Shown in pieces: positions 1-64,000 of a stretch of DNA of 64,000 nt. The notes under the pieces were generated by a model, which did no database searches, was not told where the DNA came from, and saw nothing but the letters and a program-made list of their open reading frames with translations. The DNA comes from Plectonema cf. radiosum LEGE 06105. GTDB lineage: Bacteria > Cyanobacteriota > Cyanobacteriia > Cyanobacteriales > Nostocaceae. Positions within the stretch are counted from its first letter, which is position 1. Each line of letters starts with the position of its first letter. The DNA lies in contig NZ_JADEWL010000001.1 in assembly GCF_015207665.1 (NCBI RefSeq), positions 62,001 through 126,000 of the forward strand, read 5' to 3'. The translations under genes and the position numbers were made by a program.

Positions 1-147
1 GATTTTTAGTATAATAAGTAAATTATAAGCTTGTAAGTACTTTATTCAAAATAAATTAAATAAAATAAACTGTAACTTAATTGACACCTCATCTAAAAAA
101 GAGTCAAGATGTAGATATGTAAAATTATGTAAATATGGAAAGGCTGG

Positions 148-789
148 ATGTCTCTCGATTTCATATCATTAGAGAATATTCAGGAAATTGCTCATCAATA
201 CGGTTATTGGGCGATTTTTGTGGGGATTTTATTAGAAAATTTAGGTATTCCGCTTCCTGGTGAAACTGTAACTTTGGTGGGCGGTTTTTTAGCTGGTAAT
301 GATGAACTTAATTACTGGTTAGTTTTAGCAGATGCAGCATCGGGTGCTGCAATTGGTGGGACTTGTGGCTATTGGATTGGTCGAATTGGTGGTTGGTCTT
401 TGCTGATGAAACTTGCAAGCCTCGTGCGAATTTCTGAAGTTAAGGTTTTGGGTATTAAAGAAAAATTTAGCGAAAATGCTGCTAAAGCCGTATTCTTTGG
501 CAGATTTTTTGCTTTACTACGAATTTTTGCTTCACCATTAGCCGGTATTGCTGAAATGCCTTTTGCTAAATTCCTGCTGTACAACTTTTTAGGCGCTGGT
601 GCTTGGGCTGGTACGATGGTTTCCTTGGCTTTTTTTGCTGGCAAGGTAGTTTCTTTAGAACAGTTGGTAAAGTGGGTAGGTCAATTTACTATTTTGGCAT
701 TGTTGATTCTGGTTGCTTTGATAGCCGTACCTTTGTGGCTAGAGTCGCGTCAGGTTGAGGAGGTAACTACTGACAGGTCAAAGGTTTAA
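148..789 (+). CDS. DedA family membrane protein
   Basis: 213-residue integral membrane protein of the DedA/SNARE-associated (VTT) family, thought to act in lipid transport or membrane homeostasis; the substrate of this member is unknown. The N-terminal half has the family block around residues 20-50 (ENLGIPLPGETV, then GGFLAG), followed by the glycine-rich GYWIGRIGG segment and the FFGRFFALLRIFASPLAGI motif with its conserved arginines near residue 120. Four to five hydrophobic segments are visible and length is normal for the family. The ATG follows a purine-rich ggaaagg stretch. It converges with argG across a hairpin repeat, so it is probably monocistronic. Confidence 0.9.
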   Translation: MSLDFISLENIQEIAHQYGYWAIFVGILLENLGIPLPGETVTLVGGFLAGNDELNYWLVLADAASGAAIGGTCGYWIGRIGGWSLLMKLASLVRISEVKVLGIKEKFSENAAKAVFFGRFFALLRIFASPLAGIAEMPFAKFLLYNFLGAGAWAGTMVSLAFFAGKVVSLEQLVKWVGQFTILALLILVALIAVPLWLESRQVEEVTTDRSKV

Positions 790-813
790 GGTTAAAGGTC
801 AAAATGTTGAGTG

Positions 814-877
814 AGAAGTCGGGTTTTTATAAGGGTTGTCTGATGTTACAGATAATTATCCTAAAAACCCGACTTCT
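814..877. repeat. Dispersed hairpin element, copy 1 (likely bidirectional terminator)
   Basis: Inverted repeat with arms agaagtcgggttttt and aaaaacccgacttct around a 34-nt centre. It fills the gap between the convergent dedA and argG stops, where a GC-rich stem with T and A tracts on both sides could end transcription from either direction. Further copies lie at 2253, 5888, 12954, 16996, 30389 and 54734. Confidence 0.85.
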
Positions 878-878
878 G

Positions 879-2075
879 TTATTTCTGTTGAGACCAAATG
901 CGGGTGGGTAATCCCCAGATGTAAATAAAGCCTTCGGCAGCTTTATGATCGAATTGGTCTTCAGATCCGTAGGTTGCTAATTCAGGATTGTACAGAGAAT
1001 TATCGGAACGACGACCAACAACGATCGCGTTACCTTTAAAAAGTTTCATCCGCACTGTTCCGGAAACTCGCTCTTGTGTCTTCTCAATAAAAGCATCAAG
1101 TGCAGCTTTGAGCGGACTAAACCACAAACCGTTGTAAATTAATTGGCTGTAAGTTTCTTCAATACCCCGCTTATAGTGGCTGACATCTGCTGTCAAAGTT
1201 AAACTTTCCAAATCGCGATGGGCTTGAATTAACGCTACCATTGCTGGTGATTCGTAAATTTCCCGCGATTTGATACCTACTAAACGGTTTTCGATCATGT
1301 CAATGCGTCCGACACCGTGATTTCCTACCAATTGATTGAGTTGAGAAATTATCTCAATTGGGGTTTTGGATTCACCGTTGAGAGTTGTAGGAATACCTTT
1401 GGTAAAACCGATTTCGATGTACTCTGGTTCGTCGGGAGTATTGGCGATCGCCTTTGTCATCTCGTAGATTTCTTCGGGAGGTTCGTATGACGGATCTTCT
1501 AACAAACCAGCTTCGATACTCCGACCAAGCATATTTTTGTCAATACTGTAAGGGGAAGATTTTTTGACTGGTGAGGGAATACCAAACCGTTCCCCATAAG
1601 CGATAGTTTCTTCCCGACTCATTCCCCATTCCCGTGCTGGTGCGAGTATTTTTAAACGGGGATTCATCGCTGCAACCGCTACATCGAAACGAACTTGGTC
1701 ATTACCTTTACCAGTACAACCATGGGCGATCGCATCGGCTTCATATTTATGAGCTGTTTCTACTAATGCTTTAGCAATTAACGGACGTGCAAGAGCAGTT
1801 GCTAGGGGATAGCGATTTTCGTAAATAGCATTAGCTTGAATGGCTTTAAATGCATAATCTTTGATAAAGGTTTCTCGGACATCGGCTATTAGCGATTCAC
1901 TTGCACCTGACTTGAGCGCTTTTTCACGAATTGGTTCTAATTCTTCACCTTGACCTAAATCTGCTGCTAGGGTAATAACTTCTTCTACTCCCCATTCTTG
2001 TTTGAGGTAGGGGATACATACAGATGTATCTACTCCACCGGAATATGCTAACACAACCTTTTTGGCGCGACCCAT
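879..2075 (-). CDS. argG: Argininosuccinate synthase
   Basis: 398 residues. Ligates citrulline and aspartate with ATP to argininosuccinate, the penultimate step of arginine synthesis, in the cytosol. The N-terminal ATP pyrophosphatase P-loop ([15 protein letters not shown], residues 10-24) is intact. [14 protein letters not shown] near residue 117 and the REWGMSREE and YSIDKN blocks are family signatures. Length is normal and the protein is full. The start ATG is followed by the expected [14 protein letters not shown]. Its stop lies two bases beyond the hairpin element shared with dedA. No arginine operator was recognised upstream. Confidence 0.97.
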
Positions 2076-2517
2076 TGATTACTTCTCGATGCTGCAAAAC
2101 GACGATGGTTTATTATCTAATTAATTTAGGTATATTCTCCTCCGTATTTCTACTAGTTAAGTATTTTCTACAGGGTATATATAGGAATCTGGTTTGCTTT
2201 TTTAATCAGTTATAGGGGCTAGAGAATCAGGAACAGTTACTTTAAATTATTAAGAAGTCGGGTTTTTTTAGATTAAATATTTATAGATTAAAAATAATCA
2301 TTGTAAAAACCCGACTTCTCTCCTCACAAGACGGCTATTTAATTACGAGCAAGAAATTTATTTTATATCTGATTGATACGTCACACCACAATAAAGATAC
2401 AAAAAAGTATTTTTAATGAAAGATTTCAAATTTTTACCTAAAATTTATATTCTTTACAGTATTTATCCGGATAATTAGAAATAAATCAAATTTCAAGGTC
2501 AAAAGAGGTTATTTATC
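2076..2517. other. Intergenic region between argG and the first PEP-CTERM gene
   Basis: 442 bp between divergent genes. It holds hairpin element copy 2 and otherwise AT-rich sequence that must contain both promoters; no clear boxes could be assigned. The last 20 bases before the downstream ATG contain agaggt, a plausible ribosome binding site. Confidence 0.5.
2253..2319. repeat. Dispersed hairpin element, copy 2
   Basis: Arms agaagtcgggttttt and aaaaacccgacttct with an AT-rich centre. The centre fits the other copies best when read in the reverse orientation. Confidence 0.8.
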
Positions 2518-3171
2518 ATGCATTCGCAAATTAAATGGTTGATTCCATTAGCTTTGACTTGCTTTAACATTGGGTCAAATTTACAAAAGGCTGCCGCAAA
2601 TACCATATTTCCATTTGATACTGTATACGACACAGAACTAACTATTACACCTATTCCTGATTCAGATGTTGTAAAAGCGTTTGTTACAGCTACGAACAGT
2701 AATGCTCCTTACGGTCTAACTAACTTTACGAGCGAAAACTATAGTCGTATAGATCCTGAGACTGGTATAGGCACCTTTAGTGCAAATCCAGAAGATTTAG
2801 GTTTAGACCCAGCAGTTTTCCCTTTCCTTTCAGAAGAATACTTTGGTAGTGGTGATGATAAGCTGTTTGGATTTAGTAAAGCTACAGCTGTATTTGACTT
2901 TGAAAACCTTACAGTATCAGGTAGAGGTACTATAAATATCACTGGTGGTGCCGGTAGATTTATTGGTGCTACTGGTACGTTGACTTTTACACAAGAAGAC
3001 GAATTTAATCCAAATCCAACTGCTCCGATTGTAGGTGAGGCTTTTATCAGCGGTTCTTTCCAAGTTCCCCACCAAATTCCAGAACCAAGAGATACTTTTG
3101 GATTAGCTATAGGAGTGGTGGGTAGTGGTTTGTTCTTACAGAAGCGTCGTAAATCGATTTTGAAGCGATAA
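2518..3171 (+). CDS. PEP-CTERM sorting-domain protein
   Basis: 217-residue predicted exported protein of unknown function. A basic, hydrophobic N-terminus (MHSQIKWLIPLALTC) looks like a signal peptide. The C-terminus has the tripartite PEP-CTERM pattern: IPEP near residue 187, a hydrophobic stretch (FGLAIGVVGSGLFL) and a basic tail (QKRRKSILKR). PEP-CTERM signals are processed by exosortases and mark surface or matrix proteins. The middle is rich in Thr, Gly and Asn and carries a repeated style of segment (GRGTINITGGAGRFIGATGTLTF) that also occurs in the neighbouring paralogue at 3669. An agaggt ribosome binding site precedes the ATG. Confidence 0.85.
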   Translation: MHSQIKWLIPLALTCFNIGSNLQKAAANTIFPFDTVYDTELTITPIPDSDVVKAFVTATNSNAPYGLTNFTSENYSRIDPETGIGTFSANPEDLGLDPAVFPFLSEEYFGSGDDKLFGFSKATAVFDFENLTVSGRGTINITGGAGRFIGATGTLTFTQEDEFNPNPTAPIVGEAFISGSFQVPHQIPEPRDTFGLAIGVVGSGLFLQKRRKSILKR

Positions 3172-3196
3172 GAGTTAATTATAATTATTTGATATT

Positions 3197-3220
3197 TTAC
3201 ACCAATTTTTGTTGGTGTAA
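3197..3220 (+). terminator. Hairpin terminator after the first PEP-CTERM gene
   Basis: Perfect 9-bp stem ttacaccaa/ttggtgtaa around a T-rich loop, 25 bp after the stop at 3171. The trailing tract is only tttaatt, so it may be a weak terminator or a 3' stabilising hairpin. Confidence 0.55.
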
Positions 3221-3668
3221 TTTAATTAGTTTATATGAAAAAAATCCTAGATTTAGCTAAAAAATAAATAAAAATTATCGACTTAACTTTGTGAGTTTTT
3301 AATGTTGATGATTAATAATATTAAATGCAATATGTAAATATAGGAGTCCGGTTTCATTTTTGAATAACTTGTAAGGACTAGGGGACAGGAAGAAGTTAAG
3401 TATACTGATTTTTTCAATATTCAATTAGAATTCCTATATAAAAATAAAAAATATTTTGTTGCAAGTAATATATATTTGAATTTAATGAATAATTGAATTA
3501 TTTTTAGATGTTTTTGAGAAAAATTTAGTTACCCAATAATTTTTATTTAAAGTAAATATATAATTAATTTATATTAATTTGAGCATTTAATTAGATAATT
3601 ATAAATAAGCAAAATTACTTTTTGATTAATCCAATATTACTGATTAACGAAGAAAAGGATAATTAACT
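3221..3668. other. AT-rich intergenic region
   Basis: About 450 bp of very AT-rich sequence between the two PEP-CTERM paralogues. Sequence around 3340-3395 (ataggagtccggttt... ggactaggggacagg) resembles 2181-2235 upstream of the first paralogue (ataggaatctggttt... ggggctagagaatcagg). The promoter-side sequence was therefore probably duplicated along with the gene. No gene seen. Confidence 0.45.
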
Positions 3669-4439
3669 ATGTTGCATTCACAGATAAAATGGGTGATGGC
3701 CGTAGCTTTAACTAGTGCGGTATTTGGGTCAAATATACAAAGCGTTAAAGCACAAACAAGCGTCAATAATGAATTTGAGATTACATACGATGCCCTAACT
3801 GTAATAGCACCAATTGAAAACCAGCCTGGTTTTTTCACAGCTAATATTGCCGGTACTTCTCAAGATAATAGTCCTTTCGGTTTAACTAAGTTTGAAAGTA
3901 ATGCATTCGGGAAATTAGTATCTCAGGAAACTGTTACCGATGAAAATGGAAATATTTCTGAGGTACAAAAATTAGAATTCAATGCAAATCCCGATATTTT
4001 AGGACTAGCGAACCCACCACAATCTATCATCGATAGACGTATTGAACTGGGAATACCAAACCCAGAAGAAAATTCTGATATATATTTTGGTGACAGCGGT
4101 AATAAATTATTTGGACAAGCTGCTGATCAAGCTACGCTTAACTTGTTTCCTCCCGGTTCTCCAGACTTTCCAGGTACAATTAGGGGTGGAGGTATTATTA
4201 CTATTACCGGAGGAACAGGTATATTTGAAAATGCTAGTGGTGAAATAACTTTTGAGCAGAGCGATCGACTTCCTGAAGATCCAACTGCTCCAGCACTAGG
4301 TAAAGCAACATTGAAATTTACCGTACAAACTCCTCAACAAGTACCAGAATCAGCTAATGGTTTTGGGTTAGCGATGGGAATAGTTGGAACCAGTTTAATT
4401 GTGCGTCAAAATCGTCGTCAAGCTAGATTCAAGCAATAA
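3669..4439 (+). CDS. PEP-CTERM-like exported protein, paralogue of the gene at 2518
   Basis: 256 residues. The N-terminus (MLHSQIKWVMAVALTSAVFGSNIQSVKA) is a typical signal peptide and matches the start of the upstream paralogue (HSQIKW). Shared blocks are the SPFGLTKF/APYGLTNF segment, NPDILGL/NPEDLGL, DSGNKLFG/GDDKLFG, and the GGGIITITGGTGIFENASGEITFEQ region. The C-terminus keeps the hydrophobic and basic parts (FGLAMGIVGTSLIVRQNRRQ), but the PEP box reads VPES rather than VPEP. Function is unknown, probably cell surface. A tandem duplication followed by divergence is the simplest origin. Confidence 0.8.
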   Translation: MLHSQIKWVMAVALTSAVFGSNIQSVKAQTSVNNEFEITYDALTVIAPIENQPGFFTANIAGTSQDNSPFGLTKFESNAFGKLVSQETVTDENGNISEVQKLEFNANPDILGLANPPQSIIDRRIELGIPNPEENSDIYFGDSGNKLFGQAADQATLNLFPPGSPDFPGTIRGGGIITITGGTGIFENASGEITFEQSDRLPEDPTAPALGKATLKFTVQTPQQVPESANGFGLAMGIVGTSLIVRQNRRQARFKQ

Positions 4440-4510
4440 ACAAGTTAAACAGGGAATCTTATAGATAATTTTAGAGTGCGAAGGGAGTAATTACCTAGTT
4501 ATCAATCAAC

Positions 4511-4534
4511 AATTCCCTACTCCCTACTCCCTAT
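4511..4534. repeat. Heptamer STRR (ctccctactccct type)
   Basis: Short run with a 7-bp period (ttcccta ctcccta ctcccta) in the 200-bp spacer before the glycosyltransferase. The same heptamer occurs inside the third NRPS gene near 51014. Confidence 0.7.
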
Positions 4535-4639
4535 GTGTATCATTCTCAAATAACAAATTCCGTAACCGCAGTCAGTTAAGGAACAGCAGTATAGTTGTAG
4601 CTGTCCTATGCTGAAGGGAATAGTGTTGGGGGTGAAACT

Positions 4640-5587
4640 GTGTTTTTTAGTGTTGTTATTCCGACTTACAATCGCAAACCGATTTTAGAAAAGTGTCTCA
4701 AAGCTTTAGAGGTACAAGTTTTGAGTCCGAAGAGTGTGGTATCAGATTACGAAATTGTGTTGGTTGATGATGGTTCTACTGATGGTACCTTAGAGTGGTT
4801 GGAAACACACAAAGATGAATTTCCCCATGTCCGAACCTTCGAGCAAGAACACATGGGTCCGGCTGCGGCGCGTAATTTGGGAGTAGAAGAAGCCAAAGGT
4901 GATATAATTATTTTTATTGATAGTGATTTAGTTGTTACAGAAGTGTTTCTTCAAGCTCATGCGGATGCGCTGACTGAGGGACAAAAAAAGTTAGGAAATG
5001 ATCGGTTTTTTACTTATGGTGCGGTAATTAATACTGCCAATTTCGAGAATCCTACTTCTGAGCCATATAAATTAACTGATTATTCTGCTGCTTTTTTTGC
5101 TACAGGAAACGTGGCTATTCCTAAACATTGGTTAGAAAAAGCTGGACTTTTCGATACTGGTTTTCAACTTTATGGTTGGGAAGATTTAGAATTAGGTGTG
5201 CGGCTGAAAAAGTTGGGATTAAAGTTAATTAAATGTCCGGAAGCTGTGGGTTATCATTGGCATCCAGCTTTTAATTTAGAGCAAATTCCGAATTTAATTG
5301 ATAAGGAAATTCAACGGGGACGAATGGGAGTTTTGTTTTATCAAAAGCATCCTACTTGGGATGTTAGGATGATGATTCAAATGACTTGGTTACACCGTTT
5401 ACTTTGGGGTGTGCTTTCGTTGAATGGTGCGGTAAATGAGCGGACAATGGCTCCATTATTGCGGCAGTTAATTAAATCGGGTAAATCACAATTAGCTTTG
5501 GAATTGGCTCGGATTTTCTTAAATTGGTATAACGTCCAAGGTGTTTATGCTGCTTATGTAGAAGCGAAAAAGGAACAGAAAATATAG
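4640..5587 (+). CDS. Family 2 glycosyltransferase
   Basis: 315 residues; inverting GT-A glycosyltransferase using a nucleotide sugar, acceptor unknown. The N-terminus FFSVVIPTYNRKPILEKCLKAL is the GT2 nucleotide-binding strand. VLVDDGSTDGTLEWL follows, and FIDSDLVV carries the DxD metal site near residue 95. A C-terminal galactosyltransferase-like block (GNVAIPKHWLEKAGLFDTGFQLYGWEDLELGVRLKKLG) holds the WEDxELG motif with the likely catalytic base. The start codon is GTG, chosen because the conserved strand begins at residue 2 and no ATG precedes it in frame. It stands alone between spacers. Confidence 0.9.
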   Translation: MFFSVVIPTYNRKPILEKCLKALEVQVLSPKSVVSDYEIVLVDDGSTDGTLEWLETHKDEFPHVRTFEQEHMGPAAARNLGVEEAKGDIIIFIDSDLVVTEVFLQAHADALTEGQKKLGNDRFFTYGAVINTANFENPTSEPYKLTDYSAAFFATGNVAIPKHWLEKAGLFDTGFQLYGWEDLELGVRLKKLGLKLIKCPEAVGYHWHPAFNLEQIPNLIDKEIQRGRMGVLFYQKHPTWDVRMMIQMTWLHRLLWGVLSLNGAVNERTMAPLLRQLIKSGKSQLALELARIFLNWYNVQGVYAAYVEAKKEQKI

Positions 5588-6156
5588 TTAGAATATTATT
5601 AAAATTGCGGATATCGTTTGCGATGCATTTAGAAAAAGCTCTGTCTTCTGTTAATAGGAAAGGTAGAGCTTTACCAATTGTGATAAGAAAGCAGAAGAAA
5701 AATATTTTTGATAATTACTTAACGTAAATCCTCGATTACTGAATCAGAAACGAAAAAGTATCGGTTTCAACAATTGACAATTGATCATAACATCTCCCGA
5801 TACCGGGTAGAGGATTGGAATAAAAAACAATTGATAACTGACAATTATCCATTATCAATTGGTAAAAGCTTAATTTTTCGTCGGGTAAGAAGTCGGGTTT
5901 CTATGACTGTTTTCTGATATTACGGATATTTATCGTAAAAACCCGACTTCTCAGCAATTGAAATTAAACTCAAGTTTGTTCGCTGTCAAGTCGAGCAAAA
6001 ATAGGATTAACAGTGAAATTCGGTTTTCCCCCTCAAAGGCAGCATTTTTATGTGGTAAATTAGAAAAGTTTTCTAATCTCGCACATCTAGTAATTCGGGT
6101 GTTTCCAACAAGGAAATGCAACTAGATGGAGGTTTAACCCGAATAGGAGAAAAAAT
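5588..6156. other. Intergenic region upstream of rpsB
   Basis: 569 bp holding hairpin element copy 3, heptamer-like runs (attgacaattgat, aactgacaatta near 5770-5860) and the rpsB leader. The leader carries aggag eight bases before the rpsB ATG. A structured autoregulatory S2 leader is possible but was not recognised. Confidence 0.45.
5888..5951. repeat. Dispersed hairpin element, copy 3
   Basis: Arms agaagtcgggttt and aaaaacccgacttct. The centre (gttttctgatattacgga) aligns with copy 1 (gttgtctgatgttacaga) in the same orientation. Confidence 0.85.
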
Positions 6157-6963
6157 ATGCCTGTTGTTTCATTGGCTCAAATGATGGAGTCAGGAGTTCA
6201 TTTCGGACATCAAACCCGGAGATGGAATCCGAAGATGTCTCCTTATATTTACACTTCTCGCAATGGAGTGCATATCATTGACTTGGTGCAAACAGCCCAG
6301 TTGATGGAAGATGCATATTCTTATATGCGAACTAATGCAGAACAAGGTAAGAAGTTTCTGTTTGTTGGCACTAAGAGACAAGCTGCGGGAATCATTGCTC
6401 AAGAAGCAAGTCGCTGTGGAGCGCATTATATCAACCAGCGCTGGTTGGGTGGAATGCTCACCAACTGGACGACGATTAAAACGCGAGTAGATCGGTTAAA
6501 AGATTTAGAGCGTCGTGAAGACAGCGGTGCGCTGGATTTATTACCGAAGAAAGAAGCTTCAATGCTGCGTCGGGAATTATCAAAGCTGCAAAAGTACCTC
6601 GGTGGGATTAAAAATATGCGGAAAATCCCCGATGTGGTGATAATTGTAGACCAACGCCGGGAGTATAACGCAGTTCAAGAATGTCAGAAGTTGGGATTGC
6701 CGATTGTATCTATGTTAGATACAAATTGTGACCCAGATGTGGTAGATATTCCCATTCCTGCCAACGATGACGCTATTCGTTCGATAAAATTAATCGTAGG
6801 TAAATTAGCGGATGCTATTTATGAAGGTCATCACGGTCAATTGGATAGTGATGAAGAGTACGATTATGAAAGCTCTGAAGAAGAATACGATTACGAAGAT
6901 GAAAGCGAATCAGGTGATGATTCCTATGGTTATAGTGACGACGAAGATGATTCTGAAGAATAA
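6157..6963 (+). CDS. rpsB: 30S ribosomal protein S2
   Basis: 268 residues; binds the small ribosomal subunit at the head-body junction. The start [25 protein letters not shown] and the blocks [13 protein letters not shown] and [13 protein letters not shown] are S2 signatures. After residue 228 there is a strongly acidic tail of alternating Asp, Glu, Ser and Tyr, longer than in enterobacterial S2; acidic S2 tails are known in cyanobacteria. tsf follows 385 bp downstream, the usual rpsB-tsf order, here split by a repeat. The aggag ribosome binding site is well placed. Confidence 0.97.
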
Positions 6964-7348
6964 AGTTTAAAGTTTAAATAAATTTTATTAGTTCAGCAAT
7001 CAGCAACAAAGCACTCAAGATGAAATTTTTTTTCATCGTCATGAATGTAAACGTTTTTCTCACTACTGACTACTCCCTACTCACTTACAAGTCAGGAGGA
7101 GCGATAAAAGTATTAAGGTTTTCGGTTTGACATCATCAACAACAACAACCTACTCTTTAAATTCCTCCTGCTTTTTATACTTTTGGTTTGGATAAAAAAA
7201 TTTTTGGATATCCCACGGCACGAGTAATATAGAAATACTCAATACCCCAGAGCTATTACAACTGTCATTGACGTACTCCGGGGCATGAACGCACGCACGG
7301 GCGAGGCTTTAAACTCATTAATGTTGGTAAAGTAGAAATTGAGGCAAT
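6964..7348. other. rpsB-tsf spacer
   Basis: 385 bp. It contains an 85-bp dispersed repeat in reverse orientation, then the tsf leader; gagg lies seven bases before the tsf ATG. A separate tsf promoter is likely given the distance, but none was identified. Confidence 0.5.
7011..7095 (-). repeat. 85-bp dispersed repeat, copy A (reverse)
   Basis: Reverse complement of the element at 15521 and 25501. It begins ctgacttgtaagtgagtag, passes through heptamer-like agtagtg units and gagaaaaac, and ends in the palindromic gatgaaaaaattttt and tgagtg blocks. Confidence 0.8.
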
Positions 7349-8293
7349 ATGGCGGAAATATCTGCAAAATTAGTCCAGGAGTTACGGCGGAAAACTGGCG
7401 CTGGCATGATGGACTGCAAAAAAGCACTGAAAGAAACCGACGGTGACATTGAAAAAGGTATCGAATGGTTACGTCAAAAGGGCATTGCTGGCGCAACTAA
7501 AAAAAGCGATCGCATTGCTGCTGAGGGTTTAATTGAGACTTACGTCGAACCAAATGGTCGTGTTGGCGTATTATTAGAAGTTAACTGTCAAACTGACTTT
7601 GTTGCTCGCAATGAAGCTTTTAAGGCTTTAGTCCAGAATTTGGCTCAGCAAGCGGCTACTGCTGATAGCGTCGAGTCTTTATTAGCTCAACCCTATGCAG
7701 AAAGCAAAGATAAAACGGTTGAACAATCTATTGCTGAAACAATTGCCACTCTAGGTGAAAATATCAAAGTCCGACGTTTTGTTAATTACTCTTTATCCGG
7801 AGATAAGCAAGGTGTTGTAGACAGCTACATTCATACTGGTGGTAGAGTTGGTGTGCTAGTTGAACTGAAGTGCGATTCGGAAGCTGCTACTACCAACGAA
7901 GAGTTTCAAACTTTAGCAAGAAACGTGGCGATGCAGGTTGCTGCTTGTCCCAATGTTGAGTATATCAGTGTAGACCAAATTCCTGCCGAAATCTCCGAGA
8001 AAGAAAAAGAAATCGAAATGGGACGGGATGATTTAGCGAAAAAACCTGACAATATTAAAGAAAAGATTGTTCAAGGCAGAATCGATAAGCGTCTTCAAGA
8101 AATGACTTTGTTGGATCAGCCTTACATCCGCGATCAAAGTACTTCGATTGAAGAATTAGTCAAACAAACTGGTTCTAAAGTCGGCGGAGAAATTTCTATC
8201 AGTCGCTTCGAGCGTTATATTCTTGGTGAAGGTATTGATAAAAAAGAAGAAAACTTTGCTGAGGAAGTTGCCGCACAATTAGGCAATAAATAA
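7349..8293 (+). CDS. tsf: Translation elongation factor Ts
   Basis: 314 residues; guanine nucleotide exchange factor for EF-Tu. The N-terminal UBA-like domain carries [19 protein letters not shown], and the core has the TDFVARNE signature near residue 80. The second exchange-domain half includes [17 protein letters not shown]. The C-terminus ([24 protein letters not shown]) is typical. Length fits cyanobacterial EF-Ts, which is longer than some because of the insert around residues 200-245. Confidence 0.97.
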
Positions 8294-8320
8294 TTCAGCT
8301 CAGAGTAGTTTAGTTTTTAT

Positions 8321-8356
8321 ACGGGTCAATCTTCCGTTCGGTTGGCCTGTTTTTTA
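8321..8356 (+). terminator. Rho-independent terminator after tsf
   Basis: Stem acgggtcaa/ttggcctgt with two wobble pairs and an inner ccg/cgg, directly followed by a run of T. It starts 28 bp after the tsf stop. Confidence 0.8.
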
Positions 8357-8457
8357 TATATTAACTATTAATAACTATTAATTCAAATCTTAGAAGCGAT
8401 TACCTGGGAATAATTGCGTACTTTTGTACCACAACTAAGATAAAATGGAAAAAATAT

Positions 8458-9567
<1,110 letters not shown>

Positions 9568-9571
9568 ATCA

Positions 9572-9609
9572 AAGGTTATAGGTTATAGGTTAGAGGTTAT
9601 AGGTTATAA
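9572..9609. repeat. Heptamer STRR (aggttat)
   Basis: About five units of aggttat with one aggttag variant, starting four bases after the preceding stop codon. Period 7, as in other cyanobacterial STRRs. Confidence 0.8.
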
Positions 9610-9624
9610 ATTGGTAATAAACAA

Positions 9625-9756
9625 CTAGTAGTTCACCACATAAGTTATGAGGGGTTTGTTCGTCTACCGACGTGCTGTAGAGACGTTATACATAACGTCT
9701 CTAGACAATTTTGGGAAAAACTAACCATTCAAAATTAATGTGGTGAAGTACTAGTA
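9625..9756. mobile_element. MITE-like element with cacatta-type inverted termini, first of a pair
   Basis: The left end (gttcaccacataagttatga, then gggg) is mirrored by the right end (ttcaaaattaatgtggtgaa). Both ends are embedded in actagta. The centre holds a gtagagacgttata palindrome of the family also found inside the NRPS genes. No open reading frame, so it is non-autonomous if mobile. It shares the actagta junction with the next element. Confidence 0.65.
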
Positions 9757-9936
9757 GTCCACCACATAAGTTATGAGGGGTAATCAATGTAATATTGTAG
9801 GTTGGGCTGTTCGCGCAAGCGTTGCGAAGCAAAACGTAGTGGAGCCTCGGCACCCGCGTTGGGTTAAGCGAAGCGCAACCCAACCTACGAAGAGGTATTT
9901 TAACTCCTCAAAATTAATGTGGTGAAGTACTAGTAA
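9750..9936. mobile_element. MITE-like element, second of a pair, ending just before recG
   Basis: Left end agtccaccacataagttatg and right end aaaattaatgtggtgaagta are inverted copies. The interior (about 9798-9890) is itself a large inverted repeat beginning gtaggttggg and ending cccaacctac, with smaller cgcaagcg/cgaagcg repeats. It ends about 24 bp before the recG ATG, so it supplies the recG 5' region. Confidence 0.65.
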
Positions 9937-9959
9937 CTGTCAACTGTCAACTATCGCAG

Positions 9960-12440
9960 ATGAATAATGACAAACCAGATTGGATAAGATTGCAAAAAGC
10001 CTTGACGGTGGAAACGGAACAAGGTTTTATTAACTTGCAGGGTAGACAATATCTATTTAATGAGTTTCTGACTTTAACTTTTGGTCAATTCCCCGTCGGC
10101 TTACCTACAGATGAACGTCGTCGGTGGCAGGAGTTTGCTATTAAATTTGCAAATTATCCTAATCTGGAAACTGAAGATAGGCAGCATTTGGTGGCGGAAA
10201 CTCGCCGATATCTTTACAGGTTGCAACATCAAGGGGAAGAGGAAAGCACTGTCAATAATGTCAATAATTATGATTCCCAGTCAAAAGTCCAAATTCCTAA
10301 AACTAAAATTGTCGCTGAGGTAAATCGCCGACTTGTACCGGATTTAGACCAAAAACTCCACGATTTACCCCAAATTGGCTTTAAAAAAGCCGGTCAATTA
10401 CAGCGTCTTGGTTTGGATACGGTGCGCGATTTACTATTTTACTTTCCCCGCGACCATATTGATTACGCCAATCAAGTATGTATTGGTGAACTACAAGCAG
10501 GTGAAACAGTTACTTTAGTGGCAACGGTGAAGCGCTGTAACTGTTTTTGTAGCCCTAAAAATAAGAAATTATCGATTTTAGAAATTCACTTAAAAGATAA
10601 CTCCGGTATTTTAAAAATTAGTCGTTTTTACGCAGGCGCTCGTTACAGCAGTCGCCCTTGGCAAGAAAGTATGAAGCGTCGCTACGCTGTAGGTAGTACT
10701 TTAGCTGCTTGTGGATTAGTCAAGGAAAGTAAGTACGGTTTAACTCTTGATAATCCAGAATTAGAAGTTTTAGCAAATCCGGGAGATGCGATTGAATCCC
10801 TGACTGTCGGTAGAGTTGTGCCAGTATATTCCTTGACCGAAGGATTAGTTGCAAATACGCTGCGACAAGCGGTAATTGCGGCTTTACCGGCAACCGCGCA
10901 GTTGAAAGAACCTTTACCAAAAGGTTTATTAAAGAAATATCAATTAATGGAATTAAAAGACGCAATTAATAATATCCATTTTCCCCCCGATAGCGACAGT
11001 TTACGAGCCGCACGTCGTCGTTTGGTATTCGATGAATTTTTCTACCTGCAACTGGGTTTACTACAACGTCAACAAAAAGCGCGTCAAATTCAAACTAGCG
11101 CAATTCTAGCCCCCCAAGGTGAGTTATTAAAACAATTCCATGAAATATTACCGTTTCAATTAACAGGAGCGCAACAGCGAGTTATCCAAGATATTCTCAA
11201 GGATTTACAAAAACCTACACCAATGAATCGTTTGGTACAAGGAGATGTGGGTTCTGGTAAAACTATTGTCGCGGTGATTGCAATTATTGCGGCGATTCAA
11301 TCCGGTTATCAAGCTGCTTTGATGGCTCCCACAGAAGTCTTAGCAGAACAACATTATCGTAAGTTAGTTAGCTGGTTTAACCTGTTGCATTTACCAGTAG
11401 ATTTACTGACAGGTTCGACAAAAGTGGCAAAACGGCGACAAATTCACGCTCAGTTAGAAACGGGAGAATTACCGCTTTTAGTCGGTACTCATGCTTTAAT
11501 TCAAGACCCAGTAAACTTTCAGCGATTGGGTTTAGTGGTAATTGACGAACAGCATCGCTTTGGAGTACAGCAACGAGCGCGGTTACAGCAAAAAGGTGAA
11601 CAACCTCATGTCTTAACCATGACTGCAACTCCGATTCCACGAACTTTAGCCCTGACTATTCATGGTGATTTAGATGTGAGTCAAATTGATGAGTTACCAC
11701 CGGGAAGACAGAAGATTAAAACTACAGCTTTGAGGGGAAGTGAACGCAGTCACGCTTATGACTTGATTCGCCGAGAAATTGCTCAGGGAAGACAAGTTTA
11801 TGTCGTTTTACCCTTGGTAGAAGAATCGGAAAAATTAGACCTACGCTCCGCAGTAGAGGAACATAAAAAGTTGCAGGAAGCAGTATTTCCCGAATTTCAG
11901 GTGGGATTGCTTCATGGTCGCATGACTTCCGCTGACAAAGACGCAGCAATTACGAAATTTCGCGATCGCCAAACCCAAATTTTGGTTTCTACTACCGTGG
12001 TAGAGGTAGGCGTAGATGTCCCGAATGCAACAGTAATGTTAATTGAAAATGCGGAGAGATTTGGCTTGTCGCAACTGCATCAATTACGGGGACGTGTTGG
12101 TAGAGGCGCAGCGCAATCTTTTTGTATTTTAATCAGCGGCTCTCGCAGCGCTGACGCTCAACAAAGATTGAAAGTATTAGAACAGTCTCAAGACGGGTTT
12201 TTTATTTCAGAAATGGATATGCGTTTTCGAGGTCCTGGCGAAGTTTTAGGAACTCGACAATCGGGTGTACCAGATTTTACTTTAGCAAGTTTAGTCGAAG
12301 ACGAAGAAATATTAGTTTTAGCTCGTCAAGCTGCGGAAAAAATTATCGAAATAGATGGAACTTTAGAGCAATGGACGTTAATGAAAGATGAGTTGAAATG
12401 CCGTTATGAAAAGTTAATGGGTGGTACGATTTTGACATGA
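9960..12440 (+). CDS. recG: ATP-dependent DNA helicase RecG
   Basis: 826 residues; branch-migrates and remodels stalled forks and Holliday junctions. There is an N-terminal extension of about 130 residues, then the wedge/OB region (LPQIGFKKAGQLQRLGLDTVRDLLFYFPRDHIDY). Helicase motif I is VQGDVGSGKT, motif II is VIDEQHRFG, and the motif III block is LTMTATPIPRTLAL. Motifs V-VI are TTVVEVGVDVPNATVM and QLRGRVGRG. The C-terminal MRFRGPGEVLGTRQSG block is RecG-specific. Full length. No good ribosome binding site is visible before the ATG, since the upstream sequence is heptamer repeat and MITE-like element. Confidence 0.96.
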   Translation: MNNDKPDWIRLQKALTVETEQGFINLQGRQYLFNEFLTLTFGQFPVGLPTDERRRWQEFAIKFANYPNLETEDRQHLVAETRRYLYRLQHQGEEESTVNNVNNYDSQSKVQIPKTKIVAEVNRRLVPDLDQKLHDLPQIGFKKAGQLQRLGLDTVRDLLFYFPRDHIDYANQVCIGELQAGETVTLVATVKRCNCFCSPKNKKLSILEIHLKDNSGILKISRFYAGARYSSRPWQESMKRRYAVGSTLAACGLVKESKYGLTLDNPELEVLANPGDAIESLTVGRVVPVYSLTEGLVANTLRQAVIAALPATAQLKEPLPKGLLKKYQLMELKDAINNIHFPPDSDSLRAARRRLVFDEFFYLQLGLLQRQQKARQIQTSAILAPQGELLKQFHEILPFQLTGAQQRVIQDILKDLQKPTPMNRLVQGDVGSGKTIVAVIAIIAAIQSGYQAALMAPTEVLAEQHYRKLVSWFNLLHLPVDLLTGSTKVAKRRQIHAQLETGELPLLVGTHALIQDPVNFQRLGLVVIDEQHRFGVQQRARLQQKGEQPHVLTMTATPIPRTLALTIHGDLDVSQIDELPPGRQKIKTTALRGSERSHAYDLIRREIAQGRQVYVVLPLVEESEKLDLRSAVEEHKKLQEAVFPEFQVGLLHGRMTSADKDAAITKFRDRQTQILVSTTVVEVGVDVPNATVMLIENAERFGLSQLHQLRGRVGRGAAQSFCILISGSRSADAQQRLKVLEQSQDGFFISEMDMRFRGPGEVLGTRQSGVPDFTLASLVEDEEILVLARQAAEKIIEIDGTLEQWTLMKDELKCRYEKLMGGTILT

Positions 12441-13614
12441 TTTCCAATCATATTATTGTCAGTTTTTCTTATTCTCAAATTAGTAAATCATTTTATATAT
12501 TGCATAAATAATCTTGATTGATATTTTTTGGGAAAGAATCTGTTTGATTAAAAAACACAAAATAAGTCCAGACAGATTGTACACAGTACTTTATTCTACA
12601 CTATAAAAGTGACTTATGTCACGTCCCGAAAACAACGTAATTTCGTGGATTTAATGACTAAATTCGCATTATTAATGACCCAATTCTCAATTATCACGAA
12701 TTTTGCCTTTTTTGATAACTCAGCACTGAGAAAAAAGTTATGTTTATATGTAGATTTATTACTTACTGACGATTTTAAAGTATTTCATATCACCTAAAAA
12801 ATAATGATACCGTATATTGACTGAGAATAATCTCAAATCTGAAAAATTGAATTTAAAAAAATTGAGTTATTTATAGTAAAGAGTTTTATTTAGTATGAGT
12901 AGCTGCGACAAGGTAATTTTGGGAAGATGAGCAGAAAATCATTAGAAGTCGGGTTTTTAGGATAAATATCTTTAACGGGAGACAACAGTTATAAAAACCC
13001 GACTTCGATATTTAAAAGGTCGTTTTTTTAGCGATTTAACAATTAGATATAAACTGATAAAAATCACGTAAAAATACAAGTATTTTATATTGCACATAAA
13101 GCTTAAAATACGTATTTATATTGAGAAAAATCGGCTTTTATATCAATGCTATATGTAAAAATTGCTGCAAATAAATTTATTTTCATAAGTCACAAAATCA
13201 TCCTTATAAACCTATATGGCAAAGATTAGATATTATCGAATTAGAATATTGCGATCGCGATATAGATTGAGGAGTACAAAATAATTAGGTGAATAGTTGT
13301 TGGTTTAGATGATCACGAATGAGGCTTTTTCATGGATATTTGATGATAAAAACAATGATTTTCCATAGAAACCGGGTTGATGGAGGGTAAATCCTAATTA
13401 TTTGACGGTAGGTTTTTAGATGTGAAAAATCTGTGGTGAAGGGGTTAGATTTTTTAGGTAAACTAGCGCATCCTCAAATGATAGATTTATAATTCTAAAA
13501 TATTAGAAAAAGGAATAATATGAAATTGTTTATCAAAGAATATAAATTGAGTAAGTAAGAAGGCGATTTATTTTTAAAAACCACCCTCTATCTCAAGGAA
13601 TATTTGGCGAAACT
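12441..13614. other. Long AT-rich intergenic region
   Basis: 1.17 kb without a supported gene, between the convergent recG and the acidic hypothetical gene. It holds hairpin element copy 4 at 12954-13006. A 62-codon open frame at 12609-12797 has no ribosome binding site or recognisable protein features. No RNA gene was recognised. Confidence 0.5.
12954..13006. repeat. Dispersed hairpin element, copy 4 (reverse orientation)
   Basis: Arms agaagtcgggttttta and ataaaaacccgacttc. The reverse complement of its centre (aactgttgtctcccgttaaa) aligns with copy 1, so this copy is inverted. Confidence 0.8.
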
Positions 13615-14667
13615 TCAATTAAAGTCAATAGTATCGATAAAGTCCAAAATTATTTGCTTGAGTGCAACAGCTTCTTCTTTCATAAAGCTAGGAGTTTTGC
13701 CATCTAAAAATGTACGTTGACTGCTAACTATATAGAGAAATTCACCGTTAATAAATGCGATTAATCCTCTATAAGCATCTAATTTTGTGGCAGTACCATT
13801 ATTTCCTGTTTTATAAATTCTGGAACCTCCAGGCATATAAAGTAGCACGAAATAAGAACCTTCTAAGGTTTTTGCCATATATTCACTGTATTCGACTTCA
13901 GCTTCTGGCAAATTAGCAACTATCTCTTTAGGAACATATTTATTCACAAGAGTAGATTTGAGATATTCTTCTTGTCCAATGGCTTCCATTTCCTCCATCT
14001 GTTTGGTAGGTAAAGGATAATAATCTATTCTTAAAAAAGTACCTTGATCATCAGAAAAACTAACTGCACCTTCTTGACTTTGAACTTTACCACCTTGATG
14101 AGGATCTACAGGAATTGGCACTGTAAAATTGTCCGATGGTGATTCATATTCTTCTATACTAAAAGCTATATCTACTATTGTTTCATCTTCATCTTCAAGT
14201 AATTCTTCTAACTCAGCTTCCTCGAAGGCAGCAATGACATCTTCTATGATTTCTTGGGCTTCTTCATCATCAAGTTCTAAAGCTTGCTGCAAACTTTTTA
14301 GTAAAGGTGTTTTGCTTTTAGGAATATGCATTTCTTCTTCGTCTATGATTACACTTACCCCAGCCGCAAAAGCATCCTCTAAAAACTCATCTTCAAGTTT
14401 ATCGTTAGCAGCATTAAACAACGCTCCGGCTCCTTGTTGTTCGGCGAGATTGAGAAGTTTATCAAGCATTTCTAATAAATCTTCATCGGAATATTCTTCA
14501 AAAATCTCGAATCCCCAAAGTATATCCACCAAAAATTCTATATCTACATCTTCTAAGGAAGAATCAGCAACTGTGGTTACAAGTGCAATGGCAGCTACTG
14601 CTTCTTCTGGAGTCAATGACTCTTTCAATGTTTTTTTTGAACTAAAAAATTTATCGTATTTGCCCAT
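13615..14667 (-). CDS. Acidic protein with TerB-like N-terminal region
   Basis: 350 residues. Residues 15-165 are all-helical and acidic (TPEEAVAAIALVTTVADSS, FAAGVSVIIDEEEMHIPKSK). This pattern of paired Asp/Glu-rich helices resembles TerB/DUF533-type tellurite-resistance domains, by resemblance only. Residues 185-350 look like a separate mixed alpha/beta domain (FLRIDYYPLPTKQMEEMEAIG, YFVLLYMPGGSRIYKTGN) that I cannot name. No signal peptide or membrane segment. The ATG is preceded by a perfect ggaggt ribosome binding site, so it is very likely expressed. The neighbouring 15078 gene is co-oriented but 410 bp away. Confidence 0.7.
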   Translation of the reverse strand: MGKYDKFFSSKKTLKESLTPEEAVAAIALVTTVADSSLEDVDIEFLVDILWGFEIFEEYSDEDLLEMLDKLLNLAEQQGAGALFNAANDKLEDEFLEDAFAAGVSVIIDEEEMHIPKSKTPLLKSLQQALELDDEEAQEIIEDVIAAFEEAELEELLEDEDETIVDIAFSIEEYESPSDNFTVPIPVDPHQGGKVQSQEGAVSFSDDQGTFLRIDYYPLPTKQMEEMEAIGQEEYLKSTLVNKYVPKEIVANLPEAEVEYSEYMAKTLEGSYFVLLYMPGGSRIYKTGNNGTATKLDAYRGLIAFINGEFLYIVSSQRTFLDGKTPSFMKEEAVALKQIILDFIDTIDFN

Positions 14668-15077
14668 AACTCTTACCTCCGTGGATGATTTTGAGTCTAA
14701 ATAAAAATTAGTATATGTTAAAGTTGTTGCTCAAAAACTCTTTGTATTATAAAGCCAAAATTATTCTTGTATAACGGTGTCAAATTATATTTAATCTCTA
14801 TATTACTAAAATAAAATAACTCGTCCTAAAAACGATAAAAAATACGATGTAAAATTGAAATCCGTATTTTATATGCTTTGGCTGCATTTTGACTGATTGC
14901 GAATACTTTGTTAATTTTTGTTTCTACTTGACAATTATTTATTTCTATAGTTTTACAATCCTAATTTTTATGCTTCTAAGGCACTTTAATTTATTATCTC
15001 GCGTTTTGCTCATGACTAATCAGAAATCCGCAATTAGTCATGAATTATTTTTGTTTAATATTCTTGATCTTACTTAG
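14668..15077. other. Intergenic region
   Basis: 410 bp upstream of the acidic protein gene. A 62-codon hydrophobic open frame on the plus strand at 14889-15077 has no ribosome binding site and is not supported. Nothing else seen. Confidence 0.4.
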
Positions 15078-15428
15078 TTAAGCCTGCTCTAAGTACTGAT
15101 TGATATCTTCTACAATCCGGGTAAGTTCAGCTTCGGTTGTCAAACGAATGGTGTCAGAGCGGACAGTAAGTAAAACTTTTGCTGCGAAAGGACTAGCCCA
15201 GATGTTAGGATTACAAAAAATTTCTATAAATACTTCTCCGGTATAGCGATATTCCATACTCGATTGGGGAGTTGCTCTACCAACCCCACCATTCGTTTTA
15301 GCCGCAACTGCTTTGAGTTTTTGCATCAATTCATCGATAGCTGCTTTTAATTCCCTTGCTGCTGCGGGTGAAAAGCTAAAAGATACGGAACCTTCAATCA
15401 GATTAAGTGTCAAATGATTTGCAGACAT
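15078..15428 (-). CDS. Conserved hypothetical protein
   Basis: 116 residues, not recognised. It has a beta-rich start (NHLTLNLIEGSVSFSFS), a helix (AAARELKAAIDELMQKLKAVAA), a Gly-rich linker, and a second beta-rich half ending in a helix (ELTRIVEDINQYLEQA). Compact, soluble, without signal peptide. The regular secondary structure pattern and codon use support a real gene. It stands alone. Confidence 0.6.
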   Translation of the reverse strand: MSANHLTLNLIEGSVSFSFSPAAARELKAAIDELMQKLKAVAAKTNGGVGRATPQSSMEYRYTGEVFIEIFCNPNIWASPFAAKVLLTVRSDTIRLTTEAELTRIVEDINQYLEQA

Positions 15429-15851
15429 GAGTGATTTATCAAAACATCTCGTTACATTTTTATTTTGCCTCTTTATGGCGCATCATAATTAGTAATATGC
15501 CCTATTCCCCTCCCACCCTACTGACTTGTAAGTGAGTAGTGAGTAGTGAATAGCGAGAAAAACCCTTACATTCAGGGCGATGAAAAAATTTTTCATGTTG
15601 AGTGCCTATCTAAAGAAAATGTGTAATTAAATGTTCGCATAAGTATTTATAATTATTTTTATCATAATATTATAAAAAATTTATTTTTTAAAGGTTTCTA
15701 GTTGCTTTTAATTATAAAAAATCTCAATAAACTAGTTGATATTTTGTAGTGAAAAAAATATTTATTCTTGAATAAGTAACAATTTTATACATCCAATGCT
15801 GGTCTTAAGTTTTACATTAGAATGTAAGACCCCAGATATTAAAAATACTCT
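15429..15851. other. Intergenic region upstream of the cation efflux gene
   Basis: 423 bp between divergent genes. It contains an 85-bp dispersed repeat at 15521-15606 and then AT-rich sequence with ataatattataaaaaatttatt-like tracts. No metal-regulator operator was recognised. Confidence 0.4.
15521..15606 (+). repeat. 85-bp dispersed repeat, copy B
   Basis: Starts ctgacttgtaagtgagtag, has agtagtg heptamer-like units, then cgatgaaaaaatttttcatg and tgagtg. Nearly the same as 25501-25586, and as the inverted copy at 7011-7095. Confidence 0.8.
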
Positions 15852-16739
15852 ATGATTAAGGATAATCGCGCAGTAGTAAGAAAGGTTTTAATCGTGACTC
15901 TACTGCTTAACTTATTTGTGATGGGATTAAAAGCCTCAGTAGGAATTGTCACAGGTTCTCTGAGTTTAGTAGCTGATGCTTTACACAGTGTCACCGACAG
16001 TGCAAATAATGTTTTAGGTCTAATTACTACTCAATTTTCTTCTCCATTACCGGATCGAGAACATCCCTACGGACACCAAAAATTTGAAGCTGTAGGAGCT
16101 TTAGGAATTGCGGCATTTTTAGCAATTGCTTGTTTTGAAATTCTCCAGGGTGCAATTGAAAGAATTATTCAAGGAAGCAAACCAGTTACTATTTCTGGTC
16201 CACAATTGTGGTTATTACTGTTAGTATTGGGTATAAATATTTTTGTTGCTTTCTACGAAAGAACTGTGGGAAAACGAGTTGGTAGCCCAATTTTAATTGC
16301 TGATGCTCATCATACTATGAGTGATGTTTGGGTAACTATTTGTGTAATGCTCGGTTTAATTGGTGTTTGGTTGGGCTATCAATGGTTGGATGTAATTTTA
16401 GCTTTTCCTGTGGCTTTACTAGTGTTTTTTAGTGGTTGGACTGTAATCAAAGAAAATTTACCTTGGCTAGTAGATTCTATGGCGATCGCGCCGGAAAATA
16501 TTTACGATATTGCTTTAAATGTTCCTGGTGTTGTCAACTGTCATGATATCGCTTCTCGCGGGATTGTTGGTCGTCAAGTTTTTATCGAAATGCATTTAAT
16601 TGTTGATGCTAAAGATGTAGAAACTGCTCATCGTATTACTGAAGAAGTGGAAACTAGTTTGGAAGCAAAATTTAGTCCAGCCAGAATTTTGATTCATGTG
16701 GAACCTCCTGCTTATAAATCCAATCAAATTAGCTTTTAA
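15852..16739 (+). CDS. Cation diffusion facilitator family transporter
   Basis: 295 residues; proton-coupled efflux of a divalent metal (Zn, Fe, Co, Cd or Mn; not decidable here) across the cytoplasmic membrane. About six membrane segments precede a cytosolic C-terminal metal-sensing domain from about residue 210. Metal-site motifs are present in both halves: ADALHSVTDSANN in TM2 and ADAHHTMSDVW in TM5, plus the HPYGHQKFE loop. Length is normal. It is monocistronic, and no metal-regulator gene adjoins it. Confidence 0.93.
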   Translation: MIKDNRAVVRKVLIVTLLLNLFVMGLKASVGIVTGSLSLVADALHSVTDSANNVLGLITTQFSSPLPDREHPYGHQKFEAVGALGIAAFLAIACFEILQGAIERIIQGSKPVTISGPQLWLLLLVLGINIFVAFYERTVGKRVGSPILIADAHHTMSDVWVTICVMLGLIGVWLGYQWLDVILAFPVALLVFFSGWTVIKENLPWLVDSMAIAPENIYDIALNVPGVVNCHDIASRGIVGRQVFIEMHLIVDAKDVETAHRITEEVETSLEAKFSPARILIHVEPPAYKSNQISF

Positions 16740-17317
16740 AATTTTTAATGGTTTGCTTAAGTCTAAATAGTTTGAAGAATATAGTCTTTATTAAGAAAAA
16801 ATTACTATTTTTTACAAATGTTCAGGATTATACTAAGATAATGTAAATATGAATATTAGTTTTTAGTTAATCATAAGTTTTCACCAGTTTAAGGAAACGC
16901 GAATTCGATGATTTGTCAATACTCCAAAAGATACTTTGTGTAAACAGCGTTCCCTGGGGCAAGAAAGTTTAAAAACCGGATTTTTCTGTTCGAGGAGAAA
17001 TCGGGTTTTTATGAATTGTGTCTGATTTTACGAATATTTAAGGCAAAAACTTGAATTCTGAATGGTGGTTTTTGAAAAAATCGAACTCATGTAAAAAAAT
17101 ATTTAAAGCTTGTTTGTGTTTCTATTAGTATATTGTTGAGCAAAAAAATAATTTAGATATTGTTGTTTAATGATTATTTGTAAATTGTCAAGTTTTTCAA
17201 TTTAATTTACTGATTATAAAAGAGAATTCAAGAGGATTAATTATATATTAATTATTAAATAATTGATTGCTGGATTTTGTAGTTACTTCCAATATTTTTA
17301 AATATATTTGATTTGCA
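16740..17317. other. Intergenic region before the hybrid sensor kinase
   Basis: 578 bp, AT-rich. It contains degenerate hairpin element copy 5 and a nearby second partial arm (aaaaaccggatttttctg around 16971). No promoter could be assigned. Confidence 0.4.
16996..17059. repeat. Dispersed hairpin element, copy 5 (degenerate)
   Basis: Left arm agaaatcgggttttta, right arm gcaaaaacttgaattct with several mismatches. The centre (gtgtctgattttacgaat) still aligns with copies 1 and 3. Confidence 0.65.
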
Positions 17318-19693
17318 ATGGTACAGCAACTAACGGTTTTAATTATTGACGATAATTTCCAAGATTACCAAAAGTATGAAGGCTATCTGCGGGACAATTC
17401 TCAGCGAAGTTATGTAATTTTGTCAAAATCAACCGGGAAAGCTGCATTAGATTTGTGTAAAAGTGTCGAGGTTGACTTGATTTTAATAGAATACCGTCTG
17501 CCAGATATGGATGGATTGGAATTTTTCTGTAAATTAAAGCAGCAGCAACCAACGCCATCGATAATTATGCTCACCGAATATGGAAATGAAAATATTGCGG
17601 TGCAGGCAATGAAAAGCGGTTTTCAAGATTATTTAGTTAAGCAACAGGTAACAGCAAAAATTTTAAATTCTACAGTTGAATCTGCGCTGTTAAATGCTGC
17701 CAAATTTGCACCTCAATTAATTGATATAGAGTTAGAAATTAGTAATCTCAAGCAAACTCAAGAAGAATTACGTTTAAGCAACGAGAGATTTCAATTAGCA
17801 TCCCGTGCGGTGGAGTGTGTAATTTACGATTGGGATATTACTTTTAATAGTGTGATTAGAACCCAAGGAATCACTTCTATTTTGGGTTACTCTTTAGAAG
17901 AAATAGAACCGACTATTGAATGGTGGATGGAATTAGTTCATCCTGAAGATAAAAATAGTTTATTCCAACCTTTACAAATTGTACTTGCCAATCAAGATTA
18001 CTATAGTTTCGAGTATCGGGTGCGTCATAAAAACGGTGAATATCGTTACGTACTTGATAGAGGTTTAGTAGTGCGGAATGCTATGGAACACCCGGTGCGG
18101 GTAGTAGGTTCGATGAGTGACATTACCGAAACTAAACAAGTTGAAGCTGCATTACGTGAGAGTGAAACGAAGTTTAAAGCAATTATTGAATCAAATATTG
18201 TAGGAATTTATTTTGGTGACTTTACGGGTAAAATTTACGAAGCAAACGATGCTTTTCTAGAAACCTTTGGTTACACTCGTGAGGAATTAGAAGCAGGTTT
18301 GCTTTATTGGAATCGGATGACTCCTGGGGAATATTCCCAACTCGATGCTCAGAGAATGCAAGAATTACGAGTTAATGGAGTGTGTAAACCTTTTGAAAAA
18401 GAGTATTTCCACAAAAATGGAACTCGCATTCCGATTTTATTAGCAATTGCCACCATCGAAGGTAGAAAAGCATCCGGTTACAGTGTTTGTTTTGTTCTTG
18501 ATATCAGCAAGCGTAAACAAGCGCAAGCAGAGTTACGTCAAAGTGAACAACGCTATCGTTTTTTATCCGAAGCTCTACCGCAAATAGTTTGGTGTTGCAA
18601 TCCTCAAGGAGAATGCGAGTATATAAGTCAACGTTGGTTTGAATATACCGGACAACCGATTGAACAAGCGATGAATTTCGGGTGGTTAGAGTTGTTGCAT
18701 CCAGATGATGTGGAGTCAGTGAGCAAACTATGGAATCAAGCACTGGGTAAAGGCGAAAATTACGAAGCAGAAATGCGCTATCGTCGTAGTGACGGGGTAT
18801 ATCGCTGGTTTTTAATACGAGCGTTACCCATGAAAGATCAACAAGGAAAGATTTTAAACTGGTTTGGCACTAGTACTGATATTCACGAGATCAAACAGTT
18901 AGAAGCCATACGTAGGGAGATTTTACAGCGCGAACAAACCGCCCGCACCGCAGCCGAAGCAGCTAACCGCAGTAAAGACGATTTTGTGGCTATGGTATCA
19001 CACGATTTGCGATCGCCATTAAATGCGATTCTCGGTTGGGCAAAATTGCTACGAACTCGTAAACTCGATCAAGCTGGGACTATTCGTGCTTTAGAAACTA
19101 TTGAACGCAATGCCAAATCTCAAGCCAAACTTCTAGAAGACTTGTTAGATAGTTCTCGTATGCTGCGAGGAACGATACAGCTTGACATAACTCAAATTAA
19201 TCTTATTGAAGCAGTCGAAATCGCGATTGACAGCGCATATCCTGTTGCCAATGTCAAGTCAATTTACATAGAGTTTAATATAAAATCCATTCTGAATAAT
19301 TCAGTTGCATTAATACAAGGTGATTTTAACCGTTTACAGCAGGTTTTAGGAAATTTACTTTCCAACGCGATCAAGTTTACACCAGAAGGGGGGCGAATTG
19401 AGGTGAATTTGTCGGTGGAAGAGATGGAAAAACAAGGTTTGGGAATACAAAAATCAACTTTCTCAAACTATGCTCAGATTACTGTCACCGATACGGGAAT
19501 TGGGATTAATGGGGAATTTTTACCATATGTTTTTGAACGCTATCGTCAAGCAGAAGGAACTAGAAAAAAAGGTGGTTTAGGATTAGGTTTAGCAATTACT
19601 CGTCATATTGTTGAACTCCACGGGGGAACGATTGAAGTTTTCAGCCGTGGAGAGGGGCAGGGGAGTACTTTTACGATTAAGTTACCGATTTGA
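17318..19693 (+). CDS. REC-PAS-PAS-PAS hybrid sensor histidine kinase with atypical receiver
   Basis: 791 residues, soluble. A receiver domain (residues 5-120) has the acidic pair IIDDN, the MLTEYG threonine and the VKQQ lysine. The phosphoacceptor position reads LIEYRLPDMDG, with Glu58 in place of Asp. Three PAS/PAC units follow at roughly 150-275, 285-400 and 405-525. The HisKA dimerisation helix contains SHDLRSPLNAILGW with His562. The HATPase domain has an N box (NLLSNAIKFTPEGG), G1 (DTGIGI) and G2 (GGLGLGLAI). A trans-phosphorelay kinase of unknown stimulus is likely. Glu at position 58 implies the receiver is not phosphorylated and may act as a fixed or ligand-independent module. No partner regulator adjoins. 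Confidence 0.93.
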   Translation: MVQQLTVLIIDDNFQDYQKYEGYLRDNSQRSYVILSKSTGKAALDLCKSVEVDLILIEYRLPDMDGLEFFCKLKQQQPTPSIIMLTEYGNENIAVQAMKSGFQDYLVKQQVTAKILNSTVESALLNAAKFAPQLIDIELEISNLKQTQEELRLSNERFQLASRAVECVIYDWDITFNSVIRTQGITSILGYSLEEIEPTIEWWMELVHPEDKNSLFQPLQIVLANQDYYSFEYRVRHKNGEYRYVLDRGLVVRNAMEHPVRVVGSMSDITETKQVEAALRESETKFKAIIESNIVGIYFGDFTGKIYEANDAFLETFGYTREELEAGLLYWNRMTPGEYSQLDAQRMQELRVNGVCKPFEKEYFHKNGTRIPILLAIATIEGRKASGYSVCFVLDISKRKQAQAELRQSEQRYRFLSEALPQIVWCCNPQGECEYISQRWFEYTGQPIEQAMNFGWLELLHPDDVESVSKLWNQALGKGENYEAEMRYRRSDGVYRWFLIRALPMKDQQGKILNWFGTSTDIHEIKQLEAIRREILQREQTARTAAEAANRSKDDFVAMVSHDLRSPLNAILGWAKLLRTRKLDQAGTIRALETIERNAKSQAKLLEDLLDSSRMLRGTIQLDITQINLIEAVEIAIDSAYPVANVKSIYIEFNIKSILNNSVALIQGDFNRLQQVLGNLLSNAIKFTPEGGRIEVNLSVEEMEKQGLGIQKSTFSNYAQITVTDTGIGINGEFLPYVFERYRQAEGTRKKGGLGLGLAITRHIVELHGGTIEVFSRGEGQGSTFTIKLPI

Positions 19694-19700
19694 GTTAGGG

Positions 19701-19765
19701 ATGGGTAATGGGTGATGGGTAATGGGTAATGGGTAATGGGTGATGGGTAATGGGTAATGGGTGAT
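19701..19765. repeat. Heptamer STRR (gggtaat/gggtgat)
   Basis: About nine units alternating gggtaat and gggtgat, beginning eight bases after the kinase stop. Confidence 0.85.
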
Positions 19766-19780
19766 ATACCAATTCCCAAT

Positions 19781-19940
19781 CCTAATCACGGATTAAAAAA
19801 GATTACACGGATTTTTATTCCCAATTACCAATTACCAATTACCAATTACCAATTACCAATCCTAATCACGGATTAAAAAAGATTACACGGATTTTTATTC
19901 CCAATTACCAATTACCAATTACCAATTACCAATTACCAAT
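19781..19940. repeat. Perfect 80-bp tandem duplication with heptamer STRR
   Basis: Two identical 80-bp units (19781-19860 and 19861-19940). Each starts cctaatcacggattaaaaaa and ends in several ccaatta heptamers. The array runs into the guaA stop at 19958. Heptamers of this array are complementary in style to the gggtaat array just upstream, so the two can pair partly. This is not a CRISPR: there are only two units and no spacers. Confidence 0.85.
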
Positions 19941-19957
19941 TACCAATTCCCAATTAC

Positions 19958-21586
19958 CTATTCCCATTCAATAGTTCCAGGTGGCTTGGATGTAATATCA
20001 AGCACAACCCTATTAACACCTTTTACTTCATTTACAATCCGATTAGAAATGACTTCGAGGATATCATAAGGTACCCGCGCCCAATCTGCGGTCATTCCAT
20101 CTTCACTGGTAACTATCCGTAATACTACTGGATAAGCATAAGTTCTTTGGTCGCCCATAACACCTACGCTCCTGACTGGTAGCAGTACAGCAAAGGCTTG
20201 CCAGTATTTGTTATACAGATTATTACGGTTAATCTCTTGACGCACGATTAAATCAGCGTCTCGTAAAATATTTAACCGTTCGGCGGTAACTTCCCCAATA
20301 ATACGAATAGCTAAACCTGGACCAGGAAAAGGATGACGTTGTACAATTTCTTCTGGTAAACCAACGCAAAGCCCTACCTTACGAACTTCGTCTTTAAAAA
20401 GTTTTCGTAGGGGTTCTACTAATTTAAAACGCAAGTCTTTGGGTAAACCACCAACATTGTGATGGCTCTTAATTTTGACTGCTACTCGTTCTCCAGTTTG
20501 CGGATCAACATTGGTATCTGCTGATTCAATTACGTCGGGATATAAGGTTCCTTGGGCTAAATAATCAAAAGGACCGAGATTTTTGGATGTTTCTTCAAAT
20601 GCGTGGATAAATTCACGTCCAATGATACGTCGCTTTTCTTCTGGATCGGTGATTCCATCTAAGGCTTTAATAAAGTGTTCGCGAGCGTTCACATATTCAA
20701 CCGGGATGTGAAACTGTTCTGAGAATAATTTGAGCAAGCGTTCCGGTTCTAACTTCCGCATAAAGCCTTGATCGATGAAAACGCAAGTTAGTTGATCTCC
20801 AATGGCTTTATATAGCAAAAATGCCAGTGTCGAAGAGTCAACTCCTCCGCTGAGCGCTAACAACACTCGCTTTTCACCAACTTTAGCGCGAATTTCTCTA
20901 ATCGCTTCTTCTACAAAAGCATCGGTTGTCCAGGTAGGTTCGCTTTCACAAATTTGATAAACAAAATTCTGGATTAACGAGAATCCACCCACGGAATGCA
21001 CTACTTCTGGGTGAAACTGCACACCGTAAAGTTTCTTTTCATGATTGGCGATCGCAGCAGTTGGAGTATTCGCTGTATGGGCTAATAATTCAAATCCGGA
21101 AGGCATTGTAATTACCGAGTCACCATGACTCATCCACATGGTAGTACCATCTTCAACGCTGGTAAGCAAGTTTGTCGCGTCGTCTATATACAAAGCGGCT
21201 TTACCATACTCACCACGTTCGGATTTTTTAACTTCTCCACCGAGTTGCTGCACCATCAACTGCATACCGTAGCAGACACCCAAAATCGGAATTCCCAAAT
21301 GCCATATTTCGGGATCGCAATGGGGAGCTTTGGCATCATAAACCGAACTCGGTCCACCTGAAAGAATGATTCCTTTAGGATTAAGTTGACGAAGCTGTTC
21401 GGCTGTGGTGCGATAGGAAATAACTTCGGAATATACTTGAGTTTCGCGGATTCTACGAGCAATTAGTTCGGAATACTGAGAACCAAAGTCGAGAATCGCA
21501 ATCATTTGACGATTAATTTGTTTTTTTAATTCTACTTTTTGAGCTTGAGGAGCATCTTTCGTTAGTAGACTCACCGCTGTGTTCAT
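19958..21586 (-). CDS. guaA: GMP synthase (glutamine-hydrolysing)
   Basis: 542 residues from the ATG at 21586. Converts XMP to GMP using glutamine and ATP. The N-terminal class I amidotransferase has [15 protein letters not shown] (catalytic Cys) and the QFHPEV His/Glu pair. The central ATP pyrophosphatase has the P-loop [16 protein letters not shown], and the C-terminal dimerisation domain ends KPPGTIEWE. An in-frame ATG 27 codons upstream (21667) exists. The shorter start is preferred because the extra residues resemble nothing in the family and the family starts shortly before the amidotransferase. The stop abuts the heptamer array. Confidence 0.95.
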
Positions 21587-22111
21587 AATGGGGAAATTAG
21601 AAGAGTAAGGATTTACGATAGCTTCCGATTTGGCTAAATACCACAAGGGCCAGCTGCATTCGGGCAAAATTCTTTAACAACTTTCACATCAAACGCAAAA
21701 TCGATATATGCGCCTGCTGTAATTCTTATATCTGTTAATGCTATTAAGATTAAAAAGTTACCTTAAACTGGCTCCAAAAAGATATATTTATTTATTTGGA
21801 TTTCTTATGTTTATTTTTATTAACTTACCATAATTTCGTCATTTTGCGTAAAAGAGACTTTGTTTTTTTTGCAAAGAATCCTAATTTTGCAAGTCTATTA
21901 TGGTTGTATTGTCTAGCTATAGGTTAGTTTTTGAGCAAAATCAATTGAAAACAGACGGAAATTAGACAAAGAACGGTGACATTTTCTTTAAGACATTTTG
22001 GGTAATATATCAACCCATAAGAGGGGTATTATCTCTTGTATAAACATAAATATAATATAAATATAATATATAAGTGGAAATTTTCAATTTACCTAAAGAA
22101 TTTTAAATTTT
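21587..22111. other. Intergenic region upstream of guaA
   Basis: 525 bp, AT-rich. A purine-responsive element upstream of guaA was looked for and not recognised. Short ataaatataatata repeats occur near 22045-22070. No gene seen. Confidence 0.4.
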
Positions 22112-22411
22112 TTACACATTGACTTGTGCGAGTAAGCTTTGCATCTTTTCTATGGAAAGTCCTTGTTCGATATATTGAGGTGAGTCTGGATTATAAGGAC
22201 TTTTTAAACGGTCGATACTAATAATATTTGCCTGTTGGGGTATGACGGGAACATCGGGATCGAAAGCAGTTGGACGCATTAAAGAACTAGAAAAGCCTTT
22301 AAAAATAGCAACTTCGTCTCGTTCACCGTTTATTTCCACCGTTACAAGTAAGACTTCTTGAGGACGTTTAGTCGTGTATTGTTCAAGTCGTTTATTAATT
22401 GGATTGTTCAT
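22112..22411 (-). CDS. Conserved cyanobacterial hypothetical protein
   Basis: 99 residues. The first half is a beta-strand pattern (EVLLVTVEINGERDEVAIFKGFSSSLMRPTAFDPDVPVIP). It is followed by a proline-rich segment and a C-terminal helix (IEKMQSLLAQVNV). It looks like a small soluble protein widely kept in cyanobacteria; a DUF number (DUF7734) is recalled only weakly. No catalytic motif. Upstream sequence is heptamer STRR, so its promoter lies within or beyond that array. Confidence 0.65.
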   Translation of the reverse strand: MNNPINKRLEQYTTKRPQEVLLVTVEINGERDEVAIFKGFSSSLMRPTAFDPDVPVIPQQANIISIDRLKSPYNPDSPQYIEQGLSIEKMQSLLAQVNV

Positions 22412-22421
22412 GGGAATTGTG

Positions 22422-22506
22422 AGGAGTTAGGAGTTAGGAGTGAGGAGTTAGGAGTGAGGAGTTAGGAGTGAGGAGTGAGGAGTGAGGAGTGAGGAGTTAG
22501 GAGTTA
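22422..22506. repeat. Heptamer STRR (ggagtta/ggagtga)
   Basis: About twelve 7-bp units of ggagtta and ggagtga. A second short heptamer run (caactgt, three units) follows at 22534-22557. The array occupies the 5' side of the 22112 gene, immediately upstream of its ATG. Confidence 0.85.
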
Positions 22507-22579
22507 GTGGTTGATAGCTTTTCGAGAGAGGCACTGTCAACTGTCAACTGTCAACTGTTTCCCCATCTCCCCATCTCTT

Positions 22580-23173
22580 CTACTGCGGTGCAGCAGAACG
22601 TCCTTGCTTGCCGAGCTTGACGGCTACGAAATAAATCAAGCAAAGAACGTAGAAAACTAAGCCAATAATACCTAGAAAGCCTAATAATCCGGTATTGGTG
22701 TTGGGATGGAAATACTCTTTGAATAATAATGGTGCTTCCAGCCAAACTTTGCAGTAAGAAGACTGGAGAACCGTTTCGGAAAAAGCACAACCTAGGAATG
22801 GAATGGTTGCAAGCGCTCCTAAAATACAATAAATGCTTGTAGCCCAACGCCAAGAGGTAAAAACAAATTTTAATGCTCCCTCGGAACCGTACTGAATTTC
22901 ATCATTCAAGTCTATCCAGAACCATAATGCAAGTGGGATCAAGATACGCGCCATTAAAGATGAAAGAAAGCTGACCCCAAAACCACCAATCATCAAATAA
23001 ACTGTAATTGCAAGTAAACTTGAGACTCGCCAATAAATAGTCAATAGACGTTGCATTGCTTCAGCTTTTTCAACGAATGCCCAAATAAGTAAAACTAAAG
23101 GAATCAACACCGTAAATAAAACCGCCAAACGGTAGTCCATCCAAACTAACGGGCGAAACCAAACATCATTCAT
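22580..23173 (-). CDS. Multi-pass membrane protein, probable DUF3177 family
   Basis: 197 residues with about five hydrophobic segments. A conserved-looking start (WFRPLVWMDYRLAVLFTVLIPLVLLIWAFVEK) is what I associate with the cyanobacterial DUF3177 family. The C-terminus is short and basic (VKLGKQGRSAAPQ), placing it in the cytosol. Function unknown. Internal ATGs exist, but the MNDVWFRPL start fits the family. Confidence 0.72.
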   Translation of the reverse strand: MNDVWFRPLVWMDYRLAVLFTVLIPLVLLIWAFVEKAEAMQRLLTIYWRVSSLLAITVYLMIGGFGVSFLSSLMARILIPLALWFWIDLNDEIQYGSEGALKFVFTSWRWATSIYCILGALATIPFLGCAFSETVLQSSYCKVWLEAPLLFKEYFHPNTNTGLLGFLGIIGLVFYVLCLIYFVAVKLGKQGRSAAPQ

Positions 23174-23644
23174 AATTATTCACTGTATACAATTTAAGAC
23201 TTTAACCAAGAAAGCCAATATTTAAAAGTAAAGTATCTAAAATATTGTGAGTATTTTGAGCAATTGATGATTTTGATCCGGCAATTGTCATCTGTGGGTT
23301 ATTTGGTTTCACAGTCGAGTTTGTCTGTAACAAAATGAATCTGCTACACAATGAAAAGCTTGATTCGTGCCAAGTTCAGGGAGAGCTAAAAAACTAGCCC
23401 GTCAGCGCAGGCACCGCCCTACAACGGCGGTGTACCGCTGACTATCCCAAGTTGCTAATTCCTTTGGGTTGTTTTGAGAGGAAATAGTACCCTTGCGCTC
23501 CTCATGCTGATTTATGGGGGATAAAATTGCGATCGCAATGAGATTTCAAACTTTTGTGAGTTTAAAAACGATTATCTAAAGCATGAGGGCGAATCTGGTT
23601 GCTTGGGTGGGAAAAGAAATATACATCAATGACGAACTTAATTT
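23174..23644. other. Intergenic region downstream of cp12
   Basis: 471 bp. It holds a GC-rich compound hairpin at 23403-23440 (cagcg...caccgcc/ggcggtg...cgctg) and one gcgatcgc site near 23530. No gene was recognised. The hairpin has no T tract, so it is probably a dispersed repeat and not a terminator. Confidence 0.45.
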
Positions 23645-23866
23645 TTAGTCGTCGTAAACTCTGCACTCATCAGCTTCAGGGTTTTCATCACAGTACTTCT
23701 CTAAGGAGTTTTTGGGCTTAGATTGACGCTGATGAGAAGCTTCTGCTTGTAATTCTTCTACTGCATCCCAAGCAGCAGCGCACTCTGCGGAGTTGCTTCC
23801 TGAAGTATCGCAAACAGCGCGAGCTTCTTGGAGTTCTTCTTGGATTTTATCTTTGATATCGCTCAT
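23645..23866 (-). CDS. cp12: CP12, Calvin cycle regulatory protein
   Basis: 73 residues, largely disordered. Under oxidising (dark) conditions CP12 forms two disulfides and bridges glyceraldehyde-3-phosphate dehydrogenase and phosphoribulokinase into an inactive complex. Both cysteine pairs are present: Cys19/Cys29 in AVCDTSGSNSAEC and Cys59/Cys68 in YCDENPEADEC. The AAWDAVEEL core helix is also there. The C-terminal ECRVYDD tail is the GAPDH-binding end. Full-length canonical CP12, evidence for an oxygenic phototroph. Confidence 0.95.
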   Translation of the reverse strand: MSDIKDKIQEELQEARAVCDTSGSNSAECAAAWDAVEELQAEASHQRQSKPKNSLEKYCDENPEADECRVYDD

Positions 23867-24206
23867 GGCTTTTATTGTGTTAGACGGTTCTTAATACAAG
23901 TATAGAAAAAGTTTGGCAAAGACAGTTTGACGGTATTAATCATTTTACCTACCTTTGCGCGTCAGTAAAGGCGATGTAGTCAAGCGGCACTATCAAAATA
24001 CCGCGAATATTCTGATGTATGGTGCCTCCAACTTAAACTTTTAAGATTTTGAAGATTTTTGCAAAGTTTTCATACCCAGTTTCCGAATAAATCCACCGAA
24101 ACAGTCAATTATTGTAAGATGCAGTTAAGGTTCCTGGGCATAGAAGAGAAATAAAAATAAAAAGTATGATTCCTCAAAGCATCAAAATATAACAATTTTT
24201 AAACTC
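23867..24206. other. Divergent intergenic region between cp12 and the FIST gene
   Basis: 340 bp holding both promoters. No hairpin or repeat stands out, and no specific regulatory site was recognised. Confidence 0.4.
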
Positions 24207-25439
24207 ATGGTAGATAAAATGCAGTGGATAAACGTCTTGTCAACCCGCCCTTCTCTGGAAGCAGCAATTTCTGAAGTTGTAGAAGAAGCTTTAATCAAAT
24301 TATCGGCAAAACCAAATTTAGGACTAGTGTTCATCTCGTCTGCTTTTACAAGTGAGTATTCGCGACTTTTGCCTTTACTTGCACAGCAACTAAACGTACC
24401 CGTATTAATTGGCTGTAGTGGAGATGGTATTGTGGGTACAAACGGTTGGGGACAAGCTCAAGAATTGGAAGCACAAGCGGGTTTATCGCTCACTTTAGCC
24501 TGTTTACCATCGGTAAACATTCGTCCGTTTCATATTATTGCTGAAGAGTTGCCGGATTTAGACAGTTCGCCCGATGCTTGGATAGATTTAATCGGTTTAC
24601 CACCAAACCCTACACCTCAATTTATTTTGCTTTCAAGCAACTTCGCAAGTGGTATCAATGACTTGTTAAAAGGTTTAGACTTTGCTTATCCTGGTTCTGT
24701 CACCGTCGGAGGACAAGCAAGCGGTGGTGGAATGGGAAATAATATCGCCTTATTTTGCAACAATAAACTTTATCATCAGGGTACCGTAGGAGTAGCTTTA
24801 GCTGGCAACATTAAATTAGATCCAATTGTCGCTCAAGGTTGTCGTCCAATTGGTATTCCCTACCAAATTAGCCAGTGCGATCGCAACATAATTTTAGAAC
24901 TTGACGAACAAGTGCCATTAATTTTGTTGCGCGATTTGATTGCGAGTTTAAGTGAAGAAGAAAAAATCCTCGCTCAAAACTCTTTGTTCGTGGGTGTAGC
25001 GATGGACGAATTTAAACAAGATTTACATCCAGGAGACTTTTTAATTCGTAATATTTTGGGAGTAGATCCAACAACTGGTGCGATCGCCGTTGGTGATTAC
25101 CTGCGTCCCGGACAAAGACTACAATTTCACCTGCGTGACGCTCAAACTTCCGCTCAAGATTTAGAATTTTTGCTCAAAAGATATCGAGAAGAAAAAATTT
25201 CAGATCCATCACCTGTGGGTGCTTTAATGTTTTCCTGTTTGGGTAGAGGTCAAGGACTTTATCGAAAGCCTAATTTTGATTCTACATTATTTCGGCGTTA
25301 TATCAAAGATATACCCGTGGGAGGATTTTTCTGTGGAGGTGAAATCGGTCCAGTTGGTGCTAGTACTTTTCTCCACGGTTACACCTCGGTTTTTGCGATA
25401 TGTAGAGAAATCGGGAATAGAGTTGGGGAAAGACGATGA
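24207..25439 (+). CDS. FIST N- and C-domain protein
   Basis: 410 residues. FIST domains are predicted small-ligand sensory domains that often accompany signalling proteins. The N-terminal FIST domain spans about residues 30-225 (LGLVFISSAF, VLIGCSGDGIVGTNGW, GGQASGGGMGNNIALF). The C-terminal FIST_C domain spans about 230-390 (NSLFVGVAMDE, FLIRNILGVDPTTGAIAVGDYLRPGQRLQFHLRD, ARGGFFCGGEIGPVG-like end). No transmitter or membrane segment is attached. It is followed 316 bp later by the CHAT/WD40 protein, but a functional link is unproven. Confidence 0.9.
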   Translation: MVDKMQWINVLSTRPSLEAAISEVVEEALIKLSAKPNLGLVFISSAFTSEYSRLLPLLAQQLNVPVLIGCSGDGIVGTNGWGQAQELEAQAGLSLTLACLPSVNIRPFHIIAEELPDLDSSPDAWIDLIGLPPNPTPQFILLSSNFASGINDLLKGLDFAYPGSVTVGGQASGGGMGNNIALFCNNKLYHQGTVGVALAGNIKLDPIVAQGCRPIGIPYQISQCDRNIILELDEQVPLILLRDLIASLSEEEKILAQNSLFVGVAMDEFKQDLHPGDFLIRNILGVDPTTGAIAVGDYLRPGQRLQFHLRDAQTSAQDLEFLLKRYREEKISDPSPVGALMFSCLGRGQGLYRKPNFDSTLFRRYIKDIPVGGFFCGGEIGPVGASTFLHGYTSVFAICREIGNRVGERR

Positions 25440-25500
25440 AATGAGTCATTAGTAAATATCAACGTTCGATAACCAAAGTTAAATCTGGCTTTTCCCGCTT

Positions 25501-25586
25501 CTGACTTGTAAGTGAGTAGGCAGTAGTGAGTAGTGAGAAAAACTCTGACATTCATGACGATGAAAAAATTTTTCCTGTTGAGTGTC
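25501..25586 (+). repeat. 85-bp dispersed repeat, copy C
   Basis: Same element as 15521-15606 in the same orientation, with small differences in the agtagtg stretch. It lies in the 316-bp spacer between the FIST and CHAT/WD40 genes. Confidence 0.8.
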
Positions 25587-25755
25587 TTGCTTGTCTGCCC
25601 TTCAGAAGAATATGCCTTTTGTTCTGTATTATCGCAGATGGAGCTTAATCAATCATCAGAAATAACAATAATCCGATGGTAGATTTACATTAAAGAGCCA
25701 TTATTGTGCGTAAGTTTCTACATCATCTTTTTGCTTTTAATAGGTAAGCATTTAC

Positions 25756-28700
25756 ATGAGTAAATTAGTTGTCATCAATCTGGGATATGGTGACTTGGAA
25801 CAAGGATTTAAGCAAGTAACTGCTCAATTATGGGAAGTAGGTAATCCTCTTCCAGAAAAATTTGTAGCTTCCTTACCTCCAGCAACAGAAATAATTATAC
25901 TGTATCAAAATTGGCAGATGGGTTATCAAACCTTGTGTAATCGTCTGCCTTCACGTTCAATGGATGAAGATGACGAAATAGAAATTGATGCCGCTGGTAT
26001 TACTAATGTTTCGGATACCGATTTTAATCAGTTAAGTCAAAAATTAGAAATATCTCTAAATGATTGGCTAAAATCTGTAGACTTTCTCAACATTGATCGG
26101 AAACTGCGATCGGCATTAAACTCAACAGAAGAAATACAAGTAATTATTGAAACTAATAATATATTACTACGACGATTACCTTGGCATTGCTGGGATTTTG
26201 TTGATGATTATCCTGATTCGGCAATTGCTCTTTCTCAACTGGAATATCAACGGATCGCAAACTCAAAACAGTCAAAATTCCCCAGACAAAAAGTGAGAAT
26301 CTTAGCAGTTTTAGGGAATAGTCAAGGTATTAATTTGGAAGCAGAAACCAGATTTTTAGAAAGCTTAAAAGATGCAGAAGTTGAGTTTCTTGTTCAACCT
26401 TCACGGACTATATTTAATAACTATCTTTGGGATTCTCAAGGTTGGGATATTCTCTTTTTTGCAGGTCATAGTCAAACTGAAGGAAAAACCGGGCGAATTT
26501 ATATTAATGATAAGGATAACAACAATAGTTTAACTATTGAACAGTTAGAAGAAGCCCTTAAACAAGCAATTGAAAAAGGTTTAAAATTAGCAATATTTAA
26601 TTCCTGTGATGGTTTGGGATTGGCAGATCAATTACTTCTATTGCATATCCCTACAGTTATTGTGATGCGGGAACCAGTACCAAATCTGGTTGCTCAAAAG
26701 TTTTTTGAGTATTTTCTCGAATTTTTTGCGATTGAAAAATTTTCTTTATATTTAGCAGTAAAACTTGCACGCAGAAAACTACAAGGATTAGAAAATGAAT
26801 TTCCTGCTGCTTCTTGGTTGCCTGTAATTTGTCAAAATCCCAGTACAAATCCATTAAATTGGTTGGATTTAGGTCGTCGTCCTAGTAAAATTAGTCCATA
26901 TCGCGGTTTGTTCAGTTTTCGCGAAGTTGATGCACAGTTCTTTTTTGGACGGGAAACCTTCACCCAGATGTTGCTAAATGCAGTACGAAATCAACCTTTG
27001 GTTGCGGTGATTGGTTCTAGTGGTAGTGGTAAATCTAGTGTGGTGTTTGCTGGTTTGGTCAAGCATCTGCGGGATACTGGAGAATGGCATATTCTTGATT
27101 TTCGTCCGGGTTCAAGACCTTTGTTTAATCTTGCAACTGCGATTATTTCACACAAACAAGCTGACAATCATCATCGCACTCAACGATTGCAGGAAATTAG
27201 AAATCTTGCCACGAACTTGCAAAACTGCCAAAATTACCTACTCGATGTGGTGGATGATATTCTATTTGAAAGTCCTCAACAACGTTTATTGTTAGTCGCA
27301 GACCAATTTGAAGAACTTTATACTCTTTGTCGAAACTCACAAGAACGTAAAGCCTTCTTGGATAGATTACTAGAAGTAATTAATCATTGTCCTAATTTTA
27401 GTTTTGTCATCACTCTCAGGGCAGACTTTTTAGGACTTGCTTTGTCTTATCGTCCTTTCGCTGATGCTTTGCAATATGCAGACTTAAAACTGGCTCCGAT
27501 GACGGACGAAGAACTGCAAGCGGTGGTAGAAAAGCCTGCTAAGTTGTTGGGGGTAAGAATTGAAGAGGGATTAACAGAACGTATTATTTCTGCGGTAAGT
27601 ACCGAACCAGGATATTTACCCTTACTGGAGTTTGCTTTGACTCAACTGTGGGAAAAACAGCTTTCGGCCCAGTTAACTCATGCTGCTTACGATGAAATTG
27701 GCGGAGTAGAAGCAGCATTAGCTCGTTATGCCGATCAAGTATATAATCAACTCAATTTTGAGGAAAAAGAAAGAGCGCAGCGGATTTTTATTCAATTAGT
27801 ATATCCAGGACAAGGGACAGAAGATACCCGTCGTGTTGCTACTCGCAAAGAAGTGGGTGAAGAAAATTGGGATTTGGTAACTCGCTTAGGGAATGCTCGT
27901 TTAGTAGTCACAGGAAGAGATGAGAAAACTGGCTGGGAAACCGTGGAAATTGTCCATGAAGCGCTAATTAAAAATTGGCTGCAACTCAATTTGTGGATGC
28001 AATTAGACAGGGATTTTCGTCATTGGCAAGAACAGTTGCGTTCAGCAATGCGTAATTGGGAGAGTAGTGGTTGTGATGAAGGAGCGCTCTTAAGAGGAAA
28101 GCCACTTGTAGAAGCACAAGATTGGCAGAGTAAACGCTTTGTAGAATTGAGTGCTGTGGAGAGGAGTTTTATTGGGTTGAGTGTGGAACTGCGCGATCGC
28201 ACAATTAAAATCCAAAAGAACAGGCGAAAATTAACGATTTGGGGATTGTCTATTGGTTTACTGTTGGCGTCGAGTTTGGCTGGAGTGGCTTGGTGGCAAT
28301 GGCAGAATTCAGTAAATAATGAGATTAAGGCTCTGAGTGCATCTTCCCAAGCGTATTTAAGCTCAAATCAACAGTTGCAGGGACTGACAGCAGCAATAAG
28401 GGCAGGGCAACAATGCAAACGATTGAAATTATCTTGGGTAGAAGCAGATACGCAGACAACGGTTGTCAAAGCGCTACAAAATATGCTTTACAACATTAAA
28501 GAGTACAACCGTTTGTTAGGTCATAAGGGTTCAGTTGACGCAGTTGCAATCAGTCCTCAAGGTACCATAATTGCCACTGCAAGCCAGGATAACACTGTCA
28601 AACTTTGGTACCCAGATGGCAAGCTATTGAAAACACTCGAAGGGCATGATGCTCAGGTTTATGCAGTTGCTTTTAGTCACGATGGTCAAATAATTGCATC

Positions 28701-30366
28701 AGGTGGTGAGGATAAGACTATCAAACTCTGGAAGCAAGACGGTACATTATTTAAAACAATCCCAGGTCACAAAGATGCGGTTAAAGGAGTTACTATCAGT
28801 CCCAACGGTAAGTTGATTGCATCAGCAAGTTGGGATGGAACAGTTAAAATCTGGAAGTTTGATGGCACATTGCTAAAAACCATAATTCCAGATGGAGATT
28901 TTCGTCAACAGACGACAATAGCTTTCAGCCCCGATGGCAAAATGATTGCCTCCGGAGGTTGGGATGGGACAGTTCAACTTTGGAAACTTGATGGCAGCTT
29001 GCAAAGAATCTTAGAAGTAAATAAGGAAAAAGGTGAGGTTTACAAAGTAGCTTTCAGCCCCGATGGCAAAATCATTGCTACATCTGCTGACGACAAAACT
29101 GTAAAACTTTGGCGAGTCAGCGACGGTAAATTGCTCAAAACATTTGAAGGACATAGTGCTGCGGTTAGAGGAGTGGCTTTTAGCCCCGATAGTAAAATCA
29201 TTGCCTCAGTCAGTGATGACGCAACCGTAAAAATTTGGAACCCAAACGGTATTTTATTACACACCTTTTTCGGACATAATGGTGAAGTTCACGGTGTTGC
29301 TTTCAGCCCTCAAGGTAATATAATTGCTTCCGCTAGTGAAGATAAAACGGTTAAACTCTGGAAACTTGATGGCACATCACTAAAAACTCTCTCTGGATTT
29401 AGCAGTTCTGTTTACGGAGTTTCCATCAGTCCAGACGGTACATTCATTGCTACAGCAGATGGGGACAAGAAAGTCAAACTGTGGGATAAACATGGAAATT
29501 TATTGAAAATACTCGAAGGACATAGCGATCGGGTTTTTGCAGTTACTTTTAGCCCCGACAGTCAAATAATTGCCTCTGCTGGTGGGGAAGGAATGGTGAA
29601 GCTTTGGAAGCAAGATGGTACATGGCTTCAAGATTTAAATGAAGTTAATAAACATGATGCGTTTCGCACAGTTGCTTTTAGTCCAGATGGCAAAATGATT
29701 ATAGCTGCGGGTGACGATGCAACCGTGAAACTGTGGGAACTTGACGGCACGCTGAAGAAGATTATATCACAGAACACTCTCCGAGGTCATAGTAGTCGGG
29801 TTTGGGATGTAAGTTTCAGTGATGACCAACAACTGATTGCTTCAGCTAGTAAAGACGGTACAGTGAAATTATGGAAGCCAGATGGTACTTTGGTAAACAA
29901 CATAAATGTACATGATGGGGAAGTTTACGGAGTTGCAATTAGTCCCGATAGTAAAATAATTGCCACAGCAAGTGAAGACGGAACAGTTAAACTCTGGAAG
30001 CGAAACGGTATTTTGCAAAAAACTATACTAGTTGAGGGTAAAGGTAGTAAAGTCAAAAAAGTCATTTTTAACCCTCAAGGTAATACGATTGCCACAGCTA
30101 GTGAGAATGGAACAGTAAAACTTTGGAAGCAAGATGGTACTTTGCAAAAAAACCTGGATTTGCATAAGGATGAAGTTTCAAGTATCAGTTTTAGCCGCGA
30201 TGGTAAGACGCTTCTCTCAGGGAGTCGCGACAAAAGCGTGATTTTGTGGAATATTCAGCAAGATTTAAGTGTAGATGAGCTACTTAAGTTAGGTTGTGAT
30301 TGGGCTGGTGATTATCTGAAGAACAATTCTGGGGTTAGTCAGAGCGATCGCTATCTGTGTAATTGA
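25756..30366 (+). CDS. CHAT protease - STAND ATPase - WD40 repeat protein
   Basis: 1536 residues. The N-terminal CHAT (caspase-like) region, about 150-370, has the expected catalytic pair: His238 in FFAGHSQ and Cys284 in FNSCDG. A STAND-type ATPase follows from KISPYRGLFSFREVDAQFFFGRE (about residue 380). Its Walker A is GSSGSGKSS (420-428, Lys426) and its Walker B is LLLVADQFEELY. A transmembrane segment (LTIWGLSIGLLLASSLAGVAWW) near residue 835 separates this from 14 C-terminal WD40 repeats ending VKLW, enough for two seven-blade propellers. Such proteins are thought to sense a signal with the propeller, oligomerise through the ATPase and release protease activity; targets are unknown. No frameshift, all motifs intact. 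Confidence 0.92.
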   Translation: MSKLVVINLGYGDLEQGFKQVTAQLWEVGNPLPEKFVASLPPATEIIILYQNWQMGYQTLCNRLPSRSMDEDDEIEIDAAGITNVSDTDFNQLSQKLEISLNDWLKSVDFLNIDRKLRSALNSTEEIQVIIETNNILLRRLPWHCWDFVDDYPDSAIALSQLEYQRIANSKQSKFPRQKVRILAVLGNSQGINLEAETRFLESLKDAEVEFLVQPSRTIFNNYLWDSQGWDILFFAGHSQTEGKTGRIYINDKDNNNSLTIEQLEEALKQAIEKGLKLAIFNSCDGLGLADQLLLLHIPTVIVMREPVPNLVAQKFFEYFLEFFAIEKFSLYLAVKLARRKLQGLENEFPAASWLPVICQNPSTNPLNWLDLGRRPSKISPYRGLFSFREVDAQFFFGRETFTQMLLNAVRNQPLVAVIGSSGSGKSSVVFAGLVKHLRDTGEWHILDFRPGSRPLFNLATAIISHKQADNHHRTQRLQEIRNLATNLQNCQNYLLDVVDDILFESPQQRLLLVADQFEELYTLCRNSQERKAFLDRLLEVINHCPNFSFVITLRADFLGLALSYRPFADALQYADLKLAPMTDEELQAVVEKPAKLLGVRIEEGLTERIISAVSTEPGYLPLLEFALTQLWEKQLSAQLTHAAYDEIGGVEAALARYADQVYNQLNFEEKERAQRIFIQLVYPGQGTEDTRRVATRKEVGEENWDLVTRLGNARLVVTGRDEKTGWETVEIVHEALIKNWLQLNLWMQLDRDFRHWQEQLRSAMRNWESSGCDEGALLRGKPLVEAQDWQSKRFVELSAVERSFIGLSVELRDRTIKIQKNRRKLTIWGLSIGLLLASSLAGVAWWQWQNSVNNEIKALSASSQAYLSSNQQLQGLTAAIRAGQQCKRLKLSWVEADTQTTVVKALQNMLYNIKEYNRLLGHKGSVDAVAISPQGTIIATASQDNTVKLWYPDGKLLKTLEGHDAQVYAVAFSHDGQIIASGGEDKTIKLWKQDGTLFKTIPGHKDAVKGVTISPNGKLIASASWDGTVKIWKFDGTLLKTIIPDGDFRQQTTIAFSPDGKMIASGGWDGTVQLWKLDGSLQRILEVNKEKGEVYKVAFSPDGKIIATSADDKTVKLWRVSDGKLLKTFEGHSAAVRGVAFSPDSKIIASVSDDATVKIWNPNGILLHTFFGHNGEVHGVAFSPQGNIIASASEDKTVKLWKLDGTSLKTLSGFSSSVYGVSISPDGTFIATADGDKKVKLWDKHGNLLKILEGHSDRVFAVTFSPDSQIIASAGGEGMVKLWKQDGTWLQDLNEVNKHDAFRTVAFSPDGKMIIAAGDDATVKLWELDGTLKKIISQNTLRGHSSRVWDVSFSDDQQLIASASKDGTVKLWKPDGTLVNNINVHDGEVYGVAISPDSKIIATASEDGTVKLWKRNGILQKTILVEGKGSKVKKVIFNPQGNTIATASENGTVKLWKQDGTLQKNLDLHKDEVSSISFSRDGKTLLSGSRDKSVILWNIQQDLSVDELLKLGCDWAGDYLKNNSGVSQSDRYLCN

Positions 30367-30388
30367 ACGTGAATTCGACAGCGATCGC

Positions 30389-30441
30389 AGAAGTCGGGTT
30401 TTTCCGCAGTACCAGACAATCTTGATAAAAACCCGACTTCT
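30389..30441. repeat. Dispersed hairpin element, copy 6 (short, reverse)
   Basis: Arms agaagtcgggttttt and aaaaacccgacttct with a shortened 23-nt centre. It starts 23 bp after the WD40 protein stop and can serve as its terminator. Confidence 0.8.
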
Positions 30442-30615
30442 AAACCCACAAAAAATCAAAGTTTGCCAACTTCTTTCTTGTAGGAACAGTTCTGGAGAAG
30501 TCCAGATCGAACTAACGTTAATTGAATGCTCAAATTGATTAAAGTGCATAAGAACAAAGAGTTTGCAACTATTTATCTGATGTAATTTGATTTACTGCAC
30601 TTGGAGAAGAGAAAA

Positions 30616-31437
30616 ATGTCTAGTGTTTCAAATATTAAGTGGACAGGTGTACGTTCATCCCCCTACGGGATTGAGCCGTTTCCTCAACCAGAATATTGGG
30701 ATAAAGCTATGAAAACTATGACTGGATACTTCTCCGGTTCCACTCCAGTAGCTGTCTGGGGAATTGGAGAAATTATTTTCGATGATACAAATAGCGGTAT
30801 GAAAATGGGTTTCCCAAATCCTGCTGGCAAGTATGATGATGATAATGGAAAAATTCGTTTTTCAGAGGAAGATAAGTACGAAAACTATTTTAGTTATTTT
30901 GATAGCCAGGGAATTCAAGTTTTTTTACAAGTTGAATCGGGCTTTGCTGATATTGGGCTTCTAATTGACGCAACCTTCCAACAGTATGGACATCATCCAA
31001 GTATCATCGGGTTTGGTGTTGATGTAGAGTGGTATCGGAGCAAATGCGATGGCTGTAAAAATGAACCAGTCACAGACGAACTGGCGAAAGTTTGGGAAGA
31101 GAAAGTAAAATCATACAATCATAGCTATCAACTTTTTCTCAAGCACTATGATAAATTTCAACTACCCCCTACTTACCGGGGCGATATTATCTTTATTGAT
31201 GATACTCAGAAATTCTCCAGTTACGAAGAATTTTTGAATGAAATGATAGATTTTGCCGATTACTTTGGTACAAACTCGGTAATGTTCCAGATTGGTTACA
31301 AAAGCGATAAACCCTGGTGGGAGCAGCTACCTCAACCAATTCCGCAAAAAATAGGTCAAGACTTGGCTCAAAAATCCAGCAATCGAGATGTGGGAGTGAT
31401 TTGGGTTGATTTTACCCTCAAAGAGATTATCCCTTAA
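30616..31437 (+). CDS. Uncharacterised protein, possible TIM-barrel glycosidase-like
   Basis: 273 residues from the ATG at 30616, which has a ggagaag ribosome binding site 7-13 bases upstream; a TTG at 30601 is less likely. Not recognised as a known family. Features are alternating strands and helices (VAVWGIGEIIF, GIQVFLQVES, IIGFGVDVEWY, DIIFIDD, NSVMFQIGY, VGVIWVDF). These are consistent with a (beta/alpha)8 barrel, and the acidic strand end GVDVEW recalls the catalytic DxDxE region of family 18-type hydrolases. No signal peptide. The convergent neighbour is a polysaccharide deacetylase with LysM, which makes a carbohydrate role plausible but unproven. Confidence 0.65.
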   Translation: MSSVSNIKWTGVRSSPYGIEPFPQPEYWDKAMKTMTGYFSGSTPVAVWGIGEIIFDDTNSGMKMGFPNPAGKYDDDNGKIRFSEEDKYENYFSYFDSQGIQVFLQVESGFADIGLLIDATFQQYGHHPSIIGFGVDVEWYRSKCDGCKNEPVTDELAKVWEEKVKSYNHSYQLFLKHYDKFQLPPTYRGDIIFIDDTQKFSSYEEFLNEMIDFADYFGTNSVMFQIGYKSDKPWWEQLPQPIPQKIGQDLAQKSSNRDVGVIWVDFTLKEIIP

Positions 31438-31562
31438 ACTTAGTGAAACTGGCGAAAGTGCAATAATTTTGTATTCACCAGTTCCGACATCTTCGTTTTA
31501 CCCCCACTTTACTCGGACTTCTAAGATGGGGGAATTTAAATTTCTACAGTTACCTAAATCAT

Positions 31563-32411
31563 TTATTGAGGAATACAAAGCTTCCATCCCGGTTCAATTT
31601 GTTCAGGTACGCTAATTAAATCTTTATTCGCTTCATAAATTTTCCTCCACGATTGTTCGCTGCCATCTCCATAAAATTTTTCGGCTATTTTTGATAAATC
31701 ATCACCAGATTGTACTTCGTAAATTTGAGAATTTGGCGGACATTTTCGCTGAGGAGGTTGTGTTGTAGACGATAGGAGTTGTTCAATAGTGACAAAACTC
31801 AGCCCTCGTTGTTTTAGTTGGGGAATAGCAATATCAACTGCTTTGACTGTATCCTCTCCCCGTGGTTTGTTCCCCTCCCCAGGTAAATCGTGACACAGAA
31901 TAATCGAACCATTTTTAGCAGATAGCAAACTTTCAACAATTGAGCCTACTCCAGGACTTTCCCAATCTTTCGTATCACCACCATCTGACCAGTGAATATG
32001 AGTGAGTCCAAGAGTTTCTGCTAATTTAGTTACTCGGTTGCGATCGTCACCTCTGTTATCCCCAAAAGGAGGTTCACCCATCGGGGGACGAAAATATTTG
32101 GGGGTATATCCGGTTACTTGTTTAATTACTTCGTTAGTATCGCGTAATTTATTGAGAATTGTATTATCATCCAACGTCCGAAGACTTTGATTATCATTAG
32201 AATGGTTTGCGATCAGATGACCTTCTTTATAGGTCTGCTGGACAATTTCGGGAAGCTCTAGAATACGTGGAGCAATGCAAAAAAAAGTGGCTTTAACGTC
32301 GTGTTTGCGGAGTACATCAAGCAGTTTTCGGGTTATTTCATAGGGGCCGTCGTCGAAAGTGAGAGCAATGTAAGGTTTATTCGGATCACCTGAGTAAATT
32401 GGTTCTGACAT
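31563..32411 (-). CDS. Polysaccharide deacetylase (NodB-type) with C-terminal LysM
   Basis: 282 residues from the ATG at 32411; an ATG 27 codons further upstream adds an unlikely leader. The NodB/CE4 domain (residues 8-195) has TFDDGPYE (Asp pair), RPPMGEPPFG, SDGGDTKDW and LCHDLP. In the metal-binding motif (normally HxxxH) the second His is replaced by Asn (ANHSNDNQ). The C-terminal LysM (IYEVQSGDDLSKIAEKFYGDG) binds peptidoglycan or chitin-like glycans. No clear signal peptide with this start. It probably removes N-acetyl groups from a wall or exopolysaccharide, if still active. Confidence 0.87.
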   Translation of the reverse strand: MSEPIYSGDPNKPYIALTFDDGPYEITRKLLDVLRKHDVKATFFCIAPRILELPEIVQQTYKEGHLIANHSNDNQSLRTLDDNTILNKLRDTNEVIKQVTGYTPKYFRPPMGEPPFGDNRGDDRNRVTKLAETLGLTHIHWSDGGDTKDWESPGVGSIVESLLSAKNGSIILCHDLPGEGNKPRGEDTVKAVDIAIPQLKQRGLSFVTIEQLLSSTTQPPQRKCPPNSQIYEVQSGDDLSKIAEKFYGDGSEQSWRKIYEANKDLISVPEQIEPGWKLCIPQ

Positions 32412-32501
32412 GATAGTTTTTTTCTCACTAATACCATAGGAATTACTAGATACCAGCGTTTTCAACTTATGCAGTTGCAACAATAAAATCAAATAAGAGG
32501 T

Positions 32502-32521
32502 TGTAATGCAACGTCTCTACA
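32502..32521. repeat. Half copy of the gtagagacg palindrome
   Basis: tgtaatgcaacgtctctaca, one arm of the palindrome family also found at 9676, 41391 and 44918. It is in the spacer between the deacetylase and carotenoid oxygenase genes. Confidence 0.55.
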
Positions 32522-32528
32522 TTATTAT

Positions 32529-33938
32529 TCAACCATCTTTCCAACTACCGTGAAAACCGGGAGGAATGACGCTGGGTAAACTCAATTTACAAACGGGTGG
32601 TTTATCTAAATAATCAGCATCAAATATCCATACTTCACTACTATCAGAATTACCATCATAGACAACTGTTAAAATCCAACCTTGTGCGTAAATTGGTTCG
32701 GAAGGATAGAGATTATCACCAAAGTTTGCTTCTATCAAAGTATCAGTTTGATGGTTAAAGCAAGCAATACTATTTAATATCTCTTGACTAATATATGTAC
32801 CTTCCTTAACTGTAGAAAGATAGGTATATCGAGAATATTTCCCGACATTTTGCTGCGGTACGATGGGAAATTCGCAATGTCTATCAAATAATCTTTCTAT
32901 ATTATTTAATTTACCAGTTTGCGGATTTAAAGTTACTCGCGTTAAGCTACTTTTTGCCGCAGTATGAGTTTCACCTGTGGCAACTTCTTTGAGATATTGA
33001 TTAGTTTGAAAGTCTTGATAACTAGCGATATCAACAATGACTGCGCCACTATTATCTACATAACCATTAGAAAAATGCCATTGAAACCAAGATTCTGTTT
33101 CACCACGACTGATAATATTTAAAGTATCACGGTCAATAATTAAAATTTGAGTTCCTTTACTTGGTTGCCATTCTAAGGCATCACTATAGCAACTTAATCC
33201 TATTGCTGGCATCAATAAATTTAACCGCACTGGAGGAATAAAAAAGATTAAATATCCTCCTGCTAAAACAAAATCATGTACTAAAGGTACTCCATCAATT
33301 TGATGTGCTACTTTTTTGAGAATTCTTCCTGTAGCATCACTTTTATAAATATTAAGAGTTGCATTTAATCCAGGTGAAATCCCAAAATTAAAAATTTCTC
33401 CTGTCTGAGAATCAACTTTCGGATGTGCAGAATATGCTAAACCATTATCCAATCCGCCTAAATCATCTTTCCCAAAAGTATCGAGATTCTCTAAATCAAG
33501 TGCGTGGGGGTTGTCACCTTCCCACAATGCTAAAAGTTTATCAGGTAGCGCTAATACCGAAGTATTTGCCGCATTTTTAATCGGTTTTAACCACTGATTC
33601 CAAATTGCTCCCGGTGCTGTCATCCCATAATTACCGTAAAGCAATTTACCCGCACTCGCTTCTTGTTTAAATTCCTCGGTTTGTACATAACGGTAAACAG
33701 CTGATGCATTATTCTCTCTCAAATGCACCGCCAGAATTGCACCATCCCCATCAAACCAGTGTCCAACAGAAATACCCCCACGTTCCAATCTTCCTGGTCC
33801 GTTGCGGTAAAGGGTACCATTTAAACTTGCGGGTATTTCACCATCAATTATTGATAATGGAGTTAAGGGAAATTCCGTCGCGGGTTTTTCTAAAGCTTTA
33901 GCCCAAGCTTTTTTTGCGGATTTATCAATTGTTTGCAT
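32529..33938 (-). CDS. Carotenoid oxygenase family protein
   Basis: 469 residues; non-haem iron dioxygenase that cleaves carotenoids or apocarotenoids. The seven-bladed propeller family is shown by the start GTLYRNGPGRLERGG. The four iron-binding histidines are in SAHPKVD, LVHDF, FQWHFSNGY and the C-terminal PGFHGSW (His463). Second-sphere glutamates are likely in AEFPIVP-like CEFPIVPQ and the nearby VKEGTY block. Length is normal. Substrate (beta-carotene, zeaxanthin or apocarotenal) cannot be decided from sequence alone. Confidence 0.93.
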   Translation of the reverse strand: MQTIDKSAKKAWAKALEKPATEFPLTPLSIIDGEIPASLNGTLYRNGPGRLERGGISVGHWFDGDGAILAVHLRENNASAVYRYVQTEEFKQEASAGKLLYGNYGMTAPGAIWNQWLKPIKNAANTSVLALPDKLLALWEGDNPHALDLENLDTFGKDDLGGLDNGLAYSAHPKVDSQTGEIFNFGISPGLNATLNIYKSDATGRILKKVAHQIDGVPLVHDFVLAGGYLIFFIPPVRLNLLMPAIGLSCYSDALEWQPSKGTQILIIDRDTLNIISRGETESWFQWHFSNGYVDNSGAVIVDIASYQDFQTNQYLKEVATGETHTAAKSSLTRVTLNPQTGKLNNIERLFDRHCEFPIVPQQNVGKYSRYTYLSTVKEGTYISQEILNSIACFNHQTDTLIEANFGDNLYPSEPIYAQGWILTVVYDGNSDSSEVWIFDADYLDKPPVCKLSLPSVIPPGFHGSWKDG

Positions 33939-34213
33939 ATTATAATTAAAAATATAGATTGTTTCTTAACCCTATTACTATCTAAATTTTACAAGTAATT
34001 CCTCACGAGACAATTGCATAATCAAAAAACTCTAGCTACCTCGGCGCTTCCTTTGCGTGCCTCTGCGTTCACAAATACATAATTCCATAATTCCGATGCC
34101 AACGGATTTAATATTCTCAATTACTATTATTCATAATAATTCTTTAAGCTAGTCATGAGATGATGTTTATAAATGATAAAGTTTGTTAAAGTATCTTAAA
34201 TACAAAAAGCATT

Positions 34214-35293
34214 ATGTCACAACTAGAATATTTTTTATTAACTCGCGTTTTACTGCATTTCGAGCAGAATGCTAGCGATATTATTAGCGATATTTCTGCT
34301 GGGACTTTTAGTGATGATGGTAGTCTGTGGGTTGGTTCTGATGAAATGGTTGGAATTGAGCGTCTTTCTCCTATCGATTGTCATTTTTATGGTAAACATC
34401 AACGGTTTTTGTTAAAGGATTACATAGATTTATTTGATGACGATGAAATTGATATTGAAGGTATGGATTTTAGGGATGGTTATCTGTGGTTGACTGGTTC
34501 TCATAGCACTAAACGAAAGAAACCCAAAGGTAAAGATAAGATAACTGATTTAGAAAGACTTGCGACTGTTACTACTGACTTGAATCGTTTTATTTTGGCA
34601 AAAATTCCTGTTATTAATGGTGAATTAATTAAATCTTATGTTCCTGTTGAAGGAGAAACCAAAACCGCAGCTTGTTTGCAGAAAATCGACGAACGTAATT
34701 TGTTATTTGAAGTGTTAAAAGAAGACGTACATTTACAGCCATTTATTACGGCAAAAATACCTTCTAAAGATAACGGTTTGGATGTTGAAGGTTTAGCGGT
34801 AGCAAGTAATAATCGGTTGTTTTTAGGATTACGAGGACCTGTATTACGGGGATTAGCTGTAATTTTAGAAATACAGATTGCAGAATCCGAACCTGGTGTT
34901 CTCGTGCTTGAAGAAATCACCGACGAAGGAAGAAAATACAAAAAGCATTTTCTCGATTTGAATGGTTTGGGAATACGAGAATTATGTTTACAAGATTCAG
35001 ATTTGATTATTTTAGCAGGACCGACGATGGCTTTAGAAGGAGAAATGGAGGTATTTCGCTGGAAAAATGCTGTCAATAATTCCAGTAACAGCGATGATAT
35101 TCATCAACAGCACGAGGATAGCTTGTTTCCTTTATTTGACTTACCTTTTACCATTGGTTCCGATCATGCTGAAGGTTTAGCATTATATCCTTGTTGGGGA
35201 GAACAAAATAGCTTGATGATATTTTACGATTCTCCTAGCGATCGCCGTTTACGAGGAGATAAACAAATATTTGTTGATGTTTTTGAAATTTAG
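34214..35293 (+). CDS. DUF3616 family protein
   Basis: 359 residues, soluble, beta-rich, function unknown. Family-like blocks are FSDDGSLWVGSDEMVGIERLS, IDIEGMDFRDGYLWLTGSHS, LDVEGLAVASNNRLFLGLRGPVLRG and the C-terminal HAEGLALYP. The repeated D-x-E-G-h-A/D-h motif suggests propeller-like strands, possibly with metal or phosphate-ester binding as in phytase-like proteins (inference). Its last four bases overlap the stop of the convergent TPR gene. Confidence 0.85.
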   Translation: MSQLEYFLLTRVLLHFEQNASDIISDISAGTFSDDGSLWVGSDEMVGIERLSPIDCHFYGKHQRFLLKDYIDLFDDDEIDIEGMDFRDGYLWLTGSHSTKRKKPKGKDKITDLERLATVTTDLNRFILAKIPVINGELIKSYVPVEGETKTAACLQKIDERNLLFEVLKEDVHLQPFITAKIPSKDNGLDVEGLAVASNNRLFLGLRGPVLRGLAVILEIQIAESEPGVLVLEEITDEGRKYKKHFLDLNGLGIRELCLQDSDLIILAGPTMALEGEMEVFRWKNAVNNSSNSDDIHQQHEDSLFPLFDLPFTIGSDHAEGLALYPCWGEQNSLMIFYDSPSDRRLRGDKQIFVDVFEI

Positions 35294-35970
35294 TTAAATT
35301 CCTCAACTATCTTATCTTCTCCATTATGCAATCGATTCAAATTGCTTTCCACAGTCTTCGTATAAGGATGTTCTTTCCCTAACACTGAAAGACAAATATC
35401 TAATGCTTGTTGAAAAATCGGTTCGGCTTTGACTGTAAACCCTTGACAAAAGTACATTTGTGCCAAATTATTTAAAGTTGTAGCCGTGTGAGGATGCATT
35501 TCTCCAAAGTTGTTTTGGCAGATTTCTAATGCTTGCTCAAAAAGAGGTTCGGCTTGTTGATATTTTCCTATGCAGCAGTATAATGCACCTAGACTATTCA
35601 AGCTGTTAGCTGTGATAGGATGTTGCTTTCCAAGCATTTGAGAACGAATTTGCAGCGCTTTTTTTAAACAAGCTTCTGCGGTATCATATCGTCTTTGAGA
35701 TTTGTAAATTAGTCCTAAATTGTGGAAACTTTCGGCTGTCTGAGGATGGTGTTTGCTGAGTATTTTACAATTAGTCTTTAGCGCTTGCTTTAATAATTTT
35801 TCTGAAGAAGCATAGTTTCCATGTTGGTATAGTAAGTAACCAATTTTATTAAGTCTGTCAGCAACAGCAGATATTTCTTGAAAGTAACTAATTTCCATGT
35901 TGACATGGCAGCGTTGTATGAGAAAATCTACTGTATCGCATTCGCCACAGATACGGGAAAAATTTATCAT
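35290..35970 (-). pseudogene. TPR repeat protein, probably missing its 5' end
   Basis: 226 residues with four kinesin-light-chain-type tetratricopeptide repeats of 42 residues, each with the LGKQHPxTAxxLNNLA-like pattern. The first ATG is at 35970. The same frame stays open upstream to a stop near 36070 and keeps TPR-like sequence (GLEIVKISLGLKHPQTLQLI), without an ATG, GTG or TTG. The gene therefore looks like the 3' part of a longer TPR gene cut by a nonsense change or deletion. It might still be made from 35970. It converges with and overlaps the DUF3616 gene by four bases. Confidence 0.65.
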
Positions 35971-36923
35971 CGCAGTAATTAATTGTAGCGTTTGAGGATG
36001 TTTTAAACCAAGGCTAATTTTGACAATTTCTAAACCTCGTTTGTCTTCTTCACTGTTCTTAGTGATGTGTTAAGTAATCCAAATTATTGTAAATATTGGC
36101 TAAAATTTATTGACAGAAAAACTCTAGGGGGTGATTTCGATCTGCGTGCAATTTGTAGGATATTCAAAGTCTGTTTCAACTGCTTTGACCCTCTATTCAA
36201 ATTTTTCTTGTTCGCGTTTAATCAAGCAGTAGTAAACTTGGTTTGAGCAAGCTGTAGATATTGGATATTTTGATGAGATTCAAATGTCTATAAAGCCTTT
36301 TGACTTAACTTTAACAGGAACGCAGGTTATAAAGTAAAGCTAAGGTTGAACTTTGAGTTGTTATTTATACGACAAATTATATGCAAATTCTTGGATAGTT
36401 GTTAAGGTGTAGGGTAGCTTGCCTGGAACCAAATCAAGGACTGATTATACTTTCATGAGAATAATAATAACAGCTAATGTCCAGAAGTACTACTTTTAGT
36501 TGATAAATTATAAGTTGGGAAGGTTTGGCATTAATCCCAACATATCCTGCATCACCCAATCCCAATTTTTTCACTCTCCAAAATCAAGTAATTTTTTTAT
36601 ATAAAATTATTAGTATTAAAGGAAACAGACAAAAAAATAAAAAGAGGTAATATTACTAAGAGATAAATCAAATACGACTTTAACTTCTCACAAGGAGGCA
36701 ACAGGGAAGACCTGTGAGTTTTAGATATGGGAGGAAAGTTGCTTCTATGGTCATTAAGTAGGACAAGTTCGCATTTACGTACCGTGTCCCGTTTAGGTAC
36801 ATTGTCTATCCTTGAACTCTTCTCACGGCTCTAAATAGTGAGATGAGTTAATAATAATGTAATTATTTGAAAACCTCGGAGATAGTTCAGCGATATAAAA
36901 CTTTATACAGAACAGGATTCTTA
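35971..36923. other. Intergenic and leader region upstream of the NRPS cluster
   Basis: About 950 bp. The first 100 bp is the open upstream continuation of the TPR frame. The rest is AT-rich and must include the promoter of the NRPS cluster. At 36687-36720 a ctcaca/tgtgag stem surrounds an aaggaggcaac stretch. A second potential stem with gtaccgtg and taggtac lies near 36778-36800. No known riboswitch or regulator gene was recognised. Confidence 0.4.
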
Positions 36924-39143
36924 ATGTTGACAACAGGATTAACAAATAAAGCAAAAGACTTACCAGAAGTCGGACAATCCTCCCTAGGAAAGATGTCTCA
37001 AGCGGGAAAGGACAAAATAATTGAGAAGCTTGCCATTGCCGCATCCTTTACCAGTGAGCCTGTAAAGGATTCTCTTGACTTTTGGATGCAAGAAATAGGA
37101 ATCTCCTGTTTAATTGAGTTTGCCCCTTATAATCAAATATTCCAACAGTTACTTAATCAAAAAAGTATCATATCACAGAATGAGCAAGGCGTAAATATAA
37201 TTCTGATACGATTTGAGGACTGGTACCAAGATGAGGAAACTTTTAAGGACAGCGTAGAGGAATTCTTGTTGGCTATGCAAGGTGCTACACAAGCTTGCAA
37301 AATTCCTTATCTAGTTTGTATTTGTCCGTCTTCTCCCCAAGTACTTGTAGATAGCAATCGGGTGCAATTATACCGAGATACCCAAGCTGAGTTGATAGCT
37401 GAATTAAACAACATCAGCAATGTGTATGTGGTGACATCTGAAGAGTTGAATGCGACTTATCCAGTTGTAGATTATTATGACCCTTACGGGGAAGAAGAAG
37501 GAAAAATTCCTTATACTCAATCTTTTTTTTGTGCCTTGGGTACAATGTTGGCAAGAAAAATCTATGCTTTGCAAAGTTTACCTTATAAAGTGATTGTCCT
37601 TGATTGCGATAATACTTTATGGAGTGGAGTTTGTGGTGAAGATGGTGCAACTGGGGTGAAGATTAGCCCTCCATATGAAGCGTTACAACAATTTATTATC
37701 AACCAGCAGGAATCAGGAAAGCTGATTTGTTTGTGCAGCAAGAATCAAGAAAATGATGTTTTTGCGGTGTTTGAACAACATCCAGATATGTTATTAAATA
37801 AGCATCATTTGGTAAATTGGCGGATTAATTGGCAACCTAAGTCAGAGAATTTGCAATCCCTGGCTGCGGAACTTAATTTAGGTTTGGATAGTTTTATATT
37901 TATTGATGATAACCCGGTCGAGTGTGGGGAAGTTAAGGCTAATTGTCCCCAGGTTTTAACCCTACAACTTCCAGAAGAATGTCAGCAAATTCCTCGATTT
38001 CTCCAGCATATTTGGGCATTTGACCAGATACAAGTAACTAAAGAGGATAAGAAAAGGACTGAACTTTATCAGCAAAATGTCCAGCGTCAGCGTTTACATC
38101 AAGATTCACTTACTTTTAATGATTTTCTCGCTAGGCTAGGTTTAGAAATTGAGATTAACCAGATGAAACTGGAAGATTTATCAAGGGTTTCTCAATTAAC
38201 TCAACGTACTAATCAGTTTAACTTTACTACTATTCGACGGTCAGAAGGTGAGATTCAACAACTTTGTGATTCTGGTGTTTTAGAATGTCGAGTTGTTAGT
38301 GTTAAAGACAGATTTGGGGATTATGGTAAAGTTGGTTTACTGTTGTTTTCATCTAATGATGAGGTGCTAAATGTAGATACTTTTTTACTTAGTTGTCGGG
38401 TACTTGGTCGAGGTGTAGAGCATCGGATGCTTTCCTATTTGGGGGAAATAGCGCAACATCGGGGATTGAGTAAAGTTAATATTTTATATCAAGCAACTCA
38501 GAAAAATAAACCTGCTTTGTTATTTCTTGAAGGTATTAGCGAGAAATGTAAGCAGGATGAATATAACGAGGAAAAGAATGCTGGCTGGTTATTTCAATTT
38601 TCATCCACTGCTTTGACTGGCTTAATTTTTAATCCCACTCAAGTCGAAACTGCATCTCCACAAGATTTTCAGCAGAATAATTCTTTTCAAAGTAAAACTA
38701 TAAATTCTTCAGAGCTACAGGCTGACTCGGAAATAGTTGTTTTGGAACGTATTGGCAAACAATTATATAGTCCTGAAATTATACTTAAAGAAATTTTATA
38801 CCGACAAAAACGCCAACGTCCAAACTTAGAAATAGAATTTGTTGCTCCTCGTACTTCTGTGGAGGAAGCAATCGCTAGTCTGTTCGTTGAAATTTTAAAA
38901 ATAGACCGAGTAGGGATTGATGACAACTTTTTTGAGTTGGGTGGAAATTCCTTGTCTGCTACCCAGTTAATTTCTCGATTGCGGGATGCTTTTAAACTAG
39001 AATTATCTCTAAATCTTTTATTTGAATTTCCTACAGTAACCGGCTTAGCTGAGAGTTTTGAGGTTCTACAAACTACAACAAAAAATATAGATATTACTTC
39101 TATTAATGATAATGAAGAAGAGTATGAAGAAGGTATTTTATAG
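36924..39143 (+). CDS. FkbH-like HAD-IIIC glyceryl-loading enzyme with fused carrier domain
   Basis: 739 residues from the ATG at 36924 (agga upstream); a TTG at 36867 would add 19 residues. FkbH enzymes take 1,3-bisphosphoglycerate, dephosphorylate it and load the glyceryl unit onto a carrier phosphopantetheine. The N-terminal region (AAFSFTSEPVKDSL-like, FWMQEIGISCLIEFAPYNQ) is FkbH-specific. The HAD core has DCDNTLW (Asp227, Asp229) and FIDDNPVE. A GNAT-like segment follows (NQFNFTTIRRSEGEI, DRFGDYGKVGLL). The C-terminus is a peptidyl/acyl carrier domain with GGNSLSAT (Ser676). The fusion supplies both loading enzyme and carrier, so this should be the starter module of the assembly line. 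Confidence 0.88.
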   Translation: MLTTGLTNKAKDLPEVGQSSLGKMSQAGKDKIIEKLAIAASFTSEPVKDSLDFWMQEIGISCLIEFAPYNQIFQQLLNQKSIISQNEQGVNIILIRFEDWYQDEETFKDSVEEFLLAMQGATQACKIPYLVCICPSSPQVLVDSNRVQLYRDTQAELIAELNNISNVYVVTSEELNATYPVVDYYDPYGEEEGKIPYTQSFFCALGTMLARKIYALQSLPYKVIVLDCDNTLWSGVCGEDGATGVKISPPYEALQQFIINQQESGKLICLCSKNQENDVFAVFEQHPDMLLNKHHLVNWRINWQPKSENLQSLAAELNLGLDSFIFIDDNPVECGEVKANCPQVLTLQLPEECQQIPRFLQHIWAFDQIQVTKEDKKRTELYQQNVQRQRLHQDSLTFNDFLARLGLEIEINQMKLEDLSRVSQLTQRTNQFNFTTIRRSEGEIQQLCDSGVLECRVVSVKDRFGDYGKVGLLLFSSNDEVLNVDTFLLSCRVLGRGVEHRMLSYLGEIAQHRGLSKVNILYQATQKNKPALLFLEGISEKCKQDEYNEEKNAGWLFQFSSTALTGLIFNPTQVETASPQDFQQNNSFQSKTINSSELQADSEIVVLERIGKQLYSPEIILKEILYRQKRQRPNLEIEFVAPRTSVEEAIASLFVEILKIDRVGIDDNFFELGGNSLSATQLISRLRDAFKLELSLNLLFEFPTVTGLAESFEVLQTTTKNIDITSINDNEEEYEEGIL

Positions 39144-39425
39144 GTGATAAAACTGGAATAAATGTATATAAATACCATTAACATATTAAAATAATGGTGT
39201 TTTTAGGATGCGTTATAACTAAGTTCGTAACGATGAGGAGAATACACACCGCGTTTTGCCTTCCCTACAAAAATTTCTCCCTTCTTTATGATTAATTATT
39301 GATTAAAAAAACCTCACAGACAAGGCACTGCGTTGCGGAGGTTCCCTGCGTTGTTGTAGCAATTACCGTGCAAAGGACGCAGAGGAAAGAGATAAACAGA
39401 GATAACAACTAACAACTAACAACTA
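39144..39425. other. Spacer between the FkbH gene and NRPS 1
   Basis: 282 bp with no gene. It contains dispersed-repeat debris (cactgcgttgcggaggttcc, aaaggacgcagagg) and heptamers (aacaact aacaact) directly before the NRPS 1 ATG, leaving no usual ribosome binding site. Confidence 0.5.
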
Positions 39426-42400
39426 ATGACTATAGTTAAATTTTTATCTAACTTAAAAGGTTTAGGAATTAATGTCTGGGTTGAAGATCAACAGTTGCGT
39501 TATCGTTCTCCCAAGGGAGTAATGACATCAACCCTGAAACAAGAATTAATCGAGCGAAAAACAGAAATCCTGGCTTTTCTCCAAGAAGCTCATATTGCTA
39601 AAGAATCCTCAAACACAGCAATAGTAGCTGTTCCCCGAAAAGGAGACTTACCTTTATCCTTCAGCCAGCAAAGGATGTGGTTTAGCTATCAATTAGATAG
39701 TAACAACCCTTTTTACAATGAAAGTTTCCAAGTGCAAATTACAGGGAAGCTAAATATCCCTGCTTTGGAGAAAAGTATTAATGAAATTGTCCTTCGTCAC
39801 GAAGCTTTACGAACAAGTTTTCCGACTGTAGAAGGAAAACCCTTACAACAGATTAACCCTAGCTTAAGGGTACCTTTACCAGTAATTGACTTCCAAGGTT
39901 TATCAGAAGCAGAGTTACAACAAATTATTAGCAATGAAGCAAGGAAACCTTTTGACCTTAGCAATGATTCTTTGTTACGAACTACTTTACTACACCTTGA
40001 TTCAGAATCCCATGTGCTGATATTAGTCATGCACCACATCATCACAGATGGTTGCTCAATGGGAGTGTTTTTTCAAGAATTATCTGCCTTTTATCAAGAT
40101 ACAATATGTCGCGTCTCTACAAATTTACCAGAATTACCCATCCAATATGCAGACTTTGCAGTTTGGCAACGTCAATGGTTAACTGGGGAGATACTGGAAA
40201 GACAACTAAACTATTGGAAGCAACAGTTAGCTTCAGTTCCACCATTGTTGGAGTTACCAACTGATAAAACTCGTCCTCCCGTACAAACTTATTGTGGAAA
40301 GATAACTCAATTTCAACTTGACCAAAATTTGACCAAACAACTACAAACCCTCAGCCAAAAGTCAGGAACAACTTTGTTTATGACTCTATTGGCGGCTTAC
40401 AGTATTTTACTCTATCGCTATAGTGGTCAAGAGGATATTTGTGTTGGTTCTCCCTTTGCTAACCGCAATCGTCGGGAAATAGAAGCATTAATTGGCTTTT
40501 TTGCTAATACAATAGTTTTACGTACCCAAATTAAAGATAATCCCAGCTTTGCTGAATTCTTACAACAAGTACGACGGGTTGTTTTAGATGCTCACGCACA
40601 TCAAGATGTACCCTTTGAGCAAGTTGTAGAAGTATTACAACCAGAACGCTCTCCCAGTTACAATCCGTTGTTTCAGACGATGTTTGTACTGGAGAATTTT
40701 TCCATAGATACATTCGATTTACCTGATATTTCCTTGACTCCCCAGTTAGTAGAGCGGGGTACATCTCAGTTTGATTTAAGCTTGTCGATGTGGGAAACAC
40801 AAGAGGGACTTAGAGGTTATTGGGAATATAATACTGACTTGTTTGAAAGTACTACGATTGCGAGGATGACAGGTCATTTGCAAACTTTGTTATCAGCGAT
40901 TGTTGCGAATCCCCAGTCTATAATTAGTGAATTACCTATCCTCACAGAAAAAGAACAGCATCAGTTATTAGTTGAGTGGAATTCTAAGCAGAGTGATTTT
41001 CCTCATGACAAATGTATTCATGAGTTGTTTGAGTTACAGGTAGAAAAAACACCATTTGCGATCGCGGTGGAATTTGGCTCTCAAAAACTGACCTACGCAC
41101 AATTAAACATCAAAGCCAACCAACTAGCACATCATCTACAAACTCTGGGTGTAAAACCTGAAGTGCTGGTTGGTTTATGTGTAGAGCGTTCCTTAGAAAT
41201 GGTGGTGGGATTATTGGGAATACTCAAAGCTGGTGGTGCTTATGTTCCCCTAGACCCAAATTATCCCCCAGAGCGTTTAGCGTATATGTTAACTGATTCT
41301 GGGGTGTCGGTGCTACTAACTCAACAGAAGTTAATCAATGCTTTACCTGAAAGTAGTGCAAAAGTAATTTGCTTGGATACAGATTCAATATGTAGAGACG
41401 TTATATGTAACGTCTCTACAGAGGTAAAATCGAATAATTTAGCTTATATAATTTATACTTCGGGTTCTACAGGAAAACCAAAGGGTGTAATGATAGAACA
41501 TCAGTCTTTGGTAAATTTCATTGAAGCCGCAAAGATAGAGTATGAAATCAGTTCCAGGGATAGAATTTTGCAATTTGCATCAATTAGTTTTGATGTAGCA
41601 GCAGAAGAAATTTATACTTTTTTGACCTCTGGTGCAACAGTGGTATTACGCAGCGATGAAATGATCGGTTCTATTGCTAAATTCCTCCAAAACTGCTGGG
41701 AGTTGCAGTTAACGGTATTAGATTTACCCACAGCCTATTGGCATCAATTAACCTCTGAATTAGCAACTACAAATCAAATATTACCGCCATCAGTACGATT
41801 GGTAATTATCGGGGGAGAAGCAGCATTGCCAGAAACATTGAATCTGTGGCAAAATTATGGGTCAAGCAAGCTCACAAAACCTCCCTTATTAATTAATGCT
41901 TACGGTCCGACGGAAGCAACTGTAGAAACAACAATATGTAAATTGTCCGAGTTGCGATCGCCTGACATCAAGGAACACTTACCCATCGGACGACCACTGA
42001 ATAATGTAGAAGTATACATTCTAGATAAATACCTGCAACCAGTTCCTATTGGTGTACCGGGAGAATTGTATATTGGTGGCGCGGGTTTAGCTAGAGGTTA
42101 TTTCAACCATCCAGAGTTAACGGTTGAAAAATTTATTCCAAAACCTTGGGAAAAATCCCAAAGACTCTACAAAACCGGCGATTTAGTTCGTTATTTACCT
42201 GATGGTAATATTACCTTCATTGGTCGAATTGATAACCAAGTTAAAATTCGTGGTTTTCGGATTGAATTAGGAGAAATCGAAACCGCGATCGCCACACATC
42301 CCCAGATCAAAGAAGCTGTAGTTATCGTCCGAGAAGATGAACCAGGGAAAAAGCGTCTTGTTGCTTATGTAGTAGAACAATCCTCAATCCAAAATACATT

Positions 42401-44222
42401 GCGGGACTTCCTCAAACAGAAGTTACCCGACTACATGATACCTAGTCTTTTTGTGACGTTAGATTCATTACCTCTTACCCCCAGTGATAAGGTAGACCGT
42501 CGCGCCCTTCCGGTTCCATTAGTAAATATTGATTCAGAAAACTTTGTTGCTCCCCGTACTAATACTGAAGAAACATTGGCTGTAATTTGGCAGGATGTCT
42601 TAAAGTTAAAACAAGTAAGTATTTATGACAACTTCTTTGAACTGGGTGGAGACTCTATTATCAGTATTCAAATTATCGCTCGCGCTCATCAAGCTGGTTT
42701 AAAACTGACACCAAAACAATTATTTCAATATCAAACTATTGCGGAATTAGCAACAGTTGCTGGTACAGCTACTAATAATCTACAAGCACAACAAGGTTTA
42801 GTGACTGGAGAAATTCCCCTAACCCCAATTCAGCATTGGTTTTTCGAGCAAAATTTTGCTCAACCCCACCACTTCAACCAAGCAATGCTACTGGAAGTAC
42901 CATCTAATATTAAACCAGAGTTATTGCAGCAGGTACTACAGCAGTTGTTGATTCATCATGATGCTTTGCGTCTGCAATATATCCAGCATAATAATTCTCA
43001 ATGGCAGCAAATTAACGGCGATGCTAGCTCTTCTGTACCCTTCGAGGTTGTGGACTTATCAAACCTGACATCAGAAGAACAAAAAATCGCGATCGCGCAA
43101 AAAGCAAACGCACTACAAAGGGTACTAAATCTCTCTACAGGTAACTTAATCCAGGTAATGTTATTCCAGTTGGGTGTCTCTTCACCGGGACGTTTACTGA
43201 TTATTATCCATCACCTCGCTGTTGATGGTGTTTCATGGCGAATTTTACTGGAAGACTTGACAACAGCTTATTACCAAATTTTGCAGGGAGAAAATATCCA
43301 ATTAGTAGCTAAAACTACATCTTTTCAAGATTGGTCATATCGACTCCAAAACTACGCTCAAGAGCAAAAATTAAGATTAGAGTTAAAATACTGGTTGCAA
43401 AATTTTGATACTTTTGCTACTGTTTTACCTGTAGATTATGCTTATGAAAAATCTGCTAACACTGTCGGCAGCAGCAAAATTGTATCTGTATCCCTGAGTA
43501 GGGAACAAACTCGCAATTTATTGCAAGATGTGCCTTCAATTTATAACACCCAAATTAATGATGTATTGCTTACTGCCTTAGTGCAAACCTTTGCTCAGTG
43601 GGGTGGTTGTAATTCTTTACTCGTTGACTTAGAAGGTCATGGAAGAGAAGATTTATTTGAGGATGTGGATTTATCCCGCACCCTAGGGTGGTTTACTAGT
43701 GTGTTCCCTGTTCGATTAAAACTAGAAGACTCAATCCATTCTGGAGAAGCTCTCAAATCAATTAAAGAACAACTGCGAGAAATTCCCCAACGAGGTATTG
43801 GCTATGGCATTTTGCGCTATCTCAGTCACGATCAGACTATCTGCGAACAATTACAAGCACTTCCCCAAGCCGAGATAAGTTTTAATTACTTGGGTCAATT
43901 TGACCAAACACAGTTCGGTGATGGGTGGAAATTTGCTCAAGAGTCGAATGGTGAGATTCATAGTCCTTTAGGACAGCGCTCTCATTTATTAGAAATAGAT
44001 GGGTTAATTATTAACGGTAGACTGCAATTGGATTGGAGGTATAGCCAAAATATTCATAGACAGTCTAGCGTAGAAAATTTAGCTAATTATTATCTACAAG
44101 CTCTAGAAGCAATTATCGCTCATTGCCTGTGCAAAGAAGCAGGAGGATATACTCCTTCAGATTTTCCAGAAGCAGGATTAAGTCAAGATGAGCTTGATGC
44201 ATTGCTGTCAATCCTTGATTGA
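39426..44222 (+). CDS. NRPS 1: docking-C-A-PCP-E module
   Basis: 1598 residues. An N-terminal TubC-type docking domain covers residues 1-55 (FLSNLKGLGINVWVEDQQLRY-like). Condensation runs about 70-500 with intact MHHIITDG. Adenylation runs about 520-1020 with YTSGSTGKPKG, NAYGPTE, YKTGDLVRY and GDKVDRR-type end. PCP has GGDSIIS (Ser1077). A C-terminal epimerisation domain (about 1125-1570) has IIHHLAVDG. The residue is thus delivered as the D-form. The hand-read binding-pocket code is D-V-E-D-I-G-A-V-E-K; acidic positions 239 and 278 suggest a basic side chain. Two palindrome-derived segments lie in frame (near 40101 and 41391). It should condense its residue with the glyceryl starter. Confidence 0.93.
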   Translation: MTIVKFLSNLKGLGINVWVEDQQLRYRSPKGVMTSTLKQELIERKTEILAFLQEAHIAKESSNTAIVAVPRKGDLPLSFSQQRMWFSYQLDSNNPFYNESFQVQITGKLNIPALEKSINEIVLRHEALRTSFPTVEGKPLQQINPSLRVPLPVIDFQGLSEAELQQIISNEARKPFDLSNDSLLRTTLLHLDSESHVLILVMHHIITDGCSMGVFFQELSAFYQDTICRVSTNLPELPIQYADFAVWQRQWLTGEILERQLNYWKQQLASVPPLLELPTDKTRPPVQTYCGKITQFQLDQNLTKQLQTLSQKSGTTLFMTLLAAYSILLYRYSGQEDICVGSPFANRNRREIEALIGFFANTIVLRTQIKDNPSFAEFLQQVRRVVLDAHAHQDVPFEQVVEVLQPERSPSYNPLFQTMFVLENFSIDTFDLPDISLTPQLVERGTSQFDLSLSMWETQEGLRGYWEYNTDLFESTTIARMTGHLQTLLSAIVANPQSIISELPILTEKEQHQLLVEWNSKQSDFPHDKCIHELFELQVEKTPFAIAVEFGSQKLTYAQLNIKANQLAHHLQTLGVKPEVLVGLCVERSLEMVVGLLGILKAGGAYVPLDPNYPPERLAYMLTDSGVSVLLTQQKLINALPESSAKVICLDTDSICRDVICNVSTEVKSNNLAYIIYTSGSTGKPKGVMIEHQSLVNFIEAAKIEYEISSRDRILQFASISFDVAAEEIYTFLTSGATVVLRSDEMIGSIAKFLQNCWELQLTVLDLPTAYWHQLTSELATTNQILPPSVRLVIIGGEAALPETLNLWQNYGSSKLTKPPLLINAYGPTEATVETTICKLSELRSPDIKEHLPIGRPLNNVEVYILDKYLQPVPIGVPGELYIGGAGLARGYFNHPELTVEKFIPKPWEKSQRLYKTGDLVRYLPDGNITFIGRIDNQVKIRGFRIELGEIETAIATHPQIKEAVVIVREDEPGKKRLVAYVVEQSSIQNTLRDFLKQKLPDYMIPSLFVTLDSLPLTPSDKVDRRALPVPLVNIDSENFVAPRTNTEETLAVIWQDVLKLKQVSIYDNFFELGGDSIISIQIIARAHQAGLKLTPKQLFQYQTIAELATVAGTATNNLQAQQGLVTGEIPLTPIQHWFFEQNFAQPHHFNQAMLLEVPSNIKPELLQQVLQQLLIHHDALRLQYIQHNNSQWQQINGDASSSVPFEVVDLSNLTSEEQKIAIAQKANALQRVLNLSTGNLIQVMLFQLGVSSPGRLLIIIHHLAVDGVSWRILLEDLTTAYYQILQGENIQLVAKTTSFQDWSYRLQNYAQEQKLRLELKYWLQNFDTFATVLPVDYAYEKSANTVGSSKIVSVSLSREQTRNLLQDVPSIYNTQINDVLLTALVQTFAQWGGCNSLLVDLEGHGREDLFEDVDLSRTLGWFTSVFPVRLKLEDSIHSGEALKSIKEQLREIPQRGIGYGILRYLSHDQTICEQLQALPQAEISFNYLGQFDQTQFGDGWKFAQESNGEIHSPLGQRSHLLEIDGLIINGRLQLDWRYSQNIHRQSSVENLANYYLQALEAIIAHCLCKEAGGYTPSDFPEAGLSQDELDALLSILD
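40101..40122. repeat. Half palindrome inside NRPS 1 condensation domain
   Basis: acaatatgtcgcgtctctac, one arm of the gtagagacg palindrome family, translated as TICRVST just before LPELPIQYADFA. The insert sits in a variable loop between conserved C-domain motifs. Confidence 0.55.
41391..41420. repeat. In-frame gtagagacg palindrome inside NRPS 1 adenylation domain
   Basis: 30-bp near-perfect palindrome (arms tgtagagacgtta and taacgtctctaca) read through as CRDVICNVST, in the loop just before the A3 motif. The same palindrome type is intergenic at 9676 and 44918. Confidence 0.8.
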
Positions 44223-44276
44223 TAAAGTCAGCCTTCTTACTGTAAGCCCCTGTCTAATCGCTGAAGTCCTCAGAGG

Positions 44277-44467
44277 ACTACTAGTACTTGATTGCATTAG
44301 TTTTGCTGGGTTAAATATTTGTAGTGGGAGCGTCTCGCTCCCTGGTAGTAGCTAGCGAGCTAGATGCCACCAGCGAGCTTTCCGGTATGCCCCTCCGGGG
44401 CAGGCTACGCCAACGCACTACGAATTTCTTACCCATCATAATTAATGAAAAGGACCACTAGTAGTCC
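44277..44467. mobile_element. MITE-like element, copy 1 of a perfect 191-bp direct repeat
   Basis: Ends agtacttgattgcattagtt and aattaatgaaaaggaccact are imperfect inverted copies, both set in actagta. The interior is a set of nested stems (gtagtgggagcg, gcgagcta, cccctccgggg). It is identical to 44557-44747. Confidence 0.75.
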
Positions 44468-44563
44468 ATTGCATTAAATTTGATGGGTAACGCGCTCGTT
44501 ACAATCAGCGAGCGGGACGCTCGCACTACTTCTACCCCTCAGAACTAATGAAATGAACTACTA
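44461..44563. mobile_element. Short MITE-like element between the two 191-bp copies
   Basis: Left end agtccattgcattaaatttg and right end agaactaatgaaatgaacta are inverted relatives of the same termini. The centre carries a cgctcgtt/agcgagcgg stem. Confidence 0.65.
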
Positions 44564-44747
44564 GTACTTGATTGCATTAGTTTTGCTGGGTTAAATATTT
44601 GTAGTGGGAGCGTCTCGCTCCCTGGTAGTAGCTAGCGAGCTAGATGCCACCAGCGAGCTTTCCGGTATGCCCCTCCGGGGCAGGCTACGCCAACGCACTA
44701 CGAATTTCTTACCCATCATAATTAATGAAAAGGACCACTAGTAGTCC
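44557..44747. mobile_element. MITE-like element, copy 2 of the 191-bp direct repeat
   Basis: Base-for-base identical to 44277-44467, offset 280 bp. Perfect identity implies a recent duplication or gene-conversion event. Confidence 0.75.
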
Positions 44748-44875
44748 GCCACATTAATTTTGAGGGGTATTACTTCAGTCCTATTTATAGGACTTTCGCT
44801 ATTAGACAGGGACTTACAGTCCCTGGCGAGTTGGATACCCACCCCTCAAAACTTGTGTGGTCAAGTACTAGTGGT
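44741..44875. mobile_element. MITE-like element with cacatta-type termini
   Basis: Left end agtccgccacattaattttg (then aggggt) and right end acccctcaaaacttgtgtgg form an inverted pair, with actagta/actagtg at both junctions. The termini match the pair of elements upstream of recG. Confidence 0.65.
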
Positions 44876-44917
44876 TTATGTCATAAATTCTGACGGGTTC
44901 GTTTATTGTCGAAACCA

Positions 44918-44947
44918 TGTAGAGACGCGATATATCGCGTCTCTACA
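44918..44947. repeat. Perfect 30-bp gtagagacg palindrome
   Basis: tgtagagacgcgata followed by its exact reverse complement, 42 bp upstream of the NRPS 2 ATG. It lies in a solo left-end fragment of the MITE-like family that starts near 44869. Confidence 0.85.
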
Positions 44948-44989
44948 ACCTTCCTCCCTATATTTCTCAAAAAATAACTGGTAACTGAA

Positions 44990-47900
44990 ATGACACTTAA
45001 CGTTCCAGAAAATAAAAGTAAAAATATTGAATCCATTTACTCGCTTTCTCCAATGCAGGAAGGTTTGCTCTTCCATACCCTTTACGAAGGAGAATCGGGT
45101 GTTTACTTCGAGCAACTGAGCTTTAATCTGAGTGGAAACTTAAATGTTACTGTCTTTGAACAAGCTTGGCAACGAGTAGTGGAACGACATCCAGTATTAC
45201 GTACTCTTTTTGTATGGGAAAATAGTAAAAAACCACTGCAAGTAGTACGCAAAAAGGTAAATCTACCTTGGGCTAATTATGACTGGCGAAATTTATCAGC
45301 AGTTGAGCAAGAAGAAAAATTTCAAACCTTTCTACAAGTAGATAGAGATAAGGGTTTTGAACTTGACAAAGCACCACTGATGCGGAACACCTTAATTCGA
45401 TTGAGCGAGCAAACTTATAAATTTATCTGGAGTTCTCATCACCTGTTAACGGATGGTTGGTGTCTACCGATTATCCTTAAAGAGGTCTTTACTTTTTACG
45501 AAGCATTGAATAAAGGCGAAGATTTATACTTACCTTCTCTGCGTCCCTACAAAGACTATATTAATTGGCTGCAAAAGCAAGATTTCTCTACAGCAAAAGC
45601 ATTTTGGCAACAAACACTCCAAGGTTTTACTGCTTCTACTCCCTTGGTTGTAGACCAAGTGGTACAGCTTTCTTCACAACATAAAAGCACTTACCAAGAA
45701 CAGCATCTACGATTATCAGAAAAGACTACCAGCGCTCTCAAATCTTTAGTAAAGCAACATCATCTCACCCTTTCTACCTTATTGCAAGGAATTTGGGCAT
45801 TGCTACTCAGTCGTTATAGTGGTGAGTCGGATGTAATATTTGGCGCTACCGTATCCGGTCGCCCTCCCACTTTGTCCGGTGTAGAATCTATGGTTGGGCT
45901 ATTTATTAATACCTTACCTGTACGTGTGCAAGTGTCGGGCGATACAGAACTATTTAAATGGTTAGAACAGTTACAGTCACAGCATTTGGAACGAGAACAA
46001 TATTCATGGTATCCCCTGGTCGAAATCCAGCGCTTCAGTGAAATACCTGGAGGAAGACCTTTATTTGAAAGTCTTGTAGTGTTTGAAAATTATCCTGTAG
46101 GTTCTTCCTTACTAGAAGACACAGCAGGTTTAGAAATTGACCAAATAAAATCCTACGAACGCACAAATTATCCTCTGACATTGGTAGTAATACCGGGGGA
46201 AGAATTGTTAGTGCGAATGCTTTACGATTGTAGTCGTTTCGATGCAGATACTATTACTAGGATGGGGAATCACTTCCTGACTTTGTTAGAGGGAGTGGTT
46301 ATAAATCCAACAAGTCAATTACAAGACTTATCTTTGATCACTGAAGTAGAACGACATCAGTTATTAGTGGAATGGAATGACACCCATACAAAATATCCTG
46401 ACAAATGTATTCATCAGTTGTTTTCAGAACAAGTACAACGCACTCCTCAAAACATAGCGCTACAGTTTGATTGCGAAACATTAACTTACGAACAATTGAA
46501 TAATCGCGCTAATCAGTTAGCAGATTATTTAATTACTTTAGGTGTCAAACCAGATGTGTTAGTTGGTTTGTGTGTAGAGCGTTCTATAGATATGGTTGTG
46601 GGGTTGTTAGCAATTCTGAAAGCTGGTGGAGCTTATGTACCCCTAGATCCAAGCTATCCTCAAGAACGCTTGGCTTATATGTTGAGTGATTCTCAAGCGT
46701 CGGTATTGCTGACTCAAAATTCATTTCTCGACTATTTACCCAAACACGAAAAAGTAGTTTGTTTGGATAAAGATATGATTACAGTTCCCTTTCTGGAGGA
46801 AATATCTAATATATCTACAGATGTAAAACCGGAAAATTTAGCTTACGTAATTTACACTTCTGGTTCCACTGGTAAACCCAAGGGAGTGGCGATGAGTAAC
46901 CGTTCCCTAGTTAACTTATTAATGTGGCAAATTGAAAATGGAATTGCTAATCGGGATGCCAAAACCCTGCAATTTTCACCGATAAGTTTTGATGTCTCCT
47001 TCCAAGAAATTTTCTCTACCTTGTGCGCTGGTGGGACATTAGTTTTAATTCCCGATGATGTGAGACGAGATGCGATCGCTTTATTAAAGTTACTCACAGA
47101 ACAAAAGATTGAAAGATTATTTCTACCTTTTGTTGCTTTACAGCAGTTAGCTGAGGTTGCTGCTAGTAGCGATTATTTACCTGTGAGTTTACGGGAAATT
47201 ATTACCGCAGGGGAACAGTTGCAAATGACAACTGCTCTGACTAACTTTTTGACAAGGCTCCCTAATTGCACACTCCAAAATCAATATGGACCATCAGAAA
47301 CTCATGTAGTCACAGCTTTTACCTTAGAACCGAATGCTGATACTCAAAAATTTTCAAGCCTTCCTCCCATTGGTCGTCCTATTGCTAACACACAGATATA
47401 CATTCTCAACTCTCATCACCAACCCGTACCCATTAATGTTCCAGGAGAACTATATATTGGGGGTGTTGGTTTAGCCAGGGAATATCTCAACCGTTCAGAT
47501 TTAACTACCGAAAAGTTTGTTCCCAATCCGTTTGTTGAAACAAGTAGGGGACACAGAGAAAGCCCAACGCCTAAATTATACAAAACAGGTGATTTAGCAC
47601 GTTATTTACCTGATGGTAATATTGAATTCCTGGGACGAATTGATAATCAAGTAAAAATACGAGGTTTCCGCATTGAGTTGGGAGAGATAGAAACTGCACT
47701 GACAGCACATCCACAAATATCGGAAGCAGTAGTTATGCTTCGAGAAGATGAACCAAACAAAAAACGTCTTGTTGGCTATATCGTAATCCAAAATCCAAAA
47801 TCTAAAATCCAAAATATATTACGGGACTTTCTCAAACAGGAATTACCCGAATACATGGTGCCTAGTGTTTTTGTATTTTTAGATGCTTTACCTTTGACTC

Positions 47901-48277
47901 CTAGCGGTAAGATAGACCGTCGTAGACTACCTGTTCCTTCTGTAAGCCATGACCTAGAAAGTTTTGTCCCACCCCGTACTCCTACTGAGGAAAATTTGGC
48001 ACAAATTTGGCAGGAAGTTTTAGGATTAGAGCAAGTAAGCATTCACGATAACTTCTTTGAATGCGGAGGACATTCTTTACTCGCAACTCAAGTAATTTCC
48101 CGGTTGCGCCAGAATTGGAAAATAGAATTACCCCTACGTCGTTTGTTTGAAAAACCGACTGTAGCTCAACTAGCTGCGAGTATTGACCTTCTGCTGTCAA
48201 CAGCGCAAAAACTCACAGAAGCATCTCCTAGCCATTTATTAGAAAACCAAGCAGAACGGGAAGAAATTGAACTGTGA
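44990..48277 (+). CDS. NRPS 2: C-A-PCP module, proline-like specificity
   Basis: 1095 residues. The C domain starts almost at once (IYSLSPMQEGLLFHTLYEGESG), the signature of condensation domains that accept a D-residue from an upstream epimerisation module; its HHLLTDG is intact. Adenylation covers about 460-960 with YTSGSTGKPKG and YKTGDLARY. The hand-read pocket code D-V-Q-F-I-A-Q-V-V-K is close to known proline codes (DVQFIAHVVK type, differing at position 322). PCP has GGHSLLAT (Ser1029). A heptamer-encoded linker (IQNPKSKIQN) lies near residue 935. The stop overlaps the NRPS 3 GTG by four bases, indicating coupled translation. Confidence 0.93.
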   Translation: MTLNVPENKSKNIESIYSLSPMQEGLLFHTLYEGESGVYFEQLSFNLSGNLNVTVFEQAWQRVVERHPVLRTLFVWENSKKPLQVVRKKVNLPWANYDWRNLSAVEQEEKFQTFLQVDRDKGFELDKAPLMRNTLIRLSEQTYKFIWSSHHLLTDGWCLPIILKEVFTFYEALNKGEDLYLPSLRPYKDYINWLQKQDFSTAKAFWQQTLQGFTASTPLVVDQVVQLSSQHKSTYQEQHLRLSEKTTSALKSLVKQHHLTLSTLLQGIWALLLSRYSGESDVIFGATVSGRPPTLSGVESMVGLFINTLPVRVQVSGDTELFKWLEQLQSQHLEREQYSWYPLVEIQRFSEIPGGRPLFESLVVFENYPVGSSLLEDTAGLEIDQIKSYERTNYPLTLVVIPGEELLVRMLYDCSRFDADTITRMGNHFLTLLEGVVINPTSQLQDLSLITEVERHQLLVEWNDTHTKYPDKCIHQLFSEQVQRTPQNIALQFDCETLTYEQLNNRANQLADYLITLGVKPDVLVGLCVERSIDMVVGLLAILKAGGAYVPLDPSYPQERLAYMLSDSQASVLLTQNSFLDYLPKHEKVVCLDKDMITVPFLEEISNISTDVKPENLAYVIYTSGSTGKPKGVAMSNRSLVNLLMWQIENGIANRDAKTLQFSPISFDVSFQEIFSTLCAGGTLVLIPDDVRRDAIALLKLLTEQKIERLFLPFVALQQLAEVAASSDYLPVSLREIITAGEQLQMTTALTNFLTRLPNCTLQNQYGPSETHVVTAFTLEPNADTQKFSSLPPIGRPIANTQIYILNSHHQPVPINVPGELYIGGVGLAREYLNRSDLTTEKFVPNPFVETSRGHRESPTPKLYKTGDLARYLPDGNIEFLGRIDNQVKIRGFRIELGEIETALTAHPQISEAVVMLREDEPNKKRLVGYIVIQNPKSKIQNILRDFLKQELPEYMVPSVFVFLDALPLTPSGKIDRRRLPVPSVSHDLESFVPPRTPTEENLAQIWQEVLGLEQVSIHDNFFECGGHSLLATQVISRLRQNWKIELPLRRLFEKPTVAQLAASIDLLLSTAQKLTEASPSHLLENQAEREEIEL
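47785..47815. repeat. In-frame heptamer STRR inside NRPS 2
   Basis: aatccaa repeated about four times (one aatctaa variant) and translated in three phases as IQNPKSKIQN, just before LRDFLKQELPEYM near the end of the A domain. NRPS 1 and NRPS 3 have only one unit here. Confidence 0.75.
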
Positions 48278-51200
48278 AAAACATTGAAGAATTTTTGTTA
48301 GACCTTTCCTGTTTAGATATTAAGCTATGGGTCGAAGAAGGTCGTTTGCGCTGTAATGCACCGAAAGGAACACTAACACCAGAAATACGTACCCATTTAT
48401 CTGAGCGTAAAGCAGAAATTATTAGTTTCTTGCAACAAATTAATCTCAATTCAAACTCTAGTTTTGAGTCTATTAGTCCGGTTCCCCGCAACCAAGAGCT
48501 ACCTTTATCCTTTGCACAACAGCGATTATGGTTCCTTTATCAATTGGAAGGGGGAAACAGCACCTACAATTTACCCTTAACACTAGAAATTACTGGCAAT
48601 CTGAATATTGCAGCCCTAGAACAAGCAATTAGAGAAATCCTGCGTCGTCACGAAATCCTGCGTACCCATATTGTCATAGTTAATGACAACCCCATGCAGG
48701 TAATTGACCCAGAAATCGATTTCAATCTAGAATTAATTGACTTAGAGGATTTACCATCCGCTTCCAAATTCACTACCGTAAAACAATTAGCCACAAAAGA
48801 AGGTGACAAACCCTTTGACCTGATCAACTCTCCTTTGGTGCGTTTCCATCTCTGGAGACTGAGCGAACAATCCCACGTATTGGTGATAAATATGCACCAC
48901 ATCGTTTCTGATGGCTGGTCAATGGGAATTTTTATGCAGGAGTTGTCCGCTTTCTATCAAGCTTTTACTTATGGAAACGCGACAAATATTTCTACAGTTT
49001 TACCGGAATTATCTATACAGTATGCAGACTTTGCCGTTTGGCAGCAACAGTATTTGCAAGGTGAAATTCTCGAAAAGCAACTGAACTACTGGAAGCAACA
49101 GTTAGCTGACGCACCACCATTGTTAGAACTACCTACAGACCGTCCCCGTCCCCCAGTTCAGAGTTTTCGCGGTGGTGTTGTAGAATTTCAACTAGATTCA
49201 GATTTAAGTGCCAAGTTGAAAATCCTCAGTCAAAAGTCAGGAGCCACGCTGTTTATGACAATGCTGGCGGCTTTTGTAACTTTACTTGAACGCTATAGCG
49301 GTCAGGATGATATCTGTATCGGTTCTCCCGTTGCTAACCGCAACCGTAAAGAGATAGAATCATTACTTGGCTTTTTTGTCAATACTTTAGTGTTGCGATT
49401 TCAGCTAGGTGAAAATCCCAGTTTTTCCGATTTACTCAATCAAGTCAAAAAAGTAGCTGCTGATGGTCAAACTCATCAGGATGTACCTTTTGAGCAGGTG
49501 GTAGAAGCATTACAGCCAGAACGAAATCTCAGTTATAGTCCTTTGTTTCAGGTGCTGTTTGACTTGCAGTATGACTCAAGGTCACAACTCGAATTCCCTG
49601 GTTTAACTGTAACTCCTTTACAAACAGAAATTGTTACCTCAAAATTTGATTTAAGTTTAGTAATAGAAGATACAATAAATGGTTTGAGAGGTTGGTGGGA
49701 ATACAGTAGCGACTTATTTAATGTAGATACCATTACCAGGATGACTGGTCATTTCCAAACCTTATTAGCAGCTATTGTTGAAAATCCGCAAACACCAATC
49801 AGTATATTACCAATACTCACACAAAAAGAGCAGCATCAATTATTAGTGGAATGGAATTCTACGAAGAGTGATTTTGCTGAAGACAAATGTATTCATGAGT
49901 TGTTTGAGTTACAGGTAAAACGCAATCCTGAAACTATAGCGCTAGAGTTTGGTTGCGAAACATTAACTTACGCACAACTAAATAACCGTGCAAATCAGCT
50001 AGCAGATTATTTAATAACTTTGGGAGTTAAACCAGATGTTTTAGTAGGTTTATGTGTAGAGCGTTCTGTGGAAATGATCGTGGGATTATTGGGGATATTA
50101 AAAGCTGGGGGTGCTTATTTACCCCTTGATCCCAACTATCCCCCAGAACGTTTAGCTCATATGGTGGATGATTCTGGGGTGTTGGTGCTATTAACTCAGC
50201 AGAAGTTAATTAATTTAATTAATTTATTACCTGAAAGTAAAGCCAAGGTAGTTTGTTTTGATAGTGACCTGATTTTTACAGACGGGATATATCCTGTCTG
50301 TACAAAGGTAAAGCCAAATAATTTAGCTTACATAATTTATACATCTGGTTCTACGGGGAAACCGAAAGGAGTGATGATTTCCCATTCTTGTGTAGTTAAC
50401 CACGCAACCAGCGCGATCGCAGAATATGGTTTGACTAATTGCGATCGAGTATTACAATTTGCTTCGTTCAGTTTTGATGTAGCAGCAGAAGAAATTTTCC
50501 CTACCTTATTAAGCGGTGGAACCTTAGTAATGCGCCCTAGAGAAATGTTCAGTTCTTTTGCTGATTTCTCCAGATTTATTGAGCAGAAAAGCTTAACAGT
50601 TGTCAATATACCAACACCATACTGGCAAGAGTGGGTTTTGGAAATATCTCAAGGTAAGTCTGTGGTACCAAACAACCTGCGTTTGTTAGTTACAGGTAGC
50701 GAACAGGTAATACCCGAACGACTAGCTTTATGGCAGCAATTGGTTGGGGATAGGGTAATGTGGGTAAATGCTTATGGTCCCACAGAAGCCACTATTACAG
50801 CTACAGTCTATAAACCACAATCATCATCAAAGCATAATTATACTAATGGAGTATCTATAGGTCGTCCCATAGCTAATACACAAATTTACATCTTAGATAA
50901 AAATCTCCAACCAGTTCCGATTGGTGTACCAGGAGAACTACATATTGGTGGTGTGGGTTTAGCATCTGGTTATCTCAATCTTCCAGAATTAACAAAACAA
51001 AAATTTATTCCTATTCCCTACTCCCTACTCCCTACTCTTTGCTCCCGACTTTACAAAACAGGTGATAAAGCACGTTATTTACCAGATGGTAATATCGAGT
51101 TCTTGGGTAGGATTGATAATCAAGTGAAAATTCGTGGTTTTCGGATTGAATTAGGGGAAATTGAAGCTCTGTTAGCTCAACATCCTCTAGTTCGAGCATC

Positions 51201-52911
51201 TGCGGTAATTGTCCGAGAAGACCAACCCGGAAACAAGCAAATTATCGCCTATATTGTCCCAAATCATCAACCCTCAATCCAAAATCAACTAAGGGATTTC
51301 CTTAAACAAAAGTTACCCGATTACATGGTTCCTTCCATATTTGTGATGTTGGAGGAACTACCTTTAACTCCTAATGGTAAAGTAAACCGTCGCGCTCTCC
51401 CAAAAGCGTCTATTTCTCAATCAGATAATTTTGTTAATCCTCGGACTGATACAGAAAAAACTGTAGCCAAAATCTGGAGTAATATCTTAGGTGTCAAACA
51501 AATAAGCATTCACGACAATTTCTTTGAATTGGGAGGACATTCCCTACGTGCTACTCAAGTAATTTCCCAGTTGCGGGAAACTTGGAAAATAGACTTACCT
51601 CTACGTTACTTGTTTGAAGAACCAACTACTGCCGGATTAGCAGAATTAATTGATAAAATTATCGCACAAGATAATTCTGCTAAAATCACCACAAATACAG
51701 AAGAAGATTTCCGTAAAGATGCTGTCTTAGACCCAAATATTCGACCCCAAAAATTATCTTTTGATGGGAAAAGTCAGCCTCAAAATATCTTATTAACTGG
51801 AGCTACTGGATTTGTCGGAGCTTATTTAATCCATGAATTATTAGAAAAAACAGAAGCTAATATATATTGTCTTATCCGTTCTCAAAATCTCGAACAAGCT
51901 AGACAAAAGCTACAAAATAAGTTGAAAATCTATGGTATTTGGGAAACAAATAAAAATACTAGAATTATTCCGATAGTGGGAGATTTATCGAAAAAACTTT
52001 TGGGTCTTTCTCCATCCCAATTTCACGATTTAGCAAATAAAATTGATATTATCTATCATAATGCTGCGTGGATAAATACAATTTATCCTTACTCTGTACT
52101 CAAACCCAGCAACGTTTTAGGAACTCAAGAAATTCTCAGATTAGCGAGCGAAATTAAACTCAAACCCGTACATTATATTTCCACCACCTCTGTTTTTTCA
52201 GCTATTGCTTATTCCCAAAACAATTGCATTTTAGAATCAGATCCATTAGATAAAACAGAAGGTCTTGAAAATGGATACTGTCAAAGTAAATGGGTAGCTG
52301 AAAAATTAGTCATGGAAGCACGAGATAGGGGACTTCCAGTTAGTATCTACAGATTAGCCAGAGTCACAGGACATAGCCAAACTGGCATTTGTAACACAGA
52401 TGACTTGTTTTGTAGATTAATTAAAGGTTGTATACAAATGGGAATTGCACCCCAAATGGATGATGCTTTAGATAACTTGACACCTGTTGATTATGTAAGT
52501 AAGGCTATTGTCCATCTATCACAACAAAAAGAATCTTTAGGGAAAGCATTTCACTTGCTTAATCCCCATCCTACCCCAATGAACGAACTGTTTAACTTGA
52601 TTCCAACTTTAGGCTATCCTTTACAACAAGTTCCCTATCAACAGTGGTTAGAGCAACTGGTTAAAGAATCACAGTTAGATTCAGATAACGTTCTTAAACC
52701 ATTGCTACCTGTATATTCTCAAAACACAACGGATTCAACACCAGAACCAGAATTTGATCTCACAAATACTCACCAAGGTTTAGTGGGTACAGATATTATA
52801 TTTCCTTCTATGGAACTACAACTACTAGAGACTTATTTTTCTTACTTTATCAAGAGTGGTTATTTAACTGCTCCATTATCAACTAATCAACTTACAGCAC
52901 TTTGTAGGTAA
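48274..52911 (+). CDS. NRPS 3: docking-C-A-PCP-terminal reductase module
   Basis: 1545 residues from a GTG that overlaps the NRPS 2 stop (gtga). A TubC-type docking domain covers residues 1-55 (FLLDLSCLDIKLWVEEGRL). The C domain has MHHIVSDG. Adenylation covers about 530-1030 with YTSGSTGKPKG, NAYGPTE and YKTGDKARY. PCP has GGHSLRAT (Ser1090). The C-terminal thioester reductase domain has the NAD(P) motif GATGFVG (1176-1182) and the short-chain dehydrogenase pair Tyr1335/Lys1339 (YCQSK). Reductive release should give a C-terminal aldehyde, possibly reduced further to alcohol. The hand-read code is D-V-E-N-V-G-A-I-T-K, with Glu239 as in NRPS 1. Palindrome and heptamer segments lie in frame near 50277 and 51014. 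Confidence 0.93.
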   Translation: MKNIEEFLLDLSCLDIKLWVEEGRLRCNAPKGTLTPEIRTHLSERKAEIISFLQQINLNSNSSFESISPVPRNQELPLSFAQQRLWFLYQLEGGNSTYNLPLTLEITGNLNIAALEQAIREILRRHEILRTHIVIVNDNPMQVIDPEIDFNLELIDLEDLPSASKFTTVKQLATKEGDKPFDLINSPLVRFHLWRLSEQSHVLVINMHHIVSDGWSMGIFMQELSAFYQAFTYGNATNISTVLPELSIQYADFAVWQQQYLQGEILEKQLNYWKQQLADAPPLLELPTDRPRPPVQSFRGGVVEFQLDSDLSAKLKILSQKSGATLFMTMLAAFVTLLERYSGQDDICIGSPVANRNRKEIESLLGFFVNTLVLRFQLGENPSFSDLLNQVKKVAADGQTHQDVPFEQVVEALQPERNLSYSPLFQVLFDLQYDSRSQLEFPGLTVTPLQTEIVTSKFDLSLVIEDTINGLRGWWEYSSDLFNVDTITRMTGHFQTLLAAIVENPQTPISILPILTQKEQHQLLVEWNSTKSDFAEDKCIHELFELQVKRNPETIALEFGCETLTYAQLNNRANQLADYLITLGVKPDVLVGLCVERSVEMIVGLLGILKAGGAYLPLDPNYPPERLAHMVDDSGVLVLLTQQKLINLINLLPESKAKVVCFDSDLIFTDGIYPVCTKVKPNNLAYIIYTSGSTGKPKGVMISHSCVVNHATSAIAEYGLTNCDRVLQFASFSFDVAAEEIFPTLLSGGTLVMRPREMFSSFADFSRFIEQKSLTVVNIPTPYWQEWVLEISQGKSVVPNNLRLLVTGSEQVIPERLALWQQLVGDRVMWVNAYGPTEATITATVYKPQSSSKHNYTNGVSIGRPIANTQIYILDKNLQPVPIGVPGELHIGGVGLASGYLNLPELTKQKFIPIPYSLLPTLCSRLYKTGDKARYLPDGNIEFLGRIDNQVKIRGFRIELGEIEALLAQHPLVRASAVIVREDQPGNKQIIAYIVPNHQPSIQNQLRDFLKQKLPDYMVPSIFVMLEELPLTPNGKVNRRALPKASISQSDNFVNPRTDTEKTVAKIWSNILGVKQISIHDNFFELGGHSLRATQVISQLRETWKIDLPLRYLFEEPTTAGLAELIDKIIAQDNSAKITTNTEEDFRKDAVLDPNIRPQKLSFDGKSQPQNILLTGATGFVGAYLIHELLEKTEANIYCLIRSQNLEQARQKLQNKLKIYGIWETNKNTRIIPIVGDLSKKLLGLSPSQFHDLANKIDIIYHNAAWINTIYPYSVLKPSNVLGTQEILRLASEIKLKPVHYISTTSVFSAIAYSQNNCILESDPLDKTEGLENGYCQSKWVAEKLVMEARDRGLPVSIYRLARVTGHSQTGICNTDDLFCRLIKGCIQMGIAPQMDDALDNLTPVDYVSKAIVHLSQQKESLGKAFHLLNPHPTPMNELFNLIPTLGYPLQQVPYQQWLEQLVKESQLDSDNVLKPLLPVYSQNTTDSTPEPEFDLTNTHQGLVGTDIIFPSMELQLLETYFSYFIKSGYLTAPLSTNQLTALCR
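50277..50302. repeat. In-frame palindrome inside NRPS 3 adenylation domain
   Basis: tacagacgggata paired with tatcctgtctgta (one mismatch), translated as TDGIYPVC. It is at the same loop, just before the A3 motif, as the 41391 palindrome in NRPS 1, but with a variant sequence. Confidence 0.75.
51014..51040. repeat. In-frame heptamer STRR inside NRPS 3
   Basis: ttcccta ctcccta ctcccta ctcttt, translated as IPYSLLPTLC between KFIP and RLYKTGD of the adenylation domain. The same heptamer is intergenic at 4511. Confidence 0.75.
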
Positions 52912-53367
52912 ATTAAATATAATTCCTAGACTAAAACTCTTGTGGGATGGGCTTCGGTTGCCTCGTTCAAATATACTTTACTCAAATAAAATATGCTCTA
53001 CCTTTTGTTGCAAGTAGGTTGATGGTGTGTGACGCTACAAACCTTATTACTACGTTCAAATTTAATCGTAGCGTCATATCCTTTACCCTTACATCGGAAT
53101 GATAAAAAGTATGTGCAAAAAAACTCTGCGTTCCTCTCTCTTGAAAAGTTGCTCATGGGGGGAACCCCCAAGACCGCACTTTCCGCTGCGCTTACCTCCG
53201 CGTCACTTTGCGTTAAAAATATATAATTCCGATACAAACGGATTTGATATCACACAACGGCAATAATGCCCGAAGTTAATCTACACCGCCTAAACCGGCT
53301 CCCCTACAAGGAAAATGTGACAATTGCGTAAGTCCTGTTTATTTACAACTAACAGCCAACAACTAAT
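52912..53367. other. Spacer between NRPS 3 and the exporter
   Basis: 456 bp. It contains dispersed repeat debris (cgcttacctccgcgtcactt, aattccgatacaaacggatt), similar to sequence near 34045-34115, and heptamer-like aactaac units before the next ATG. A 65-codon open frame at 53029-53226 is repeat-derived. No gene is supported. Confidence 0.5.
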
Positions 53368-54726
53368 ATGATCGAAATTAGAGAAAAATCACCTACACAA
53401 GGAGTACTAACAGTTATCCAGGAAATGAGTATTTTTATACTTATTTGGTTTGGACAAATTGTTTCTGTAACAGGCTCTGGATTAACCAACTTTGCTCTAG
53501 ATGTTTGGGTTTATCAAAAAACCGGGTCGGTGACTCAGTTCGCACTCTTGGTGCTATTTAATACTCTTCCTTTTATTCTGATTTCTCCCATAGCTGGAGT
53601 ATTAGCCGACCGTTTCAGTCGCCGTTGGCTAATGATTATTAGTGATTTATGTGCGGGTTTGTGTACCTTAACCATAGCATTGTTATATATTAGCGGTCAG
53701 CTAGAAATTTGGCATATTTATATTGCGACTGCTGTTAGTAATGGTTTCCTGGGTATCCAATGGCCTACTTATAATGCTTCTGTCACCTTACTTGTACCAG
53801 AAAAACACCTTGCTCGTGCCAACGGTATGAACCAGTTAGCCGATGGTTTTGCTCGACTAACTGCCCCTATCCTCGCAGCTGCACTGTTAAGTATTATCCA
53901 TCTCAAGGGCATTATTTTGATCGACTTTTCGACGATGCTCTTTGCTCAAATTTTCCTGCTAATACTTCCATTTCCAGAAATTAACAACAGTGAAACCATC
54001 CAAGACAGCGAAGAATCAGCAAAAATGTCATTCCTAGAGGAAGTTTCCCAAGGGTTTAGTTATTTGTACCAACGTCCTGGACTATTAGCAGTGCTGTTGT
54101 TTACCATCATTATTAACTACCTTGTAGGAGTATTTGATGTTGTTGTCATACCCCTAGCGTTATCATTTAACTCAGTAGTCATTGCTGGTACAATCTTTTC
54201 TATCACTTGTTCTGGTATTTTGGTGGGTGGTGTTGCTACTAGTATTTGGGGTAAGTGGCAAAGTTACATTCACACCATATTTATCAGCACTATCCTTGCG
54301 GGATTATTTATTTTAATTGCTGGTTTGCAACCTTCCCTATACTTGTTTACTGCTTTTGGGTTTCTCTTCTTCCTAACTGTACCCGTTATTAATAGTTCTA
54401 CTTTCGCAATATTACAAAAGAAAGTTAGTGCCAATATACAGGGAAGAGTATTTGCTTTACAAGGAGCGATCGCAACTACCTGCTTGTCCCTTGGCTATGT
54501 CAGTGCTGGTTTTTTAACCGACCATGTTTTTGAACCTTTAATGACATCCAATAGTCCTCTGGCTACTACTATCGGACAAATTATTGGTACTGGAACTGGT
54601 CGTGGTATAGGACTCCTATTAATTATCATCGGATTTCTAGTAATTTTACTGACCTCAATTGCTTACCTTTACCCGAAGCTAAGACTCGTGGAACAGGAAC
54701 TACCCGATGTTATTCCGAAAAATTAA
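53368..54726 (+). CDS. MFS transporter, EntS-like, probable peptide exporter
   Basis: 452 residues with about twelve membrane segments. The major facilitator signature between TM2 and TM3 is visible (AGVLADRFSRRWLMI). The start (IFILIWFGQIVSVTGSGLTNFALDVWVYQKTGS) and the NSSTFAILQKKVSANIQGRVFALQGAIA block are typical of the enterobactin-exporter-like subfamily found next to NRPS clusters. It is co-directional with the NRPS genes, 456 bp downstream, and is the obvious candidate to export the product. Confidence 0.9.
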   Translation: MIEIREKSPTQGVLTVIQEMSIFILIWFGQIVSVTGSGLTNFALDVWVYQKTGSVTQFALLVLFNTLPFILISPIAGVLADRFSRRWLMIISDLCAGLCTLTIALLYISGQLEIWHIYIATAVSNGFLGIQWPTYNASVTLLVPEKHLARANGMNQLADGFARLTAPILAAALLSIIHLKGIILIDFSTMLFAQIFLLILPFPEINNSETIQDSEESAKMSFLEEVSQGFSYLYQRPGLLAVLLFTIIINYLVGVFDVVVIPLALSFNSVVIAGTIFSITCSGILVGGVATSIWGKWQSYIHTIFISTILAGLFILIAGLQPSLYLFTAFGFLFFLTVPVINSSTFAILQKKVSANIQGRVFALQGAIATTCLSLGYVSAGFLTDHVFEPLMTSNSPLATTIGQIIGTGTGRGIGLLLIIIGFLVILLTSIAYLYPKLRLVEQELPDVIPKN

Positions 54727-54733
54727 TCAAATC

Positions 54734-54799
54734 AGAAGTCGGGTTTTGCTCGCAATTTGTAACCGTGTTACAGATACTTGTGCTAAAAACCCGACTTCT
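54734..54799. repeat. Dispersed hairpin element, copy 7 (bidirectional terminator position)
   Basis: Arms agaagtcgggtttt and aaaaacccgacttct. The centre contains tgttacagatacttgt, like copy 1. It lies between the convergent stops of the exporter and pntB, as copy 1 does between dedA and argG. Confidence 0.85.
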
Positions 54800-54835
54800 A
54801 TTAAAAATCTATTTCCCCGTCACGATTTTACAGTT

Positions 54836-56239
54836 CTACAACTGTTTTACTTCAGAAACTAACTTACCTACCATATCTTTAGCGCTACCAAAAAGCATCG
54901 AGGTTTTATCTTTATAGAACAGGCTATTATCAACACCTGCAAAACCTTTACTCATACCGCGTTTAATTACAATCGTTTGTTTAGCGCGATCGACTTCTAA
55001 AATAGGCATACCATAAATCGGACTATTTTTATCGCTTCTGGCGGCTGGATTGACTACATCATTTGCCCCAATAATTAAAGCAACATCAGTTTGTTCAAAT
55101 TGGGGATTGACATCTTCCATATCATAAAGTTGTTCGTAGGGAACATTTGCTTCAGCAAGCAACACATTCATATGTCCGGGCATTCTTCCAGCTACCGGAT
55201 GAATGGCATACTTAACATCTACACCCATCCGCTCCAATTGATCAGCCAATTCGCGAACACCGTGCTGTGCTTGAGCAACAGCCATTCCGTAACCGGGAAC
55301 GATGACTACAGAACGAGCATAACCGAGCATCATCGCACCTTCTTCGGGATCAATGCTGCGAACAACTTGATCGGTTGCACCACCAGTAGCACCAGCACCG
55401 CCACCACCATCTGTACCAAAGGCACTAAATAATACACTGAACAAAGAACGGTTCATAGCCTTACACATAATTTGCGTGAGGATTAAACCGCTCGCTCCTA
55501 CCAAAGCGCCGGCGATAATTAACATATTGTTCATCACCACAAAACCAGCAGCAGCCGCAGCCAAACCAGAAAGTGAGTTCAACAGCGAAATTACTACCGG
55601 CATATCCCCACCACCGATAGGGATAACGAACAATACACCTAGCAGTAATGAAACTCCTACTACCCCTAAAAATACGGGTAAATTATAAGGATCTACAATT
55701 AAAAATCCACTACCGACAATATAGGCAACCAACAGCAAAATATTAAAAGGCTGCTGTAAAGGATAAGTAATCGGCGTACCTTTGAGAATACCTTGCAGTT
55801 TAGCAAAGGCTACCGTACTGCCCGTAAAGGTGATACCACCGATAAATACATCCAGCAGCATGGAAATATTTACATCCAAACCAATCGGTTGAGAAGTTTC
55901 CAATAGCCGCCAAAATTCTGCAACCGCTACCAAAGCAGAAGCAGAACCCCCCAAACCATTGAGTAAACCTACCATTTGGGGCATTTGAGTCATCTGTACC
56001 GTATAAGCAGCAACAGCCCCGATAGCGGAACCAATTGCTAAACCCAACAGAATCATTTGATAATTCAACACCTGCTGATTTAGGAGAGTCGCGGCGATCG
56101 CCAACAACATCCCTACAGCCGCAATCACATTACCGTTTCGTGCCGTAGCAGGTGAACCTAACTTTTTTAAACCCAGAATAAACAAAGATGCAGCAACTAA
56201 ATAAGTTAACTGAATTCCAGTTGGCAGAAAATCGCTCAT
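54836..56239 (-). CDS. pntB: NAD(P) transhydrogenase subunit beta
   Basis: 467 residues. It carries the membrane domain (about eight helices, residues 1-260) and the NADP-binding domain III (SVVIVPGYGMAVAQAQHGVRELADQLERMGVDVKYAIHPVAGRMPGHMNVLLAEANVPYEQL region, split here by its motifs GYGMAVAQAQ and AGRMPGHMNV). Together with PntA it couples hydride transfer from NADH to NADP+ to proton entry. Family-typical length and C-terminus (GSAKDMVGKLVSEVKQL). It is last in a three-gene operon. Confidence 0.96.
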   Translation of the reverse strand: MSDFLPTGIQLTYLVAASLFILGLKKLGSPATARNGNVIAAVGMLLAIAATLLNQQVLNYQMILLGLAIGSAIGAVAAYTVQMTQMPQMVGLLNGLGGSASALVAVAEFWRLLETSQPIGLDVNISMLLDVFIGGITFTGSTVAFAKLQGILKGTPITYPLQQPFNILLLVAYIVGSGFLIVDPYNLPVFLGVVGVSLLLGVLFVIPIGGGDMPVVISLLNSLSGLAAAAAGFVVMNNMLIIAGALVGASGLILTQIMCKAMNRSLFSVLFSAFGTDGGGGAGATGGATDQVVRSIDPEEGAMMLGYARSVVIVPGYGMAVAQAQHGVRELADQLERMGVDVKYAIHPVAGRMPGHMNVLLAEANVPYEQLYDMEDVNPQFEQTDVALIIGANDVVNPAARSDKNSPIYGMPILEVDRAKQTIVIKRGMSKGFAGVDNSLFYKDKTSMLFGSAKDMVGKLVSEVKQL

Positions 56240-56302
56240 AATTTTGTTTGATAGTTGATAGTTGATGGTTGACAGTGGACAGTTCAGAGTTCATTACAAC
56301 TA

Positions 56303-56360
56303 ATTCTTAACTCCTAACTCTTAACTCTTAACTCCTAACTCTTAACTCCTAACTCTTAAC
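56303..56360. repeat. Heptamer STRR (ctcctaa/ctcttaa) overlapping the pntA2 stop
   Basis: About eight units of ctcttaa or ctcctaa. The stop codon of the upstream transhydrogenase subunit (56356-56358) lies inside the last unit. A second heptamer-like run (gatagtt) is at 56250-56275, right upstream of pntB. Confidence 0.8.
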
Positions 56361-56643
56361 TGGCTTTCTTCTTAAACATTTCCAACATTCTATCGGTGAC
56401 GAGAAAACCACCAACAACGTTAATCGTTGCGAGTATCACCGCAGTCAAACCAAGAATTACTGAGATATTGGATTCCTTTGCACCAGCAGCTACAATTGCC
56501 CCCAGTACTGCAATACCAGAAATTGCATTGGAACCAGACATCAAAGGTGTGTGTAAAGTTGGCGGTACTTTATTAATGACTTCAAATCCAATAAAAGAAG
56601 CCAAAACAAATACAAATAAAGCCGCAATTAATGCTTCTGTCAT
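56356..56643 (-). CDS. pntA2: NAD(P) transhydrogenase subunit alpha 2 (membrane part)
   Basis: 95 residues, three hydrophobic helices. Corresponds to the membrane segment that is fused to PntA in enterobacteria and separate in cyanobacteria. Signature blocks are LASFIGFEVINKVPPTLHTPLMSGSNAISGI and NVVGGFLVTDRMLEMFKKK (the former spans two helices). It lies between pntA1 and pntB, with 116- and 130-bp spacers. Confidence 0.95.
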   Translation of the reverse strand: MTEALIAALFVFVLASFIGFEVINKVPPTLHTPLMSGSNAISGIAVLGAIVAAGAKESNISVILGLTAVILATINVVGGFLVTDRMLEMFKKKAS

Positions 56644-56773
56644 TTCAAAAAAACTCCCATAAAATCAGTGAACAGTTATCAGTAAACAGTTATCAGTATT
56701 ACTAGTTCTTAGGCTGAGCGTGGGAACTAAGGTTTGGAGACTGAACTGCATCAATTATTGCAATTGCTCATTG

Positions 56774-57934
56774 TTAACTATTAACTGTTAAAGCTTGTAA
56801 AGCATCTTTTACTCTTTGATTGCGAATTTCACCGTTATGGGTAACGCAAGCAGCGTCTACAATATCGTCGGTAAAATCAAGATGCAAAGCTTTATCTTTC
56901 ACTAGTAAATTCATCAGTGAAACTAAATTTTTTGAATACAATTGACTAGCGTGAACTGGTACTGATGAAGGTAAGTTAATCGGACCAATAATTGTCACAC
57001 CGTTTTTCACTACATTACCACCAGGTTCGGTATAAGCTGCATTTCCACCTTGATTTGCTGCTAAATCGACAATTACTGCACCGGGTTTCATTTGGGCAAT
57101 CATTTCTTCTGTTACTAATCGAGGTGCTTTTCTACCCGGTACTTGAGCAGTTGTAATTACTACATCAGCATTTTTTACTCGCTCGGTAACGGCTTCTTGA
57201 GTACGCTTTTTGCTTTCTTCAGAAATTTCTTTAGCGTAACCCCCTGCGGTGGCTGTTTCTTCATCTAACTTAACTTCGACAAATTTTGCTCCCAAACTTT
57301 GCACTTCTTCTTTCACAGCGGGACGAATATCAAAAGCTTCTACCACCGCTCCCAAACGTCTTGCAGTTGCGATCGCCTGTAAACCAGCGACACCCGCGCC
57401 CATGACGAACACTTTCGCAGGAGCAATGGTACCGGCTGCTGTTGTCAACATCGGGAAATATTTTGGTAACGCTTCCGCAGCGATTAATACCGCTTTATAA
57501 CCCGCAATGGAAGCTTGGGAAGATAAAGCATCCATACTTTGCGCTCTGGTGCTGCGGGGAATCATTTCTACGCTCAAAGCAGTTACTTTACGCTGTGCTA
57601 GTTGCTCAATCAGGGATGGATTTGCTAAAGGATTGAGAAACCCCATTAATACGCTTCCTTCCTTCAATAAATCAACTTCGGAACTGCCATCTTCTCGTTG
57701 TTGCGGAGGACTTACTTTGAGTAGGATATCTGCTTCACCCCACAAAGAAACAGTATCAGAAATAATTGTTGCTCCAGCTGTTTCGTAATCAGAATCGTTA
57801 AATAATGCTTTTTCACCAGCACCCGCTTCTATCCATACCTCGAAACCTTGTTTAACCAACTTTGAAACAACATCTGGAATTAATGCTACACGACGCTCGC
57901 TAGCTTCTATTTCCTTCGCAACTGCGATTCTCAT
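56774..57934 (-). CDS. pntA1: NAD(P) transhydrogenase subunit alpha 1 (NAD-binding)
   Basis: 386 residues, soluble domain I related to alanine dehydrogenase. The start MRIAVAKEIEASERRVALIPDVV, the nucleotide fold VFVMGAGVAGLQAIATARRLGA and the GYAKEIS mobile loop are typical. First gene of the pntA1-pntA2-pntB operon, so the operon promoter should be upstream of 57934. Confidence 0.95.
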   Translation of the reverse strand: MRIAVAKEIEASERRVALIPDVVSKLVKQGFEVWIEAGAGEKALFNDSDYETAGATIISDTVSLWGEADILLKVSPPQQREDGSSEVDLLKEGSVLMGFLNPLANPSLIEQLAQRKVTALSVEMIPRSTRAQSMDALSSQASIAGYKAVLIAAEALPKYFPMLTTAAGTIAPAKVFVMGAGVAGLQAIATARRLGAVVEAFDIRPAVKEEVQSLGAKFVEVKLDEETATAGGYAKEISEESKKRTQEAVTERVKNADVVITTAQVPGRKAPRLVTEEMIAQMKPGAVIVDLAANQGGNAAYTEPGGNVVKNGVTIIGPINLPSSVPVHASQLYSKNLVSLMNLLVKDKALHLDFTDDIVDAACVTHNGEIRNQRVKDALQALTVNS

Positions 57935-58821
57935 GAATTCTCCTAATTAATCGTTAGTTATTTTTTTAGAACAAGTGAAAATATCTTTGAGTAAGGCATA
58001 GCTAATATTAACAGTAGGCTTTGATCTGTAAAGCCGCTTAGTTAAAATTTTCGACCCTAGAAGACTGCTAACAAAACTAAATTATGGTTCATCCTAAGTC
58101 GATTTCCCAACTTTTCGACCCGATTTTTCACTTTTTTTCGGGATTGAGCATGACTCGAAACCAATTTTACTTGCTTACATAATTAAATTGTCGTTCCTCA
58201 TATTAATATCTATAAATTCGTCAAATTTTCATAATTCAATCATCATTGAATTTCACTTTTAGGTGCCTATAACTTTGAGGGTAATAACAAGCAAATAAGC
58301 AGCAAATTAATTCCATTAAATAAAACTTATCCTTTTGAAGATAGCGTAATTTAGTTGATGATTGTCCGATTTAATATTTCAAGTTTTTTAACAAAATACT
58401 TCATTATTGAAACAGTTCTATACATTTGTAAACACTATCAAATTTTGATTACATTCCATGAATCGAAAGCTTTAATTAATTTCCTGGCATGAAAAATTAT
58501 GCATTTGGTAAAAGGGTCTAAATACTTATTTAGGACTTATTTAGGTATATAGCAATCCCAAATCATATATGAGAATTTAGATCCCTGACTTCTTCAAGAA
58601 GTCGGGGATCTGAACACTGTGTCAGCCTCATTAATAAGAATAATTATTTAGTACCTCAAAATAAACATTAATCCAGGGAAAATTTACATATTTATACGTA
58701 TAAAGACACTTTTTGTAAGTAACTTACGTCCAAGATTTAGGATTCAGTAGTAAAGTTTTAGTTACGAGCGTTAAATTCGTATTGTCTTCATACACCAATT
58801 TCTGCCAGAGGAGTGATTATT
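57935..58821. other. Divergent intergenic region between pntA1 and the DUF2808 gene
   Basis: 887 bp, AT-rich, holding both promoters. The only clear structure is the hairpin at 58579-58611. No gene or RNA was recognised. Confidence 0.45.
58579..58611. repeat. Near-perfect inverted repeat
   Basis: agatccctgacttctt followed by c and aagaagtcggggatct: a 16-bp stem with one G-T wobble and almost no loop. It shares the gacttctt core with the dispersed hairpin family but not its arms. No T tract follows, and the nearest gene starts 210 bp away. Confidence 0.75.
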
Positions 58822-59349
58822 ATGCGACGTTTACTTTCTGCTGTAGCCGTAACTGGCTTTTTGCTTGCAGGAATGCCAGCAGCCATCACCTACGCCCAAG
58901 GTTTACCAGGATTAACTTTGTTTAGCGGTGTCAAGAGCGAAAATCAGTTATCATACCGATTAGACTTTGGCGGGCAAAGAAACGACTGGGATAGATACCG
59001 TTTAAGAGTTCCCGGCAAAAAATTAAATATGGCGGTTGAAAAGTTTGTCATTGCTTATCCAGATTACTACACTGGAGAATTTGATACCAAAAAAATAGAA
59101 ATCCAAGTCGGAGGAAAGAAAGGAAAAACAGTTGCAGTTTCCGAAGTCAAATGGGATAAAGCAGGTAAAGTAATTGAAATTTATCCTAAAGAACCCATTC
59201 CGGCAGGAAAAAGCGTCGAGTTGATTTTATCAAACGTCGAAAACCCAGACTTTCCCGGAACCTTTTACTTCAACTTATTAGTTCAATCTCCTGGTGATAA
59301 AACAGCGTTAACTCGCTATGTAGGAACTTGGATTATCGGTATTAATTAG
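58822..59349 (+). CDS. DUF2808 family exported protein
   Basis: 175 residues from the ATG at 58822, which has agaggag 9-15 bases upstream; a GTG at 58813 would start on the ribosome binding site itself and is rejected. Signal peptide MRRLLSAVAVTGFLLAGMPAAITYAQG. The mature protein is beta-rich (YRLDFGGQRNDWDRYRLRVPG, EKFVIAYPDYYTGEFD, ENPDFPGTFYFNLLV), the DUF2808 pattern common in cyanobacteria. Function unknown, periplasmic or secreted. The heptamer STRR starts at its stop codon. Confidence 0.88.
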   Translation: MRRLLSAVAVTGFLLAGMPAAITYAQGLPGLTLFSGVKSENQLSYRLDFGGQRNDWDRYRLRVPGKKLNMAVEKFVIAYPDYYTGEFDTKKIEIQVGGKKGKTVAVSEVKWDKAGKVIEIYPKEPIPAGKSVELILSNVENPDFPGTFYFNLLVQSPGDKTALTRYVGTWIIGIN

Positions 59350-59419
59350 GAGTTAGGAGTTTTGAGTTTTGAGTTTTGAGTTTTGAGTTAGGAGTTTTGA
59401 GTTAGGAGTTTTGAGTTAA
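59347..59419. repeat. Heptamer STRR (gagtttt/ggagtta)
   Basis: About ten 7-bp units mixing gagtttt and ggagtta/ggagttt, beginning at the TAG of the preceding gene. Confidence 0.8.
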
Positions 59420-59682
59420 ATTGTCTTGCCGTTTCTCTATCTCCTTTTTCAGGCTTTGTTGGGTTGTGCCTCCGGCACACCTACGGTGAACATTATGTCC
59501 TAACGAAGACGCTGCGAAAACCGTTCTACCCAAACTAAAATTAATTATCTTTAATCGAGCGTATTGAGATGCGATCGCCCTCAAATCTAATCAATGGCGA
59601 TCAAAAATTACTTGTAAAGTATCACACTCTGAAGCCAAAATGGGTATTACTGATTTTTTACCCTTGAGCTAAAAACTGCTGC

Positions 59683-59919
59683 ATGAGTGTCAACAATATT
59701 CTCCAATACGAATCAAATATCTGGGCAACTGCCGATTTGCTCAGGGGAAGCGGCATCAAGGAGTCGGAATGGCCCTCCTATATGATGCCGTTTTTTGCGT
59801 TGGTGATGATTGAAAGCCGCTTGGTAAGGATGTTTGATGAATTAAAGATGGAGATTGGCGAAGCAGCATTAGGGGCGATCGCCAACTACCTAGACACCAA
59901 AACCACCCAAATTGACTAA
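59683..59919 (+). pseudogene. 5' fragment of a type I restriction-modification methylase (hsdM remnant)
   Basis: 78 residues (ILQYESNIWATADLLRGSGI, KESEWPSYMMPFFALVMIE and SRLVRMFDELK). They look like the N-terminal helical domain of HsdM-type N6-adenine methylases, which are normally several hundred residues long. The catalytic NPPY region is missing. The frame ends at 59917, exactly where the antisense PIN toxin gene begins its unique sequence. The locus thus looks like an hsdM gene truncated by insertion or deletion, with an hsdR fragment at 61552. Confidence 0.65.
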
Positions 59920-60331
59920 TCATTGCTAGAAAACTTTGATAATTCAGAATTACGGTGCCTTCAAAACTATCTAAAATCAATAAATCTTCATCACCTGTAA
60001 TCAAATAATCTGCTTGACTATCCTTAGCTAATGCTAAAAGATAATTATCTTTGACATCACGACAAAGTAACACGCTTGATTTAATCTCTACAACTAACCC
60101 AATTGACTCTAAGAAGATAATTAAATCTATGACTTTTTCCGGTGAAAAATACTTTTGCAGTTTTGGTTTTTGAGTAACAATAGTAATTTCATCAAGAAGC
60201 TGTTGTGAGAATACAGGTTGAATCGTCCCTTCAACTAAAAGTGATTTCAAACTAGCAAGCTGTTTACCAATCAAGAAGCTAATCCAGAGATTAGTATCGA
60301 TGATAGCCTTAATCGGCTTGTTGTCTGGCAT
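59756..60331 (-). CDS. PIN-domain toxin (VapC-like) with extended C-terminus
   Basis: 191 residues. The PIN ribonuclease core spans about residues 1-138: IIDTNLWISFL (Asp), LLDEITIVTQKPK (Glu), CRDVKDNYLLALAKDSQADYLITGDEDLL (Asp triad). Family members end there. The last 53 residues (SQFGWFWCLGSWRSPLML onwards) are coded by the antisense strand of the hsdM fragment. They look like accidental read-through after the junction near 59917. The start overlaps the antitoxin end by 23 bases, as expected for a coupled TA pair. Confidence 0.8.
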   Translation of the reverse strand: MPDNKPIKAIIDTNLWISFLIGKQLASLKSLLVEGTIQPVFSQQLLDEITIVTQKPKLQKYFSPEKVIDLIIFLESIGLVVEIKSSVLLCRDVKDNYLLALAKDSQADYLITGDEDLLILDSFEGTVILNYQSFLAMISQFGWFWCLGSWRSPLMLLRQSPSLIHQTSLPSGFQSSPTQKTASYRRAIPTP

Positions 60332-60545
60332 AGAGTTCAGCCCTTACAGTCTCAACCTCCTGACTAATAGTCTCTAAGGAAATTTCGTCAGTTTGAAAAC
60401 TTTCGAGTAGTTCAGTGATAGTGTGTTCTCGAATATCTTTTTCAAGTTCCTGACTCAGCCTCAACTTTTCCGTATCAGGTAATTGTTTAACAAGTGTTAG
60501 AATTTGCTCAAAGTTTAAGGACAGTTGGTAAGTTTTAGGAGTCAT
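60309..60545 (-). CDS. Antitoxin partner of the PIN toxin
   Basis: 78 residues. Helical and charged (LNFEQILTLVKQLPDTEKLRLSQELEKDI), a pattern common in small antitoxins paired with PIN toxins in cyanobacteria. The C-terminal half (EISLETISQEVETVRAELYARQ) would be the toxin-neutralising part. It precedes and overlaps the toxin gene. The exact antitoxin family is not certain. Confidence 0.75.
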   Translation of the reverse strand: MTPKTYQLSLNFEQILTLVKQLPDTEKLRLSQELEKDIREHTITELLESFQTDEISLETISQEVETVRAELYARQQAD

Positions 60546-60824
60546 AGAATTTATTATTCTTGATTTTTCTAGTACTAGTTTTCTTTTGCAGTGATGCCTT
60601 CCGCACCCAAACGATAAACCTACGGTTAGCTAACGCGATAAGCGAACTGTCTCAATTTCACGGATTAATTGTTGAGGGTCATTTTGAAATTATCCTCATT
60701 TCTATAAGTACATTAAATGATAACTGATAGAAAGGTTCGGCTTTGCTGTTTGCCTAACTATTTACATGAACGTATTAGCGCCGCAAAACCCTAATTAATG
60801 ATGTCATCACCGGAAAAATTAGGA

Positions 60825-61250
60825 TTACTGAGCATCAATAACATTTAAAAAATCTTCAGCAGTGATCATCGGGCAAGAAAAATTATCCTTCAAGTTGAGT
60901 AAATCGCGATCGCCTGTCACCAGATAATCCGCCTTCCCAACCACAGCCAGAAGTAAAAAAGGCACATCAAATGGATCGCGACATTCAGGAATTATAGGCA
61001 ACACATCAGGTATCGCCACAGCCTCACAAAAAAGTATGTAATCCGATAATAAATCTTCTTGCTCAATTGGCGTGAGTTGAAACTTTGGATAAGCCAGCAC
61101 TCGGATTAACTCAGTTGTTGTCGCTTTAGAAACCAGGGGAGTGAAGCGATCATCCTGCCATGCCAAACGAATCCTGGATATTCTGCCCCCAAAAATCAGC
61201 GCAGAGACTATGATGTTTGTATCAATTACAACCCGTAAATCAACCGTCAT
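60825..61250 (-). CDS. PIN-domain toxin, second module
   Basis: 141 residues from the ATG at 61250, which overlaps the antitoxin stop as atga. Residues carry VVIDTNIIVSALIFGG, a conserved Glu in TTTELIRVLAYPKF, and CRDPFDVPFLLLAVVGKADYLVTGDRDLL. All four acidic PIN positions are present, so it is probably an active ribonuclease, normally of tRNA or other RNA targets. An upstream in-frame ATG at 61265 is less likely because the overlap start fits a coupled pair. Confidence 0.85.
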   Translation of the reverse strand: MTVDLRVVIDTNIIVSALIFGGRISRIRLAWQDDRFTPLVSKATTTELIRVLAYPKFQLTPIEQEDLLSDYILFCEAVAIPDVLPIIPECRDPFDVPFLLLAVVGKADYLVTGDRDLLNLKDNFSCPMITAEDFLNVIDAQ

Positions 61251-61468
61251 GACTGACGCGCCCAAGCCACTGCATCAGCCACATCCTGCTCACTCAGCCC
61301 CAAATCTGCCAGCTTCGCCCGCACCGCATCCGCTCGCTGAATTTTTACAGGAGTCAGAATAATTTGCCCATTTTCTACCTTTACCTCAAAATACTCAGCC
61401 TCCCCGATTTCACGGGTAATACTTTTAGGCAACGTTAGTTGATTCTTAGAAGTTAACTTGGCGAGCAT
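61247..61468 (-). CDS. AbrB/MazE-type antitoxin
   Basis: 73 residues with an N-terminal swapped-hairpin DNA-binding pattern (MLAKLTSKNQLTLPKSITREIG), VKVENGQIILTPV, then a C-terminal helical tail that would bind the PIN toxin. Translationally coupled to the toxin by a four-base overlap. The cat at 61466-61468 is followed upstream by ggaggc on the coding strand (revcomp of gcctcc), a good ribosome binding site. Confidence 0.85.
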   Translation of the reverse strand: MLAKLTSKNQLTLPKSITREIGEAEYFEVKVENGQIILTPVKIQRADAVRAKLADLGLSEQDVADAVAWARQS

Positions 61469-61551
61469 GACAAGCCTCCTAGCCTTTACCAGATAATGTA
61501 AGGATTCCTTACTTTATTGTATACGTATTCCCTTACAAATAGTAATCAGAT

Positions 61552-61860
61552 ATGAGCGAACTGCACTTACAAGATAAGTTCCTAATGCCATTTTTTCGCC
61601 AAGAATTGGACTACCAAGAAGTAAAAGCTAATACCATCACCAGTTCGCTGCTCATCGAAGAAGATTTACAAACTTTTATTTCTACTACTGAACTCAATCA
61701 AAAATCCTACGAAATTCTCCTCAAAAAATATCACAACAACACCCGAAAACTGTTAGCTGAACTAATCGAATTAATCCAATGACGCATCGCCAGCAGCCGC
61801 AACATGGCGTTGTTTATTAATACAAATATGTACGAAATTGTGACGAGGGTAAACGGTTGA
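61552..61860 (+). pseudogene. 5' fragment of type I restriction subunit R (hsdR remnant)
   Basis: The start (MSELHLQDKFLMPFFRQEL, QEVKANTITSSLLIEEDLQ) resembles the N-terminal region of HsdR. It ends at a TGA (61780-61782) after LAELIELIQ. The same frame then continues with RIASSRNMALFINTN, which is the natural continuation in the family, to another TGA at 61858. So a nonsense change plus loss of the rest; the helicase and nuclease domains are absent. It partners the hsdM remnant at 59683. Confidence 0.7.
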
Positions 61861-62045
61861 TAGTTAAAATTAAATCAAATATTTCCGAAAACGAAATTTA
61901 TGATGACTTTGCCAAAATCTATCGTAAATATAAAGTTTTAAATCAGCAGCAAGTCGGAGATTATTTCTTCAAATAAACAACAGATTTGGTCAATAAATTG
62001 TGTGATGATTTTGAAATTACAGTACGTAAGGGATTGCCAAACTAA
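61860..62045 (+). pseudogene. Decayed open frame of unknown origin
   Basis: A frame without start codon reads IVKIKSNISENEIYDDFAKI and RKYKVLNQQQVGDYFFK, then TAA at 61974, then TTDLVNKLCDDFEITVRKGLPN and TAA. Protein-like composition with an internal stop suggests another gene remnant of the decayed restriction locus. The family is not recognised. Confidence 0.4.
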
Positions 62046-62147
62046 AAAAATTACCTGTTTTTTCCGCAAACTCTATTTAACTTTGATATATTTGATGGTA
62101 AAATTACAGATTGTAATTTTTTATTAAGTCGCCGGGAAGGAAAATTT

Positions 62148-62282
62148 ATGAAAAGAACATTAGGCGGCACTTGCCGTAAGAGAAAGAGAACATCTGGATT
62201 TCGTGCGAGAATGCGGACTCCGGATGGTAGAAACGTGATCCGAGCTAGAAGAAGCAAGGGTCGTCATCGCTTGAGCGTGTGA
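62148..62282 (+). CDS. rpmH: 50S ribosomal protein L34
   Basis: 44 residues, very basic: [20 protein letters not shown] then [20 protein letters not shown] and RLSV. Matches L34 throughout (the [17 protein letters not shown] block). It starts the conserved rpmH-rnpA cluster. ggaagg lies 8-13 bases before the ATG. Confidence 0.97.
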
Positions 62283-62314
62283 GCATCAGGCTTGTGTAGG
62301 ATGGATATTTAGCT

Positions 62315-62737
62315 GTGGCTTTGCCTAAAGCAAATCGATTAAGGTCACGACACGATTTTAGGGCAGTTTTCCGGGAAGGAGTTCGCTTTCATGGGATGTA
62401 CATGACTTTAAGAGCATTACGACCATGTAATCAAAAATCGCCTTCTTCGGATACTTCCTATACAAATGAACAAGAACAAACACTGCAAACTGTTACTCCA
62501 CCACGAATCGGGATATCGATTAGTACCAAAGTGAGTAAAAAAGCCGTAGTTCGGAATCGGTTGAAACGGCAAATCGCCAGTGTTTTATATGAATTATTGC
62601 CTTTATTAGCTCCCGAATGGCGATTAGTGGTAGTAGTAAAACCAACAGCTGCACAACAAGAGTGCGGAAGCCAACAATTTCTGCAAGAATTAAAGCAGTT
62701 GTTGGTAAAAGCCGAGGTGATTAATGGGCATTCGTGA
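62315..62737 (+). CDS. rnpA: Ribonuclease P protein component
   Basis: 140 residues, GTG start (MALPKANRLRSRHDFRAVFREG), 32 bp after rpmH. Protein cofactor of RNase P for tRNA 5' maturation. The RNP motif is ISTKVSKKAVVRNRLKRQI near residue 68. A 20-residue insert (PCNQKSPSSDTSYTNEQEQ) lengthens the central region; inserts here are common in cyanobacteria. Confidence 0.95.
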   Translation: MALPKANRLRSRHDFRAVFREGVRFHGMYMTLRALRPCNQKSPSSDTSYTNEQEQTLQTVTPPRIGISISTKVSKKAVVRNRLKRQIASVLYELLPLLAPEWRLVVVVKPTAAQQECGSQQFLQELKQLLVKAEVINGHS

Positions 62738-63116
62738 AGAAGTTTATTATGAAGGTGGTCCTCATATTGGGGATTTAATTATAGGTATACTGATTGGTCT
62801 AACTATCGTAGGTTTACCTTTAGCTGTTGGTGCGATTGTGAGAGCTTTATGGCTACGCTACCGAATTAGCGACCGTCGTATATCTGTCACTGGTGGTTGG
62901 ATGGGTCGCGATCGCACGGACATAATTTACTCGGAAGTTGTCAAAATAGCGTCGGTTCCCCGTGGTGTTGGCTTATGGGGCGATATGGTGCTAACCCTCA
63001 GAGACGGTAGTCGCTTGGAATTAAGAGCGCTTCCTAAATTCCGGGAACTTGAAAGTTATATTTCGCAACAGGTAGCTACTAGAAATCCCAAGTTTGCCAA
63101 CGCACCGAAAAAGTAA
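62724..63116 (+). CDS. PH-domain (bPH2-like) membrane-associated protein
   Basis: 130 residues. It overlaps rnpA by 14 bases, so translation is coupled. A hydrophobic hairpin at residues 14-42 (IGDLIIGILIGLTIVGLPLA) precedes a bacterial PH domain (RYRISDRRISVTGGWMGRDRTDIIYSEV, GDMVLTLRDGSRLELRALP). This gene sits between rnpA and yidC in many cyanobacteria; a role in membrane protein insertion is a guess from context. Confidence 0.88.
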   Translation: MGIREEVYYEGGPHIGDLIIGILIGLTIVGLPLAVGAIVRALWLRYRISDRRISVTGGWMGRDRTDIIYSEVVKIASVPRGVGLWGDMVLTLRDGSRLELRALPKFRELESYISQQVATRNPKFANAPKK

Positions 63117-63266
63117 GTTCTCGAACAGCGAGATGCGTTTTCGTGGATTATAAAGGTGAATCAATTCAAAATACAAAATACAAATTTTAAAAATTGTTTT
63201 GAATTGTTTTGAATTGGTAATATCTTTATTTACAAAGCCGATCGCGCTATCGGTACATTGAAAAAT

Positions 63267-63304
63267 GTGCGGCTATCCGTAGGGTAGCTAGTCGCATTTT
63301 TCAT
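63267..63304 (+). terminator. Hairpin between the PH-domain gene and yidC
   Basis: Stem aaaaatgtgcggctatcc/gggtagctagtcgcattttt with a short loop and a T run at the end. It could be a terminator after the PH-domain gene or an attenuator upstream of yidC. Confidence 0.6.
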
Positions 63305-63363
63305 AGATATTTAGATAAATTAGATTCAGTTAAATTGCAGTCGCTCAGGTTGAATTCAAAATA

Positions 63364-64000
63364 ATGGATTTTGGTATTGGGTTCCTCTCGAACAATGTAA
63401 TGTTGCCAATCATAGACTTGTTCTATAGCATTGTGCCGAGTTATGGATTGGCGATTATTGCTTTAACATTAATCATCCGCTTCTCACTCTATCCTCTGAG
63501 TGCCGGATCGATACGCAATATGCGTGAGATGAAGATTGTACAGCCAGTAATGCAGAAGCGGATGGCAGAAGTCAAAGAAAAATATAAAGACGATCCGCAA
63601 AAGCAGCAAGAGGAGATGATGAATGCTCAAAAAGAATTCGGTAATCCCCTGGCTGGTTGCGCTCCCTTGCTTTTACAAATGCCGGTATTGCTCGCACTGT
63701 TTGCGACTTTGCGGGGTTCGCCTTTTGCTACTGCAAACTACAACGTAAATCTCCAGATTTTGCCTAGCGAACAAATTGAACGGATTCAACCAGCCGCATT
63801 TGCTACCAAGCCGCAAAGTATTTACGTTGATGAAGGCGATCGCATCAAAGTAGCGGCGATTCTTCCCGCAGGAAATAAGTTAGCTGTAGGAGAACACACC
63901 AAGATTCAATATCAGACGGTTGATGGTAAGCCGTTTGAGGATGTTTTAGCACAGCACCCCGAAACTGAGAAAAAAATCATTCCTCAGTGGAAAGTAACTA
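63364..64000 (+). CDS. yidC: Membrane protein insertase YidC/Oxa1 (3' end outside window)
   Basis: Open from the ATG at 63364 to the window end, 212 codons, no stop. Begins [20 protein letters not shown] then [20 protein letters not shown], as in cyanobacterial YidC. The cytosolic coiled region ([21 protein letters not shown]) and [20 protein letters not shown] follow. It inserts membrane and thylakoid proteins with or without Sec. The fourth gene of the rpmH-rnpA-PH-yidC cluster. Confidence 0.95.

Follow-up and report, generated by a model that had tools for sequence, protein, structure and literature searches.

A dispersed Nostocales palindrome read in frame in an NRPS adenylation-domain loop, where it appears to take the place of host sequence

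How does a dispersed palindrome come to be protein-coding sequence in an assembly-line enzyme, and is the enzyme lengthened by it? The question is raised by NRPS1 of Plectonema cf. radiosum LEGE 06105, which lies in the stretch of 64,000 nucleotides analysed here (the window: contig NZ_JADEWL010000001.1, positions 62,001 to 126,000), and in which residues 656-665 of the ORF, CRDVICNVST, are encoded by a 30-bp palindrome with perfect 13-nt arms and a 4-nt centre (14 of 15 pairs overall). These residues are followed by EVKSNNLAYII and then, 11 residues downstream, by the A3 motif YTSGSTGKPKG. The original prediction had placed this palindrome in one family with two intergenic palindromes of the window and had read it in frame as ten residues just upstream of A3, and both statements were borne out, the arms TGTAGAGACG/CGTCTCTA being common to all three copies. 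A covariance model, R1, built from 28 copies, matched the NRPS1 palindrome on the + strand with 51.3 bits (E 2.7e-14), and the palindrome is among only 4 hairpins of the window that score at least 13, compared to 0 or 1 per dinucleotide shuffle (20 shuffles of the window). The host A domain covers the full PF00501 profile (E 3e-87) and its A3 is intact, YTSGSTG being invariant in A2.

NRPS1 is part of an assembly line (window 36867-52911) which has a reductase at its end and a start that we take, by sequence, to be an FkbH-like protein with a carrier domain; with this architecture the product could be a peptide aldehyde or alcohol that starts from a glyceryl unit. The second condensation-family domain of NRPS1 is presumably, by its motif, an epimerisation domain. 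The same line holds two more copies that were absent from the original prediction, namely a related palindrome in NRPS3, at the position that corresponds to the NRPS1 site (model R1: 29.1 bits, E 1.2e-6, for the - strand and 24.1 bits, E 6.5e-5, for the + strand), and a half copy in the condensation domain of NRPS1. As model R1 gave no match to the half copy at E <= 1, its identity rests on the homologous condensation loops of genomes G091 and G007, which hold full palindromes. The pre-A3 loop of NRPS2 aligns with palindrome-derived loops of its orthologues and has no recognisable palindrome itself. Other repeats occur nearby: a 62-bp imperfect palindrome downstream of NRPS1 (window 44429-44490) contains CTAGTAGTCC, a word that recurs beside several of the intergenic 30-bp copies, and another dispersed inverted repeat, AGAAGTCGGGTTTTT...AAAAACCCGACTTCT with its close forms, is present 6 times in the window (Table 1).

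Table 1. Repeats and host genes of the window, and sites of translated copies elsewhere (G000, own genome; C42, Calothrix sp. C42_A2020_038)
Feature	Position or locus	Strand	Remarks
NRPS1, host gene	39426..44222	+	TubC_N docking, condensation, adenylation, carrier, second condensation-family domain
Decayed half copy TGTCGCGTCTCTACA	40107..40121	+	in frame, CRVST; NRPS1 condensation-domain loop before LPELPIQYADF
30-bp palindrome TGTAGAGACGTTATATGTAACGTCTCTACA	41391..41420	+	phase 0, CRDVICNVST; pre-A3 loop, NRPS1 adenylation domain
Intergenic copy TGTAGAGACGCGATATATCGCGTCTCTACA	44918..44947	.	between NRPS1 and NRPS2; model R1
NRPS2	44990..48277	+	pre-A3 loop FLEEISNIST
NRPS3	48274..52911	+	TubC_N, condensation, adenylation, carrier, terminal reductase (NAD_binding_4)
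Related 30-bp palindrome TTTACAGACGGGATATATCCTGTCTGTACA	50275..50304	+	homologous NRPS3 site, read as FTDGIYPVCT
Intergenic copy TGTAGAGACGTTATACATAACGTCTCTAGA	9676..9705	.	core of larger repeated element; model R1
AGAAGTCGGGTTTTT...AAAAACCCGACTTCT type repeat	window 814-877, 2253-2319, 5888-5951, 12945-13006, 30389-30441, 54734-54799		
In-frame copies, pre-A3 loop	the cluster; separately Planktothrix sp. PCC 11201 (L111)		L111 in another frame
In-frame copies, between LLTQ and VVCLD	G118 (L276), G133 (L292)		
In-frame copies, before A1	L286, L324		
In-frame copies, A5 loop	G000 C78, G003		
In-frame copies, pre-A7	G000 C54, G003, PCC 7103		
In-frame copies, linker before A10	L111, PCC 7103		decayed in C42 and G091
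In-frame copies, condensation loop	G091 twice, G007 twice		another condensation-type site in L073
In-frame copies, KS-AT linker	G000 C82 (L194), L079		weakly L321 (E 0.047)
CCCCTCTCCTTANTAAGGAGAGGGG family in NRPS	L164 (G000:C78:1-19999), 6558-15410; also L029, L036, L038		

The family is widely dispersed. The own genome (7.60 Mb in 323 contigs) has 74 exact TGTAGAGACG-N0-30-CGTCTCTACA places, compared to 0 for the backwards control, and of 192 genomes sampled from its taxonomic family, 180 contain the exact family with N6-14, at 1 to 250 places each. Model R1 was applied to the window together with five cluster loci (E <= 1), to 80 own loci (E <= 0.01) and to 79 named and 55 further loci (both E <= 0.05); its own-genome matches, together with four window places and nine exact-pattern places, gave 125 own places by coordinate (the fetched own loci contain 72 of the 74 exact places, and several inexact own places lie outside them). 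The genome-wide count of coding and non-coding copies that had been proposed as a check could be made from these: 114 of the 125 are outside ORFs of at least 150 residues and 11 are genic, in loci (0.90 Mb) that are 72.5% ORF. The genic places are in NRPS (four: the two window copies, one in the A5 loop of contig C78 and one before A7 in C54), PKS (two, within one PKS), a CbiG/tetrapyrrole methylase, two different WD40 proteins and two copies of one kinase-AAA gene; the 6 of 11 in NRPS/PKS are a raw count and not a tested enrichment, because the own loci were fetched for holding copies. Among the other loci, which were selected as NRPS-rich, 33 copies separated by their flanks were found (21 genic and 12 not; L066 and L077 were dropped as duplicates of L267 and L266). 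A pattern allowing 5 arm mismatches was also tried on the own genome, and its 12 places in ORFs were left unused as they appeared by eye to be mostly chance.

Of the three frames of the repeat only one is closed, by a TAG, so that a copy which keeps a multiple of three can be carried along as protein, and genic copies are always read in one of the two frames without TAG. They measure 27-30 bp and have no larger common flanks, except in the duplicated kinase-type gene. Many own intergenic copies are embedded as the core in longer repeats whose flanks recur (for example in L015, L159 and L162, and in L189, L166 and L175), and these flanks are missing from the genic copies. One subfamily in the own genome is asymmetric, with TGTA at one end and the other end variable. 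In L198, two copies with the same unusual end, CGTCTCATGA, and the same flanks lie 5.5 kb apart (2885-2914 and 8415-8444) in two neighbouring ORFs, apparently a tandemly duplicated kinase-type gene that brought its insert along.

That the ten residues were additional, as the original prediction had it, did not hold, whereas their derivation from the dispersed repeat and their reading in frame did. In an alignment of 28 A domains including that of NRPS1, the stretch across the loop and A3 comprises 40 residues in NRPS1 and 42 in 20 of the 27 others (the remaining 7 having 41 in four cases and 40, 45 and 51 in one each), with no gain in length. From LLTQ to A3 there are 48 residues in NRPS1 and 51 in NRPS3, with a median of 50 over the 287 A domains in which the LLTQ motif was found. 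Linear gramicidin synthetase aligns across the loop with gaps of one or two residues only; since the loop positions are present in A domains of such far bacteria, the sequence of the loop has been replaced rather than added to. A clean +30 bp insertion in NRPS1 was ruled out by these loop lengths together with the homologous loops described below. The ten residues themselves are not conserved in ordinary A domains, and therefore the repeat origin stands. In the best of five AlphaFold2 models of a 536-residue piece (mean pLDDT 85.2; range over the five, 66.9 to 85.2), the palindrome residues, 148-157, belong to a coil, 142-163, which is flanked by strands 138-141 and 164-170. Judged from alignment and prediction, the copy fills an ordinary A-domain loop, and it has replaced host sequence between two strands just upstream of A3. 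Some other linkers do differ in length: in NRPS1 of Calothrix sp. PCC 7103 the linker before A10 exceeds that of the window by 5 residues, and the three KS-AT linkers that contain the repeat measure 17, 19 and 19 residues, 15 being the length in 11 of 25 linkers. Some KS-AT linkers (L272, L292, L305, L322, L141 and L095) consist of EQGRQG/REQGAG-like runs, which look like translated short tandem DNA repeats.

The same assembly line was found in G091, in G007 (on two short contigs), in Calothrix sp. PCC 7103 (L077) and in Calothrix sp. C42_A2020_038 (L066), with module orthology taken from nearest neighbours in a tree of post-A3 cores. Pre-A3 loops that are palindromic, expanded or decayed are present in NRPS1 and NRPS3 of both the window and G091, in NRPS3 of G007, and in NRPS3 and, as a mixed version, NRPS2 of PCC 7103; the loops of PCC 7103 NRPS1 and of G140 are ordinary and those of C42_A2020_038 are remnants at best. 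Several have grown by half units: the G091 NRPS3 loop, TGTAGAGACGCGACATGTGGAGACGCGACATGTCGCGTCTCTACA, encodes CRDAT CGDAT CRVST, the G007 NRPS3 loop has three tandem 15-bp units (RTGDV RDGDV RTGNV) followed by the right half ACATGTAACGTCTCTACA, and the condensation loop of G091 NRPS1 reads KDAIS TDATC RDVAC NVST. Decayed copies with the same centre, TTACATGTAA, occur in G091 NRPS1 and PCC 7103 NRPS3, and this centre, which G007 NRPS3 and PCC 7103 NRPS3 have in common, is one base off the window copy. The right half C-N-V-S-T is found in four loops (window NRPS1, G007 NRPS3, G091 NRPS1 and PCC 7103 NRPS3), with synonymous codon changes in two of them, which hints at some constraint. A G007 sequence, L017/L269, was considered as the NRPS1 orthologue and rejected, as the post-A3 core tree puts it next to NRPS3; a loose pattern gave 40 positives, mostly chance by eye, and the resulting 36 changes were not used.

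As related lines have intact, expanded or decayed versions in their homologous loops, the NRPS1 copy is old and was inherited within the line, and a recent hop from copies of the own genome is not supported. That a mobile palindrome of the own genome was inserted lately and added ten residues is very unlikely: the NRPS1 copy is indeed one base off the centre TTATATATAA, of which the own genome has five exact 30-bp copies, but no copy with the centre TTACATGTAA was present among 31 own places of the TTATATATAA form (up to 3 mismatches), the loop is no longer than others and homologous palindromes exist in other genomes. The 30-bp copy probably joined the assembly line before the related strains separated. 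Because PCC 7103 NRPS1 is ordinary and C42_A2020_038 NRPS1 at most a remnant, it may have entered NRPS1 by exchange and not from one shared ancestor; the upstream A-domain parts of NRPS1 and NRPS3 share 73% identity, and an exchange between these two genes seems likely, which would have involved the similar N-terminal halves of the A domains. The near-perfect state of the window copy (14 of 15 pairs) beside its decayed homologues counts against this reading, since it is not required of an old neutral copy and would be better accounted for by exchange with another copy, arm-templated repair or selection.

It might be the hairpin itself that is selected, for mRNA structure or translation pacing between sub-domains or as a DNA recombination site for module exchange, with the peptide as a by-product. 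The NRPS3 palindrome differs from the family by a paired change, C-G for G-C at positions 5/26, so palindromy survives changes in its arms; several modules of one line have loop copies, and the identity between the NRPS1 and NRPS3 parts would fit module exchange. On the other hand, the hairpin has been lost in many homologous loops with the frame still open (window NRPS2, C42_A2020_038, G091 NRPS1), the PCC 7103 NRPS1 loop is ordinary and family copies in G091 also change in pairs at 5/26. There, 33 places with the centre TAGCATGCTA vary at these positions, 28 of them paired (23 G-C and 5 other) and 5 unpaired, although some contigs look duplicated. Separate pair counts over collected copies are not independent evidence, many of these copies having been selected as palindromic. 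Paired change, by repair or by copying of variants, therefore occurs in the family at large and need not be special to genes, and we regard selection on the hairpin as unlikely. No TAGCATGCTA-centre places were found in seven other genomes with up to 2 mismatches. In one G091 region (G091:C117:67804-68606) eight copies with this centre follow each other at a regular 111-bp spacing. A derivation of the NRPS3 copy from an own TACAGACG..CGTCTGTA family was rejected, since the own genome has a single exact place of this form, and with a different centre.

The NRPS1 case is not singular, as the family is read in frame in at least 5 further types of megasynthase loop, as well as in other proteins (Table 1, where we have assigned the site names A1 to A10 and KS-AT by motif). 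For L194, the KS and linker domains are given by Pfam. A survey of 294 NRPS ORFs (412 A3 motifs, 522,406 residues) gave 50 hairpins of score at least 11, spanning several palindrome families, compared to 7 in one codon shuffle. That the palindrome arose by chance or by convergent codon use is scarcely credible given this excess, its hairpin score and its copy number, and is already refuted by the 30-bp match to a dispersed family. Eleven of the 50 are no more than 61 residues upstream of A3, and include the copy that prompted the survey, both window copies, three from contig L164 and unrelated palindromes (L094, Acidobacteria bin), so that an enrichment before A3 is suggestive only. VETLYITS or a one-residue variant is encoded in five unrelated own proteins; CbiG has it as an insert in both G000 and G001 and in altered form in G003, and it is missing from L254, L255 and L258, the linker being readable by pattern in only 6 of 30 loci, plus one false match (L251). 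A second palindrome family, CCCCTCTCCTTANTAAGGAGAGGGG and close forms, encodes SPPSPLLTKERGVRQDGV-like peptides at many places in the NRPS ORFs of contig C78, and is also translated in NRPS of G001 and G003. The best reading of the in-frame copies is that length-tolerant megasynthase loops took up copies of a Nostocales palindrome several times.

Comparison of sister domains with and without the repeat suggests how copies enter. In L276, compared with L276b/L282, about 30 bp of LVNSIP codons are replaced, with a net change of +3 bp against its own tandem neighbour; L292 against L093 gives a net +9 bp, and L111 against L105 (Microcystis) a net +27 bp. Host bases were lost or changed at the junctions of all three, and no target-site duplication was seen by eye in these three comparisons, which show an exchange of host sequence and not clean insertion. 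The right junction of L276 is closer to a third relative, L285, than to the tandem neighbour, which may mean that A domains have also recombined there. The two sister A domains of L292 (G133), L093 and L090, have GTAGAGTCTCT and GTAGAATCTCT (VESL) at the spot where L292 has GTAGAG-ACGTTGCATACAACG-TCTCTA; GTAGAG, a codon pair for Val-Glu, and TCTCT after it are the ends of the element. Seeds of this type are present in 3 of 413 A domains, a count that stands without a further chance control. We tentatively suggest, as a possibility well short of an even chance, that copies enter genes by template switching or gene conversion at such end-like sites, with no transposase, and that the hairpin then makes them grow and shrink in 15-bp, five-codon steps; if so, the element would generate loop length in assembly-line enzymes without risk to the frame. 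Y1_Tnp (PF01797) has 10 matches in the own genome (RAYT and IS200 types pooled), and a palindrome copy is present in 1 of the 10 loci (each about 3.1-3.4 kb), that of the best-scoring match, on C104.

Taken together, the ten codons are probably an old copy of the Nostocales-wide palindrome TGTAGAGACG-N10-CGTCTCTACA, which replaced loop sequence, was neutral and changed later. Such a copy would require no function of its own, as the loop tolerates changes of sequence and length, and once within genes such copies gain or lose 15-bp half units (five codons), acquire paired and unpaired arm substitutions, decay and are probably exchanged between modules. Short dispersed palindromes are a recurrent source of protein sequence in cyanobacterial NRPS/PKS, at defined linkers and loops, and for annotation and engineering of these enzymes such loops would be natural exchange-tolerant places. 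Hairpins in NRPS/PKS loops may be prone to recombination, and sister domains with and without the repeat offer a set for testing how it moves.

Several known systems resemble this one in part. The SDRs of Nostoc punctiforme, reportedly described by Elhai in 2008, are said to be very small mobile repeats (21-27 nt) of heterocystous cyanobacteria which change in pairs and are often nested in larger elements, and many intergenic copies here are similarly nested. MITEs differ in that the three comparisons made here show replaced host bases and no target-site duplication. Rickettsia palindromic elements (RPE) are in-frame palindromes of about 150 bp within genes (PMC10969869); the likeness is in a dispersed palindrome translated in frame within unrelated genes with a recurring encoded peptide (PMC10969869, PMC3733652), and the differences are in size (about 150 bp in PMC10969869 against a 30-bp unit) and phylum. 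A further difference is that NRPS/PKS genes hold 6 of the 11 genic places of the own genome, and that the repeat replaced host sequence in the cases compared.

GTAG/CGTC REPs are described in PMC3733652 as palindromes of 20-40 bp from several species, mostly intergenic with some wholly within ORFs, many intragenic ones being in DNA synthesis and repair genes; their stem variants arise by complementary changes, and the cyanobacterial REPs GTAG-12, -15 and -16 are reported (PMC3733652). The palindrome here is of that size (30 bp) and also mostly intergenic (114 of 125 own places). REPs have an orientation given by a tag at one end (PMC3733652), whereas the exact copies here have GTAG at both ends and as part of the paired arm. 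A related setting is the mcy cluster of Planktothrix, where PMC4766695 (cited in PMC9366434) describes RR1-RR7 as REP-like, GC-rich repeats of 43-45 bp which are targets of ISPlr1, with RR1 within mcyD and RR3 within mcyA; these are palindromic repeats inside cyanobacterial NRPS/PKS genes. The word "in-frame" is absent from PMC4766695, and its available descriptions of RR1-RR7 contain no sequence matching the palindrome. Among the open-licence papers listed by our literature searches, none was seen to describe palindromes translated in frame within NRPS loops, and searches with the sequence strings of the repeat gave no cyanobacterial title among the matches listed. In-frame palindromic repeats as such were known already; what appears to be new is their recurrence in defined NRPS/PKS loops across lineages, the replacement of host sequence and growth by half units.
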